A DNA stretch of 64,000 nucleotides from assembly GCA_029891345.1 (NCBI GenBank), contig CM056993.1:225193924-225257923 (forward strand). The letters run 5' to 3'. A program made the position numbers and the translations under genes. Every line of letters begins with the position of its first letter. The stretch's first letter is position 1. This DNA is from Dryococelus australis. Its lineage: Eukaryota; Arthropoda; Insecta; Phasmatodea; Phasmatidae. Shown here piece after piece: positions 1 to 64,000 of this stretch. The notes beneath the pieces were generated by a model that did not search any database, was not told the DNA's origin, and saw nothing but the letters and a program-made list of their open reading frames with translations.

Positions 1-31
1 TGTATCAAATGAATTGGCAAAAATTAATGTG

Positions 32-133
<102 letters not shown>

Positions 134-135
134 AT

Positions 136-1219
136 TTATAATATGAATATTTTACTTACAGCGCTGATGTTTTTACGATATATTGCACATTTGGAATGTG
201 TAAATAGACATTCGATAAATGAAATCGAATTCCTACACGGCAGAAAAACAAACTTCAATACTGTTTGGTAACAAATCTTGCATAAAAATGGATTTTGTTT
301 TTCATCTTCATTATCGCCACTGCTGCCGTCGCCCACACAGTTCTCCAAATCGTTGTTTGTGGAATTATCGCCGCTGCTGCCGCTCATGTATTTCTCCAAA
401 TAGTTGGTTGCAGAATTTGCCATCTCCTCGTTCTCTTTTTGCTTAAGCCATCGTATTCTTTCCACCCGAATTTTGTCGATGAAATCCTTTCCTTTTGCCA
501 AAAGGAAAATTTTACATTCGTATACCAAAAACCATGTTCTCTTCAGGGATCATCTTCATCTTCCCAATATATAATGTTTTTACCACAATGGAAACAAGTC
601 ACTTGATCACCGAAACCCTTATAAAAGAAACCCGCATTACTTAGTCGTTTCTGGTCTTGAACTAGAGATGGAGGCCACTGTTTTATTTTCTATGTTTTAT
701 TCGTGCTTCACATGTATTATATTCAGGATAGGCAGCTAGTTCTTTGTTGTTTTGAAAAAGTTGATTTATGGCATCAACATCGATATCGTCGTCTGTGATG
801 TCGATTTTACAAACATTTTTACCAACCTCGAAATTTGCAGCCAAAATAGGATACATCCTTTATCAAGTTAACATACCGACATTCACTGTTCGAGTAATTG
901 TAAGCTTGTTCTATTCAAGGATCATCTTCTTTCCAGTGATAATATTTGCGCAATAAAAGCAAATAAACGTACAGTTGTCCCCCATGTAAAAGAAACCAGC
1001 TTGGCTAAGTTGTTTTGGTCGTTGTTTCATCGCCTTGGGACAAAACTCGTACGTTGCCAACCGTGATTCAAACAAATTATATTCGGAATACCTCGAACCT
1101 ATATATTCCACGATACGCGTCTCTTCGAAACACACCGTTCGCAATCCCATAAACGCAGATTGCACGTAATTGGAGGGCCGTTGCCCATGTTCTTGAAAAG
1201 CATACTCGAAATTAACCAT
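136..1219 (-). pseudogene. iap: Inhibitor of apoptosis fossil (2 BIR + RING)
   Basis: The minus strand shows the order BIR, BIR, RING expected of a viral or arthropod IAP, which blocks caspases and acts as a RING E3 ligase. The first BIR core reads QLSQAGFFYMGDNCTFICFYC near 1,000. The second reads RLSNAGFFYKGFGDQVTCFHC near 620. The C-terminal RING contains CKICYQTVLKFVFLPCR and ends in the usual short tail at 136. Length is about 360 codons, right for the family; the ATG at 1,217-1,219 gives the N-terminus. It is broken at a handful of places. It lies beside LEF-9 on the same strand, which favours a viral rather than host origin, although capture from a host is how viral IAPs arise. Confidence 0.85.
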
Positions 1220-1434
1220 AATTATTTTCCTCCTCTCTCTATTCCGCCCGCCTTTTTTCTGTGAGTATCCTTGTATTTTTGAAAACAATTCACAAAGTAT
1301 GCACAAAGTATTACATGAATGATTCGGTGAATTGCTGCCTGGAAATAACGAAGTTTTTGATTTATATAAAATTCATTTTTCATGTAAATACAAACAATCA
1401 TCTCTCAAAGTAAAACCATTCCATTCGAAACGAA

Positions 1435-2700
1435 TTATGACCGAGTTGGGGAAACCATGTGCACATTTATACACTTTTCATACATTTCCTTATCGATTTC
1501 GTCCGCGATTTCGTTCAAGGAGAGTTTCGAGAAATTAATTGCGTCTTTAAATTCAAGCGTACCGTTGAGAGAAACCAATTTATCCACGAGCCAGGTAGTG
1601 ATGAATGTTTCCTTTGGCGCCGCTTAAAACTATGCGAATTAAATTTATGTCCAATAAACTCGGTGATTTTAACGAGTAGAGAAATGGGAGCGATTCGTAG
1701 TGAAAATCATTAATGATGCCATTTGCCAACTCGTGTGTTTTCTGATTCACCTCGCAAAATAAATTGTATGTTTTCCTTGAGCCGTACTTGATATAAACAA
1801 AGACACCAAAATTTTCCCAAATATCCACCTTTGGTTCGGCCAAGTCGTAAACGTGGGACACATCGACAATCAGATTATCCAATACTTCGCGATTCGGCTC
1901 ATCATCGAACCATTTCAGGGTGTAAATGTTCCTAAACAATTCGTATAATTGTTGAAACTCGTGTGTTTTGGGTAAATTTTGTTTATGCATGTACAGAATA
2001 TGAGTCTCGGTAAATTTCTACCTCAGTTTATTAGAAGGAATGTAAATACTGTAAGTGGGAGACATGTTGATTATAGCTTCATTGACGGCGACCGTATCCA
2101 AAACCACGTACAATAATTCCGTATCTCCATCGATGTCGGCATTCTTATTCTTCAGGATCAATGGCGAAACAAACAGTACATCTGTCATCGCAAAAGCCAC
2201 TCGATCGATGAAGACGATCGAGGCAGGATGTATCACTGGATCACTGGGACTATATCCCACCCCAGATTGATAAATTTCTCCTTTTTTTCCATCCACAATG
2301 TTGGTCAAGTCAAAGAGGACAATTCGAGAGACGTTCAGGTCGATGCCTACCGATGTCATCCACGTGTGAGGAACAATGATCTCGTTGGATCGTAAATTGG
2401 CTCGTAAAATGATTTGACAGTGCAAACATTTTATTTGCGGTGAAAGTAAATTCCGGCGCATCTGACTCCTGCTATCTTGCAACATTGTCTTTATTGACCC
2501 ATTACAAAATGGAATGTCGAAAAACTTTTGAATCTCGACAAATGTTTGCTTGACACAGCAGAAAATTTGCTCGTCCAAGTTGTAAATAGCTTGTTCGTCC
2601 ACCATGCACGACTCACCGACCTTGCACGTTTCTAACAAGAGTAGAAATGTATATCTTTCTTCCAGTTGATAAAAAAATTTGACTGTACTGCCACGTCTTT
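1435..2700 (-). pseudogene. lef-9: LEF-9-like RNA polymerase subunit fossil
   Basis: Baculoviruses and nudiviruses transcribe late genes with their own RNA polymerase; LEF-9 is its beta-prime-like subunit carrying the catalytic metal-binding Asp motif. Here KNKNADIDGDTELLY near 2,130 matches the NADFDGD-type motif, and VLSGAKGNIHHYL near 1,610 matches the GAKG segment that follows it in beta-prime-type subunits. The total of about 420 codons or slightly more is close to LEF-9 length (about 500). The natural start is unclear. It is upstream of the IAP on the same strand and back to back with the helicase. The gene is broken at a few places. No cellular RNA polymerase is this compact, so a viral origin is the best reading. 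Confidence 0.78.
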
Positions 2701-2834
2701 ATCCGATCTATTAAATCACGGTACCATTATCCAGGGGATTCTGAAAACGATGTAATCAGGGAATCAAACACTTCCAGAATGGAATGTATATATATATTTT
2801 TTTTTTCGAAATTTACTGGTGATTCCCAATCATC

Positions 2835-5800
2835 TTGAATAGGATGACCAATTTGGCCATTTCATCAGTTTCCAGAATGTTTTTAAACATGGAAACTTAT
2901 TCATTCGAGTGCATTTTTCAAGTTGGGAATAACAAAACAGCATACAAAATCATCTCCATTGTCGGATCCAGTGAAGCTGGTAAAATCACCCCGCAGGAAA
3001 TTTCGCCCTTTGGTTAAAATATTTTGTTAATGTGTATGTTTGCTCATTGGTCGGCAAAAAAAAACAATGCGGAGCAGAGTATGGTTGTGGGCTGGTTGTG
3101 CTAAAAAAAAATTTGACATTCCAACACATAATCTTGGACTTTGACCTCAACAAGTATCAAAATTTTGACTCAGAGAACATTTAGTGCGATCGTGTGATTG
3201 AGTTTGTCGAGAATGTTACTGCAGCCACGTTCCCAGTTTATGTCAAGGGGTCTTGTCTAGTAACACATTGGCCCAAAAAGGCCAAATTTCACATAATTTT
3301 ACCCATGGTGATGGATTTTGTTAGTGCAAATGAATTTTTTTGCCATCTTTCTCACATCTACTCGCAATCGAACGAGGGATGCGCATTTAAGTTTGTGTTG
3401 GACAATCTAGCACAGTGTTCCCTGCCCACCATCCAAGATCACATTCTGAATGGCTTAGCATGTGGACTCTAAAGGATGATTTCGTATATTTTGTTCCCAT
3501 TTACATTCTCTTCAAGGAGGGTGAAGACATCATAGTTTCCATGACTTGCAGTTCATTGCGAGAAGTTTTTTCTTTAAAACTCGATCGGATCGACGAATAT
3601 GGCAGACGATACACATTCATCGATCAGGCAATCAGTCAAATGCGAAATGACGAGGAATCGATTGTGACAAATGACTGTCTCGTGCAAACGGAAATTACAC
3701 TGGTGGTTATTGCGTGGAAGGTTGGTTAAAATCATCCATCGGATCAACCGAGTACCTGTTTGGATTTAAATATGTCACTGCGTATTTCATTGTGTGTATT
3801 GATGGAGAAATTACTCACAAAATTTAAAGTCCTAGTGGAAGAGACAATGAGAGTGTAATTACCGAGATGTACAAATTGTATAGAGTCAGCACGATCGAGA
3901 CAAATATTCAATTTAAAACCAACTTGTTGGAGAACACTTTGTTTAACTTGGAAAAACTGGACGTTTCATCCGATATAATCTTTTCCGAGTATGCATTGGG
4001 AAGGGCAAAACATCAGTTTCCTTTTCACTATTGTGAATTTTACCCCTTTAGTAAAAATCAATTTATGTGATTGGTCGTTTCGAGGAGGTGATATGACAAC
4101 CCGACACTGACTTTGATCATTACAAGGAAATTTTCATGCATGCACTCATAGATGGTTTATTGGCAGAAGCTTCAAGCTTTTTTTTATGTAGCCTACACTT
4201 TCTAAGCGTGTTATTGCCACGCAAATTATATCGAAATTAAAAACATAAACATCATTGTTGAAGTAAATGAATGGCGGAACAAGTTGATTTTGGGTAAACA
4301 ACTTCGATGGCAAGATCAACATAAACATAAATGTTCCAAAAATGGTTCGAAACGAAGTAGAGACGAAGAATATGGTGATGAATGTGAATACAACGTAGAT
4401 GAAGACTATCATCCATGAAAATGGTTATGTGGACCTGCATCAATGGATACATTTAAAGAAAATTATGACTGGATCGTCTTTGTTTTATTGGAGATGGTGA
4501 ATCGCAGTTATGTGACGAGTGTGTTGTCATTGTTTGTTCGCTACATCGACAGTAGAAAATTAATTTATAGTTGATTGGATGTATGCTCAAGTTTTTCAAC
4601 CCGAATTGGTATGCAAGTTCATCTTGAGAGGTTGGTGCACACATGAAAATATAATCAATCACTAATACATGGCATTCTTCAAGACCGACATTCTTTACTT
4701 TTTACATTTGTCTTTATGTGAAGGACCTCTCGATTGGACAAACCTATTCAACGTGTACAAATATGTAATCTTTGGCGAATCTAATAGTCGAGACAGTGGT
4801 GGTGATAATGGGGATTCGTCCTCAAATAAAAAAAAAAGAAACTGTCTTCAGTGACAGCTTGTAAGGCGACACATTTCTTCTTTTCGGACATTTTATTGAC
4901 GAGGCGATGTGGCAACTCGGTGTTATTATTTGGCAATGGAAAGTTTTCAATCGTTCGCGAAAGCGAGTTGTCCTTTAATCTCTAAATACAAGAGTTCTAG
5001 GCAGTTCTCGATCATCTAGATTAACAAATCTTTCATGATAGGTATGTGTTTAACCCATTACTAAATGTATTTGAAACAGCTTCGCCTTCCCTGACATGTC
5101 TGGTGGCTATCAAGCATCGTTACGACATTCCAAAACCGATAATCTACCTGGTCCATTTCCCTCATGTACAAGACCTGTGTTTCGACATCTACATTAAATT
5201 ACCACATTTCTTATCGCAGTTGTAATACAAGTTGATGGTGATGTTACTCTGCCCAATATTTTCAAACATAGTGGTTAAGCAGTATGCATTAATATAACAT
5301 GATTTCAAACACATCGACTATATCAATGAATATTTTACGGTTATGTTCAATGATTTGACTCTAAACTACCAATGGTCTCCAACACACGCAAAAAACTTAA
5401 ATTTTATTACCGGCACCAAATTGGCGATTGCCTTCAAGCTGTTTGTGTACTTGCTGTATATGTTAACTCAGAAATACACTGCGAACCTGAAACGAGTTAT
5501 TCCATTTATACATTCCATTTTCAGACAACACATGCCGAAACTACTCGGTTTGACCAACTTTGTTTTCCACTCGAAAAACATTCTTCAGTTTTGTGATTTG
5601 TTAAAGAATGGCATAAGAAACAAAAGTGGGGTTGGTGGTAGAGGAGACTCGAACAATGAACATGATCGTGGTATGGAAATCGATGATGGCGATGAAAGAA
5701 TGGCCACACCATTCAACAATTCACAATCTATGAATTCTTTTTATGCAGTAATCGAGAAATTTTTGTGCATAAAGTGAAAACAACTCATTGCCAAGGATAA

Positions 5801-7268
5801 TGCCAAACAAACTGAAAAAAATGTGGCTACAGCTTCCTTGCCAATAGATGCTGCATTGTCACAGCCAGATCGTCCCGAGTCCAGTTTTCAAATATCGCCA
5901 TTGTCATGTTCAATGTTCGCAATAGATGATGGAAATGAGCTGCTCAATGAGGATAATTTCGGATGTGTGGTGCAAAACGTGAAGTTTGGAGATGAAGGAC
6001 AAGTCGAATAATCCATCAAGCTGACCAAATTCGGGGATGGATTCGTATGCAATGTGTTCGTCATCTTTTCGTGATTGTTGTGTATGGGATTTCACAATCC
6101 CTATGCAGATGGACCTTTTTCTCGATATTTATGTGAATATCGCTTCAAAATTTACAATGATACGAAACAACTTGTTATCGAACTTGTTGGCCAACTCATG
6201 TACACGAATCAAGTAAAGGACTTTGCTAATTTACTGCGATCATTTTGTAAAAATTCGTGATTCACCTTGCTGTTCAGATTGAGCCAAAGATTCAGTGGTG
6301 CCATCTCAAATAACTTTACGATCGGTACAAACACCTGGATGTCTACCCAAGAGAGTACCAAACCACATTCGAAGAGGACTTGTTACTCACTAAGTACTTG
6401 GATCATGGATTTGTATCCATGATTTTGTATGGCGAATTCAACATGTATTTGATAGTCACTTTAATTATGTTTATGACACCTTTAAATTTCCGAAGTAATC
6501 AGTTGCAGAATTCACTGGTACTTTACGGTAAGACTAGTGCGGGAAAAAAACATGCTTTCAGATATTCTTTCAATGCTACACAACACGGGTGTCCGAAGCC
6601 ATCTTGCATTGAATTCGGCCAAGATCCCACACAATGATCACGATCCCCTATCAGTAGCCCTAAGTCACAACACATGTGTATGCATCAGCGAGTTGGATTC
6701 GTTCAATACCAGCTGCTTCAAAGTGTTTTGTAATAGGAGATGTATGCCGACGAGGTTCATGTACTCAAACAAGTCGTTCGAATTACCAATAACTGCTAAA
6801 CCTATAACTGCCAGACTGAAAATGTTTTTGGTCGTGGACATGGCTGTGATGGGTCGATTACTTCCCATCATGAAAAGTTTCCAATACGTTCACTTCAATC
6901 CAAATAACCTGCCAGTCGATCACTTACTCGACAAGGTGGAACTTGGCAATCACAGCAAAGCGACCCCTCTATTCGGCAGCATATTATTGACATGGCGTGT
7001 ACCGGAATTTATACTAGGACAATATATTTTGGGAATTCACATTCTCAATACGATGTTACTCATCAACTTGTATTTTTACAAAACAAACAGGCCAGTTTCC
7101 GTGACCAAGCCCTCATACATCGATGCAAAATATCAAGTATGCATGTTGAATTCACACATCACTTCAAAATTATTTTCGACTGTAAAGATACACATGGCTA
7201 ACAAAAAGTTGTTGGAAAGGCGACTAAAGGAATTTTTGCAAATGTGGTATGAAAATAATAAAGTTTGA
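2835..7268 (+). pseudogene. helicase: Primase/SF3 helicase fossil (P143-type)
   Basis: A 4.4-kb stretch of plus-strand coding sequence is broken at many places but has a clear order of domains. Near 3,130-3,310 the segments LDFDLNKY and KFHIILPM resemble motifs I and II of archaeo-eukaryotic primases. A central region of several hundred codons is unassigned, with an acidic low-complexity stretch near 5,620-5,700. At 6,517-6,552 LVLYGKTSAGKK is a Walker A loop; VCISELDSF and MFLVVDM follow as Walker B and sensor-like segments of a superfamily 3 helicase. The last long reading frame (6,537-7,268) ends the gene. Size and domain order fit nudivirus and baculovirus helicases, which unwind DNA at the viral fork. 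The primase part is my inference. Confidence 0.7.
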
Positions 7269-7269
7269 T

Positions 7270-7985
7270 TCCCAAAACCAAATTTAATGATTTTTACCAG
7301 GAAGCTTGCAAAAAACTAGACAACCATTTTGAAAAATATGATATAACCTTTAATATTCTATCGTCTGTTCCAAAAATACAAAGCTTTTGAAAATAAAAAA
7401 ATAATTATTTTATTTCATAATATTCTAATTCCTTTAAATGTTTGCTAATAAGTGGCTAGTTATTGGCAGAAATCTGTTCTCACAACACACACTCACACAC
7501 ACATTTATTTGTTGGCCCAACACCAAGCAATGTAAATAAGGTACATGATTTGATATCACCTTAATCAGGCTTTCAAAAACAACTTTTTTTAATGTATTTC
7601 AAAACTCAAGCCGAAGATAGATAAAGATCGATTCAAGCTTAATGTACAAATATGCCTTGATTGTTGATACTAGCACCATTTGTAGAGGTGGATTACCAAA
7701 ACCAATACCTGGTACAAATACCATCATCGAAATAATGGCGAGTGTATAAAGTGATCTACTCAAGCTTAACATTCTCATATACATATACTTTTTTGGACAC
7801 AACGACCTTTGCAGAGTCGGATAACATGTCAAGTCTGGTACAAGTACCATCATAATTGTAAACAAGCGTACGAAGTAAGATGTTCTCCAATTAGTATCTT
7901 TTTGAAAACTATATATAAAGATTTGTTTTAGTTAAATATTTATGGGTGATAAAAAAATAAATATTTATATTACTTGGAGCACAAA
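7270..7985. other. Non-coding AT-rich spacer
   Basis: I see no gene here. There is a short CA-rich run near 7,487-7,503 and no open frame with recognisable content. Confidence 0.6.
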
Positions 7986-7989
7986 TAAA

Positions 7990-9620
7990 TATAAAGGAAC
8001 ATGTATTATTATACTTACCCCTTTTCTTCTGCCCTGGGAGAAAGAGTGATGTTTCCACATTCAGCTCTTGTCGTTGACTGAGGTCTTTTTTTCAAACCCT
8101 GCCAACATATAAGCTAAACTGAAAGGAGAGGAAGTAAGGGGAAATGAAATACTGTACTTTGATTGGTTGGTGATGGTAGGAGAAGGAGAGAAACTTATCC
8201 AATCATTGGCTTGGATTATGACATCACACGAAACTGTGTGTTGTAACTACAGTTGTTTGCTTTTGAGAAATATTACTATTGTGTGTGTTGTAACAATGAT
8301 TGTTTACTTTCAATAAAACTACAAGCACATGTGTTGTAATCACAATTATTTAATTCTGAGAAAAGTGGTGAGTTAAGTTGAATTCCCCCCTCCCTCCAAA
8401 TTTTAACAACCAATCACATTGCAGCATTTAATTTCCCCTCCCTTCCCTTTTCTAAGTTTGCCTATATGGCAGATAAATGTGGAAAAAATAGTTTAGCCGA
8501 TGCTGAGAGCTGAACAAAGTAACATTAAGTAAGTATAACTTATAAAATATTAGTATTTTATAATATATTTATAGTACATTCACTATTATTGTTATTATAC
8601 TTGCCTTGTTCCTTTTGCTCTGGAGTGAAGGAAAGTTGATGTTTCTCTGTCCAGCTCTTGCCATCGACTGAAGTCTTTCTTCCAGATTTCTCTGCCGTAT
8701 AGGCAAACTTTGAGGAGGGGAAGGGGAGGGAAATGAAATAGAGCACTCTGATAGGTTGTTGAAAGTTGGATTGGGGGGAGGGAGATATGTCGATGACAAC
8801 ACACTCTGGTAAAGACTCACAGAACTAAACAAGGGTAACACAACTCGTCCAAAGTTACATTATTATTCACTTCACATTTACAAGATGAATTTTGAATACC
8901 AATTACTTGTATAAGGACCAGACACATACTTGCAAGTTTTCTCCGAACTAAACAGACTTGTATAGACTATAAAATGTCCTCCATGCCTTGTAAGAAAAAT
9001 TAAGTTAAATTTCCCTATTCCTAATTTGAACAACCAGTAATATTGCAACATTTCATTTCTCCTCACTTCTCCTCTTCAAATTTTGCCTATATGGCAGAGA
9101 AATCTGGAATAAACGAGTTCAGTCGATGCCGAGAGCTAGACAGAGATACATTAAACTTCCTCCACTCCAGAACAAAAGGAATTAGTCAAGTATAATAATA
9201 AAAATAGTAAATATACCTTATAAAATATTAGTATTTTATTATATATATATCCATAGACTGAAGTTTTTTTTTATATATTTCTCTGCCATATAGGGAAACT
9301 TTGAAGAGGAGCAGGGAGGGGAAATGAAATAGTGTACTCTGATTGGTTGTTGAAAGTCTAAATTGGGGGGGGGGGAGAGAATTGTAGATGGTGGAGTATT
9401 CTGGTATAATTATGTGGAACTAAACCAATATAACCATGGTCCCTATATAACTTATTAATATTCAAACTTTGTCTTACAAAATCAACTTTGGATACTAATT
9501 ATCTGAATAGTGCCCAACGGATATGTTTGTTTAGTTCCATGAGATTTTGCAAGAGTACTCCGCAATCGACAATTCTTTCCCTTTTTTCTCATTATTGATC
9601 AACCAATCAGAGTACACCAC
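7990..9620. repeat. Alternating-orientation repeat family
   Basis: A unit of roughly 200 bases recurs at least five times with switching strand. Forward copies lie near 8,010-8,200, 8,560-8,790 and 9,235-9,420. Reverse copies lie near 8,385-8,580 and 9,000-9,240, with a further reverse partial copy near 9,550-9,620. Shared landmarks are a CTCTGCC(A/G)TATAGG box, an AAATGAAATAG box and TCTGATTGGTTGTTGAAAG followed by a G-rich run. Adjacent inverted copies could fold into long hairpins. Short open frames inside (for example 8,558-8,841) simply follow the repeat and are not genes. A related copy lies at 26,430-26,530. Confidence 0.85.
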
Positions 9621-9885
9621 AATATAATTGACATTAGTTAATGTGCACTAAACTACTGACATAAAAATACCCCATGCAACCTCTGCATTGAAGACTGTCG
9701 CAATCTTTGGCTGGAAATGTCTGGTGTGGGTGCATGTCTCCTTCATGTCTTGTTTGCATGTTCGTTTTCCTTGTATTGTGTGAGGAAACCCTTGTGATTC
9801 ATGTTACTGGCATATGGTTGCACAATTGCCCCTGGTGTAAGTTGGTAATGAGGGTGCCAGCACATTATGACATTAACTTCCTATA
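9621..9885. other. Non-coding spacer
   Basis: Slightly GC-richer than its surroundings; no gene, RNA or repeat recognised. Confidence 0.5.
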
Positions 9886-9889
9886 ACAG

Positions 9890-10520
9890 GCAGTTATAAC
9901 CAAATTTTAAATCTGAGTAAGTGGGACCTCGCAAACATAAAATATTTTTATTATTGAAGCATTTATGAACATTAAAGTTATCTACATATTTGCACCATAG
10001 TATGTCTGAATGTTTATAACCAATATTGACCATACGGAACCTTGCAAACATAAAATATTGGAAATATTGAAGCATTTTTACACATTAAAGTTATCTGAAT
10101 ATTTACACCATAGTATGTATGGACATTTATCATCAACATTGACCACATATGACCTTGCAGACATAACAATTTTTAGTATTTTTACTTCTTTAAGTTATCC
10201 ATATATTTGCACTACCATAGTCTGGACATTTATAATCAATATTGACCACATTCGACCTTGCAACCATAAAATATATGTATTATTAATGTGTTTTTACACA
10301 TTAAAGTTATCCATGTATTGGCACTACTGTATATCTGGATATTTATAATAAATATTGACAATGTGGGACTGTGTAAACATCAATTATTTGTATTATTAAG
10401 TTGTTTTTACATATTAAAGTTATCCACATACTTTCACCACAGTATGACTGGATCTTTATAATATATTTGAACCATATGGGACCTTTAAAACATGAAATTT
10501 TTGTATTATTGAAGTCCAAA
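9890..10520. repeat. Minisatellite with ~110-bp unit
   Basis: About six diverged tandem units. The core ATTGACCA...GACCTTGCAAACATAAAAT recurs near 9,920, 10,025, 10,137, 10,247, 10,356 and 10,465, which is a spacing of about 105-112 bases. Each unit also carries CACATTAAAGTTATC and a GCACCATAGTATGTCTG box. The small open frames here are by-products of the repeat. Confidence 0.9.
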
Positions 10521-11964
10521 CATAATGATGTCCAGACACATGGGTAATTCTAAAGTATAAACAATACTGTAAGAATACAAATATTCATGTTTGAAGTTCT
10601 CATGTGGACCTCATTAATTACAAAAGTTCAAACTTAATAATGTCCCAACATGTGGGAAATTTTAAAGTGTATAAATATTCTATGTCCTATATGGACAACT
10701 TTAATTAATGCTGTCCCCCTGGGAGTTTAAATATTAAATTAATTTACTTTTATAAAATAAACATTAAAATAAACTTAAAAACACGATTTTTCAAGCTGCT
10801 ACTTACCAACAACACATTGTGGCACCTATAAACCAAAAGCTCTTGTGGCTGACCTCTCTTGAGGAGAGATACAGGCTATGCCTTTGGGAGGCTTTCTTCC
10901 CAATGCCAGAGCCTGGTGCGACAATGTACCATTTCAGTAAATAAGTTGACTTATATTTAGAGGTAATAAAAAAATAACTCGAGATATATTTAATATATAT
11001 AATGTTTTATGAACAAACTAATAACAATATAACTTTTTGGAATAAACAAATTGCTACTTAACTAATAAAATTTATGTATATATATTTTATATTGTTTAAA
11101 AAAATGAAAGTTGTATTAATATTATTTTACAATTTATTTAAAACATCTTTGGTGCTATTTCTTGGTGAATATATGATGCTACTTACTTTCATATTGTAGT
11201 AAGGAAACATTTTACTATTCGTCAATGTTGCCAACATAGAAATACGTGATTTCACTATAGTTGTAATAAAATTTCTTTGTGCACAACTTTTTTTTACTTT
11301 ATTATTATAATTCTGTGAAAAAATGTGCCTGGCCTAAATAACGAAGTTTGTAAAACCAGAAATATAATTAATCTCGAAAAAAAAAAGTTGAATGAATATG
11401 CCCACAAACTTTTTCAAATAACAAAGAATCTAAACTCCAGAAACTCACCAGTCAAACATCACACATGCATATTAATGTCGAAATCACAATGTAAAGGAAC
11501 AAGAATCCGAACATTTATTGTATAATACAGATAAACATCGTGGCCACATAATTCGAACAAACATCGATACATAACTAATTAAAAATATATTTACACTTAA
11601 GAAAGAAATCTTCATTCTGCCCTGAATAAAAATAACGGCCTTATAGTGGCAGGTTGGTATGTCTCTTCATTGTATGTATAACAATAGGGATATATTGACC
11701 TTTGTATTATAATATGACACCGGAATGACTCATGTGCCGGAATGACACATGTGCCATGAGACTGGGAGTCGTAGCTCCCAAAACTCATTGGATGTTTGTA
11801 AAAGCAATTACCACCCGATACTTGGACTAATTATAGGGTATGTGGGCAGGGGCCGTCTCAGTGTAAGTCTGGGTCACCGGACCCATATTTAGGCTTTTTT
11901 TTTTGTTTTGTTGCCTATTGCTATGTGATTTTGTCTAATAAATTTATAGAATAGATTATATATA

Positions 11965-11995
<31 letters not shown>

Positions 11996-13265
11996 GCAAC
12001 TAAATGAAATAGTTTCTTGTATTAATTAGTTTACAATAATTTGTAGATTAACTATCAAAAAATATGGGATGTTTTTGTAAACTGCAACAAATACATTAAA
12101 CGAATTCTTGTAAAGATATCTCCTCTGTTTAAAAGTAAAAAAATATAATTCGATTTATTTAATATTTTGTGCTTAAAAACCTAGTACTATCTCTTTGCAA
12201 ACAATTAGTTGTAATAATAAAAACTTATGTTTATATTTTCTTGTTCAAAAAGCATTTTCCAATAAGCAAACTTGTTTTAACTTGAGTAGAATAAACTAAT
12301 TTACTCTTCATTATGTAATACTTAAAAAAAGAATTTTTAAGATTTTTCAATAATCTCACAATAACAAAGGTGACAAATAACAATAATTTAACCAGGCATC
12401 TGTGAAGGAAATAATATTTATTATGGAAATTTCAGGTTGTGCCCACTTGTTTACATAATTTGGTTCTGTCAAAGACTTACATTTAACAATGTGTTGACAA
12501 ATTTACACTCGTTTCTGGTAATCACATGACATGCACTTTTTTAGTTTTCAATATGCACCAGGGGGATTAACTCTAATCTATTTGTTTTGTTTCTTCTTGA
12601 GAAAATTATTCGTTATTACTCGAATGTTCGTTTACTAATGAAAGAAGATATTCTAAGCACATTCTAGTGTTTGTTTGACATCACTATATTAGTTAAGAAA
12701 CTCGAAACGAAAACGAATCCCTTTTAGGCATTTGTTGCAAAACTTTATTATAAATACTTGGCCAGGTGTGTGAAACAGATTGTTTTTTTGAGACTGTCTG
12801 CCTTTAGGTATTATACAAACATTAAAAAATATTTCTGAACGTAATTTATTAGATTATTACAGTTGCCTATAATGAAATAAAAGATCATGAAAACTAATTA
12901 TATTTTTTTAATGCTTTCAGCAATGTAGTTCGTAAATCATGTAATAGGTAGTGGTAAACTGTAAATAATTCTTGGTCGTTTATAACCAAAATACTTTCTC
13001 TTGAAAATAATTGAGTGAAAATTGATATTTTGATATAAATATAATCCACAAGAAACATGACAGTGTCTAGTTTGTTCTTCACTGCTTATTTTATAATCTG
13101 TTTATTATAAATAGCAGAGAAAAATGTTTGTGTGTAAATAATTTGCAGAAAAAGCAACAAAATGTTTATTGAAAAAATCTTCAGGTATGTAACAACCTAA
13201 GTTATGTGTGCTTTCTCTTACCGGTGTGCATGCAAATTTATGTCAACTCGGTGCAAATGAAATTA

Positions 13266-13296
<31 letters not shown>

Positions 13297-13520
13297 ATAT
13301 TTATGTGAAATACAGCACATACTCAACCAAGTTATAAAATAGTATAATGTCGTCAGTAAATTTGATACACCTGATGATGCGAACATTCCATATTTTAATT
13401 TGTGGTTTTATATACCAAAACAAAGAAAGAAATGCATTAAAAGTTACAATTATTTTGTTATATTTACATATAAAATGCAATTTACAATAACATTCCTTCT
13501 CATATAATAATAGATATAGT
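10521..13520. other. AT-rich intergenic region
   Basis: No gene recognised in 3 kb. A GC-richer island at about 10,795-10,935 stands out from its AT-rich surroundings; on the minus strand it is open and ends in a GGTAAGTA donor-like site, so it could be a stray exon or a short dispersed element. A TA microsatellite lies near 11,955-11,996. A second GC-richer patch at 11,750-11,890 is unassigned. CA/TA simple repeat lies near 13,266-13,296. Confidence 0.5.
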
Positions 13521-13523
13521 GTT

Positions 13524-14350
13524 TTACATTAGTATTCCTCCACTATACATGTTTATGAGAATGTCTTTTCCTTCTGTTGAATTGGTACACACCCACTTAT
13601 TGTCTTGTGTTCGAGAGTTTTCCACAGAAAAGCAAATATTGGTAATAATATTGATATGATACCCATGATCAAAAAAATCTTCAGTTAAGAGGCAGAAAAA
13701 ATATGGTAAAGGAAATACACTTTCATCGTTCATTGAAAATAACTTTTTACCCTTGCCATAGGAATTTACCAGTTCCGAAATATCGTATTTACTCTTTGTA
13801 CAAACCAACTCTTCTTTGATGACCTGCTTCTGCTGCACCAAAAATGAAATATCATCAATTGCCTTCACCATGGATGAATCTTCTGTTGTAGTTGATGACG
13901 GCAAACAAAATGGCAATTTCTTCGCATATATGTTTGTTGAGTAAAACAGAAATTCTGCTGCTAAGAACATATTTGATCTTGCTGGTACCATCCTTCTCTC
14001 TCCATTGCATGCTTTGTTATACCGGCTACTGAAATGGTCAATGTATTTATAGCTGGGAGTGTTACAAAAAAAACACTACAGGTTGTTTTTTTTTTTATTT
14101 TAGCATATTCTTCAACTCTGCAGCAACTATTTAAACTCTTTTATTTGGTTTTCATCAAGTTTGAACAGATTCAAAATGTTATATGCATTGGATTAAGCAG
14201 CCAAAAAATTTTTATCACATAAATGGGTTCACAATCTCGGCATATCACCTCATCGGTTGAGTCTTCTGGCACAAACAATTCTGTCATCGTTTGCCAGATT
14301 TGATTGTCTGGGTCGTAATTTGCATCCCCCGAATTAGATTTTGACATTGT
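13524..14350 (-). CDS. Unrecognised small protein gene(s)
   Basis: The 155-codon minus-strand frame 13,524-13,991 has a TATA-like box (TATAAATA on the minus strand, 14,043-14,051) about 55 bases upstream of its ATG, a good spacing for a real promoter. It begins MVPARSNMFLAAEFLFYST, is moderately hydrophobic at the N-terminus and then mixed; no family is recognised. Upstream on the same strand, 14,171-14,350 encodes about 60 residues starting MSKSNSGDANYDPDNQIW, acidic and also unrecognised. They could be two exons or two genes. Function unknown; it might belong with the MADF gene that lies divergently at 14.8 kb. Confidence 0.4.
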
Positions 14351-14779
14351 TTTCTCACCATACAAAGAAAACGTATCAAAATTTAAAATGAAAATGAAAA
14401 TGTTTTTCTCTTGTATGTATTGCATTGTGAATAATGACTGAAATGTTTAATGTGATTGACAATTACAATGTTATAAGCTAAAATGTTTCTTTTTCATAAA
14501 ATTTAGCCAATTTTAGTGGATATAGTTGGTTAATATGAGAATGGCCCCTATGTCTACTTGTCAATTTTATACACGTAACGAACGAGGCGTAATAATCTTT
14601 CCATTCCACCCACAGGGTCTCTACATCCACCCAGTTGTACATCATGGCTTGAAAAGCTATTTTTTTTTGTTTACTTACAACAAGTTATATAGGTATCCAT
14701 TGATAAAAAATAAAAAATAAGACAGATAGAGAAGGGGGTGGTAAAAGTAAAAAAAAAAGAAATCTCCTATGACGCCATG

Positions 14780-14787
14780 TATAAAAG
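14780..14787 (+). promoter_or_regulatory. TATA box of MADF gene
   Basis: TATAAAAG lies 98 bases before the ATG at 14,878, leaving a plausible start site near 14,810 and a 5' leader of about 65 bases. Confidence 0.6.
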
Positions 14788-14877
14788 ACTGTGTATTGTT
14801 ACTAATGTTACCACAGTTCCTGAGGCACTCATACCTCGAACTTCAAAGAGTCAGCACAGTCTACTGAGTCTGGAAGT

Positions 14878-15681
14878 ATGGATTCAAAATGGTATGCTAG
14901 TAAAGACTATGTAAAATAGTTTATTCACATAAATGAAAAACACAAAGCTCTTTGGAACAGAGATAAACAGGTGTATAAATGTGCAAATGTAAGGTATAAG
15001 GGATTTCGAGAATTGCTTGCATTTACCATCGAGTATGGAGAACATGTTGTAGACAAATGCACTATTTATATACGGATAAAGTATTTATGGAATTCCTGCA
15101 TAAGGAAGTGGAAGAAGGTAAAATATGCAAAGAAGAATGGTTGTGCTCATGGACCAACACTGTGGTACTTTAATCTGATGACATTAATTCAATGTAAAGA
15201 ATGGGGAGAGACACATTCGACCACGATGAGGGTGGAAGATGTGAGGTATGGGGTTGTGAACAACACACCCATCAAATATGGAATGATGAATGACAATGCC
15301 GTCTTTTTTTCCATGTCTGTCAATGATGAGGTAGTGGACAACTCCGTCAACAAATCTGTCAACAGCGAGGTTGGTGACACTACAGTCAATTCATCAATCA
15401 ATGGTGCGGTTGGTGACACTGCAGTCAATTCATCAATCAATGATGAGGCTATGGACAATGTAGGCAATGCTTTCAACAGTAGGGTTGGGAATAATGCAGT
15501 CGACACAACCAACACACCCGTCAATCGCGCTTCTGACACATATATTAGTGATACAATCAATATATCCATCAACAGTGAGGTTTTTGACATATCGGTTTTT
15601 TGTAATGATATTGAAAACAAAAACTCATACGAATATAACCTTCACAGAGGAGTTACTCAAAATCAATTATCAACCATGTAA
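14878..15681 (+). CDS. MADF-domain protein with Asn/Val/Asp-rich repeats
   Basis: The first ~100 residues match the MADF domain, a Myb-like DNA-binding fold common in arthropods: EKHKALWNRDKQVYKC, then RIKYLWNSCIRKWKKVKY and PTLWYFNLMTLI give the spaced aromatic and basic positions. A repetitive tail of about 120 residues follows, with recurring NSSIND/GAVGDTAVNSSIN-type units of roughly 16 residues (15,320-15,560). A TATA box precedes the ATG at 14,878 and an AATAAA follows at 15,768-15,773, so the unit is self-contained. The frame is interrupted once near its 5' end; a later ATG at 14,971 lies inside the domain. MADF proteins act as transcription regulators or as partners of Harbinger-type transposases. 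Which role applies here cannot be told. Confidence 0.6.
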
Positions 15682-15767
15682 TATATGTGTGTTCGTCTAA
15701 AGGGTGGTCAAGTCGAACCAGATGTATTATTGTACTTTAAGAAATAACCTCTTATGTATATTATCTT

Positions 15768-15773
15768 AATAAA
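15768..15773 (+). terminator. Poly(A) signal of MADF gene
   Basis: AATAAA 87 bases after the stop codon of the MADF frame. Confidence 0.5.
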
Positions 15774-15879
15774 ATCAAATAAAACAAATACTTTAAAAAA
15801 GGAATTTTTATTTGTAATTTTTCTTTTACAATTTATTTTTACATCATCTATGAATCACTTGTAGTAAATGACACATTCA

Positions 15880-18800
15880 CTAAATTATTTTGGAAATCCC
15901 ATTTGCAATATCCGAATGCACTTTGTGTTCTGTTAGATAAAATTCATAACTTTCAAACCATTTTTGAAAACAATTCATTGACTGCTTTGTGTATGCTTTT
16001 ATGAAAGTCTGAGGCATAGCTGCATTCAAAACTACATGTATGACTTTTACATAATTCTGTAGACATTTACCATAATGAATCTGATATATTTCGGGCTGTA
16101 ACGCATTGTTTATTTATTGTATCGGTGGTAATTTGGAATACTTTTCCAAAGTCAAGTATCGATCTGCCTGACAGTCTTTGGGATCGAACAAGAGCACAGT
16201 TTTCTTACGGCCAATGTAGGAAGAACCAAGACCATCAATGTACCTTTGACGTGCAGAAGAGTTTTTGAGCCTAACCAACTTACATTTTCGTACAATTCTG
16301 CCTGATCTATCAAATAGAGGTAGTTGTGAATGGCAAACAATACATTTTCGAAATTGAGGAATTTTTCCAATTTATAACAGTTCGTTACTTTGGTCATATT
16401 TGCAAAGAAGAAGGCAAGTCCGGCGGCATAGTTGTAGATTCGTTTCACGAAACGCGATTCATTGTGCTCGTAACATTTATGAACAATAGAACAAAGTTTC
16501 AACACATCATGGTTTGGATTACTGCAAAATACACTGTAGTCAATCAGTTTTGTCAAATGTAAGTATTTTTTCTTCACTAGTGAAATAGATACGAGTATCT
16601 CAGTGTCATCGAGAACAATACCCCTTCCTTTAATTATGATCATTTCGTCGTTTATGAGTTCGACAAACCTGTTACTGTCCAATTTCAAAATATTTGTAAA
16701 TTGAAACCCATTGGTATCTGGGTCAAAGATCATTTCTCGATACTCTCGTGGAATTTTGCAAACTGCAGAGAGTTTCGTCTCGTCGTACACAATCAGTTTT
16801 TTATTTGCATCCAGATTAGAGTAGACATTGTAGGCATCTTGGCGAATGAAATATACCAACTGCATGGGCTCCTCTTCCATTAGGTTGTTTTTTGTTTCTT
16901 TGTGATCCCGAATTGCATGCAGTAGATGCAGCACGGGTGTAATTTGACATAAATATATTAAAAGTTTGTGTGCAAATAACGTCGTGCCTATGGCTATGGG
17001 AATGTTGACAAACTTGAAAAATGGAGTGCCAAAAAGCCAGTAGGTTGAGTTGACTGTAATTTTAATCGAAAGCTGCTTCGCATCCAACATGGAGTACTTT
17101 AGATTCATGTCTTGAATCCTCTCTTCAGGGACTTTTTTTTTCTCTTTTTTTTTTTGCATTTCAGTCATTAGAGATTTCATTTGCTTCTTTACAATTTTTC
17201 TACGGTCGAGTAAAGAGACTATAAAGTTTATAGTGAATGGAGTTTTGGTATGTGAGAGTAAACGAATCAGAATGGGAGTATCGCCAGCCAACAACTCTAG
17301 TTCCGTGTGATGGAAAGTATCATCTTCCCGATAGGCTGGCCGGAATACATCAGGTTAATGTATTCTGAATAATTTTTGTTTTCGTCTTCCATTACGTACA
17401 GAGCAATTACATCGTTCCTCAGCATTTCATCGAACGCGTCGTGAGATATCAGAGCATTTTCAAACACTAGATCAAAGCTTTGGCGCAGCAACAACCGATG
17501 GTCGATCTTGAAAGTCGTTTGCTGATGATGATGCTTGGGTAGAAAATATTGACGTCATATTGAATCACGTTCCAAAAAAGACCATGGTTTGTAAACACCA
17601 TGGCTTCGGGATATTCTTTTTCCATGTACTTGAAATTTGGTTTGTTGTAAATTGGTCTAACGTGCATCGCAGTCGGTCTTTCAGCGAGCGACAAACATTT
17701 CAGATCAGGCATGGCCAGTAAAACGGAATTATTGCTCTGGTATCCCGGTAGCATACCAAAGGACAGCGCATGATACAGGAACGCATTCGCGATCTGGCGA
17801 GAAATGTCACTCATCGAACTGTCTTTGAGACCGCAGTTAAAGAGATTGGCCAATTGTTTGGTAAAAATTGCCAAATTAAATTTGTTGCAAAGTCAGACCA
17901 CGGCCACCCTCTCATTGTAAGTTTAATCCTGATCCACGCGATAGAATACGATAGAGTCTGTGTTTGTTTAAACTGTAAGTTTACGCCAAACACTACCACC
18001 AATGTAATCGGTGTGGCCCATTTGCATGTTTGTGTATTGAGTGTTCACTGCATCAAACTTTTCTTTGTTGTAGGGCACATGAAAGATATTTCTCATAAAC
18101 TTATAACGAAAGTCATTGTCTGTGATAGTGACATCTAGAATATAATAAATTCGCATAAGCACAGAGTTCAAATCGATTTTCCTAAACTTTTGCTTAGATA
18201 GTTTTTGGACAGGTTCCCCAACGACAAATTCCCACTCGCCAATGCATTTTTTTTTCAAGATTGTCAACGTATCGAATATAATACAGTTGTGGTTAAAACG
18301 AATGAGCGGAGCTGTGGCTAATTTTCCAAGAGTTATAAATGCTTTTATTTCGCATTGCTTATTGAGAACCTGCAAACAAGTCAATAGGAATTTCAAATCG
18401 TATTCGATAATATTGTGGCCGACGAAATAATGTGAGTAATTTTGGTATCCCGTTAGCATTTTCAGCAAGTATCCCTGACTATACTAAAAGAGAAAATTAC
18501 TAATGAGATCCTCTTCATGTGAGAAACCTTAGATCCAAATGCATTTCGCGGTAGTCTTTCGTATTTCTTCTGCATTTCCACATCGAAATCATCGGCCATG
18601 CGGCGACATTTCAGGTACGAAATTATACTCACTTCGACAACCAGATACTCACAATAGAGCACAAACATGAGCAGTTTTTCTGGAGTGAGACACCCCCAGG
18701 GGGAAGTCTTCCAAATTATCCACACCGGTCTCGATGTCGAAGCTTACGACAAGAATGTACTGGTACAGATGAGTGTAGTCATAAGACGTGTCCAGGATCA

Positions 18801-19081
18801 GATGCTTAGACTTGGTGACTGAGTACACATCACTTGAATGAAATATATTTTCCACCATGAGGTTACCGACTCCATGTTTTGGTCTGCGAAACTTTAGTTT
18901 TGCAAGTTGATTCAGTTTGACAGATGAATTTTGCAATATCCCCTCTGAAGTTACAGTATCGATGTACAACTCCATTTGCAACATGAAATACACATCAATA
19001 GCCTGGATGGTAAAGTAGTATTTTTTTTTTATATATATAATTTTCCATGAAAAATTTGTAGACTGTGTTCAAGTTACTCAT
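15880..19081 (-). pseudogene. dnapol: Family B DNA polymerase fossil
   Basis: A minus-strand coding stretch of about 1,067 codons carries the B-family motifs in order. SFDIETG (exonuclease I) is near codon 113, GHNIIEYDLKF (exonuclease II) near 220, DVNIFYPSII (polymerase motif A) near 506, and KQLSIKITVNSTYWLFG (motif B) near 667. The C-terminal third is long and mostly open (16,152-17,294). Length matches nudivirus DNA polymerases and is far shorter than the nimavirus enzyme. It would copy the viral genome and proofread. The ATG at 19,079-19,081 is the best start. It is broken at several places. Distinct from the Polinton polymerase at 47-50.7 kb, which is protein-primed and of different sequence. 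Confidence 0.88.
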
Positions 19082-19111
19082 GGTGATAAATTCGATTTTT
19101 AACAAATTATA

Positions 19112-19453
19112 TTAAACGTACTTTGTGCTTGCCGCAGTTTGAGTCAAAATTTTCAGCAACGAGTTTGAATTTGTTTCCAGAGAGATTATCGTGTCGACGA
19201 TTAAATCGATATATGGTTCATATAACTCAGTCAGCAGTTGGCACATTTCGTATTTCATGTTTTCAGCAACTAGAAAGTATATCGAGAGGGGGTAAGTAAA
19301 GATTTCTTGACGCCTCTTCATCGTTTTGGCATCAATGCCCACCACATTTATCTGATTGTTGTAGATGAAAGACCTCAATATAAATATTTTATTGTGTAGA
19401 TTTAAAGATTGTGGAAGGCTAAAAATTTGTGTTTTATAAGTACCTTTAGTCAT
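19112..19453 (-). pseudogene. Small viral-block ORF, unrecognised
   Basis: About 113 codons beginning MTKGTYKTQIFSLPQSL and ending just upstream of the DNA polymerase start on the same strand. It is mixed in composition and has no recognised domain. It could be a separate gene or a divergent N-terminal part related to the polymerase. Its ATG overlaps the ATG of the plus-strand gene at 19,452 (shared CATG). Confidence 0.45.
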
Positions 19454-20622
19454 GGATAACAAATTAAGTTTTACGATGATCAGAGTATTGGAAATATTCA
19501 AAAATATCTACAACGACCCAGAACTGCTAACCTTGGGCGAATTTAAGCAGTTTCACATGTATTTTGGCAACAGTCTCTTAGAATGCATTTACACTCGCGG
19601 AAATGACGATGACAAAGACTCTGATGAAGATTTCGAAGATAAATTTGACACTAATGTTAATAACAATACTTACATTCTGTTAAAGTTTAAAGATTTTCGG
19701 GTCAAGTTCCCAAACACCACACTCGTATACTATCCATACTCCAAACGACTGACGTCCTCTCGCACTTTTGAAATTAACTCGAAAAATCAACTAATCTTGC
19801 TACAACAACTGCTACTTTCACAATAAGACCATCGAGGGAACAGCGACTCTTTATATACCTAGTTGTAAACTAAAAAAAAAATAAACACTGAATCGTGTTT
19901 CCTTTGCATAGAAAAAAAACGAAATTGGCGACCAACATCGGCTTTCGTTCACGTTCAAGTACAAAAATTCTATTCATGAGTCATCGCACAACTGCTCCCT
20001 GATTTATGATTCCAATCAAACCACGATGGAACTCACATATAATTCGACAGGAATGACAAGGAACAAGAACGGCACTCCTCTATTCACGAAATTGAAATTA
20101 CACAATATGTTTGTATACGAATGTAATCGCAACTCTATCCGAGGATAGGTCAAAGTCTCAATACCGCCTAATGCCCTATCTTTAAACGAATACTTGACAA
20201 CACCATTGAGATTTATCCATTTAATTGATAGTCTACTCCAATCGGGAGACTACATATATAACCATTTTAAAGAGCACATTAGTGCAAAAAATTTAGCCAA
20301 TATATACTTTGTACCTAAATTTGAAGACTTCGATAATCTGTTTTTCAGACCGGATTTTTTCGCTCTCACTGTAGAAGAATATGCCGCTAGCTGGAGAAGT
20401 GTATTCTTTCACTTGCTCGATATTTATGCGGGAAATTTGAAAACTGAGTTTCCAACTTCTGTAAAAACAAAAACTGCTACATCGTGCGGCATAAGACATT
20501 TCGTCAAACGACCAGCTCATAATTTGGCATGTTCAATCAAGAGTAACCGTGCACACACTTTACCAAATACAAGTGACTTTCAATGTGTTCATGTAACCAT
20601 AAATTCAGATACAATGGGATAA
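19452..20622 (+). pseudogene. Unrecognised viral-block gene
   Basis: Two long plus-strand frames, 19,452-19,826 (MDNKLSFTMIRVLEIFKN...) and 20,194-20,622 (RFIHLIDSLLQSGDYIYNHF...), are joined by sequence that also looks coding. I take them as one decayed gene of about 390 codons. An acidic run (DDDKDSDEDFEDKF) sits near codon 55. No domain is recognised. By position next to DNA polymerase and by codon use it belongs to the virus fossil. A product in transcription or virion structure is possible but cannot be supported. Confidence 0.45.
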
Positions 20623-22345
20623 ATAATCACATCTCCAAATTTACTAATCATGAATGCGATTTGAAAATCGCTCAGATAGAAAAGATTGGAGAAAATGATA
20701 AGGCCAAAATATACAATATTCTTGTTATTTCGAACCTCATTTGATACGAGCTTTTTACAATGTGTTTGGCCGTTCCAACAAAATGCACGCTTTATTTTGC
20801 TCGCCAAACATTTCCTTAAATTCAGTTTGGTTCAATTAGTTTAAACACTTTATTCAACTTCAAAGAGAGAGATGATTCCATAAGGTAATGTAGAAATAAA
20901 AAAATACAATTTTTTTGAATAAAAAAAATTTATTTCACAATATATATAAATAAAAACGTATAATGATATAAAATATCATAAATATAGAAATTAATAAACT
21001 CCAGACTTTTCAAATTTCCACTCATCAGGACCCAAATCAACCATACTCTCTCTCCATAAATACAACCCAAACACTTGTTTTCAAATACCTCTTTGTCCCC
21101 CGCACAACCCTTACACGGCTCAAATTTGGTTAAGAGCTGTGGTTGGGGTTGTGGTAGGGACTGTGGGTGTGGGGAATGTGGTGAGAACTGCAGCTGTTGA
21201 ATGGAAATTAGAGAAATTTAGATACATGCAAAATATTTGTTTGCCCATGCGATCGCCCTTATATAGCCTATAATGTATTTTAGGACTTCAGGCTGTTGAG
21301 CTGTGTCTGGAACTCCTGCTGGGTCTGGAACTCCTGCTGGGGTTGGAACTCCTGCTGGAGAAGGTACTCCTGCTGGAGATGGAGAAGCTGTTGTAGGAAG
21401 CGAAGTCTATATTCCAATGGCTGCCGCCAGAGTCACTTCCTCTGTGGGGTTGGCATATCAATCCCCTCACCTTCTTTCCCAGCATTGGTTGTTGGTCATA
21501 CTGTAAGCAAATAAAAAAATTTACAATCTGTTTTACCCGAAAAATCAAACAACAAAAACACTCTGAAAAAATAATAATTGTACCCTTAAGCCTTTCTTTC
21601 TTTTGCTTCTAAGGAAAGCAGACTTTTTCCTTTTTTACAAAATTTACACTTTTGTGTAATATTACACTGGCAACGTTTTCGTGATTTTTACTTTTCCTTA
21701 TTCGTGAAGTTTTATATTTGTGCCATTCTTCCAGAAACTCTTTATACCCTATTTTATTTTGAACCTCTAGCATTTTTCCAATTCTTCCTTTGCCTCTGTA
21801 TATTTTTCAAATAGTAATTGTATTTCCTTTTTTGTACTACGGTGCATCAAAAACCAATCATATATATTTCTAAATTTATCCGCCATTCCTTAAAATAACC
21901 CGTTTAACTCTACCGTATTCGATCCAACAACCTTATCCATTCTTGCTAATATAAAAAATTAGCGACAGCTATCTTTACAGTCCTATACTTGCTAGCGCTA
22001 GCGCACAGACAAGTGCGTGGTGTTTATATACGCACCGAGAAAAATTTTTAGTTCGTATTTCAGGGTAGTTGATGGATTATTCTATAAGAGAGTTTTTTTA
22101 CTTCACGCACTCGTATATTCATGTTTCTTTTTTTTTTTTTCTCATCGGTGTATCTGATATGCACTCGCTCGCTCAAAGTCATGACTATTGTTCGTACATG
22201 CTCCAGTGAGGCGACTGGCATACATTACTCAACTTGACCTCATTATTATGCCAGAATTATCTCGGGGCAGAAATAATTTTTTTTTACGATGCAAAAAGGA
22301 GGTTCCCCTCACGTTTTCCCCTACCCTTCTACCTTCTACATTTTA
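20623..22345. other. Spacer with no recognised gene
   Basis: Mostly AT-rich. The only structured part is the 15-bp repeat at 21,303-21,380. Around 21,950-22,250 base composition rises but no frame or RNA is recognised. Confidence 0.5.
21303..21380 (+). repeat. 15-bp repeat (GTPAGx pattern)
   Basis: Four to five tandem copies of GGAACTCCTGCTGG with a variable codon between. In one frame they read GTPAG separated by S, V, E or D. The host frame is 67 codons, has no TATA box that I can see, and may be fortuitous. Confidence 0.7.
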
Positions 22346-22354
22346 TTTTTTCTC

Positions 22355-22449
22355 CTAGTGTCCTGGGTAGGAGCCAGAGTATGTTTTTCTCCTAGTGTCC
22401 TGGTAAGAGCCAGAGTTTTTTTCTCTAAGTGTTCCAGTCTAAGCCAGAG
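22355..22449 (+). repeat. Triplicated ~40-bp promoter-proximal repeat
   Basis: TTCTCCTAGTGTCCTGG followed by AGCCAGAGT occurs three times with slight changes, ending immediately before the TATA box at 22,450. It may be an upstream regulatory repeat. Confidence 0.75.
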
Positions 22450-22457
22450 TATATAAG
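22450..22457 (+). promoter_or_regulatory. TATA box
   Basis: TATATAAG, 43 bases before the first ATG (22,493) and 90 before the ATG of the acidic frame (22,540). Confidence 0.6.
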
Positions 22458-22492
22458 CAGTGGACTTTGCGACAAACATCTACCATCAGCCG

Positions 22493-23194
22493 ATGGCCAA
22501 CCGACAGTGCATTGTGGGTAGTGGTTGCCAGTGGCCGAGATGCCAATCTTCGACGCCAATGATGCCGCCGTCTACGCCGAAGAGACAATCAATATCGGTG
22601 ACGAAGAGGCCATCGAGGAGGCGAACACCTTCGACATTGAAGAGGCAAACGCCTTCGACTTTGAAGAATTTGGCATCTTCGACTTCGAAGACATCGTCGT
22701 TCTTGATGCCGAGGACACCATCTTCTTCAATGCAGACAACGTCATGCTCTTCGATGCCGAAGAGGCCATCCCCTTCGAAGCCGAATAGGTAATTCTATTT
22801 GATGCTGAAGAGGTCATCCCCTTTGATTTTGAATAGGCCATCCCATTCAACGCCGATGATGACATGCTCTTTGACACCAAATAGGTCATCTTTCACGCCG
22901 AAGATCTCATCTCCTTCGACATCAAGGATGCCATCTCCTTCGATGCTAAGGATGTCATCTCCTTCAACATCAAGGATACAATCTACTTCTCAGAAGAGGA
23001 GGAAGAGGCCTGTTAAAAGAAGGAATCCACCTTCAGCACCTTCTGCATCATCGGCACCTTCAATATCATCGGCACCTTCGGCATCATCAGCACCTTCGGT
23101 ACCACCACCCTCTGCTGGTGCTCATGTAATGGGAACAGCACCTCTCGCACCAACTATGATGCTGCCTGGAAGGTTTGTGCAGATACCATTATAG
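22493..23194 (+). CDS. Low-complexity repeat protein gene, reading frame uncertain
   Basis: A GC-rich tract in AT-rich surroundings, with a TATA box at 22,450 and an AATAAA at 23,275. It is built from degenerate 24-bp units. Two plus-strand frames are nearly open throughout. One starts at 22,540 and reads acidic 8-residue units such as AEEAIPFE and VLDAEDTIFF. The other starts at 22,493 and reads Ser/Pro/Thr/Lys/Arg units such as SSTPKRQ, a basic patch QKRRKRPVKRR and a final SAPSASSAPS repeat. The antisense frame is also open. Variation between units falls mainly at third positions of the acidic frame, favouring that frame for the first half. The last third makes sense only in the basic frame. 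Neither frame is open end to end. Host or viral origin is undecided. Confidence 0.45.
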
Positions 23195-23274
23195 GTACCT
23201 TTGCCCCCTCCAAGCATTTCAGTTTGTTTTAAAACGTTATTTCAATAATAGGACTGTTAATACAGTAGCAATTA

Positions 23275-23280
23275 CCAATA
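23275..23280 (+). terminator. Poly(A) signal
   Basis: AATAAA about 80 bases after the end of the low-complexity gene. Confidence 0.5.
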
Positions 23281-23332
23281 AAAATATATAATCATTTTTC
23301 AATCGTGTATCGTTTCTATGTTCCATAATAAT

Positions 23333-23757
23333 ATGGAATTATTTATTTTACAGCTAATGTTATTGATTATTATAGTCATGTTGTTGGTTGTAATAACTGG
23401 AAAGTTTTTAAATGAACCCAAACATGAACATTTTGTGAAACTTCTAATCAATTTCCACAACCATTGCCACCTCCATCACTTCAGTCGTCGCCGACAATCG
23501 AATATAATTCCAGTCATAAAATATCTATTTATTTTAGTTTCAGAAATAACTTTGTAACCCATCACTCTGCCAATTTTTGTTTCGATTGTAATGTAATGTT
23601 TGTTGAAAAATTTAAATGTAAAGAGCTTTCGCGAAACTTGTACGTAAATTTTAATTTTACCAGTACGAAACATGACACGCTGTCTTTTGCATTTGATTAT
23701 ATTTCGGTAAAGCTATTCAACTTATACAAAAATGACTACGTTATATATTTTCCCTAA
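23333..23757 (+). pseudogene. Small membrane-anchored protein, viral block
   Basis: Starts at the ATG at 23,333 with a strongly hydrophobic N-terminus (LFILQLMLLIIIVMLLVVI), a signal anchor or single membrane helix. A soluble tail with a few cysteines follows (CFDCNVMFVEKFKC). Total about 140 codons. Nudivirus and baculovirus per os infectivity factors often have this shape, but no specific one is recognised. It is broken. Confidence 0.45.
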
Positions 23758-23759
23758 TA

Positions 23760-24164
23760 AACAACGTCGACAAGTCGAAATGGACTTTGAATTCTGCCTT
23801 TACGATAGTTCAAAATATTGCTAAACAACTCGCAATGGATGTAGCTCGAGACACTGCGATTCCTCTCTTCAAGAACGCCGTGTTTTTCGCAATGGAAAAA
23901 CAAAACAAAATAGATCCCTTGATGGAAATTTTACGAGTGAATAACGTGTTTACGCATTTCGACTATAAGAAATACGATAGTTTGGTGTTCCTACACTCGA
24001 CTTTTGGCCACTTTAAAGATTCCGTCAATGAGAAAGTTGTGTTATTTCAGTTTTGCGGTGGTGGCCGAGTCTTGCTGGAAACGGTAATCATAAAACCTTC
24101 GGCTCCCCCTGTGATGAAAATGATGAGAGTGTTGATGTGGAGAATGGTACCCTTATTTTATTAG
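23760..24164 (+). pseudogene. Unrecognised viral-block gene
   Basis: A 125-codon frame beginning near 23,790 (NSAFTIVQNIAKQLAMDV...), preceded by further open sequence, with helical composition and a glycine patch (FCGGGRVLLET). It follows the membrane-anchored gene directly on the same strand. No family recognised. Confidence 0.4.
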
Positions 24165-24289
24165 ATAATGATTCCAAGATTTGCATACAAGACAATAAAA
24201 AAAAACAAACAATGTAATGTTTTCTAAGAAGCAAAACCCTTCAAGAAAAATCTTTAATTTTTAACCAAAGTTAAAGACAAATATGTATG

Positions 24290-24856
24290 GATAAAACAAA
24301 AACGGACTGTTTTGAAAAACTCGCAAAGATGGTAGGCCACAGTCGAAAGACTGATTTTTTTTTTTTTTTTTTTTTTTTTTGGAAATTGAATATTACAAAC
24401 AGGTGATGAAAAGACTGGATGGTATTAACGAGTCTATATATTTCGTCTTAAACAACTTGTACTCTCACGAATATACGAAAAACATATTTAATTGAAGCCG
24501 GATTTACATATGTGTAAATCGATACCTTTCTAAATCAAGTCCTGCGAAACAAACAAACTTTGCACGAACTCGTCAAACTAAAAACAAAAGTGTAAAACAA
24601 ATCAATTCAACAGACATTTCTCCAAAAACTGTACGAATTGACTCAAATAAATGCGAGTATTAATCCCGAAGAGTTTTATTCGAAACTACTAAACATTATT
24701 CACGTAAACAATGTACAGGCGGGTGTTTCGTCAGAAGTCGTACTCTATAAGATTTTTGCGATGGTTACCTACATGTCTACGAAAATTCCCAATATACCTA
24801 CTTATACGCTGGCAGACATTATGCGAATCGTCAATAGCATTGCACTGAACGGTTGA
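24290..24856 (+). pseudogene. Unrecognised viral-block gene, decayed
   Basis: Broken coding sequence around a long poly(T) tract (24,356-24,380). The best-preserved part is the last 70 codons (TQINASINPEEFYSKLLNI... ending LADIMRIVNSIALNG). No domain recognised. Confidence 0.4.
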
Positions 24857-25079
24857 AAACTGTATAAAAACAAACAAAAAATTCAGGAAATTATGCACCC
24901 CCAACTATGTACCAAAGAGCATCAATGTGGTTAATTGTCTAAAAAAAGGAATTGAGGCGATGCAACATTTAATATGTATCCAAATACAATTTCATCAAAT
25001 TACTGAATTCTGATTACAAAGACTTGGTAATTGAAATTAAAATTTTTTGTAGAAAATGACAAACTATCATTATGTAAGA

Positions 25080-25575
25080 TGTAAAAATCATACATTGTAT
25101 AAAAAATCGGGGGGGGGGGGGCGTAGAATCACCATCCAATTTGACTGAATTTTTTAAGAAGGGACCTGAAGTCCCCCCCTTAAAAAATTCGATTTATTTG
25201 GAAGGTGATTCAGTACCCCTTTTTATAAATCGACTCGGTTTTATGACATCACATATATGATACATTATGTAGTAAAGGGTTAAAATAAAGGTTAGACTTA
25301 ATTCCCAGTAGAATTATACACTGAATGGTTAAAACAGACCAACTAAACTCGTGTTTACAGACAACTATATGAATATTGATCATAACAAATCAAAACAAAA
25401 AATACACTTATTATATTGTTTATAACAAAAGAGGGACTAAACCACCTTCCAAATATAATTTTTTTTAAGGTGATTCAGTCCAAGGGGGGGTTTCCGATCC
25501 CCTAAAAAAAACTATTTATTTGAAAGGTGATTTATTTCCCCTCTAAAAAATAAAATGTAGACTCCCCTAGGTCGC
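25080..25575. repeat. Cluster of inverted short repeats
   Basis: The motif TTATTTGGAAGGTGATTCAGT and its shorter forms recur in both orientations (about 25,130, 25,190, 25,440, 25,468 and 25,510), next to C or G runs of 6-13 bases. It could fold into hairpins and looks like a small non-coding element inserted between two viral-block frames. Confidence 0.65.
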
Positions 25576-25623
25576 CAATGGTTACAAAAAAAAACATTTT
25601 TTGCAAAGATTCCTATATATTGA

Positions 25624-26303
25624 ATGACAGACATTATGCGAAACATCAGTAATATGGTAACCATGGCGTTTGGAATATGTTATTACGACGAAGACTACAA
25701 CTTGGTCAGTATTTCAACCAAACCTTTCGATCGAAACATTGTAATGTACGGTGCGAATCACGAACATCGAGAATTGGCTTCGGAAATACCTTGTGGGGTT
25801 CCTAATTATTATCGGTGTTGCATAAACTCGCACTATATTCACGAGTCTGAAAATCATGTACAACACTGCAATGGATCTGAACACTTTACGTATTGTAAAC
25901 ATCCGGCGATGACGCATCTTCAGTGTTTTAGCATTCCCTGCAACGCCAAATGTGATATATATTTGAAAACTGTCAAATGGGTAGAATTATATGATTATCA
26001 TTTTGATTGGCAAATTATCGAAACCATGTACATTAAATTAAAATTGACCGAAAGAAAGAATTACCATGTGGTTATACATATATGAATTGCACGACTCCTC
26101 GGGATTCGGAAAATTGCGCTGCAGTAATTCAAACCATGGAACGACATGAAAGAGAACAGCACGTTACATATTGCGATCAACTTAGGCACATTACTTTAAG
26201 GATCCGGTACGTCCCACCAGATGTTTGTGGAGTGAACATGCAAATTGTCAACACGAATTTAAACAACAATGTAATCTATCGAGTAATAAACACAAGTGGA
26301 TGA
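25624..26303 (+). pseudogene. Cys/His-rich viral-block gene
   Basis: Two overlapping frames, 25,624-26,085 and 26,082-26,303, appear to be one gene. The first has many Cys and His (CGVPNYYRCCINSHYIH, HCNGSEHFTYCKH, CFSIPCNAKC), suggesting a zinc-binding or disulfide-rich domain. The second continues with RHITLRIRYVPPDVCGVNM. A virion or zinc-finger protein would fit, but no family is recognised. Confidence 0.45.
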
Positions 26304-26429
26304 AAATGATAAAATATCACCAATTTAAATTTAAAAAGAGTGTGCATTTTTTTTTACCGAAATAAATTGCTACTTTAATGTGTTTTTTTTTCCATTTATC
26401 CAATACTCATTAATTTGTTTACTTTTGGC

Positions 26430-26530
26430 GATAATTTACCTGAGTGCTCCACGATCGACATGGCATCCCCCCCTTTTTTTATTCTACAACCAATCAGAGT
26501 ATACTATTTTATTCCCAAAAAAATTTTCAG
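26430..26530. repeat. Dispersed copy of the 8-9 kb repeat family
   Basis: CCAATCAGAGTATACTA with a preceding ...GAGTGCTCCACGATCGACA... and a C/T run matches the reverse copy at 9,550-9,620. The same family therefore lies both between and within the virus blocks. Confidence 0.7.
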
Positions 26531-26694
26531 CTGGTGATATTGGTATCGAGATTGGAACCCAAATTGCCGCAAAAATATCCAAAAGTTTATCACTCGTTAT
26601 AAAAATTAAAACTCCTTATTAAATATGTTTTGTTTTAAGTTGGCCTGTTATGGTACCGAGCAACTTGCTGTTAGACTTTAAATTCTTTCTAAAT

Positions 26695-27976
26695 TGTTTC
26701 CATAAACTGTTCGTTTCCCTTTAATTGTTCTATTATTACCCCCAATATATAGTCGTGCTCGCGAATTATCTTAAAAAAGTCTTGCATAAACGAATAACTA
26801 GGTAAATTAATTTTGAGAATATGTTCAAACACTGATCTCATTAGATGTATACACTCTGATGTTTAAATTTTTTTGCGCTCATTGTTCGAAGACCAAAGGT
26901 GAGGAAATAATCATAGACGATCGTCAGCTTCTGGCACCAATCGTTTTTCCCACAGAAAATGAACGGGAAGATTCGTTGGTTGAAATCGTCACGTGGTAGT
27001 TTTTCGTTGACGGCTTCGATTAGGAGCGGTAATTAATTTCTCTTTCAATCAAATAGATTTGTGCACAAGCTGTCTACTTGGTCTGTTGTAATTGACTCTT
27101 TGGCCCGACGTCCGAATAGTTTCCAGTAAATGCCATTGCAGCGTCGGTAAAATAATTTGTGTACGTTTAGCGTGGATGCTTTACTGTCGTCGTGTCCGAG
27201 CAGACGTGAAATGCAATGCTCAAAGACTTCGTCGGGTTTGAAGACGTTTTTCAAAAACTTGAACAGCAAATGGCACAAAACATTGTCCGATCCCGGTGTA
27301 TTTTGTGCTTCGGGTCTCGCGGGTAAATCGTTTTGCTTTTGCACCTTAATGTGTGTATGTTCGACAAGTGTGAACGCTAGGCAGAAACCCATCACTGGTA
27401 CAAACAATATATGCAATAACGAGCTTACCTGATATAATTCAGTCACGTAGAATCGGAAAATTAATTTGACTAGGGAAACCATGTTTACTTGATTGGGTTT
27501 TTCTACGACCCCGAATACATGTAGAGTAAAGTCTTCGATAATTTTCAGTGATTTATTCATCAGGTAAATCGCAAAAATTTAATTTTGTTGGTTGATTATC
27601 GCCGAATGTTCGCCCATCAATTTTGGAATAGTTTTAAATATGTCGTAAAAACAACTTTTCGTAGAAATATTTAGATTTTGAACTATGGATCAAATGGAAT
27701 CGATTTGAGTTTCGGGTTGAGTTTCAATAGAGCTTCGTAGTTGTTTATACCATCGGATAGAAACAAGTTGATTTTGACAATTTTTATAAACGTTTGTACA
27801 TCGTACGTGAAAATGATATTGACGTTTGAAAGTTTATATTCTCGAATATCCAACAGTTTAATGTATTCGTCGCTCAATGTATCGTACTTTTTACTTGCTG
27901 TGTTTGAATCGACTGGTTCCTTCAAAGTGTAAAATTTATAAAAATAATTCAAGGCAATGTCGATATAAGGAGTCAT
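26695..27976 (-). pseudogene. Unrecognised ~425-codon viral-block gene
   Basis: Starting MTPYIDIALNYFYKFYTLK at 27,976, then 27,045-27,560 (MNKSLKIIEDFTLHVFGVV...) and a C-terminal stretch (HLMRSVFEHILKINLPSYSF...) near 26,800. Sequence between these also reads as coding. A hydrophobic segment (LLHILFVPVMGFCLAF) near the middle could be buried or membrane-associated. The size is near that of nudivirus P47, but I see no diagnostic motif and do not assign it. Broken at several places. Confidence 0.45.
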
Positions 27977-28154
27977 TTAGATTGTTGTGTCCAATCACTT
28001 AATTGATCTAATATATATCTCGCGTAAATAAATTTGTAAATTTTTTTTTATAAACGCACTGTTTAGTAAAAAAAAAAAAAGTGTGGCAGAGTGGAGGGTG
28101 TTCGTTTCTTTGAAGAGTGTTTTTAGTTTTTAGAGAGATATTCAAACACGAATC

Positions 28155-28388
28155 TCATATGGAGACCGTCCTCTCGCCATAGTCGAAAATATTAAATTGG
28201 AAACACGAAGTGACCCCATCTGAATTATTTTTCTCGCGAATGGCGGACCATCTCGCATCTAGTGGCAGGGAATTGTTTGCCACAGAATTCATTTCGAGAT
28301 AAGTGATTGTAGCATAATATGAATTTGTAATGACTACATACCGACCGAATATTCCCAATTTAGTGGAATTGAACAATCTTTCAACCAT
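28155..28388 (-). pseudogene. Small viral-block ORF
   Basis: A 77-codon frame (MVERLFNSTKLGIFGRYVV... FDYGERTVSI) on the same strand as the gene to its left. No family recognised; possibly a fragment. Confidence 0.35.
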
Positions 28389-28529
28389 CCTGTGATACTT
28401 GTTTACTGTCGTCGATGAAACGTGATTTATCAGTGTAGTTTTAAAATTTTTTACATAAGTAACAACACGAAATTCTTTTTAAATTACTCGTGAAGCGCTA
28501 GTAATTGATCTTTGAAAGATAAATTGTAT

Positions 28530-28855
28530 TTGGACTTGGATGTATCTTCTGCCAGCAAGGGTAAAAGCGAATCATCGAAAACATTTTTTAAATTTTGCAA
28601 ACCGAATAAAGGAGCGCCTACGAAAAATACACATTTCACATATTTGTAAAATTCAGCCTCGTTTTAAATTTCCAATATTATTCGCACCAGTAAACCGACC
28701 AAAGAATGGCCCACTATGGAAATTTACAAAGAAAATGAGTATTTCGACAAGCATTTTCCATCAAAAGTTTTACCGAATATGCAGACTGCAATTAATCTTT
28801 GCGCCATTGTACGCAATTCCTTTAACATTAACTTTCGGAACATTTTGATATAAAT
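28530..28855 (+). pseudogene. Viral-block gene fragment
   Basis: Plus-strand sequence that reads sensibly in part (TSKPTKEWPTMEIYKENE... NMQTAINLCAIVRNSF). It is the last recognisably coding piece before the repeat-rich gap. The open frame 28,540-28,848 in another register is probably a shadow. Confidence 0.35.
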
Positions 28856-28859
28856 GAGA

Positions 28860-29660
28860 AATGAAACTCAAATATACAGATTTTCCACACACGGAACATA
28901 GCACTTTGCTAGGTCGTAACGAATTAATAGTTGGTGAAAATCTTAATCTAATGTTTTTTTTAAAAGGAAAAAATTTGTTTGGAAAAAATTATAGTTTTAA
29001 ATTTGTCTAGAACTAGCGAAGATCCGTATAATCCTGGCACTAGAAATATAATTTTACTAGACATTGTTTTACACACACACACACACACAATCAAGAGAAT
29101 TGAGTTTATGAATAAATATATATATTTAAATACTTACATGTACCTACTGATGAAATAATGCATGATACTTACATGTAGTTGCTGTATCGTGATCTGCACA
29201 GAATACATAATCCTTTTTTTTTCTATCTTCAAGATCGATGACAAATATAATAAATTCTTCGCAAGTAACGCTGCAGAAAGTAATAATGTTGTTCTCAACA
29301 CAATGAGAAGAAATAAAGTGAGTGAGTTAAAATGCCGGAACTCGGAGCAAAGGTGGGCGTGGTGACGATGTGATATCACGTGTGACGATGATGGAAGGGG
29401 AGAAATTGGAGGAGGATATTTGAAAAGAGAGGACAAGCATGCCGATTGGGTGAGTGATTGGGTATTTTTTAAAGGGAAAAAGCGATGGAGGTCGCACTCC
29501 AAATGTGGTAATGAAATAAACCAAGCGTGCTCATTGGATGAGGAAAAAGTTTAAAAAAATAAATAAATAAAACTTTCTTGTTTATTTGTGGTATATTATA
29601 AATATTGTCATTTGGGAAATTACTGGTATCAATTTTTTTTCTCATTGTTTTCATATCATC
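28860..29660. other. Non-coding spacer
   Basis: A CA microsatellite lies at about 29,072-29,088. A short GC-richer patch at 29,330-29,500 is unassigned. No gene seen. Confidence 0.5.
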
Positions 29661-29850
29661 ATAAAGATCTTTTGCTTTTAAGTTACATATATATATATAT
29701 ATTATATATATCATATTCATAAAGATCTCTTGTTTTTAAGTTATATATATATTCATAAAGATCGTTTGTTTTTAAGTTACATATATATAACTTTAAAACA
29801 AAAGATCTTTATGATATATATAACTTAAAAACAAAAGATCTTTATGATAT
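29661..29850. repeat. Tandem plus inverted ATAAAGATC repeat
   Basis: The unit ATAAAGATCTTTTGCTTTTAAGTTA occurs three times forward (about 29,661, 29,719 and 29,753) and twice reversed (about 29,790 and 29,820), separated by TA runs. This is a natural cruciform. It abuts the end of the old Polinton polymerase sequence. Confidence 0.9.
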
Positions 29851-29862
29851 ATATTTTATATA

Positions 29863-31267
29863 GAACTATCAGAATATTGATAACATAATTCAATTTTATC
29901 ACCGTATTTTGGTTTCATAACTATATAATGAAATTCATACATAAATTCTTTTGATATGTCTAAGACTGGCATGCTAACATAAAAAGGTTTATTAAATTTT
30001 ATGTTTGTTTTATTAATATGAAAGGCTGCAAGATTGTCATTAAATATAGTACTTTACTTGAAGTTTACTTCAGCTATTAATTTTTTCGCATTTTTCTGCA
30101 TCTGATATTTGTTTTATATCTACTATGTTTCTAATATATTTGCCATTATTTTGCCGAATAGATAGTTATTCATCAGCTTATAAAAATCTTTTTCAAAATC
30201 ATTTTCAGCGTTAGTTCTCATTGATGTATTTAAATCTATGTACTTCTTCAACCTATTGGACTGATCAAACATCAATATGCTATGTATTTTAGTAAATTTC
30301 AAACCATTATTTAGACATTTTTAAATTACAGTAGCGAATCACAAAATTTTCTGTTTCATGTAAAGTTGTTAACAATTTAGATTGATTTATTCCTGGAACT
30401 CTCTTATTTTCGGGGAAAAATGGTAGATCTTTATGTAAATTATGCAGTTCTTGCAGGTATTCTAAATCAACTTCTAATATATAACCATAATTAGAATCAT
30501 CGTCAAAATATAATTATTTTTTTTGCTCCAGTAATCTAAATATTTTAATTTATAATATACTCAGTTAAAACTGCCATATGATAAATACTGTGACATTGCC
30601 CATCCATAAAGATTATTTGCATCGAGATATGCTAAAAAAAAATTTATTCTTGATTAGAGTTAAAATCTCCTAAATATTTGTTATTGGCTTAAACATATCG
30701 CTTACAACATTGTGATATACCACCTCTAATACCCGTTTCTACCATTAAAACCATACCATAATTGTGTAATTAATCTTATGAATGCTCAGTCATTTTAAAC
30801 AATGCATCCCATGATAATACAGGTGCTGTAAAATACCAAGCAGGATCTAAATCATACGTATTTATACATGTATTTTTAAGATATTCAAACACATCTGCTA
30901 ATAATAACACACCCCATTTTAAATATAAATCGTAATATTCAACAAGGTTTTCAATATTAGATTGATTCCATACAAGTTTTGCATGTTCATAATCATCGTC
31001 AGTTATATAAGATTCGCTTAATTTATGGAAAAATTCACTCTTTAATGGAAGTTCAGTTTACCTTCAAATTTCTTCCAGTTGTCCGTATAATCGTACAGAT
31101 AAACATCTCTTTTAATAACTAAATCTGCCTTATCTTTGGGAAAAAGTTTTTGAGTACGATTCATTTGATCTTTAGTTAAATTATATGATGATTTATCTAA
31201 ACTATTGGCCATAAATTTACATGTGTCTATAAATTTCACTTTTAAATCTTCTGTTTCTTTCCCAAAA
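29863..31267 (-). pseudogene. polB: Old Polinton PolB fossil, C-terminal part
   Basis: Matches the younger polymerase along its length. KFIDTCKFMANSLDKSSYNL corresponds to the FKFMASSIDKL region, and ENFVEYYDLYLKWGVLLL-type sequence and the LYDYTDNWKKFEG segment follow. The left edge meets the ATAAAGATC palindrome. Confidence 0.75.
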
Positions 31268-32554
31268 GTTGACGGGGTTCATCTTTCTGGCCCAGGAGGG
31301 ATGTTGAGGGTATGTGGATGAGGTTATGTTTCTTGATGAAAATATTACCCAGGGTGCCAGTTCACTCAGCGGCGAACATGAATACTCTTCATCTCGGGGG
31401 CATACCGCCGACCACCCAAAGTGGCTGTACCTCCTGTACTAGCCATCTGCTGGTATTAATGATGATGGAGTTCCTCTAAAATCCTTTTGTGCCTGGTCTA
31501 GTATGGGTTGTGGGCCTCCCGTATATGCCACTAATACCACAGGGGTTGTTCTGGCCTCCCTAAGCCATAAACACACTCTTTCTTAAAATTCCCGCACTCA
31601 GTTACAAACACACATGTAGTTATTTGTATGGATGATGATGACAATGAATACAAATGATAAAAGTAACCCTGTAAATAAATTAAAACATAACAATACATCT
31701 TTACAATAAAAAATAAAACCTAATTCTGAACGGACATTGTTTGTTTATATTCGTACATCAGTTGTCCATATCCTACCTTGCATTTCACATGATTTTCACA
31801 TGCGTGGTATGCTTTTCTCAGACGATGCCTTTCACCACATTCATTTTTATTATGTCGTATCATTCCAAGTATTGGAATGCACTACATGAAAAACCATAGG
31901 AATGCGTTACCATAAATATAAGTAATTTGGACTGGTTTGTTATTGTGTTCTGACACTGTCCCTTGCCATGTAGTCTGTATGTGCCCTCCGCCACTTGGCC
32001 CAGTTGGCCAGTCTTTTAGGTTATGCACTCCCTACCACAACAACACATGGCCACAGGTAAATTAACAAATCAATAACTCTCTTATAATTTACGGACATAG
32101 CACTGCAGAAAATTTCCCTCACAATTATTATTAGTGTACACGATTGTGGACACTACTTGCCTTAATGATGATACAAAATGTATTATATGTGGATGATCAA
32201 ACATTGCACTAGGTAAACATTGCAAGTATGTAAACAAATACTGCACGTACTACATAACTGTGGATGGGATTTTTCCACCTAAAGAATTTACTATTCCACA
32301 TACACAAATCCTTGAGAATAAAAACACTAAATACATCATCAACCTGTATGTCATGTGACTCGCAACATCAGTCACGTGATACCAACACATGGTGATACCT
32401 CTTGCAAAACATAAACAAAAGACACTTGGCGCTTGGGAATCAAAACAGACACCTCTCTTACATTTCCTGCCATATCAAAACATAATATAGGCCTGATAAA
32501 GAAACAAATCAACATACCCAACGTTTACACGCATTAATGCTCCGCACGAGCGCA

Positions 32555-32587
<33 letters not shown>

Positions 32588-32688
32588 GGAATGCTGGTTG
32601 TTGGGCTGACAGATCTCTCGTGGTGGTTGCAAGGTCGTGGATGCTGCTGCGATGGGTAGTGCGCAATACCCTCAAGGAACATGGTAAA
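31268..32688. mobile_element. Unidentified 1.4-kb insertion
   Basis: This stretch separates two polymerase pieces that are contiguous in the intact Polinton polymerase, so it is an insertion. Base composition is higher in GC at both ends. It contains a CA microsatellite (32,555-32,584) and no open frame of note. No clear terminal repeats or target duplication were found, so its class is unknown. Confidence 0.6.
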
Positions 32689-33366
32689 CATCAAAGTTAT
32701 TAAGTTTTTTTCATTATTTGCAATTACTTGAATGTTTTTATCATCACATCCTAGCTCGTTAATAAATAAATGAGCATCATACCCAGCTAAATTATGAAAA
32801 TTAATTGCTCCAAAGTTGGGTAATTTTGATTGTAGATTACAATTTTTGCTAGTTGGGTTACTGAATTTTCTAACTTATATGATCGCGACGATGTACTTTT
32901 TTATTGGCCTCTGTATATTCACATTCGCATACAGTACATTTTTTTTTAAATTTACTATATAATGCTTTTTCTTCTTTTGTTAGTGGATGCATTGGTTCAA
33001 ATTGTGAATACATTTCTCCAATTTACTCTACTCCCCTTCTCATACAACAAATAAACTTTTGATGTGCATTTGGGCCTCTGATGGCCTATAATCACCATAA
33101 GCAGAATCCATAAAATAGTAAAACCAGACGCTTCGTGCAATTGATATTTCTTAGTATATGACTCATAATTCAACTTTAAATCAATTTTATTTATTTGTTC
33201 ATTAGTAAGATTATATCTTTCTTTAAGTATCTCCATATGAAGGTCATTATCGATATCATCTTCTGTTAAAACCGAGTATTTTTGGATTAATTTAAATTAA
33301 TATGTTGGATTTGGCTTAGTTGTGGATATTTTCTTTAGAGTTGACTCAAAAACGGCATATATTGCA
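32689..33366 (-). pseudogene. polB: Old Polinton PolB fossil, middle part
   Basis: Corresponds to the exonuclease-to-palm segment of the intact enzyme: INFHNLAGYDAHLFINELG aligns with FIHNLSGYDTHLFIRDLG, and EPMHPLTKEEKALY aligns with KPMLPLTQKEQIVYY. Broken. Confidence 0.72.
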
Positions 33367-33371
33367 AAAGG
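33367..33371 (+). repeat. Copia target duplication, left
   Basis: AAAGG, matched by AAAGG at 37,718-37,722; both lie at the same place in the interrupted polymerase sequence. Confidence 0.65.
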
Positions 33372-34240
33372 CGTTGGAATATTATGGCGTATTCCGATTG
33401 ACTACTCTGGCTGCGCACTGGATGCGCACTTGGTGCGCTCTAAAAACTGAAAAAGTGCATGTGTCACGTGATTGCCAGAAACGAGTGTAAATTGTTTATG
33501 CACTGATAACTGGAACACACGACGAAAACAGTGCAAAATATTTGCATCAACATATTATGTTTTGGAGAAAATGCTTGGAATATGATGTTTATAAAAGGAT
33601 TTCAATTTAAATTTATGAAATTCCGCACCGATAATTTTCTTCAATTTCACTTTTTTAATTCCTCGGCAAATGTATGCACGAGTCTCTAAATGAAATCATC
33701 CTCATAGCCGCTGTAATTAGAAACGATATCGTCAATATACCAAGAGCATAATTTCTTCCATATTAACTATATGTATTATTCAGCAGCCAAAATGTTAGAT
33801 ATCGTAGAATTCCCAACATCGCAATAATTTTCGTGTTGTTTTCATAATCACAGGTCACCGCCATATTGCTCTGAAAAGTAGAACTGACTCCAGACTCGGT
33901 GAGGAAAAAAATTGCTCTCAGTGTGTACTCGTACAGTGCAACTCGCAATTGGAATACGAAGATTCGACTGCTCTCAGAGCGAATTCTGGTAGTTGCAATA
34001 TGTGGAACTCGGCCAGTGCGCACCAAGTGTAGTCCAGAGCAGTAAAGGGAATACGCCATTAGTTGAGTCAACTCTGTTAGATAGACTTTCCGCCTGCCCT
34101 GTAGATGTCGCATCGGTTCTCTACATTGTAGTCTTGTGTGCAATGTCGTCGTTGTTGTAGCTAATCTGTGTCATTATATTTGTTAATAAAAATGACATCA
34201 GTTCGTTCAATTCAGCAATTCGTGTATATACATTAATTAT
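33372..34240 (+). repeat. Left LTR (with MITE inside)
   Basis: Begins GTTGGAATATT, is interrupted by the MITE at 33,385-34,058, and continues TAGTTGAGTCAACTCTGTTAG, parallel to the right LTR. Its 3' limit is approximate. Confidence 0.75.
33385..34058. mobile_element. Harbinger-like MITE
   Basis: 674 bases with terminal inverted repeats TGGCGTATTCC...GGAATACGCCA, extended imperfectly inward (GCGCACTTGGTGCGC-like sequence at both ends). It is flanked by TTA on both sides (33,382-33,384 and 34,059-34,061). The right LTR reads straight across the insertion site, which proves the insertion. A TTA duplication suits the PIF/Harbinger superfamily. It has no coding capacity. Confidence 0.85.
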
Positions 34241-34258
34241 GGACTGTGCGGAATATTT

Positions 34259-34990
34259 TTGAAGGGATATTTGCGATCTCAACTGTGTGAATACGAAACT
34301 CCATGCGCTATGTCCAGTCAACTAGCCGCACTTCTCATTGAGTGTCTCAAAGGGACAGAAAATTACGGCACATGGAAGTTTGCTGTTCGCGCATACCTTT
34401 GGGATTCTGTTACAGGTACGGATACTGATGCAAAACGCAACACGAAATGCCGATCCAAGTATATTTTATTAGCCGATCCGTTGAATTATGTGGACATTCA
34501 AAACATGACCACTGCCAAGGCAACTTGGGAAAATTTGCAAAAGGCATTTCAGGATGACAGTTTGATAAGAAAAATCGGTCTTCTCCGTATTCTAATAACA
34601 ACAGAATTGGACGAATATAATTCTGTGGGAGAATATGTGAACCAAATCTTGGGCACGGTGCACAAATTATCGACAGTTGGTCTACAAGTTAGTGATGAAT
34701 GGACTGGTGCTATAATCCTTGCTGTTTTACCTTGTAAACACGAGCTGATGATCACGGGTATTGAAAGTTCGGGGATCCAGGTGACTGGAGATTCTATAAA
34801 GGCGAAATTGTTATAGGATATTACATCAGTGAAATCCGAATCGCCATATGACGAGGGTGATTCGGCGTTGTACAGTTCCAGTTCCAAAAGAATGCCCCAT
34901 AGGAACAGTAACAGTTTCAGTAATGACTGCGTCTCTGGAAAAACATACCAAAAAGGACCTCGCTGCTATGAATGTTACAGGTATGGCCAC
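34259..34990 (+). pseudogene. gag: Copia gag fossil with zinc knuckle
   Basis: 185 codons open from 34,259 show the UBN2-type Copia gag: YGTWKFAVRAYLWD, then NMTTAKATWENLQKAFQDDS and VHKLSTVGLQVSDEW. A CCHC knuckle (CYECYRYGHILWNC) follows near 34,965. Gag forms the virus-like particle. Confidence 0.88.
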
Positions 34991-35039
34991 ATCTTATGGA
35001 ACTGAAACCAAGTAACGAGTAGAAACAACATAAACAAAC

Positions 35040-37510
35040 CCAGTGACAATATGAAATCAACATTTGCAGCTGCTTTTTCGATACAATTGCCTTCTCAAGT
35101 GAATGTTGACTGTCATCTTGACTCGTGTGCTTCAGTTCATATTTGCAGTGACTCAAGACGTCTGTAAAATTCTAGAAAGGCTCCTACTTTGACAATTACT
35201 GCTGCCAATAAAAATAAAATGGTATCAGATACCACTGGCAATATGGTTCTTCCTGTGAATATTTGTGGTGACACCTCTGACATTCAGGTAATTGATATTT
35301 ACCATGTACCTGATAGTTAAGTAAACCTCTTGTCAGTAGGACGAAGGGACGAATTGTTTTGAAAGGAAATACTGTTGTGTTTGACAGCACATGAGGTAGG
35401 GTTTTTACAACTCAGCAAATAAACTGATTGCTACTACAACTTTGGTTGACTGTATACTTAATTTAGACGTTCCATCTACCGATTAAGTATACTCTATGCA
35501 ATGCACTGACATCAATCTATGGCACCGACACATGGTTCACCTGAATTTTGATAGTTTGAAGAGGTTGAGTGGTATAGCCCAAGATATTAACTTTTCATCT
35601 CATGAGAAACGTTCCACCATTTGTGACACAAGCTTGCTAGGCAAAAACCACAATTTACCTTTCCCAACAAGTGATTCGACTACCAGTCATGTGTTAGAGT
35701 TATTGCATTCAGACCTGGTTCGTCCAATGGAAGTAGGATCTTTGGCTGGATCGAGATATATTTTGATTTATCTTGATGACTTCAGCCACAAATTGTTTGT
35801 TTACTTCTTAAAATCGAAGGACCAAGTCGCCGAATACTTTAATCTCTTTAAAAGATGCGTTGAGACCCAGGTTGCAGGAAAATTAAGATTTTGCATACTG
35901 AAAATGGTGGGGAATATTGTAATCATGATCTTCGTGAATTTTTCAAATCCTCAGGCATTCTGCATCAAACAAGTGGTCCTTACACACTGGCTCATAATGG
36001 TAAATCGGAGAGGCTAAATTGGGTGTTTTTCGACCGCGCGAGATGTCTACTATTACATTCAGGGCTGCCCAGTGCCTTTTGGGCCGACACTGTGTATTCT
36101 GTTGTATATCTTTTGAACAGATCGCCATGCAAATCTGTAGAGACCACCCCAGAAAAAGTGTGGTCAGGTAAACAGCTCTCTTTAAAACACCTTCGAACAT
36201 TTGGATAAGGCATTTGTACACGTTGCTGCTGAAAAAAGCTTTTCTCCAGTTGTGCGATATAGCTCATATCGATTTCTTTTGGCCCTGGCTGCAGAGCACG
36301 ACGTCGATATTGACTAGATGGATGCAGTGTCAATGTTCCTACAAGGAGACCTGGACAACGAAATTTACATGCATCAGCCTCCAGGATATGACAACAAATC
36401 GAACCAAGTATGTCGACTAAAAAGTCATTATGGACTTCAGCAAGCAAGCAGAGTCTGAAACAACAAAATGGATTCCTGTTTGAAAAGCATCGAACTTCAT
36501 CAATCAATATTTGATTAATGTATATATTACAAAATGGATGGATGGTAAAACGATGCTATTTGTGGCTGTGTGGGATGATGACTTTTCGATTTTTACTAAT
36601 GAAGGAAAGCTGAAGCTATGTGTGAAATCGCAACTTTCGAATATGTTCAAGATGACAAATCTTGGAGAAGCAAAATTCGTCCTTGGATTCCAATTGACTC
36701 GTGACTGCAAAGAAAGTAAAATTTGCCTCTATCAGGAAGCTTACATCAAGCAAGTCCTCAAGTGCTTTGATATGGATCAGTGTAAATCAGTTTCTACCCC
36801 TATGAAAGCCCATGAAAAATTTACGAAGTCTCAAGCGCCAAAATCATAAGAAGAAGTGGCTAAAATGAGAAATTTTCCGTACCAGGAAGCAATTGGCAGC
36901 CTACTGTCTGCTCCACAGGTCTCCAGACCATACATAGCTTATGCGATCAGTTGTTTGAGCAGATTTAATGGCAACCCCAGGCATGGAACACTGGGCTGCT
37001 GTCAAACATGTTATCTGATACATAAAAGGGACTTCACGGTGGAAGCTAGACTTTGATGCAAATGAGAAAGGAACAATCTCAGGATTTCGTGATGCTGATT
37101 GGGCCAGCGACTTTAATGAGCGAAGGTCCGTGATCGGCTACAAATTTTTGAAGTGTAAAGATCGTTTCTCTTAGGTGCACGAAAAGATAACCAACTATTG
37201 CCCTCTCAACAACTGAGGCTGAGTACATGCCAATATCTGCTGCAAATCAGGAAGCACTATGATTGAGAGGATTATCTCAAGAAATAATTCCATCCATTGG
37301 CAAGACTCCTACAATCATATTTGTGGAAAACTAAGGTGCTCTAAATAAATCTTACAATGACTGGGATTTATCAAGCTAAAACCAAACGCATTGATGTTAG
37401 GCACCACTTCCTCCGTGAAAAAGTTCTCAGCAAGCAAATTGATTTCAAGTACGTGTCCACAAAAGATATGTTTGCTGGTTCCTTGACAAAGGCACTCAGC
37501 TGCGACAAAT
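35040..37510 (+). pseudogene. pol: Copia pol fossil (PR-IN-RT-RH)
   Basis: Protease region around LDSCASVHIC (35,115); GAG-pre-integrase LWHRHMVHLNFDSLKRLSG (35,517); integrase core HSDLVRPMEVG, YLDDFSHK and HTENGGEYCNHDLREFFKSS (35,700-36,200); reverse transcriptase MDAVSMFLQGDLDNEIYM (36,315) and KMTNLGEAKFVLGFQL (36,650); RNase H GFRDADWASD and EYMPISAANQEA (37,085-37,260). Broken at several places. The family normally makes one polyprotein. Confidence 0.9.
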
Positions 37511-37521
37511 GCCAGAATTGG

Positions 37522-37717
37522 TGTGGGAATATTAGTTGAGTCAACACTGTTAGATAGGACTTTCCGCCTGCCCTGTAGATGTCGCATCGGTTCTCTACAT
37601 TGCAGTCATGTGTGCAATGTCATCATTGTTGTATCTAATCTATGCAATTCTGTTTGTAAATAAAAATTATATGTGCGTGTTCAATTCAGCAAATCCCATA
37701 TAATTCCTTTTCCTACA
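37522..37717 (+). repeat. Right LTR
   Basis: TGTGGGAATATTAGTTGAG at the start to ...TCCTACA at the end, about 196 bases, followed by the AAAGG duplication. A CTTTCCGCCTGCCCTGTAG block is shared with the left LTR. Confidence 0.8.
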
Positions 37718-37722
37718 AAAGG

Positions 37723-38870
37723 AACATTCATCATTTCTTTATAATTTTTGAAAAATGAATGCTCTCCTTTCGGAGTTAATTGAATATTTACTGCTTCACT
37801 TTTAGAGCAGTCTTCTGCGTGTTTTTTTTTATTCCTCTTGACAGGTAATGAATTGAAGACATATCGGATATATAAGTTTCATGTTGCTTTTTTTTTTTTT
37901 TGGGCTGAAACTAACTTTTATAAATCTTTAATCCAAGAGTAATGTGAATTTGTTTCATCTTTTAAATAAAGTAAATTTATATGCTTATCGTTTTTAAGTT
38001 TTGTAAGCTTAAGTGGATATACTGTGGGTTTTTCACATTCACCTTTAATAGAGTATACATTTATAGCTATATCAGTTTGATTTTATATTTTTTGTATATC
38101 ATTCATTTTAATTGGATATTCTAAATTTTCTATTACTTTATCAATATTAAGCCCCACATTTTTATATTTGGTTACTCTGTCCGAATTTTCGTCTGCTGGA
38201 AATAATGCATATTTTACAACCCAAAGAAAGCATTTTTGATCATTATTTTTTAACATTTATGCATGTTATCTTATTCTTAGTATCTTCTCTAATTATATAT
38301 ATGATGAGCCATTTAAAGATATTTAATATTTATAGCTAGTTGAATTTCCATTATTCTATCTAATGTCAATCCTTAACCTCTTCTTTGAAATTCAGATAAT
38401 TGTGTGATTATTTCTTGTATTTTGAATTTATATATGATTTTATTATCTCCTTCATTGAATATTGTATAATTAAGCAATTGAAATAAATTCGTTCTAATTC
38501 ATTATTATCTTGCTTACGAAAATAGACATATAATTTAATTCCGGTTTTCAGTCCTATAAGGTTCCTAATATTAGTGCATATTATCTCAAATACCTTATTG
38601 TTATATGTTGATATCCTACTTTTAAAAGCTTTATTAACGAAGCAATTTTCGTTGCTTCATCTTTTTATTTCTTCTTTTAACAAATAAATTATTATAGAAT
38701 GGATACATTTCTTCTAATTCTTTTCTATCTTCGGGATATAATTAATTGATATTAGCATCAGCCAAAGGTAAATTTGCAAAAGTATTCTTTGTTCTTTTTC
38801 TCTGCTTTCTTTTTCTCCGCTTGTCTATAAACTATTGTATAATAAATAGTAAAGATAAATATTTTTAGCA
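37723..38870 (-). pseudogene. polB: Old Polinton PolB fossil, N-terminal part
   Basis: Aligns with the N-terminal third of the intact enzyme: KNNDQKCFLWVVKYALF matches KNADQKCFLWSVLTALH, and DKHINLLYLKDETNSHYSW matches DKHMNLLYIKDEKNDHYCW. Broken. It is separated from a probable further N-terminal piece at 52.7-53.0 kb by the younger Polinton. Confidence 0.8.
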
Positions 38871-39000
38871 AACACAATGTGCTATAAAAATTTGCAGCTG
38901 TGTAATGTTTTTAGAATTGTACATTGTAATCAATAAGTTATTGAAATTACTATGATTGTAATTTACTAATTAATATATTGTAATGTTTTACCAGATTTTT

Positions 39001-39006
39001 TATGTA
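39001..39006 (+). repeat. Polinton target duplication, left
   Basis: TATGTA against TGTGTA at 52,209-52,214: five of six bases match, the usual 6-bp Polinton duplication. Confidence 0.65.
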
Positions 39007-39124
39007 AGTAGTATAGAAATGCCGGTTCGAGAGCAGCCCGCGACCATCAGAAAACCAACAGCAAATTGAATGCCCAAACTATCAGGAAAACATCAGAAAA
39101 AATTACAGTTTGATTTCCTGATCC

Positions 39125-39605
39125 AAAACATTAACTGCCGGTTCGAGCGCAGCCACAAAAAAGTGACTGCAAAAGTTGCGTTAGAGTGCAACCGCAAAAA
39201 GTGACTGCAAAAATTTGCATTTGGGAGCAGTCCCCCCCCCCCCCCTACCCCTCAAAAAAACCAACAGCAAATAGAATGCACAAGCCATCACAAAACATCA
39301 GCTGCCGATTCGAGTGCAGCCGCAAAAAAAAGTGACTGCAAAAGTTGCGTTAGAGTGTAACAGCAAAAAGTGACTGCAAAAGTTGTGTTTGGGTGCAACC
39401 GCAAAAAGTGACTGCAAAAAGTTCCGTTAGAGTGTAACAGCAAAAAGTGACTGCAAAAGTTGCGTTTGGGTGCAACCCCAAAAAGTGACCGCAAAAAATT
39501 GCGTTTGAGGCATCTGCAAAAAGTGACTGCAAAAAGTTGTGTTTGAGGCATCAGCAAAAAGTTGCGTTTGGGTGCATCCACAAAAAGTGACTACAAAAAG
39601 TTGCA
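39125..39605 (+). repeat. Tandem array inside left TIR
   Basis: About a dozen degenerate units of roughly 35-40 bases built on GCAAAAAGTGACTGCAAAAG TTGCGTT, with a C run at 39,231-39,244. The short frames 39,288-39,618 follow the repeat and are not genes. Confidence 0.85.
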
Positions 39606-39663
39606 AACAGCGACTCAAGAAAATTGAATACGAAAAAAAATAAAATATTGTCCATAATAAACA

Positions 39664-39849
39664 ATGGCTCAGTTGCTAAATGTATTGAATGGAGTCCAAC
39701 AATTTAAGAAACTTTCCGAACTTTCAATTGGACAGACCTATCCCATAGACCATGCTGAAATATCTGATACACGGTATGGACACAAAGAGGCAATTTTAAA
39801 GAAACCTTGCCAGACATATATCTTCAGAATTTCAGCGAAAAAGTTTTAG
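39664..39849 (+). pseudogene. TIR-embedded Polinton ORF, left copy
   Basis: MAQLLNVLNGVQQFKKLSEL... runs inward from inside the terminal repeat; the same frame is present in the right repeat. From memory, small proteins with this opening and a TRYG segment occur near Polinton ends and look like a compact beta-fold (possibly OB-like) domain; function unknown. The start box TAATAAACAATG precedes it. Confidence 0.65.
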
Positions 39850-39942
39850 ATGGTGTTAATCGTGGTGGTATAAATTTTGCATATGATGGAATGGAGGATT
39901 GTGGCGCTAAACAAAGGCATTCTATTCGGTTTTTTAAAGAGT

Positions 39943-40020
39943 TGATGATCGTTGTATTAGACATCAGTTGATTTTTATATGTGCTCATATCTCTATAAGG
40001 TTCTAATGATTGGATAATCA
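39943..40020 (-). repeat. Duplicate of the PolB start region
   Basis: The minus strand reads MSTYKNQLMSNTTIINS, close to the polymerase N-terminus MSANKNQPMSNMMTTMA at 50,656. It is a detached direct copy of about 60 bases lying against the left TIR. Confidence 0.7.
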
Positions 40021-40223
40021 TTAAAACACAATTGTCGCTCTGACTTCGGCAATGTGCTACAACATAGTCTAATTAAAAATTTGGATACACATCTCCAAAT
40101 TCGACGCATTAAAGTAGCCGAAACATTGAGTTCTTTCATTACATTTACTATAGAAATATTATTCATCTTTATAACACAAAACTTTAATATATAGAATATG
40201 ACTACTTCCAACCGAAAAAATAT

Positions 40224-40938
40224 CTATGGCTTCATCTCTAATACCACAGTTCTTTCAGACAAATCAAAATTAATTAACTTTCCTTTTTCATCCTTAATTT
40301 CAACTATTAATTCATTAACTTGATTTGTTTGCACTGGGAAAAATAATGGATAAGCTGGTAGATCGTGTCGCCAAATCCAAACGTTGTTTTTGATTTAAAA
40401 GTGGCAATTATGCTAGTTTATATATGGTTATTTTCATCATGTTTTAATATCATGCCATTTACTATATTACAGTATATATTTATTGTTTCAAATGGAGCAA
40501 ATTTGGAATTGCATCGCCATCATGATCCACATTTGCTTTCAGAGTTTTATTTTCTACAAAACCCAAAAGTTTTCCTATTGAACCCCGTTTTCCAAAGTGT
40601 AATTTAAGCGTACATTTTACTTTTACTCTGTTTGTTATTTTATCCAGCTCGAAAGATATATCATTTTCTTTCCCACCCATTGAATCTACACTAACTGAAA
40701 AAATTGCTTTTATAGTTTTTTCAAGATCTTTTATGCTATATTGACCAACTGGAATATCAATTGCCGTATCATTATGGCCCACAAAATATAGCTTATTTCT
40801 CCCAGAGATAATGTTATGCATTAGATAAGTAGTATTGAACTGAACTAAAGCCAATGAGTGTCCCTCTATCTCTAAAGGGTAGTGTAGTCTCTTCTTCAAC
40901 ACTGAATTGTTATCTGTTAGTTTGAATACTTTACTCAT
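40224..40938 (-). pseudogene. Polinton penton-like minor capsid protein
   Basis: MSKVFKLTDNNSVLKKRLHY..., with LALVQFNTTYLMHNIISGRN, IPVGQYSIKDLEKTI and GSIGKLLGFVENKT as in the single-jelly-roll minor capsid (penton) proteins of Polintons and adintoviruses. It would occupy the vertices of the particle. The C-terminus LPAYPLFFPVQTNQVNELIV...LEMKP ends at 40,224. About 238 codons, which is the family's usual length. It is divergent from the ATPase with 31 bases between the two start codons; the two TAATAAATG boxes face each other. Confidence 0.85.
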
Positions 40939-40969
40939 TTATTACATTATTAAAAAAATATATTAATAA

Positions 40970-41692
40970 ATGAGCAAGAAACATGTAGACTGGGATATTA
41001 AAATAAGAATACCAGACAAGGCTGTATCAGCAAAACGTCATGGAGAATTATTACCTAATAATATTAGGTGTTTGATTATGAGCCCTAGTAACTGTGGGAA
41101 AACTGCACTTATGATAGATAATTTTATATATGCTCAGGGATTGTTGGACTTTGGCACTCTCTATGTATGTTCAAAAAGTCTGGACCAACCAAAATATATC
41201 AATTTAAAGAAATATATAGATGTAGTTTCAAAATTATTTAATGAACCAATAGCATACTTCTTTCCATCCAATGAAGAAATAATTGATGTAAATGAATGTC
41301 AAAAAGAGTCTGTAGTTGTTTTCGATGATATCATACTTGAAAATCAAGATATGGTAAGGGATTACTTTACTTGTGGTAGACATAAAGATATTGATTGCTT
41401 ATATTTAGCTCAGACATACTCAAAAGTACCTAAGCAGCTTATAAGAGACAATAACAGTTTTCTTTGCATATTCAGACAAGACGATACAAATCTTAAACAT
41501 ATTCATAGTGTTTTTGTTGATGGTGATATGTCATTTGAGAAATTTAGGGAGACATGTTCAAAATGCTGGAATAATGAATATGATTTTGTTACAATAGATA
41601 TGACTCATAAGTTAAATAATGGCAAGTACTGCAATAAAATTAAAGACTTTTTATATTCTTCGATTGTAAGTTTTGTTTTTAATGGAAACTAA
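40970..41692 (+). CDS. Polinton FtsK/HerA-type packaging ATPase
   Basis: 240 codons, open throughout. Walker A is MSPSNCGKTAL (codons about 37-47), Walker B is VVVFDDII (about 115-122), then CGRHKDIDCLYLAQTYSKVP carries the sensor-type region. This is the A32-like ATPase that pumps DNA into the capsid in Polintons, virophages and poxviruses. It is the only long plus-strand gene of the element. The start is set by the TTAATAAATG box. It looks whole. Confidence 0.95.
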   Translation: MSKKHVDWDIKIRIPDKAVSAKRHGELLPNNIRCLIMSPSNCGKTALMIDNFIYAQGLLDFGTLYVCSKSLDQPKYINLKKYIDVVSKLFNEPIAYFFPSNEEIIDVNECQKESVVVFDDIILENQDMVRDYFTCGRHKDIDCLYLAQTYSKVPKQLIRDNNSFLCIFRQDDTNLKHIHSVFVDGDMSFEKFRETCSKCWNNEYDFVTIDMTHKLNNGKYCNKIKDFLYSSIVSFVFNGN

Positions 41693-41707
41693 CATAATCT
41701 CATCTTT

Positions 41708-42284
41708 TTAAACGTATTCATATACCATAACTATTTCAATAAACACAATTGTACCTTCGGGTACATTGTGGGCTTTTGGTATTTTAAAATATATCATATC
41801 ATCATGGAATCCTTTAAAAGTTTTATGCATGTCAATTTTATTCGGTTCATGATAACAGGTGATAACACTTTCATATTTTTCTGGTTTTATTATTATTTCA
41901 ACTATAGTTCCATCTCTCAAAAAAAATTCAATTCAGTTATTGAAGTAAAATATTTTTTTCTTTTGAATTATATTTCTCAACTAAATGAATAATGTTAATT
42001 CTGTTTTTCTGATAGTACTCTAAATTGATTGCGTCCATCGGTGCAATGGAATTTCCCACATGTCTTAGCCTTTTTGGTTCAAAATCTACATTATTATCTA
42101 CTTTCAAGTAAGTAAGATAGGCTTTATCCAATGATCTTTTGTTTCTTGTCAGTGTGGTTATAAAGTCGTTGAAATGTGTGTTGGAAACAAAATCATTAGG
42201 GCTCATCTTCTCATCATTGTTCATGCATTCTTTAATTTGATCTTCAAACCAAGAGCTTATTAATGTATTTCAGCATATATCCAT
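41708..42284 (-). pseudogene. Unassigned Polinton structural-type ORF
   Basis: About 190 codons in two pieces (41,937-42,224 and 41,708-41,920). The start codon at 42,282-42,284 lies in a TAATAAACAATG box. The C-terminal part (GTIVEIIIKPEKYESVITCYH... VPEGTIVFIEIVMVYEYV) is beta-rich and could be a capsid-associated protein. It is far too short for the double-jelly-roll major capsid protein. Confidence 0.55.
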
Positions 42285-42422
42285 TGTTTATTAATAGTGA
42301 AATAATTTTTGGAAATTCAAAATTATGCGAAAAGAGATTTAGCACAATTACACAAAAATTACCACAAGTTACTTGATTTAAATTTTGAATTCTATCATTG
42401 TTATAAAAATGTTACTTCGGAA

Positions 42423-43067
42423 TTATGCTATTAATTGTCGCGGTGGATTTTCGCCAAATGAATCAAAATAATATTTATTTGCTTTTTTCCAATAGCATAC
42501 AGAATGTGTACCAGAGTTTGTCGAAACATCTAGATTAACAATCCCACATTCATTTTCGAGTGGTGTGTTAAGCAGCTCATCGATCATAAATACACCCCGA
42601 AAATTTTTTATGTTAATTTTTTTAACCATTTGATCAATATCAAAGTTACTGAGTGGAGTTATTTTTTTTTTAACATTCTTACGCCACTTAACTTTTTTCA
42701 ATCCCTTGCTGTATTCCTTCATAGCTAAATTATGTCTGCGTTGTTCTTCCATTTCTTGGTTTTTCTTCTTCGCATTAATTGCTGATGTAGCGATAGATGA
42801 TGCACCGCCAGCTAACGCTCCTAGAGCTCCCAATACTGCGAAAATTAAGAATAAAAATCCGCCCTTGTGAACTGTCAAACCATTACCAGTTTTCATTTCT
42901 TTGGACATTTTCTTAAGCTGTGGAACTGAAATTGTGATAGCCATCCCTTTGTCCTCCTTTCGTTTCTTGTTTTTACGATCCAGCTGGTCTTTCATTAGGA
43001 AAGAATCAATATTCAAACCCTTCAACTCATCGTTAGGAACTTGAAATACAATGTTTTATACTTTCAT
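42423..43067 (-). pseudogene. Adenovirus-type cysteine protease
   Basis: The C-terminal half has the Polinton maturation protease (adenain, C5 family) signature: LSNFDIDQMVKKINIKNF, GVFMIDELL, ECGIVNLD, then GTHSVCYWK and YYFDSFGENPP. The N-terminal half is a basic, glycine/alanine hydrophobic segment (FLFLIFAVLGALGALAGG) like those of small minor virion proteins fused to the protease in many animal Polintons. The TAATAAATG box at 43,065-43,073 suggests the start lies slightly upstream of the long frame at 43,025. Confidence 0.88.
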
Positions 43068-43087
43068 TTATTATAACAAATATTTTA

Positions 43088-44518
43088 TCATTTTATTTCA
43101 ATTCCCCAGCCAAGCTTACGTTTAATATGCATCACAGATCCAGTAACACCAGCCCACAATCTCTCATTGAGATCAGCATCTGAACTTAACAATCTTTTGA
43201 ATGCTTTCTTTTCTAGTTCTTTGTCAGCTACATGTCTTTCAGATAGATCTTTATGATGATAATAAGCTATATCGTGTTCCATTGCAGCCACATATAGTGG
43301 ATTAATGGGTTTATTCTCTCTTTTAGTCTGGTACCCGGACCTAAGTACTGATAACTGGGTGCGTGCAACTCAGAAGGCAGCACATTTATTATGTCATTGA
43401 GTAACCCTTTTCCGTGACGCTCCGACTTCCAAAAAGTATGTGGTATTGTGTTTAACATTCGTATTAAATATGGTATACCTTTTGAATTATTCACAACAAA
43501 GTCACTAAACTTGCTGTTGAGCATATTCATTATTCCAAATTTTTCATTGTAATAGTTATCATTTCGAGCATTCTCTTCGCCATAAATAACGAGAATCCGA
43601 TCAATAAGCATCCTAACATCATCCATCCATATGTATTCTTTCGGGTAGTGTGTATATTTCTTTTTACCTTTCCCCTTTTTAGGCGAGGGTCGTTTCTTTT
43701 TATTCGAATAGTAAATATGTTTAACAATAATTTTCCATTTATTCCCTTTACTCGATTTTGGCATTCCCAAGTTTGGATCATTGTTTTGAAAAACTGCATT
43801 CGCCTCTGCTAGGATACGACTATAGTGTTTATAGTCGGTTGCAGTGTAGTCACTTTCTGTTACTTTCTTACTAGTTAGTAATTTCATCAAACCATCGGTT
43901 CCAGTGTATGTTCGACCTTTTACAGTAAATATGTCTTTGATGAATGTTACTTCGGTATCACCAATATACAATCTACCTTTATCAGCCTTTAGCCCAAAAA
44001 TGTCGTCTTTGCAGTCTATTAAAAAATCGGCCACTTTCTTATCAATAAATGTTGTTTTGTAGTTAGTTAACTGCCGGATATCAAATTTCAAACCCCCCAA
44101 TGCTTCGTCATAGCATTCATCACCAAAGCGTTCATCGTCATAGCATTCATCGTCATCGTCAATGCATTTAACGCCATTGTTATAGCGTTCATTTCTATAG
44201 CGTTCATCGCCATAGCATTCATCGCCATAGCGTTCATCGGTGCCTGTTTTACCAAACATTTTTCTATTGGTGTCTGTGGGTAGTCTAAATTCTTAACAGC
44301 AATTGGAACAAGTTCTTTTATTAAGTTCTTATTCTCATTTGTTACATGTCCAATTTCTTGCCCAAATCTTCTATCGCATCTATAAATGGTTGAACATGTT
44401 TTTTATTTTTATCATATTCATCTTGGCGAAATTTTCTAAAAGTTTCAAACTTTTCAATTAGGTGTTTTCTTCTCTCTATATTCTTCTCTATATTGTTTAC
44501 AATGTTTTGTTGCCTCAT
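43088..44518 (-). pseudogene. Polinton PLA2-domain virion protein
   Basis: About 477 codons from the ATG at 44,516-44,518. Order: a charged coiled-coil-like N-terminus (NNIEKNIERRKHLIEKFETF); an acidic repeat of DERYGDECYGDE type (44,100-44,250); a conserved middle domain (LKADKGRLYIGDTEVTF, YTGTDGLMKLLTSKK); a basic linker (KKKRPSPKKGKGKKK); and a C-terminal parvovirus-type phospholipase A2 segment, YQYLGPGTRL then EHDIAYYHH with the calcium loop and catalytic HD. In parvoviruses this domain breaches the endosome on entry; the same role is likely here. Confidence 0.87.
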
Positions 44519-44663
44519 TTATTATATAAAATGATCAATGATAACTTAAATGTATACTGTCTCAAATGTATGAAAAATACACTAAGTTCATACAAACTTA
44601 CCAATAATAACAAAGTAAGAATTAAATGTGTTTGGAGATGCCGTGTTACCAATAACTCGCTAT

Positions 44664-45077
44664 TCACTGGTGGGAGTACAAAAAACGATATTGTAAATGA
44701 AATTCAGAAACCAATGCGAAAAAACGTATGGACGGCAGCACATCTTTTGTCGCCCATTTCTTGAACCGTTTTGCTTCAGCTTTTTTTGACGATAAAATCA
44801 GTGAATACAAGCCCGATTCGTTGATAAACACTGCGTACGGTTGCATATTCAAAGAAGGGCCTTCCGGGTAGCCCCATTGTGTCGTCAATGTTTCCAATGG
44901 AATACGGTCGTCTTTGTCGATGTTGACCCAGATTGCTTGTTGTGGATTGTTGTACTCGAGTATAAGCACAACGTCTTTAGCCTTGAACCACGGGTTGCCT
45001 TCTTTGTCGAGTATTACGTACACCTCTTTACGGTCGTAAACGAGCTTGTTGTTTACAATGTCGATGAGCGATTGCAT
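44664..45077 (-). CDS. bro: Bro-N domain protein (cargo)
   Basis: 137 codons. The Bro-N fold is clear: VILDKEGNPWFKAKDVVLIL, NIDKDDRIPLETL, VFINESGLYSLILSSKKAEA and FKKWATKDVLPSIR. Bro-N proteins bind DNA and are spread among baculoviruses, nudiviruses, ascoviruses, phages and other elements. There is no TAATAAATG box before the ATG and the base composition is GC-richer than neighbours, both marking it as acquired cargo. A second Bro domain is absent. Confidence 0.88.
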   Translation of the reverse strand: MQSLIDIVNNKLVYDRKEVYVILDKEGNPWFKAKDVVLILEYNNPQQAIWVNIDKDDRIPLETLTTQWGYPEGPSLNMQPYAVFINESGLYSLILSSKKAEAKRFKKWATKDVLPSIRFFALVSEFHLQYRFLYSHQ

Positions 45078-45334
45078 TTTGGCAGAAATGCACAGGCTTA
45101 CATGTGGTGATACGCGAACAATTTCGAGACGACATGTCTCGAAACACTACTCGATGTCTACCACAAACGATTTTACGCGTACGACATCAGCGAAGCCATG
45201 TTCATTGATAAATACGGTATGTGGAAGTGCACTCGACAAGGGTCGCGATTCGCTACTCTCTATATCTGCATATGCTGTTCTCTAATCGCTTCTCGCGGAT
45301 CCCATTAAAAGCATAATAATATTTAAGTGAAAAT

Positions 45335-46732
45335 TTAATGTATGGAGATCGTCTCCATTTGTATCACTAGTTTTTTGAACTGATTAAGGATATCTGAGTA
45401 TGAGGATGGTAATGTAGAACACTTTACATTGAATATTGGAAGATCAAATCTGTCAACTCTGACAAACATGTTTATAAACTCATTGAATGCATAGCAGGTT
45501 GTGTTCTTGAAGAAGTATAATAATCCATTGGTGTATATAAAAGCAGAATATAACCCAATTGGTAAGCCTGGAAATTTCCTTGCAATTAAACCGAAAGATT
45601 TTGATCTGAATAAGCACTCGTCCAGTTCCATAAAATACATTTAATTGTAAAATACAAAAGTACGACCAGAGTAGGTGTTTACATCTGCTTTTATTTTGGA
45701 ATTTTGAGGTATACCCATATCATAAATAACCTTTGGATAACAAGACACGAGTTGCAGACTAGGATATTCAAATATAAATACATTTGACTCGATAAACATT
45801 ACTATTTCCCCTGATGGTCTCTGATAAATCGATGTAAAGCTTTCAAAATTAGCAGGTAAGAAAAACAGCCAGTTAGTGATAAGTTCTGGTTTACTAACTA
45901 TTTTATCTATTATGTCATATGTCCAAACATATTTTTTATAAAAAATATACATCACTTGATTGACTACTAAAAATGTGTTGATGTTTTTTAAGTTACACAA
46001 ATCTATTTATTTTGTAGGGAATAATATGTTTGGTTTAGGAGGGGATAACGAATGCACAGATCTTTTAGGTTTACCATATAGACTCTGTATTGCCAAAATA
46101 TCATCAGTTTGTAAAGTTAGCCGATCTGAGACATAAATTGGGTACATAACAGTCTCGTAAACATTCGAATGATGTATTCCTAATGCAAATCCTATTTCAT
46201 GCAATAGCACAACGAAAAGATTTATTTTTCCTTGAGATTTGTTGTCATGTTTAAGATACCAATCTTCTTCAGCATCAATGTGAATTTCAACTCGTGAGTT
46301 ATCTGCTTTCGGGAAAAAAGCATGAGCTAGCACTCCTCCTCTCCCATCAAATTTGCTATTACATAAATTCCGAGACTTTTGAAATGTATGGATACTACAT
46401 TTGTTTGATATTATTATGTGTGGGTTTTGAGTATCATGTTTAAACATAATGTCAGTATGTTTGGCCCATGTATGAAACACTTCTTGAGTTAGTTGTAGTA
46501 TGTCACGATTGGCCAACGCATAATGCCATTTTATTACTTTCGTTGTCCATTTGGTAATAGATGTAGAAAAGCCAAATATATCATCTTGTACCCCACATCT
46601 AGGAGTTTTGATTAGTGCCAGTGTTTCTTTACTTATTTCGCCACTAATTGTTATATAGTGATACTCTTGAAAAAGCCGGAGAGCATTTGAAACTATTGAT
46701 GAATTTGCGTGTGTAATATCTTTGTCAGGCAT
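45335..46732 (-). pseudogene. mmp: Matrix metalloproteinase with hemopexin repeats (cargo)
   Basis: About 465 codons. The N-terminal 240 are an MMP: a prodomain ending in the cysteine switch PRCGVQD (about codon 50), a catalytic domain with FDGRGGVLAHAFFP (calcium/zinc-binding segment), a zinc-site motif around LLHEIG...LGIHHS (about 175-190) and a Met-turn-like VMYPIY. Then come hemopexin repeats over 45,335-46,000 (KADVNTYSGRTFVFYN, FPGLPIGLYSAFIYTNG). MMPs cut extracellular matrix; betabaculoviruses carry one that breaks down basement membrane. I know of no Polinton with one. Little broken: one or two interruptions. No TAATAAATG box at its start, so probably a captured host gene. Confidence 0.9.
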
Positions 46733-46734
46733 TT

Positions 46735-47005
46735 TTTAGTACCCAAAATCATTTAAATATTTTACAGTGGAAAGTGCTTGATTTTCGCCTCTGCTCCGGG
46801 ATACCAAAATAAAAAAAGACAATCGTAAAGGTAATAATTGACTGATATATCATATTTCATTCTATCACTCGTTTTCAATTTTGTAGTGTCCCCATGGTAA
46901 TGTATTAATACCATCTTTAAGAATAAATCTTTTATCATCTTTGGGACTTAATGCTTTTTTCCTCATCTCAAACTTATAGAGTTTATGGTTCTTACATCTA
47001 ATAAG
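46735..47005. other. Intergenic spacer between MMP and PolB
   Basis: Some of this reads as an extension of the polymerase C-terminus (LYKFEMRKKALSPKDDKRFI-like on the minus strand near 46,910-47,000), so the polymerase may extend to about 46,870. Confidence 0.5.
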
Positions 47006-50000
47006 ATTCATACTTTTGTATAACACTTTTTTTTACCAAACAAACGCTTTTTGTAGCTGCCAAAACTAATCTCATTTATGACTACAGCATTTTTCACACC
47101 CTTTGCTCTTTTCTTTACACTACCCTCCACATTCATTTCATACATTTTCGATTTCAAACCAATAAATTCTTCCATTATTTTTCCATTACATTCATCTTCC
47201 ATTTTGCCAATAATCTTTTTGTTAACTAATGGTATGCCATGTGGATTATCCTTTCTATAGTCAGAAGTATCAAAATGGTTGACAATTTCTTTCATGTCAC
47301 TGTAGAAGTCTGGTGTTTTTATATAATAGATGTACGAATCAGTATCTTGGTAGCACAGTTCAATATATTCCCCATACTTTGGCTTCATTATATTATAGCG
47401 AAAATCATACATTAAGACTTTCGATAGATCGAGTATACTCATCCCAACATAAATGGGTTTGTTAAAGCACAGATTTGTTTTATTCATATGAACTGCAACC
47501 AAAGAGCTAGTAAATATAGTCCTATCTTTTAAGTTTGGTTTAGCCACTAGTTTATCCATTTGCTTAGAACTTGTGCACAACCGTATATCCACTCCGTTTC
47601 TAATATTCTCCATTGTTTTTTCCAAAAATGGAATTGTTCATTAGCTTGTAAAAATCTTTTTCAAAGTCATTTGTAGACTTTGTTCGCATATTTGTGTTTA
47701 GATCAATATAGGACTTGAGCCAATCTGATTTATCAAACTCCAGAACTCTATGGATCTTTTTCAACTTAATTCCGAGAGATAGATACTGCCTAAGATTTAC
47801 ATAGCGTAATACATATTTCTCTTTATCATTCCGAATAGTCAAGAGTTTGGGGTTATTTGAACCTTCCCGGAATTTTTTTCTTTGGTGCCAATGGCAGATC
47901 TTTGTGGAGATCGTGTAGTTCATGTGGGTATTCCAAATCAACTTCCAATATATACGCTTTGATAGCATCATCTTCTATTTCTATTACATCTATATTTGTA
48001 TTTGCCCACTTAAACCCACCATAGGGCAAATACTGATTCATAGCCCATCCATATAAGTTATTGGCATCCAGATATGCAAGACAAAAGATTTCCTTTGTGC
48101 TGTCATAAGCAATCATGTATTTATTATTTGCTTTAGCATATCGCTTACAACATTGTGAAATTCCACCACGAACACCTTTTTCTATCACCAAAATCATGTC
48201 GTAATCTGTTAATAACTCTAGTTCTAGTTTAGTGTGTTTGAACATAGCATCCCACGCTAACCCTGGGGCTGTGAAATACCATGCTGGATCTAACTTATAT
48301 GTTTTGAGACACAGATCTCTAAAATTTTCCATTATATCAGACAATATAAACACATCAGATTTGTTATACAGTTCTGTATACTCTCTTAGAGATTTTATGT
48401 TGAATTTTTCCCACACCTTTCTCGCAAATTCGTAATCTTTGTCTGTAATGCCGCATTTATTGAGTCTGTTGTAAAATGCATCTTTGGATGGAAGCGATGT
48501 CTCACAAAATTTTTCAGCACTGTCCATGTAGTCATATGGGTAGACACCTTTTCTTGTAACAAAGTCAAGAAGTTCATTGGAAAAATGTGTACATGTTTCT
48601 CGGAATTGGCTTCTGGAAAGGTTGCTAGAGAGTTTATCGATACTACTAGCCATAAATTTAAATGAGTCAATAATTCTAAGATTCACACTTCCACATACAT
48701 GCTTCATAAAAGAAATATATTTTTATTCATTGTTGGGAATTAGATCAATCTTATATTCATCAATGCCAAGATCTCTTATGAATAAATGTGTGTCAGCCAG
48801 ATAGATTGTGTATAAACACTGGGACAAAACATGGATTTCTATACAATAAGTTACAATGTCTACGTGCAGCTCCCCTAAATTTCCCTGTAAGATGATCATG
48901 ATCTCTCACAGAATCACCATTCAAAGGCTTTTCACATATATGGCAATGGGTAGCTGTATAATAAACAATTTGTTCTTTCTGAGTTAGTGGAAGCATTGGT
49001 TTTTCATTTCTGTATATATCACCAATAGACTGTGCTTCTTCCATTAGCATTTTAACGAACACAGTAGATGCATCAGGTCCTTCATAAGTTACTGGTGGTT
49101 TATAGTACCCATGTTCGTATTTTACATAGCAACAGAAGCTAATAGGCTTGTGTTTTTGGTATGGTTTCGTGTAACCTTCATCGGCGTTTGGTTGGCAAGT
49201 TTAGATTTTAGTCAACAAACATTCAAAATCAGCATATATCACAAATGGAACTCTCAAAGAATGATTTTGGTTTTGAAATCTTAATATGTAATTTTTTCCT
49301 TTAGATGGTAGTTCAACTCTAAAACCATCGTGATCTCGACAGTCTTGTTCGTGATCTTTTAGCTTATTTACAGAGTAGAAATGTTGCAAACATCTATCAC
49401 GTATAAATATTTTGTGACTATTTTTCGTTCCTTGTGATGCGACAAGTCTCGAAAGACTTTTTACCCAACAGTAGTGATCGTTCTTTTCGTCTTTGATATA
49501 GAGTAGGTTCATGTGCTTGTCCATATTATTTTTTGTTATTTTTAATGGACAGATTATACATTTCTTACCGCCATCTTCTTCTCCCAATGCGTATATATTT
49601 ATAGAAATTCCACTTCTCTTCTCAAAGGTTGGTATGCTATCCAATTTTATTGGAAATTCCAAACCCTTAAGTGCATCATCAAACTCATGTTCCTAAGCTT
49701 CGTATTTATTCACTCTTTGAGGGTCTTTTTTTACTTGATGCAATGCAGTTAGAACAGACCACAAAAAACATTTTTGATCAGCGTTCTTAATATTAATTAC
49801 CGCCTGCTTAGTTTTGATTTTTTCTGGGAGATCAACATAAGAACTGCCCTTGAATGGTACATATTTATTTATTCGCACTTCTAGTTTAAATATTCTGTTG
49901 AGTGCCCACTGAGATCCCTTTGCTTCGAATGTCTCCATCTCAGCTATGATTTTCGATATACTGTTGGTATAATATTCTTCCAGATTAGTCGATTTCAGTA

Positions 50001-50656
50001 TAATTTCGTTCTTTGTTTTAAAAGAGCTTTCTACATATTCAATATTTTCACGAATTCCCCTTTTGTACTCAGTGAAGAATTTCATGTTCACTTTGAATGA
50101 TTTTGAATGCTTACTAATTAGCACTGTGACAGTTTCTTTTACATCATTTAGGAAATGCTTTGGGTCTTTGTATGCTTTTACATTCTTTACAGCATAAGAC
50201 TTGATCCTACTTTGAAATGCTGTTTCGATTTCTTCTACACTGAATATGGGTGTGTACTTATGAATATTACTCCTCAAGTGACTTCTTATGAGAGATGGTT
50301 TGTAATAGTGGCTACATGTTTCATATTTCACTTGTCTCTCTCGTGGGAACTTCTGTTTTTATATTATTAAGTGTTGTGGAACTTTAAACATTTCCTATGC
50401 ATTTGTTGGTTCATGTGATTGGTGTAAGACCTTTGTGCAATCTACTTTTAAGATGGCTTCTTATGAGAGATGGTTTGTAAAAGTGTTTACAAGTGTCACA
50501 CTTGACATATTTCTCTTTAGATTTCTTCTTCTTTCTTTCCACAAAGATGCCATTCTCAAACTTATATTCTTTCCAAACATTACCAGTTGCGTTAACCTTT
50601 TTCATTGCCATGGTCGTCATCATATTAGACATCGGTTGATTTTTATTTGCGCTCAT
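46870..50656 (-). pseudogene. polB: Polinton protein-primed DNA polymerase B
   Basis: About 1,250 codons, starting MSANKNQPMSN at a TAATAAATG box (50,654-50,662). Order: Cys/His finger CDTCKHFYKPSLIRSH and a second such finger; conserved N-terminal region; exonuclease start VPFVIYADFECLL (about 49,220); zinc-type CHICEKPLNGDSVRDHDH; HNLSGYDTHLFI; polymerase motif A YLDANNLYGWAMNQY (about 48,060); motif [13 protein letters not shown] (about 47,620); motif C CYQDTDSYIYY (about 47,350). This enzyme replicates linear Polinton DNA using a terminal protein as primer. It is broken at about five to seven places, each piece long. Confidence 0.95.
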
Positions 50657-50688
50657 TTATTATGGACAATATTTTATTTTTTACGTAT

Positions 50689-51260
50689 TCAAATTTTCTT
50701 GAGCTGCTGTATTGTCAACCGTTCTTGCGCAATGCTCAGCGATTCACTCGACATGAGAGAGTATACATCATCGATATGGTATGCATAATGCTTGTTTGCA
50801 TCATAGCATCCGCGACCAGGGAGAAGCGACGAAACATAAGTTGCATGGCAGGTATCGAAATGAGCAAAGGGATCATCCGTCGTGCATATGCCATCTCGCA
50901 GACACCAACTCTCGTCTACACAAAAATCACTCGCTATGCCGTGCCCATTTTTTATCTCTTCGAGAAGAAGCTGGGAACTGCCTCCCATACACTTTCTTTG
51001 CGGGTACATTGTGAGAGAGTCGGTGTACGGCACGTTTCGCGACCACGAGACAAGTCCCTTGACCACAAACGCATCGCTGATGGCGGTCGCGCATGATACT
51101 GCCCAACAGCAGCCGCATTTATATTGGTTGCGCACACGCGAGATGAGTTTTTTCTGGCACCGTTCGTCAGAATCGTCGCTCTATAAAGAAACGGCCCAGT
51201 TGAACTCTGCTGGCACGAGCGTGTATTTTGGGGAGGTAAAAAGAAGAGGCAGTCAAACAT
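50689..51260 (-). pseudogene. Papain-family cathepsin-like protease (cargo)
   Basis: The active-site segment reads VRNQYKCGCCWAVSCATAIS, matching RNQ..CG.CWA of peptidase C1A. LTMYPQRKCMGGSSQLLLEE follows as the GC.GG-type loop. About 149 codons are open from the active site to the end; a less clear stretch upstream (PKYTLVPAEFNWAV) extends it to about 51,260. The CGCCWA form resembles cathepsins of large DNA viruses rather than lysosomal ones (from memory). It is GC-rich relative to the Polinton, lacks the start box and lies between PolB and the right TIR, so it looks acquired. Some breaks are present and the C-terminal His/Asn part of the fold is not identified. Confidence 0.78.
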
Positions 51261-51508
51261 TACATTTCGCGTGTCTGACTTTGTCGGTTCGTGTTGGTAG
51301 AATCACACAGTTTGGGAAGACAAATTGCGCGTGCTGGGATTAAAGTGTTTAATAGCTCGCGAGCCGTTAAACATGCCATAATGGCAGTACCTGCAACATG
51401 TTGATGCTTTAATAAAACGAAATAGAATGCCTTTGTTTAATGCCACAATCCTCCATTCCATCATATGCAAAATTTATACCACCATGATTAACACCATCTA
51501 AAACATTT

Positions 51509-51694
51509 TCACTGAAAATCTGAAGATATGTCTGACAAGGTTACTTTAAAATTCCCGGAAGTAATTACCACTTTGTGTCCATACCGTGTATCAGATATTT
51601 CAGCATGGTCTATGGGATAGGTCTGTCCAATTGAAAGTTCGGAAAGTTTCTTAAATTGTTGGACTCCATTCAATACATTTAGCAACTGATCCAT
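51509..51694 (-). pseudogene. TIR-embedded Polinton ORF, right copy
   Basis: MDQLLNVLNGVQQFKKLSEL... with THAEISDTRYGHKVV-like continuation; near-identical to the left copy over at least 125 bases. Start box TAATAAACAATG on the minus strand at 51,692-51,703. Confidence 0.65.
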
Positions 51695-51754
51695 TGTTTA
51701 TTATGGACAATATTTTATTTATTTATTTTTTGCATATTCAATTTTCTTGAGTCG

Positions 51755-52065
51755 CTCTTTGCAACTTTTTGTGGATGCACCCAAATGCAACTTTTTGCAG
51801 TCACTTTTTGCGGTTGCACCCAAATGCAACTTTTGCGGTCACTTTTTGCTGTTGCACTCTAATGCAACTTTTGCAATCACTTTTTTTGTGGCTGCACTCG
51901 AATCGGCAGCTGATGTTTTGTGATGGCTTGTGCATTCAATTTGTTGTTGGTTTTCTGATGATGGGGGGGGGGGGGGGGGGGGGCTGCTCCCAATCGCAAC
52001 TTTTTGCAGTCACTTTTTGCGGTTGCACTCTTAACACAACTTTTGCTGTCCCTTTTATGCGGCTG
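51755..52065 (-). repeat. Tandem array inside right TIR
   Basis: About seven units of the same 35-40 base repeat as in the left TIR, with a G run of about 19 at 51,964-51,982. Fewer copies than on the left. Confidence 0.85.
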
Positions 52066-52208
52066 TGCTCGAACCGGCAGTTAATGTTTTGGATCAGGAA
52101 ATCAAACTGTAATTTTTTCTGATGATTTCCTGATGGTTTGGGCATTCAATTTGCTGTTGGTTTTCTGATGGTCGCGGGCTGCTCTCGAACCGGCATTTCT
52201 ATACTACT

Positions 52209-52214
52209 TGTGTA
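52209..52214 (+). repeat. Polinton target duplication, right
   Basis: TGTGTA; partner of TATGTA at 39,001-39,006. Confidence 0.65.
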
Positions 52215-52719
52215 ATTTTTGTATCTTATATATATATACATATGCGTGTTTATCTTTATGACAATTCCCATCACATTTGTTGTGTAAAATCGGAAGCTAA
52301 GTAAATAAATAAATAAATTATTAAGTATAAGAGTTCTAATTAGGTAATTTTTCCTTAGTCTGCTTATATATGTTGTTTTAAAATATCTATTAATATTTCT
52401 CGACTCCCGAATTTCCGCATCGTTCAACTCAGCTGTTATATAAGCCTCCATTTTATAGTTGTAGATATAAGAGAAAAAAATATAAAGAAAGTGTAAAATA
52501 TAAAGATAATTGGAAAGCCCGAAAAGTGCTTAAATTATTGGTAAACCGTATTTAACTTCTTGCTACGATCATAATTCTTAAGATATTCGAAAAAAACTTT
52601 TTTTTTTTTTTACATATATTTGCATGTTTATCCTTAGTTTTATTAGGAGAAAATAATTTTATAGAATTATTCTCATGACACACTTTACATGTTTTTGTTG
52701 GATAATTATCGTGGTGAAT

Positions 52720-52983
52720 TTAATTTAAATTAGCTAATGCTATATTGTGTGATTTGCTATTTTTCTGCATTTTGAGAGATGCATTATAAACATTTTTTCC
52801 AAATTCACATATTACTTTCTCTTTTTTTAACTCATAATGACTACTAGCATATTCACTATAACATTTTTTACAGATGTTGACAGGTTTATCTTTTGTGCGT
52901 TTATGTTGTGCAAGACTTTCTATATTTAATAATTTACAATTTTTAAATTGCTTAGATATTGTATTATTTTCCATCTCGAGCAT
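52720..52983 (-). pseudogene. Probable N-terminal piece of old Polinton PolB
   Basis: 87 codons, MLEMENNTISKQFKNCKLLN..., with CKKCYSEYASSHYELK and NSKSHNIALANLN. A Cys-x2-Cys plus spaced His pattern recalls the finger at the start of the younger polymerase. It lies just outside the right end of the younger Polinton, where the rest of the old element should continue. Assignment rests on position and a weak motif. Confidence 0.45.
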
Positions 52984-55900
52984 CTTTACTCTTTATTAAT
53001 TTAGAAAGTTAATTCATGGAGCATATATAAGCTTAAAATAACTGAAAAATGAAAGTCTGTGCATGAAATTGAATTTACTTAAAATATATATAACTTATAT
53101 TATTTATAAACTTTTTACATATTTTTACTCGATTTTTGGTTTAATTTGCTTGACTTTGGCTTAAATTTTCTAGATTAAGATTACTCGCTTGCAAATTGTT
53201 GTTTCTAGAAAACATGAAATTTATTTCTTTTTTCATAAGTTTGCTTCGTTTTACCTTGTGTCAAATCCTGCATGCTCATTTTTGAAAGACTGCTAAACTT
53301 TGCCGTTTTTTTTGCTTATAATTGCTTGTTTTTGAGAATTCTTTATTTAAAAAGCTTCTGGAGCTTCAATTTCGACCTCAAATACCTCTATTTTAGTTTT
53401 AATTTACTTGATTTTCATTAAATTTTAGATTTTTAAATTTTAATTTTCTCCTGTACAAAAAAAACCCTATTTAGTGCACTGTGTTTTTGTTGTAATTTTA
53501 GAAGAAAGAACCCTAAAAATTGTGGTGAGCCAGATTTGGCCTTTTACATCTACTTGAAGTTAGCCTCTGAAGTAACCTGAATGGAGGGAGAATTACTGGA
53601 AGTGCAATTGTAAGTGTTGATCAACTAGCAGGTGGACAATGGGGAGGTGTGTCCAGAAGGGATGTCGTCATGACAGTTACCTCAAGAAGTCTCCCGGGAT
53701 CTGCTGGATCTGCGGGGCTGCAGACGAAGCTGGTGGCAGCTGGAGCTCCTGGCTATGGCAATTTACCAGCACAAAAAGATCCCGGCCATTACATAGGTGG
53801 ATTTTTCGAGGTCTAGTGGCTTGCGTACTCTTAAAAAAGTCTCTAGCCTTGGCAAGCAATAGAGGAGGATTTACAAGCACTTACCCCCTTCCTCTACTAC
53901 TACTACTACTACATCCAGGCCATACAGCGGTAGAGGTGCAGAGACTATCTTGAGCTAGGGGATTACAGCTCTTTTATACTGATTTCTGAAGCTTGTAGAG
54001 GCTCAGGGGTGCGTGGTATGCTTGTCTGAAACCCAGGGGTTTCAAATTCCTGCTACTGAATAGGTACCATGCATTATCAAGGTTCGTGTTCTTTTAAAAT
54101 CCCTTGAAAAGTGCTTGACAAAAATATTTCATTTTCAAGACCTTGAAAGTGTTTAAATTTAATTTTAGTCTGATATTCAGTGTGCTGTTATTTGCCTGGA
54201 CCATGGGGGGAAATGAGGTGTGGTGGATAGGAAATGTTGTTTGCCAGGGCTAAGAGCGCCAGCCCACGGTGCAAGTACAAAGTTACACTTGGTAGCGACT
54301 CCTCCTCTTGGGTTGTGATGGCCGACAACCGTTGGCCTGCCCCATGTCCACACCTTGATAGGTGGTACCAGTTGTAATACCTTTCCACCAGCCATAAATT
54401 ACACTCCAATTGCCTCCTCTAATCAGGGATGTCGGTTCCTTTGATACACCAGCTCACTCCCGAAGGGTTATTTTGGATATGCAATGCCATTAATAAAGAC
54501 ATGTGGTCAATACAAGAGTAAGAAAAAGGTTAAGTAACCGATAGGCGATTAATCACAATAAAAATTTCGACATCTCACCAGAATGTATTTATTATAAGTT
54601 CTTCCCCATTGGGGTATTGAAATTTACAAACTGTCATTCTAGCCAGGCAGGCTCTTACACAGATAAAATGGTCGTAGGGCTTACGAACTTATGTGGTACA
54701 TTATGCCTCTGTCGTGTAAAAGACGAACCGGGGGTGAGAGACCGAGTACTCTAGGCGAGCAATAAACAATAGTTCCGGTATACTAAAGTGAATTAAACAG
54801 AATTACATGATCGTTAATGAACAAAGATGAAGTGCCCGGAGCATTGTGGCACAGTGGTACTCTCACAAGATCTCAGACGCTAATACTTTCTCGTTTGGTG
54901 CGGAGGCCGCTCACTGGCCAGCGCTCCCACCCAAACATCACGTGACATAATTTTACTTAAGATGAAACACAATCAAATGAAACGAAATGGGTTCTACAAT
55001 GCTCATGAGATGTACATATGAATTAACTTTTAATAACAAAACATAAAAGCACATGTTCAAAATATAATAATAAAAACACGTTCAACCAGACCGCACTGCA
55101 TTGGCAACCTAACCTCACTATCGACATATGTAAATTAACAATATCTTTACAGAGGCTGTGACCAGTCAAGTTTTTTAAGTCCATATGAATTTTGCTCGTG
55201 GCAAAACATGTGACTTTATCTTACTTGGGATAAAATGAGTTCAAAACTACTTTTACAATTTTGTAATGGCTATTTTCCACGTGGTCATGTGCACCGGTCC
55301 ACTTTGATGCATCGTTTTGGAAGGTGGTTGAAAATTCCAGTATTTCAACTGCCAGTACTGGTCGAACACCCTTTAAGTATATAAAATATAAAAGAATGGC
55401 TTGTAATACCTAAAAGTCATGTTAATAATTATTAAAAATATTAGAGACATCCACATGTTACACTAGCCTCGTCTGTAGCAATTAAAGTAAATACACAAAA
55501 TTGCACCTCTAGCGCACGAGCTGTCAACAACTTAATAATTACGGCCAGGCAAGATTACACTCAACACATTGAAACCATAATAATACAAGGAGACAATTTG
55601 TCTCGTACTTACGTGATGTACGTAATAAGGAAAAGCAAACCAGACATAGCAGATGGCACTACATAACAATGACCTTCAAAAATGTAAACACTAAATGTAA
55701 ACAAAAACACGTGGCATTCGGTGTGAGACTTTGCACACTGATGCACGATGCGGAACATTAACACTTGTGACGAAAGAACATTTGACATTTACACTAACAC
55801 TATTGGCATTGTAGATGATGACGTACACATACGAAAATAAATATGCACTGCACACTCTCTAACAACTGACATTACCCTAATTACAACTTGATACGCCCCT

Positions 55901-56465
55901 GCACTTGAAACATAACACACGCATGGCACTGGTTCGCCGACTCAGGTGCTCCGCTGTGCTGTTGTGTTGCGACATCTCTGCTGACACGACGTGGTGAATG
56001 GCTTGAGGCCTAGACGTTGTCAAGTCCTTGGATTTATTTTGAGCTCAGAATTATGGGATGCTACTTTTCAGTTACTGCTGACTGGGCAAAATCCTAGTGG
56101 TCCTATTCGTATTTGTGGGCTCTCTTCTTTAAAATAAATGTTAATTTTGTCTGTCCTTATAAAATGTTTCCTCGAATGTGTGCATATTAGCAATTACAAT
56201 GTATCGATAACTATCGATAGTACGGAAATACATCCCATCAATTGTCACCTATAGTGTAGATACAAAAATCTATAAATGGCAAGACGTTGGCTTGGCTGTG
56301 TTTCTGGTTGCGGTGTTGCCCGCTAAAGTTTTCTTTATTTACGAAGTGGATGTGTTTTCCTTTAGTGACAACATTTACACAACAGGCATCGTTTTAATGG
56401 ACCTAATACATTTCTGTCTTATTGTTGTAACATGGCTTTCATCTTCGTACGAGATAGTGATGGGA
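52984..56465. other. Long non-coding stretch
   Basis: No gene recognised in 3.5 kb. GC-richer patches at 53,600-53,960, 54,180-54,480 and 54,830-54,960 hold short open frames on both strands that look accidental. A short CTACTA run is at 53,895-53,913. These patches may be remnants of unrecognised transposons. Confidence 0.5.
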
Positions 56466-56474
56466 AATATAGTT

Positions 56475-56575
56475 CACTAGAATGAACTAGGTCATTCCGA
56501 ACTGGTCACATTTGAGAACAGTTCATTGGGAACCGTTCTTTCGAACTACGGTCGAATGATCATGCGTACTGGCGA
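56475..56575. repeat. GTTC/GAAC-rich inverted motif cluster
   Basis: Repeated GTTCA(C/T)TAGAATGAACTAG, GAACTGGT, AGAACAGTTCATT and GAACCGTTC give many small inverted repeats in 100 bases. This resembles the subterminal ends of a hAT-type DNA transposon, but no partner end was found. Confidence 0.5.
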
Positions 56576-57735
56576 ACTACAGAGGGCAAGTGTAACATCA
56601 ATCCAAGAACTATATAGGTCTTTCTCTTTCACAGTTCCATTTCCCCTCCCCAGAAGAATCTAAGCAAGCGTGAAACGGAAAGAGAAGCAAATAAGTGACA
56701 TATGTTAATTAATTTATAAAGAATCAGTGCTTTATTGTGTGCAGTTCCCGACCCATTTGTGACTCATGCCACTATTTAAATAGGTAGGTCTGCTCTGCGA
56801 TCCCTACAGTTCGAGGCAGTTCTGAACGAGCTAAAACAAAGATACCGATAGACAGAGGCAGATTGATTAGAAGTATGCACGTTGCAATGTGGCCAGTTAT
56901 AGAGAGAAGGATTACCTGTCCGAAAGGGGGGGGGGGGGCTGCAGGGAGTGAGGAACGACGGAGCATGTGCAGTGGCGCACTGTGACGCCAACGCCAGGTC
57001 TAATCATTGCCGAAGCTCAGAGCGGGGGTAGACCGGGGCCCTTTACTACCCGGACGGTATACGTATTTGATGTGGAGGGAGGTAGGGAGAAGCTAACCCC
57101 CTCCCCCTCCACATCCTTCAAAATATTCTAGTCATTCCAGCTGTATTTGTTTTAGGGAATACTGGGTTTCCCCAGCAAACCCTGGTTTCCACGGCTGCCC
57201 CTCCCTCCCACGACTGCTCAGGTTCGTGGGAGGAGGTAACAGTGAAGCCGTTACCTGTTTTTGTCCCTTGAATTACATTAATTTAGAAAAAGACAGGTTA
57301 AGTTATACACTGGATGAGAGTTTGTTAGACTCCTGGCCATTCTTTCCTTGTAAAAGCGGAAACTAAGCCAAAATAATCTCGTGAATTTACTCGTACGAGG
57401 TCTGGGTAAAGGCATTGCCTGCAGTGATATGAGGTGAGGTGATTGTGTTCATGAGATAGTAATTATCCTAAAATAGTTTTTTCGGTTAATCAATTGTGTT
57501 ACAATCAATCTTTCTCAATACCCTGAGGCGCTGTTAGTACCCGAGTACTAGGGCAGGCTGGAAACGTACGGTGGCAGCACATTTATATTATATTTTAGGT
57601 AAGGTAAGAAGTTTTTACTTGTATTTTCGATATAATTAATATTTATTATGTTATAAAGTTAAATTGGAGACGGTATTTGAATTTACTTGCGCTTCATGTA
57701 AAAGAGGAGACAGTGCTGCCATCTCTGGATGGAGA
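56576..57735. other. Non-coding stretch
   Basis: Contains a G run at 56,927-56,938 and C/G-rich patches near 57,060-57,240. No gene recognised. Confidence 0.5.
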
Positions 57736-57741
57736 AATCAA

Positions 57742-57816
57742 GGCCCCGCCCCGGGGAAATGAATGGCCAATCAGGGCCCGCCCTGCTAAAAACAGAGTTT
57801 TCGGAGTATAAAAAGG
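57742..57816 (+). promoter_or_regulatory. GC-box / CCAAT / TATA promoter block
   Basis: GGCCCCGCCCC (57,742), GGCCAATCAGG with CCAAT at 57,767-57,771, and TATAAAAAGG at 57,807-57,816 are spaced as in a classical RNA polymerase II promoter. Transcription would begin near 57,837. No long frame follows, so the transcript is unknown; it could be a first non-coding exon or the promoter of an LTR. Confidence 0.6.
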
Positions 57817-58342
57817 TTCTTTTTCCTATGTATTTAGTTTAGAAACGCAAATTTATGTTTCAAATGGCTTGCAATCATACTGCAGTATTGATTTAATTAA
57901 GTTGTTGGTAGAGTTACGCTTAGAAAACTAATAATTTCCATCTGAACTGTGCGGTATTTGTATCCAGAATGAGCAGCGAACAACTGCTGCCGATTTATCA
58001 TCATTGAGGCTAAGCCTCTCAGCGCGGGGGAGCGGCAATCATTTGATTGGACCAGGGTTAGAGGCATCTAACCCACCCCGCCCTGGTCACCCATAATATA
58101 GGGTGCTTGTCGCTCCATGCATGCAAGTCAATCGGCTTGTAGAGTATGGCTATCAAGACATACTCAGCATGTAATTTTTGAGACGTGAGGCAGTTGGCTG
58201 TCAATATACGAAGTACTGTTGCAAGCTAGTTTTATTAAAATGGCCGAATTATGTCCCGGACCGACAGGAGAATTCTGGCTAGTATCGGGGTTTTAGATTA
58301 ATTTCCTGTGTTGCAGGGGAGAGTTAATGTTTGATTAAACTT

Positions 58343-60535
58343 GCAATCTAGGCATTTTATGGCGTCTGTTCAGCAATTCTATGTCTGGGCAATATATACG
58401 TATTCATCTTAAGTATTGGGTTATTATGTAGAGCCATTTCATCATAGAATCTATTGTTTTCAGAGATGAGCTTATTTCCTATGTAAGGAACCTTTAAAAC
58501 ATTATGCAAATCAACTGTTCTTGTGAACCTACGGGCATTTCCTATTATTTTAAGATATTTATTTTGTAAAACTTGAAGGTGGTTTATTGATATTTTAGCT
58601 GAATTTCCCCAGACTTCGTGGGCGTACATCTTAGCTGATCTGACTATTGCAGTATATGTTAAAAGCTTTAATCTCATGTGGATTTTAGGATGTCTAAGTA
58701 GTGGATATAGTCTGATTTTACTGATGGCTGTGTTTGTAATGTTATTTATATGTACGCCCCAGTCAAGTTTATTATCAATAGTTAAGCCTAGGTATTTAGC
58801 TGTTTTACTATAAGGAATTTCTACTCCGTCATATTTGATTGGCTGGACGTTTACTTCTTTAATGCATCTGGTAATTAGCAGCCCCTGAGATTTTTCTGCA
58901 TTTATTTAAATTTTCCAGCGCTCACACCACTCACCGAGTTCGTCCATTTGTAATTGTGCAAATGACAATTTCTTCTCTTTGGCATAGATGAGGGTGTAAT
59001 CGGCATACATTTGAACTGTTTTATAGTTATTTGGAACGTCAGCTGTATAGACATAGGAAGGGGGGAAGAGTGGATCCCTGCGGTGAGTGGGCTGGTAGAA
59101 GATTCAGAATTTTCTATTGATACATGAAATTGTCTGTGAAATAACTGTTTAGTAAGTGAATGTAGCAGTCGGGAAATTTAAAATTGATTAATTTTTGAAT
59201 GAGGCCCGGGATCCAGACTTTATCAAAAACTTTGGCTATGTCAAGAAATATGGCTATTGTAGATTGTTTATTATTTAGACCATTGTATACAGCCGTAACG
59301 ACGGTAGTTAGGGCGTGAGTAGTGGAATGTCCAGCTTGGAAACCAAATTGAGTTTTCGGGATAATCTTTTTACGTTCTGCGTGTGATTTTAAGCGAGTAA
59401 GTAGTACTTTTTCAAATATTTTACTAAGCGAACTCAGTAGTGATATCGGGCGCCAGTTCTGAGGGAGGCAGGGGTCCTTACCCGGTTTCGGGATTATTTT
59501 AGCCCGTTTCCATTCCGCGGGGAAATAGTTGAACTTTAAAATTGCATTAAAAATATTTCGAATTATGCATAAAGCTTGGTATGGTAAATATTTAAATAGC
59601 TGGTATGTAATTTTATCATGCCCCGGTGCTTTTTTTGGGTGGACTGTTTTTAAAATGAGTAATAGTTCGGGTAAAGTTATAATTTCTGGTTTTTTCTTAT
59701 GTTTTTTTTTTCGCTAGAAATGCGGTAGTAGTTGTATTTATATCGCGAGTGAAATTGGGGTCTCCGAGGTCTAAATTTGGTGTGAACTGGTCGGCAAGAG
59801 AGTCTGCTATGGCTTCTGGCTTATCTATTGGCGTGTATTTCAATCCTGACGGAGCTAAAATAGGGGTAGAATTTAATTTTTTTTTTTTGCCTCGGAGAGT
59901 TTTTGAAATTCCCCAGAAACTTTTGGTACTATCTGAAATTTCTGTTATAAAAGTTTCCCATTTGTTTATGCGTAGTTGAGATAGTTTATTGCGAAGGTCT
60001 TTCTGTAGTTTATTATATCCAACTTTTAAGTCGGGGATTCTATATGTTTGATATTCATGCCGAGTCTGTCGTTTCTCAGCTAGCAGAAAATCTACGTCCA
60101 GATAGTTTTGCTTTAGAAATTGCCTTCTGGTGCTAAACCGAGTATTCTTTTGGAGCTGTAGTTTAATTATTTTGAAATACCGCTAATGCCGGTTCTATGT
60201 CAATTTTATTTTTAATATCTATTGGATGTTCCGTAAATATTTCATCCAGGTCGGTTTTAAAATTTTCCCAGTTTGTTTTTGGCAGTTTATTGAGAATTGC
60301 TTCGGGGTGTTTTACTAAATGGGTGCTAATTTTGCAAAATACCAGTTGGTGATCAGAATCTAATTCATCCAGGACGATTAGTTCTAGTATTGGGTTGGCT
60401 ATGTTAGTTAAGATAATGTCTAGTACATCTGGCTGTAATCTGCATTGTGGAGGAAAGTGAGAGGGCCTGTCCGAGGCATGAATTAAGTAATTATTTTGTT
60501 GCTTTTTGATGAAAGCCTGAATGAGATGAGAGAGA
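58343..60535 (-). mobile_element. Jockey-type LINE, 5'-truncated
   Basis: A minus-strand copy of a Jockey-clade non-LTR retrotransposon. It begins part-way through the endonuclease (60,535) and ends just after the C-terminal domain of ORF2 (stop at 58,357). ORF1 and the first half of the endonuclease are absent, as is usual after incomplete target-primed insertion. No poly(A) tail was seen at the 3' end. It is interrupted at several places; one section of about 110 codons (59,190-59,520) is still open. Confidence 0.88.
58357..60535 (-). pseudogene. LINE ORF2: endonuclease-reverse transcriptase fossil
   Basis: Endonuclease end: PDVLDIILTN and LDELDSDHQLVFC (60,340-60,440). Reverse transcriptase: WKRAKIIPKPGKDP, WRPISLLSSLSKIFEKVLL, FGFQAGHSTTHALTTVV and LDIAKVFDKVW (59,240-59,520). 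The active-site box reads MYADYTLIYA near 59,010, where the family has YADD, so the second catalytic Asp is replaced by Tyr. C-terminal domain: KLLTYTAIVRSAKMYAHEVW and LQVLQNKYLKIIGNAR (58,357-58,677). Frame changes separate these blocks. Confidence 0.88.
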
Positions 60536-60540
60536 AAAAA

Positions 60541-61971
60541 CAACTTGACATTCAGATCATGAGTTGGTATGGAAAAGAGGTCAAGACAACATTTTTGTAT
60601 CCATTTTTATTAGGACATAACATTGCCAAAGACATCCGTAATGGACTTTTGGATGTTGTTACCCAACTGAAGCTCTCTCTTAATTTGCAGTTGTTGTTTG
60701 ATGGCCCTAATGTAAATTGGAAAAAGTATAGGTTATTGCAGGGTCATGTACTTAGAGAACATAACAAAACAACTGTGTTATGGGCTGCTCATGGTAAAGT
60801 GAACACTATTTAAAACTGCTAAATTTTCCCATTCAGCCAATTTCTATGTTTCCGCCACGTTTTCATATAAACATTGCCACGTGACTAATAAACAAGATGC
60901 ATTACATTTCACCTTCCGAAAAGTTAACTGTGGCTATTAGTGGTTAATGCTCTTTGGAAAGGCCTTAAAAAGTGCTCACTTTATAGTGAACAGCCTGTAA
61001 ATATTGGTAGCTGTAGTTTGCATGTTGCACATAATGCCTTGAAAACAGGTTGCAGTTCTACTGACTGGAATATTCATGTGTTTCTAGGGTGCCCTGTACA
61101 CACTTTTTAAGGATACCCCTGCTAGGAGAGAAGATTACCAGTCCACAATATGCAGCAGTGATTTTCCCTTACAATTTGTTGGCTGTAAATGGCTGGAAGA
61201 TGTACCAGTTGCAGACAAGGCTTTGGGGATGATACCAAAATAATTGAAGTGTTTTGTTGAAAATGTTGTTAAAGGTAAAATAACAAATCCTACTTGCATA
61301 TCATTTTCTGTTGTGAGAAAACATATCTTACATGAGCTCACTCCTCAGAAACTGAAAGTATTCATATCTGTAGCAAAACTGCTGTAGCCTTTTCTCAGTG
61401 CTTATCAAACAGACAAACCCATGCTTTTTTTCTGAGCAAAGACCTAAGAAATTTTTTTGTTTGTGTCCTCCAGCGATTTGTGAAAGCAGAAGAATTGAAG
61501 TTGACCACTCTGCAGTTCAGAAACTTGTACTTTTGATTTCAAAGACGTCAAAAACCAATTGAATATTACAGACATGGATTTGGGTTCTGTTTCTGAAAGG
61601 AAGTTAAAGCTTTAATAGCGTAAAATGTATTGCAGGGTGATATTTTGGAAATTAGGATCTCCTGTAGAAGGTTGCTTGATTCTCTTGCAGAAAAGTTGCT
61701 TCAGAAATCTCCTATCGCATACAGAACAAAGAGAAGTTTGTCTTGCTTTGATCCTCTGTAAATGGCGACTTGTAAAGATAAACAGAAATGTATAAACAAA
61801 ATGAAAACTGTTATAAACTTTTTGGTTGAATCGAGACAGATTTGTGAATTAGATGTGGAAGAAGTCATGGCTCAGTATTCAAGTTTGTTATGTGAAGTTG
61901 TCCCTCAAAATCAGTCAGAGTTTGCAGATTTGAATCCTCATAGTTCACAAATTGATATGTTATTTTTTTAA
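60541..61971 (+). pseudogene. Transposase-like / domesticated transposon gene fossil
   Basis: Plus-strand coding remnants: 60,541-60,813 (SWYGKEVKTTFLYPFLLGHN..., LLFDGPNVNWKKYRLLQ), then CSLHVAHNALKTGCSSTDW near 61,010 and 61,762-61,971 (KCINKMKTVINFLVESRQIC...). The DGPNVN and SLH..HNA motifs recur in large invertebrate families of hAT-like transposase relatives; I make that link from memory and with caution. The 5' part is cut off exactly where the LINE ends. It carries several stops and frame changes. Confidence 0.5.
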
Positions 61972-61979
61972 ATCATTCA

Positions 61980-64000
61980 CAACTATAGTCCATTCCCCAT
62001 TGGAAGCAACTTTCTCGGAGCCCTGCTAAATATCTACTTCCAGGCCAGTTTCGTATCCTTCCGTCAAACGTAAACAAACATTGCCATGCAGTATCTGTCA
62101 AAATCAATGTTTACATGCAATTGTGTGTTTACATGTGTTCGTATACTTTCACTACACCTAAAAATAAACACTGACATGTGACTTATACTTTTATACCTGT
62201 CTAATGTGTTGTTTACTGTTTACAGCTTTTCAAATAATTCTGTCGTACTCCAAAAACAATTCCATATGAATATTCACATTATTTAGGTCAGCTTTATGAT
62301 GTTTTAAAAATGCCTAAATTAAAGACAGTTCTTACGGTTATTTTACATTAACATATTTGTTTTCCACGACGTAGCTCAATACATGTTATGCATGTTAGTA
62401 TTTTGCAGCAACTGTGTCTAACACTGTCACAACTGCGAGGTAAAGGGCTGTACTAATTATCCTTTTGTTACTAATATGTGTTGGGCCATTTCTCTAAAAG
62501 GACGGCCTCAGTTGGAATAAATATTAAAACAAAGGAACAACCACTGAAAAAGGCACATTAAATTCAAGCACGTAACTCATGTTGCTAATTTTTGTCATAC
62601 AAACTTTAAAAGATAGCGGTGAACATACACACAAATAAGCCTCCAGTTACTTTTATTCCGTTCATATTTCTATGTATTGCTGCTTACTGTTTATTAAGTT
62701 TATTGAAATTTATCACGCTAGGCTTAGTATATTTATTCTGGGATTGTGGTAAATTACGTTACATCACTATGTTTCAATCCCCTTAGGGCAAAGGTACAAC
62801 GTTGTGATAAATAAACAGACATGGATGTAAATAAATAACTTCATCATAAAAACAGTTCACATTTAAAACGTATAAATAGTTTTAATCGAATATTTGAAAT
62901 CACGCACACACAGGGCCAGCGTATCGACCACGATGCACAAAGGCACGCCATTTGACAGACGCAATGATTAACAAAACACACATCACAGTATATTTATTAC
63001 TGCTGTTAAAACACAGATTTATTACATCATAACTTGCCTGGTTAGGTTTAAAAAAACACAATGTCTACAAACATGATGTATTAATTTGAATTATTTTTCG
63101 GAGTATAAGAATAATTTACATTTTGTTTGACAAAAAGCTACACACCATGTTATGGCTCACCACATCTGCCAACTTCAATAGGTAACTGTCCAGCCATCAT
63201 ATCTAAATATATTAAAATACATATTCAAACATTAAAATCTCTTTTTTTTTTTTGTTGTAAATTACAAATTCAGAAATCATTACTTTGCTGTAATAAGTAT
63301 GAAATATGCTGCAATTGAAAACACGTATAATTTCTTGGCCTACTAGCGAAGTGAAATTTCCTTTTTGCCTTGCCAGCAGACAGTTTTTTAATTGCTTTCT
63401 CGCTCGATAAAACAATACGGTACCATTACGGTCTACTCATAATATTTTCCGGTTACTTTAAACTATAAAAATTTGATATGTTGCCATCGGGGCTACTTAA
63501 ATATTTAAATATTTTGATAGACACAGTATAATTTACAAATAGCATACTAAAAAACGAGGTTAAAATGATATTTTAACTGTGAACTATTTCTTACCGGTCG
63601 TTGCCAACACGTCGCTGCACTCGCTGTTGTTAATTCATATTTAAAAAAGAAATAAATATTACAATTTATAGAAGATATTAAGGTAAAGGTTCATTTATTT
63701 AATAATTATTGTACAGAAATATTTAATATGCAGTTTGAGGGCTTACAAAATTATCAAAATCTTTTGTTCTGACCTATTTCTGCCTATCGGTGATTGGTTT
63801 CATGCAATTTGTGATTGTGTAGAGCAGTAATACATTTTACATCCATTTATTGATTCTAAAGCAGATAAATTTTTTTTTTGCGGAGTATTATAAAACCAAA
63901 ACAAATTAGAAATTACTATGTACCCTTTACTCCAAATTTTGACAAAATTATAATAGATTCCAATGAATATTTCCTGCGCTACAGTCATGATATGCATATT
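61980..64000. other. Non-coding AT-rich right flank
   Basis: No gene, RNA or repeat family recognised in 2 kb. Short frames (63,127-63,415; 63,800-63,997) show no family features. Confidence 0.5.

Follow-up and report, generated by a model that had tools for sequence, protein, structure and literature searches.

Members of the large insect DNA viruses (baculo-, irido- and entomopoxviruses) have matrix metalloproteinase (MMP), cathepsin, Bro, MSV199 or R2 genes, and the genomes of these viruses are much larger than Polintons. Their MMPs have been proposed to clear the virus a path through matrix or basement membrane; M10A matrix metalloproteinases carry an HExxHxxGxxH zinc site, a Met-turn and a cysteine switch. 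Adintoviridae are defined, in the available extract of PMC11071296, by an integrase with a C-terminal chromodomain and a type B DNA polymerase (PolB) with an N-terminal OTU-like domain. Excerpts of two further sources record that some polintons, as well as an element from a dinoflagellate, have Bro-N (PMC12721341), and that nematode Mavericks carry wosp protease and krma kinase cargo (PMC10680173, a meeting report). An initial annotation of the locus described below took the combination of MMP, Bro-N and cathepsin to be new to Polintons; we found no Polinton with an MMP or a cathepsin in the open-licence literature, but Bro-N is already in print (PMC12721341, as excerpted). It is an open question whether Polintons of animals can still act as infectious viruses. 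Our reading, to which we give a probability of roughly 60%, is that this locus is a decayed copy of a Polinton family in which the MMP is under selection and other cargo varies, and whose members would be proviruses of a virus with a secreted MMP that aids its spread.

The window is the whole stretch of 64,000 nucleotides of Dryococelus australis DNA that was analysed, and all copies examined come from this one host genome. Repeats and Pfam domains identify positions 39007-52208 as a Polinton/Maverick copy (Table 1). Long terminal inverted repeats (TIRs), a Polinton/Maverick feature, are present: their best blocks are 178 nt at 96% and 177 nt at 94%, and 740 of 959 columns, gaps included, are identical across the whole-repeat alignment. 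Read by eye, the termini lie at 39007 (AGTAGTATAG...) and 52208, and the inner end of the left TIR holds a small broken gene (MAQLLNVLNG...). The target-site duplication matches at five of six bases, a single locus read at both ends.

Table 1 Features of the Polinton copy in the window.
Feature	Position	Strand	Basis or remark
Left target-site duplication TATGTA	39001..39006	.	Read by eye
Left terminal inverted repeat	39007..39939	+	Repeat comparison; inner end holds repeat units
152-aa ORF behind TAATAAATGA start	40480..40938	-	ORF list
Packaging ATPase-like ORF	40970..41692	+	Pfam Pox_A32
ORF with terminal fragment resembling capsid-maturation (adenain-type) protease	42423..43025	-	By eye only
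Broken protein	43267..44259	-	Younger relative, 463 aa, has phospholipase A2-like domain
Integrase remnant (18%)	44528..44725	+	Adjoins deletion that took out the capsid gene
Bro-N domain ORF	44664..45077	-	Pfam 6.1e-26
Hemopexin part of MMP, interrupted by in-frame stops	45335..46000	-	Pfam, profile match, dN/dS
MMP propeptide and catalytic domain (M10)	46007..46732	-	Peptidase_M10 E=1.8e-32
Type B DNA polymerase region, several broken pieces	47008..50656	-	Pfam
Endonuclease_7-like piece within polymerase region	48793-49062	-	2.3e-7
Cathepsin (Peptidase_C1), N-terminal half only	50689..51135	-	Pfam 8.7e-07
Flank partly common with the stretch 3' of R2 in copies that carry R2	51208..51400	.	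Matched at 51214-51321
Right terminal inverted repeat	51407..52208	-	Repeat comparison
Right target-site duplication TGTGTA	52209..52214	.	Read by eye

Two polymerase pieces match DNA_pol_B_2 (PF03175) above the cut-off (2.9e-06 and 6.5e-07), the family of the Polinton type B polymerases, for which protein priming is predicted from the family. The Pox_A32 match of the ATPase falls just below its cut-off (E=2.9e-4; 20.8 against 22.8 bits). Pfam searches gave no match for the 152-aa ORF, nor for an adenain-type protease in either the window copy or the younger copy L126. That younger copy has a retrovirus-type integrase (PF00665, 2.1e-11) with a weak C-terminal chromodomain match (PF00385, 1.2e-4; 22.3 bits against a cut-off of 25.1), a double-jelly-roll major capsid protein (PF21738, 4.1e-27), which was found in 19 of 21 copies and is absent from the window copy, and a phospholipase A2-like domain (PF08398, 2.9e-12) of the kind known in parvovirus capsid proteins. 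On these sequence matches, the window element belongs to a Polinton (adintovirus-like) family in D. australis.

The window copy itself is dead. In-frame stops interrupt PolB and the MMP-hemopexin frame, deletions have taken away the capsid gene and all but 18% of the integrase, and the second zinc histidine of the MMP is lost (it is kept in all 19 other copies aligned there). Only the Cys half of the cathepsin is left, and a complete Cys-His-Asn catalytic domain was not found in it. The initial annotation was right that an M10 protease with a hemopexin tail, Bro-N and a cathepsin lie inside one Polinton—TIRs and Pfam domains bear this out, and all three recur in other copies—but the copy is degenerate, with a halved cathepsin and stops in the MMP frame.

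The MMP is present in all 21 window-type copies read, 20 of which were chosen through an MMP search. Twenty other loci, spread over 12 contigs, repeat the MMP-PolB arrangement, with gaps (L099 shows no PolB and L107 has only its 5' part). Bro-N occurs in 16 of the 21, and the cathepsin sits between PolB and the TIR at all 12 loci read, the window included, which excludes that the three genes occur in no other copy. The rival view that host genes were inserted later, or that the assembly is at fault, and that the genes have nothing to do with the element is barely credible. No evidence in its favour was found: the MMP-PolB arrangement and, at 11 other loci, the PolB-cathepsin-TIR arrangement are repeated, which refutes it, and hemopexin matches that are probably host MMP exons sit elsewhere in the genome (4 places among 150 of 368 candidates scored).

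MMP motifs are kept in most window-type copies read. The zinc site is intact in 16 of the 19 copies in which it is aligned, the PRCG of the cysteine switch in 15 of 20 and the Met-turn methionine in 17 of 19; a 524-aa frame without a stop occurs in 12 of 150 scored copies (150 of 2839 MMP candidates were scored). The hemopexin match is weak in the window copy (45335-45640(-), 0.016, below the cut-off) and clear in L126 (PF00045, 6.5e-9, one stretch), and this part has profile matches to MMP-12 and MMP-13 chains (3.3e-7 and 5.3e-7). An AlphaFold2 model of it (mean pLDDT 38) was uninformative about the fold. Against viral_contigs, the MMP, capsid protein, cathepsin and R2 had no confirmed relative; Bro-N had 158, of which the best 80 were kept.

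Between the young and window-type copies, mean dN/dS, from pairs that are not independent, is 0.23 for the MMP, compared over its hemopexin part only, 0.28 for the capsid gene, 0.21 for the integrase and 0.21 for the N-terminal part of PolB; with CpG codons removed, the respective values are 0.26, 0.33, 0.19 and 0.26. Within the decayed window type, the hemopexin part and capsid gene reach 0.64 and 0.71. These ratios indicate that the hemopexin part has been under purifying selection comparable to that on the genes for capsid, integrase and polymerase. This is consistent with a virus-like life and supports, in part, the earlier suggestion that such elements behaved as viruses. The cathepsin, truncated in most copies tested, does not strengthen that suggestion: its selection signal is weak (0.46 without L127, and 0.58 also without CpG codons), and a lower estimate (0.30; 0.13 in the most diverged fifth) was dropped because it had included L127 and CpG codons.

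It is improbable that the cargo is carried passively, as captured pieces of genes that hitch-hike on a transposon, and this is disfavoured for the MMP, R2 and Bro-N. Without CpG codons, dN/dS is 0.22-0.26 for hemopexin, R2 and Bro-N, supporting purifying selection on the latter two as well, and young copies have open 524-aa MMP frames. In favour of passive carriage are the cathepsin ratio of 0.58, the multiplication of truncated cathepsin copies and the many copies that lack one or more of the genes: cathepsin and R2 are both missing from 12 of 21 window-type copies, and among the matches listed hemopexin is missing near 10 of 39 young capsid genes.

The MMP gene is common to two subfamilies. 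In the younger one, a hemopexin part lies near at least 29 of 39 capsid genes, and 32 of 40 scored hemopexin copies are at 97-100% identity. Among the matches listed, the other 10 of 39 have no hemopexin nearby, as judged from a shorter interval and from scores for 40 of 366 candidates for hemopexin and 150 of 2839 for the MMP. The capsid-PolB distance is 4863-5549 nt in 26 copies with hemopexin, against 3322-3343 nt in eight and 3854 nt in one of the nine measurable copies without it, so that the interval is uniformly 1.6 kb shorter in eight of the ten. There are 38 full capsid copies with 98-100% identity, of which 7 contain a single stop. Because the ten copies without hemopexin nearby still multiplied, the MMP is not needed for every copy.

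Neighbouring slots and the element ends hold variable cargo: Bro-N, cathepsin, R2 and MSV199. The cathepsin occurs in 3 of 21 window-type copies, and its second half in 3 of 15 copies tested (L092, L116 and L119); the phage-like ribonucleotide reductase R2 occurs in 5 of 21, its location in other copies being marked by the flank at 51208..51400. MSV199 is cargo in young copies, and both young copies whose interval was read lack Bro-N. The cargo is therefore not a fixed set. A DUF3627 match lies in an ORF neighbouring Bro-N in one copy (L098). We rejected the idea that cathepsin and R2 are cassettes which replace each other in a single slot, as both occur in L127, where they apparently lie head to head; a pair from which one gene was lost fits equally well. 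A candidate gene probed as 'R2n' proved to be an out-of-frame reading of the R2 3' end and its flank, and is not counted as a gene. With CpG sites excluded, between-copy divergence shows no clear excess for R2 (0.077 versus 0.071 and 0.075 in the flanks), and is 0.085 for the cathepsin (flanks 0.055 and 0.057) and 0.188 for Bro-N (flanks 0.060 and 0.076). The Bro-N excess may reflect exchange between copies or sampling of paralogues, which these values do not distinguish.

We propose that the family consists, or until recently consisted, of proviruses of a virus that would spread between cells or hosts, and that the MMP, by analogy with the viral enzymes, would be secreted and breach matrix or basement membrane so that the virus can pass. 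That some young, well-copied elements uniformly lack the MMP would fit a need in spread, not in copying within the genome. A selected MMP could instead act within the viral cycle, in virion maturation, entry or cell release, which we consider unlikely. In favour of this, the element codes for a capsid protein of its own and for a protein with a phospholipase A2-like domain, and the hemopexin-part selection resembles that of the capsid gene; yet a propeptide with a cysteine switch, a hemopexin tail and a hydrophobic start upstream of the MMP (seen, like secretion itself, by eye) fit a secreted enzyme, and a fragment resembling a maturation protease, also seen by eye, is already there.

More tentatively, at somewhat less than even odds, proviruses with a secreted MMP could represent a recently active stick-insect virus lineage in which this enzyme is dedicated to tissue or host spread, accessory genes are dropped and regained between copies, and the accessory pool (cathepsin, phage-like R2, Bro and MSV199) is shared with large insect DNA viruses, one of which seems to have left remnants elsewhere in the window. 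The evidence suggests a virus-like mobile element that behaves, or behaved, as a gene-trading virus. A tissue-remodelling-type enzyme that is under selection, yet missing from some multiplying copies, is a testable sign of selection outside the genome, and from the variable cargo one could count how often small and large insect DNA viruses have exchanged genes.

With large insect DNA viruses the stick-insect Polinton would share kinds of gene, not a demonstrated order of homologous genes. Bro-N is common to it and to some polintons and polinton-like viruses; in the dinoflagellate element this domain is fused to VRR-NUC (PMC12721341, as excerpted), and in the stick insect it is a separate ORF. 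Nematode Mavericks are likewise virus-like transposons with protease cargo; they belong to another phylum, and their cargo is reported as nematode gene families (PMC10680173, in the passages available). The stick-insect family resembles Polinton/Maverick elements and Adintoviridae in its long TIRs, PolB, rve integrase and double-jelly-roll capsid protein; less certain likenesses are the near-perfect 6-bp target-site duplication, the weak C-terminal chromodomain match and the A32-like ATPase, which is below the cut-off. Unlike them, the stick-insect family has MMP-hemopexin as a conserved gene, and adds cathepsin, R2, Bro-N and MSV199 as cargo.

The initial annotation described a Polinton carrying matrix metalloproteinase (MMP)-hemopexin, Bro-N and cathepsin genes. 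The Polinton is real, with inverted repeats at its ends, near-matching flanking hexamers (TATGTA and TGTGTA, by eye) and Pfam domains (table). Its terminal inverted repeats (TIRs) are each about 0.8–0.9 kb in length; 740 of 959 columns are identical in the full-length alignment, and the best blocks are 178 nt at 96% and 177 nt at 94%. This copy is dead, because the type B DNA polymerase (PolB) is broken into pieces, in-frame stops interrupt the MMP-hemopexin frame, the second His of the MMP zinc site is lost, only the Cys half of the cathepsin remains, the capsid gene is missing and the integrase is down to 18%.

Features of the window and of related copies
Feature	Location	Strand	Evidence
Polinton	window 39007-52208		TIRs, hexamers, Pfam
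Peptidase_M10 (MMP)	window element		Pfam 1.8e-32
Bro-N	window element		Pfam 6.1e-26
Peptidase_C1 (cathepsin)	window element		Pfam 8.7e-07
DNA_pol_B_2	window element, two pieces		Pfam
Pox_A32 ATPase	window element		Pfam, below cut-off
Hemopexin, MMP, PolB stretch	window 45276-50704		repeated in 20 further copies, with gaps
AT-rich ORF starts	window 40938, 40970, 43067, 44518, 50656		end in AATAAATGA
AT-rich ORF starts	L126 (young piece) 1132, 2541, 3675		end in AATAAATGA
Apparent large-DNA-virus-like remnants	window 136-1306, 2018-2638, 16152-18993	-	Pfam matches and motifs by eye
Copia-type fragments, immediately left of element	window 34259-36849	+	by eye from ORFs
MSV199	L123 (young element) 771-1112		1.9e-31
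Phospholipase A2-like domain, 463-aa protein	pieces of young copies		2.9e-12
Integrase, 369 aa	pieces of young copies		rve 2.1e-11; chromodomain below cut-off
Double-jelly-roll capsid protein, 418 aa	pieces of young copies		4.1e-27
Hemopexin domain	pieces of young copies		6.5e-9

Among the virus-like remnants, ORFs matched BIR (1.6e-6) and, below the cut-off, RING (0.0012) and a DNA_pol_B piece (1.5e-4). PolB-like motifs in the ORFs adjoining this piece, and the RNA-polymerase-like motif NADIDGD in one remnant ORF, were seen by eye and have no Pfam match. The AT-rich stretch at the start of several ORFs, in the window and in a young piece, is a possible shared promoter, judged from sequence; other ATAAATG matches within the element have no long ORF downstream.

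We searched the genome (3,415,067,245 bases, 646 contigs) for further copies. MMP DNA gave 334 first-look candidates, and the 40 scored were 93–100% identical throughout. Twenty further copies of the older subfamily to which the window copy belongs (window type) were read; they were picked via MMP, so its presence in them reflects how they were chosen. Among the gaps in the repeated stretch, L099 has no visible PolB and L107 has its 5′ part alone. Across the 21 window-type copies, the capsid gene is present in 19, Bro-N in 16 (accepting cover of at least 41%), the ribonucleotide reductase small-subunit gene (R2) in 5 and cathepsin in 3; twelve have neither cathepsin nor R2, and L099 is not judgeable. 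The three annotated genes thus do recur in other copies and are genuinely together in one Polinton, but as a set the trio is partly an accident of the cargo that this copy kept.

All 12 loci read for cathepsin, one of them the window copy, have it between PolB and the TIR (search: 171 candidates, 40 scored). One further locus (L127) has both cathepsin and R2, apparently head to head; the R2 DNA search gave 233 candidates, of which 40 were scored. GC content of the PolB–TIR stretch is 44–48% in seven of eight copies measured (35% in the cargo-free L094), compared with 29–35% in 2-kb bins at window 40001–50000, which suggests that this cargo is of foreign origin. R2 matches Ribonuc_red_sm (8.2e-24) and a phage R2 family (3.3e-28), with matches in 229 phage records (closest, 43% identity) and 12 PDB chains at E up to 0.001, several of which we take to be bacterial and none, presumably, human or mouse. 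‘Phage-like’ here describes these matches to phage records and PDB chains rather than a position in a tree.

Genes of the Bro, MSV199, cathepsin and MMP kinds are common in large insect viruses. The MSV199 search gave 8 matches among 58 candidates, all scored. Of the five full-length matches, two (G000:C1:217772453 and 217786866) are 14.4 kb apart in opposite orientation and flank one MMP, so MSV199 seems to lie near both ends of that single young element. Bro-N divergence between copies, without CpG, is 0.188 compared with 0.076 and 0.060 for its neighbours, and this excess of about 2.5–3-fold suggests either that copies have exchanged Bro-N or that they have kept different paralogues. A few copies may have several Bro-N domains, since L093 shows two stretches and cover in L095 reaches 203%; L098 has a DUF3627 match.

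Of the trio, MMP has the strongest evidence for a conserved function. We scored it on HExxHxxGxxH, the PRCG cysteine switch and the Met-turn, which we took as its motifs. Among the 20 copies, the zinc site is intact in 16 of the 19 in which it aligned (the other three have stops within it); 15 of 20 retain PRCG, and 17 of 19 keep the Met of the Met-turn. The best solved chains, by name, are interstitial collagenase, stromelysin-1, stromelysin-2 and matrilysin; the hemopexin profile matched macrophage metalloelastase (3.3e-7) and collagenase-3 (5.3e-7), and the predicted hemopexin model was uninformative. Four hemopexin matches elsewhere in the genome (one each on C11 and C6, two on C3; 150 scored of 368 candidates) are probably host MMP exons.

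Between the young and window-type subfamilies, dN/dS is 0.23 for hemopexin (42 pairs), 0.28 for capsid (38), 0.21 for integrase (6) and 0.21 for the PolB N-part (40), or 0.26, 0.33, 0.19 and 0.26 without CpG codons; here and in the comparisons below, pairs are non-independent and no significance is claimed. Within the window type, values are higher: hemopexin 0.64, capsid 0.71, MMP catalytic domain 0.51 and PolB-N 0.55 (0.79, 0.97, 0.67 and 0.60 without CpG codons), the catalytic domain being compared within this type alone and the hemopexin part representing MMP between subfamilies. We therefore infer constraint on the hemopexin, capsid, integrase and PolB genes before insertion and decay after it. 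R2 has a dN/dS of 0.25 (0.23 without CpG codons; 10 pairs, 5 copies) and Bro-N 0.26 (0.25; 64 pairs, 12 copies). The signal of selection on cathepsin is weak, at 0.46 (0.58; 91 pairs, 14 copies); its His/Asn half was found in 3 of 15 copies.

Protein and DNA searches also bring out a younger subfamily. A capsid protein search (100 scored of 22055) gave 38 full copies at 98–100% identity, seven with one stop, together with one partial match at 98% and 61 matches at 76–81%. Twelve MMP protein matches have a stop-free 524-aa open frame (150 scored of 2839), and hemopexin DNA matches comprise 32 at 97–100%, one at 94% and seven at 88–89% (40 scored of 366). Bro-N is absent from the capsid–hemopexin interval in both young copies read there. 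Among the matches scored in these hemopexin and MMP searches, hemopexin lies within 5 kb of the young capsid gene in 29 of 39 cases and none is listed for the other 10. The capsid–PolB distance is 4863–5549 in 26 of the 29 (those with a listed PolB) and, in the ten, 3322–3343 in eight and 3854 in one, with one lacking a value; the gap of about 1.6 kb approximates the size of the MMP gene. Loss of MMP from some young copies appears the simpler reading, because the gene is also present in the older subfamily.

Neither ‘Polinton’ nor ‘Maverick’ occurs in the main text of the paper (PMC10268593) on the genome of Dryococelus australis, known as the Lord Howe Island stick insect. In titles and abstract openings of the open-licence literature (best matches only for wider queries), no Polinton with a metalloproteinase or cathepsin was apparent. 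The element is of a known kind, with a gene set not found in the literature searched. Bro-N in polintons has already been published (PMC12721341), nematode Mavericks carry wosp protease cargo (PMC10680173), and the genes named for adintoviruses (PMC11071296) differ from the cargo of the window element.
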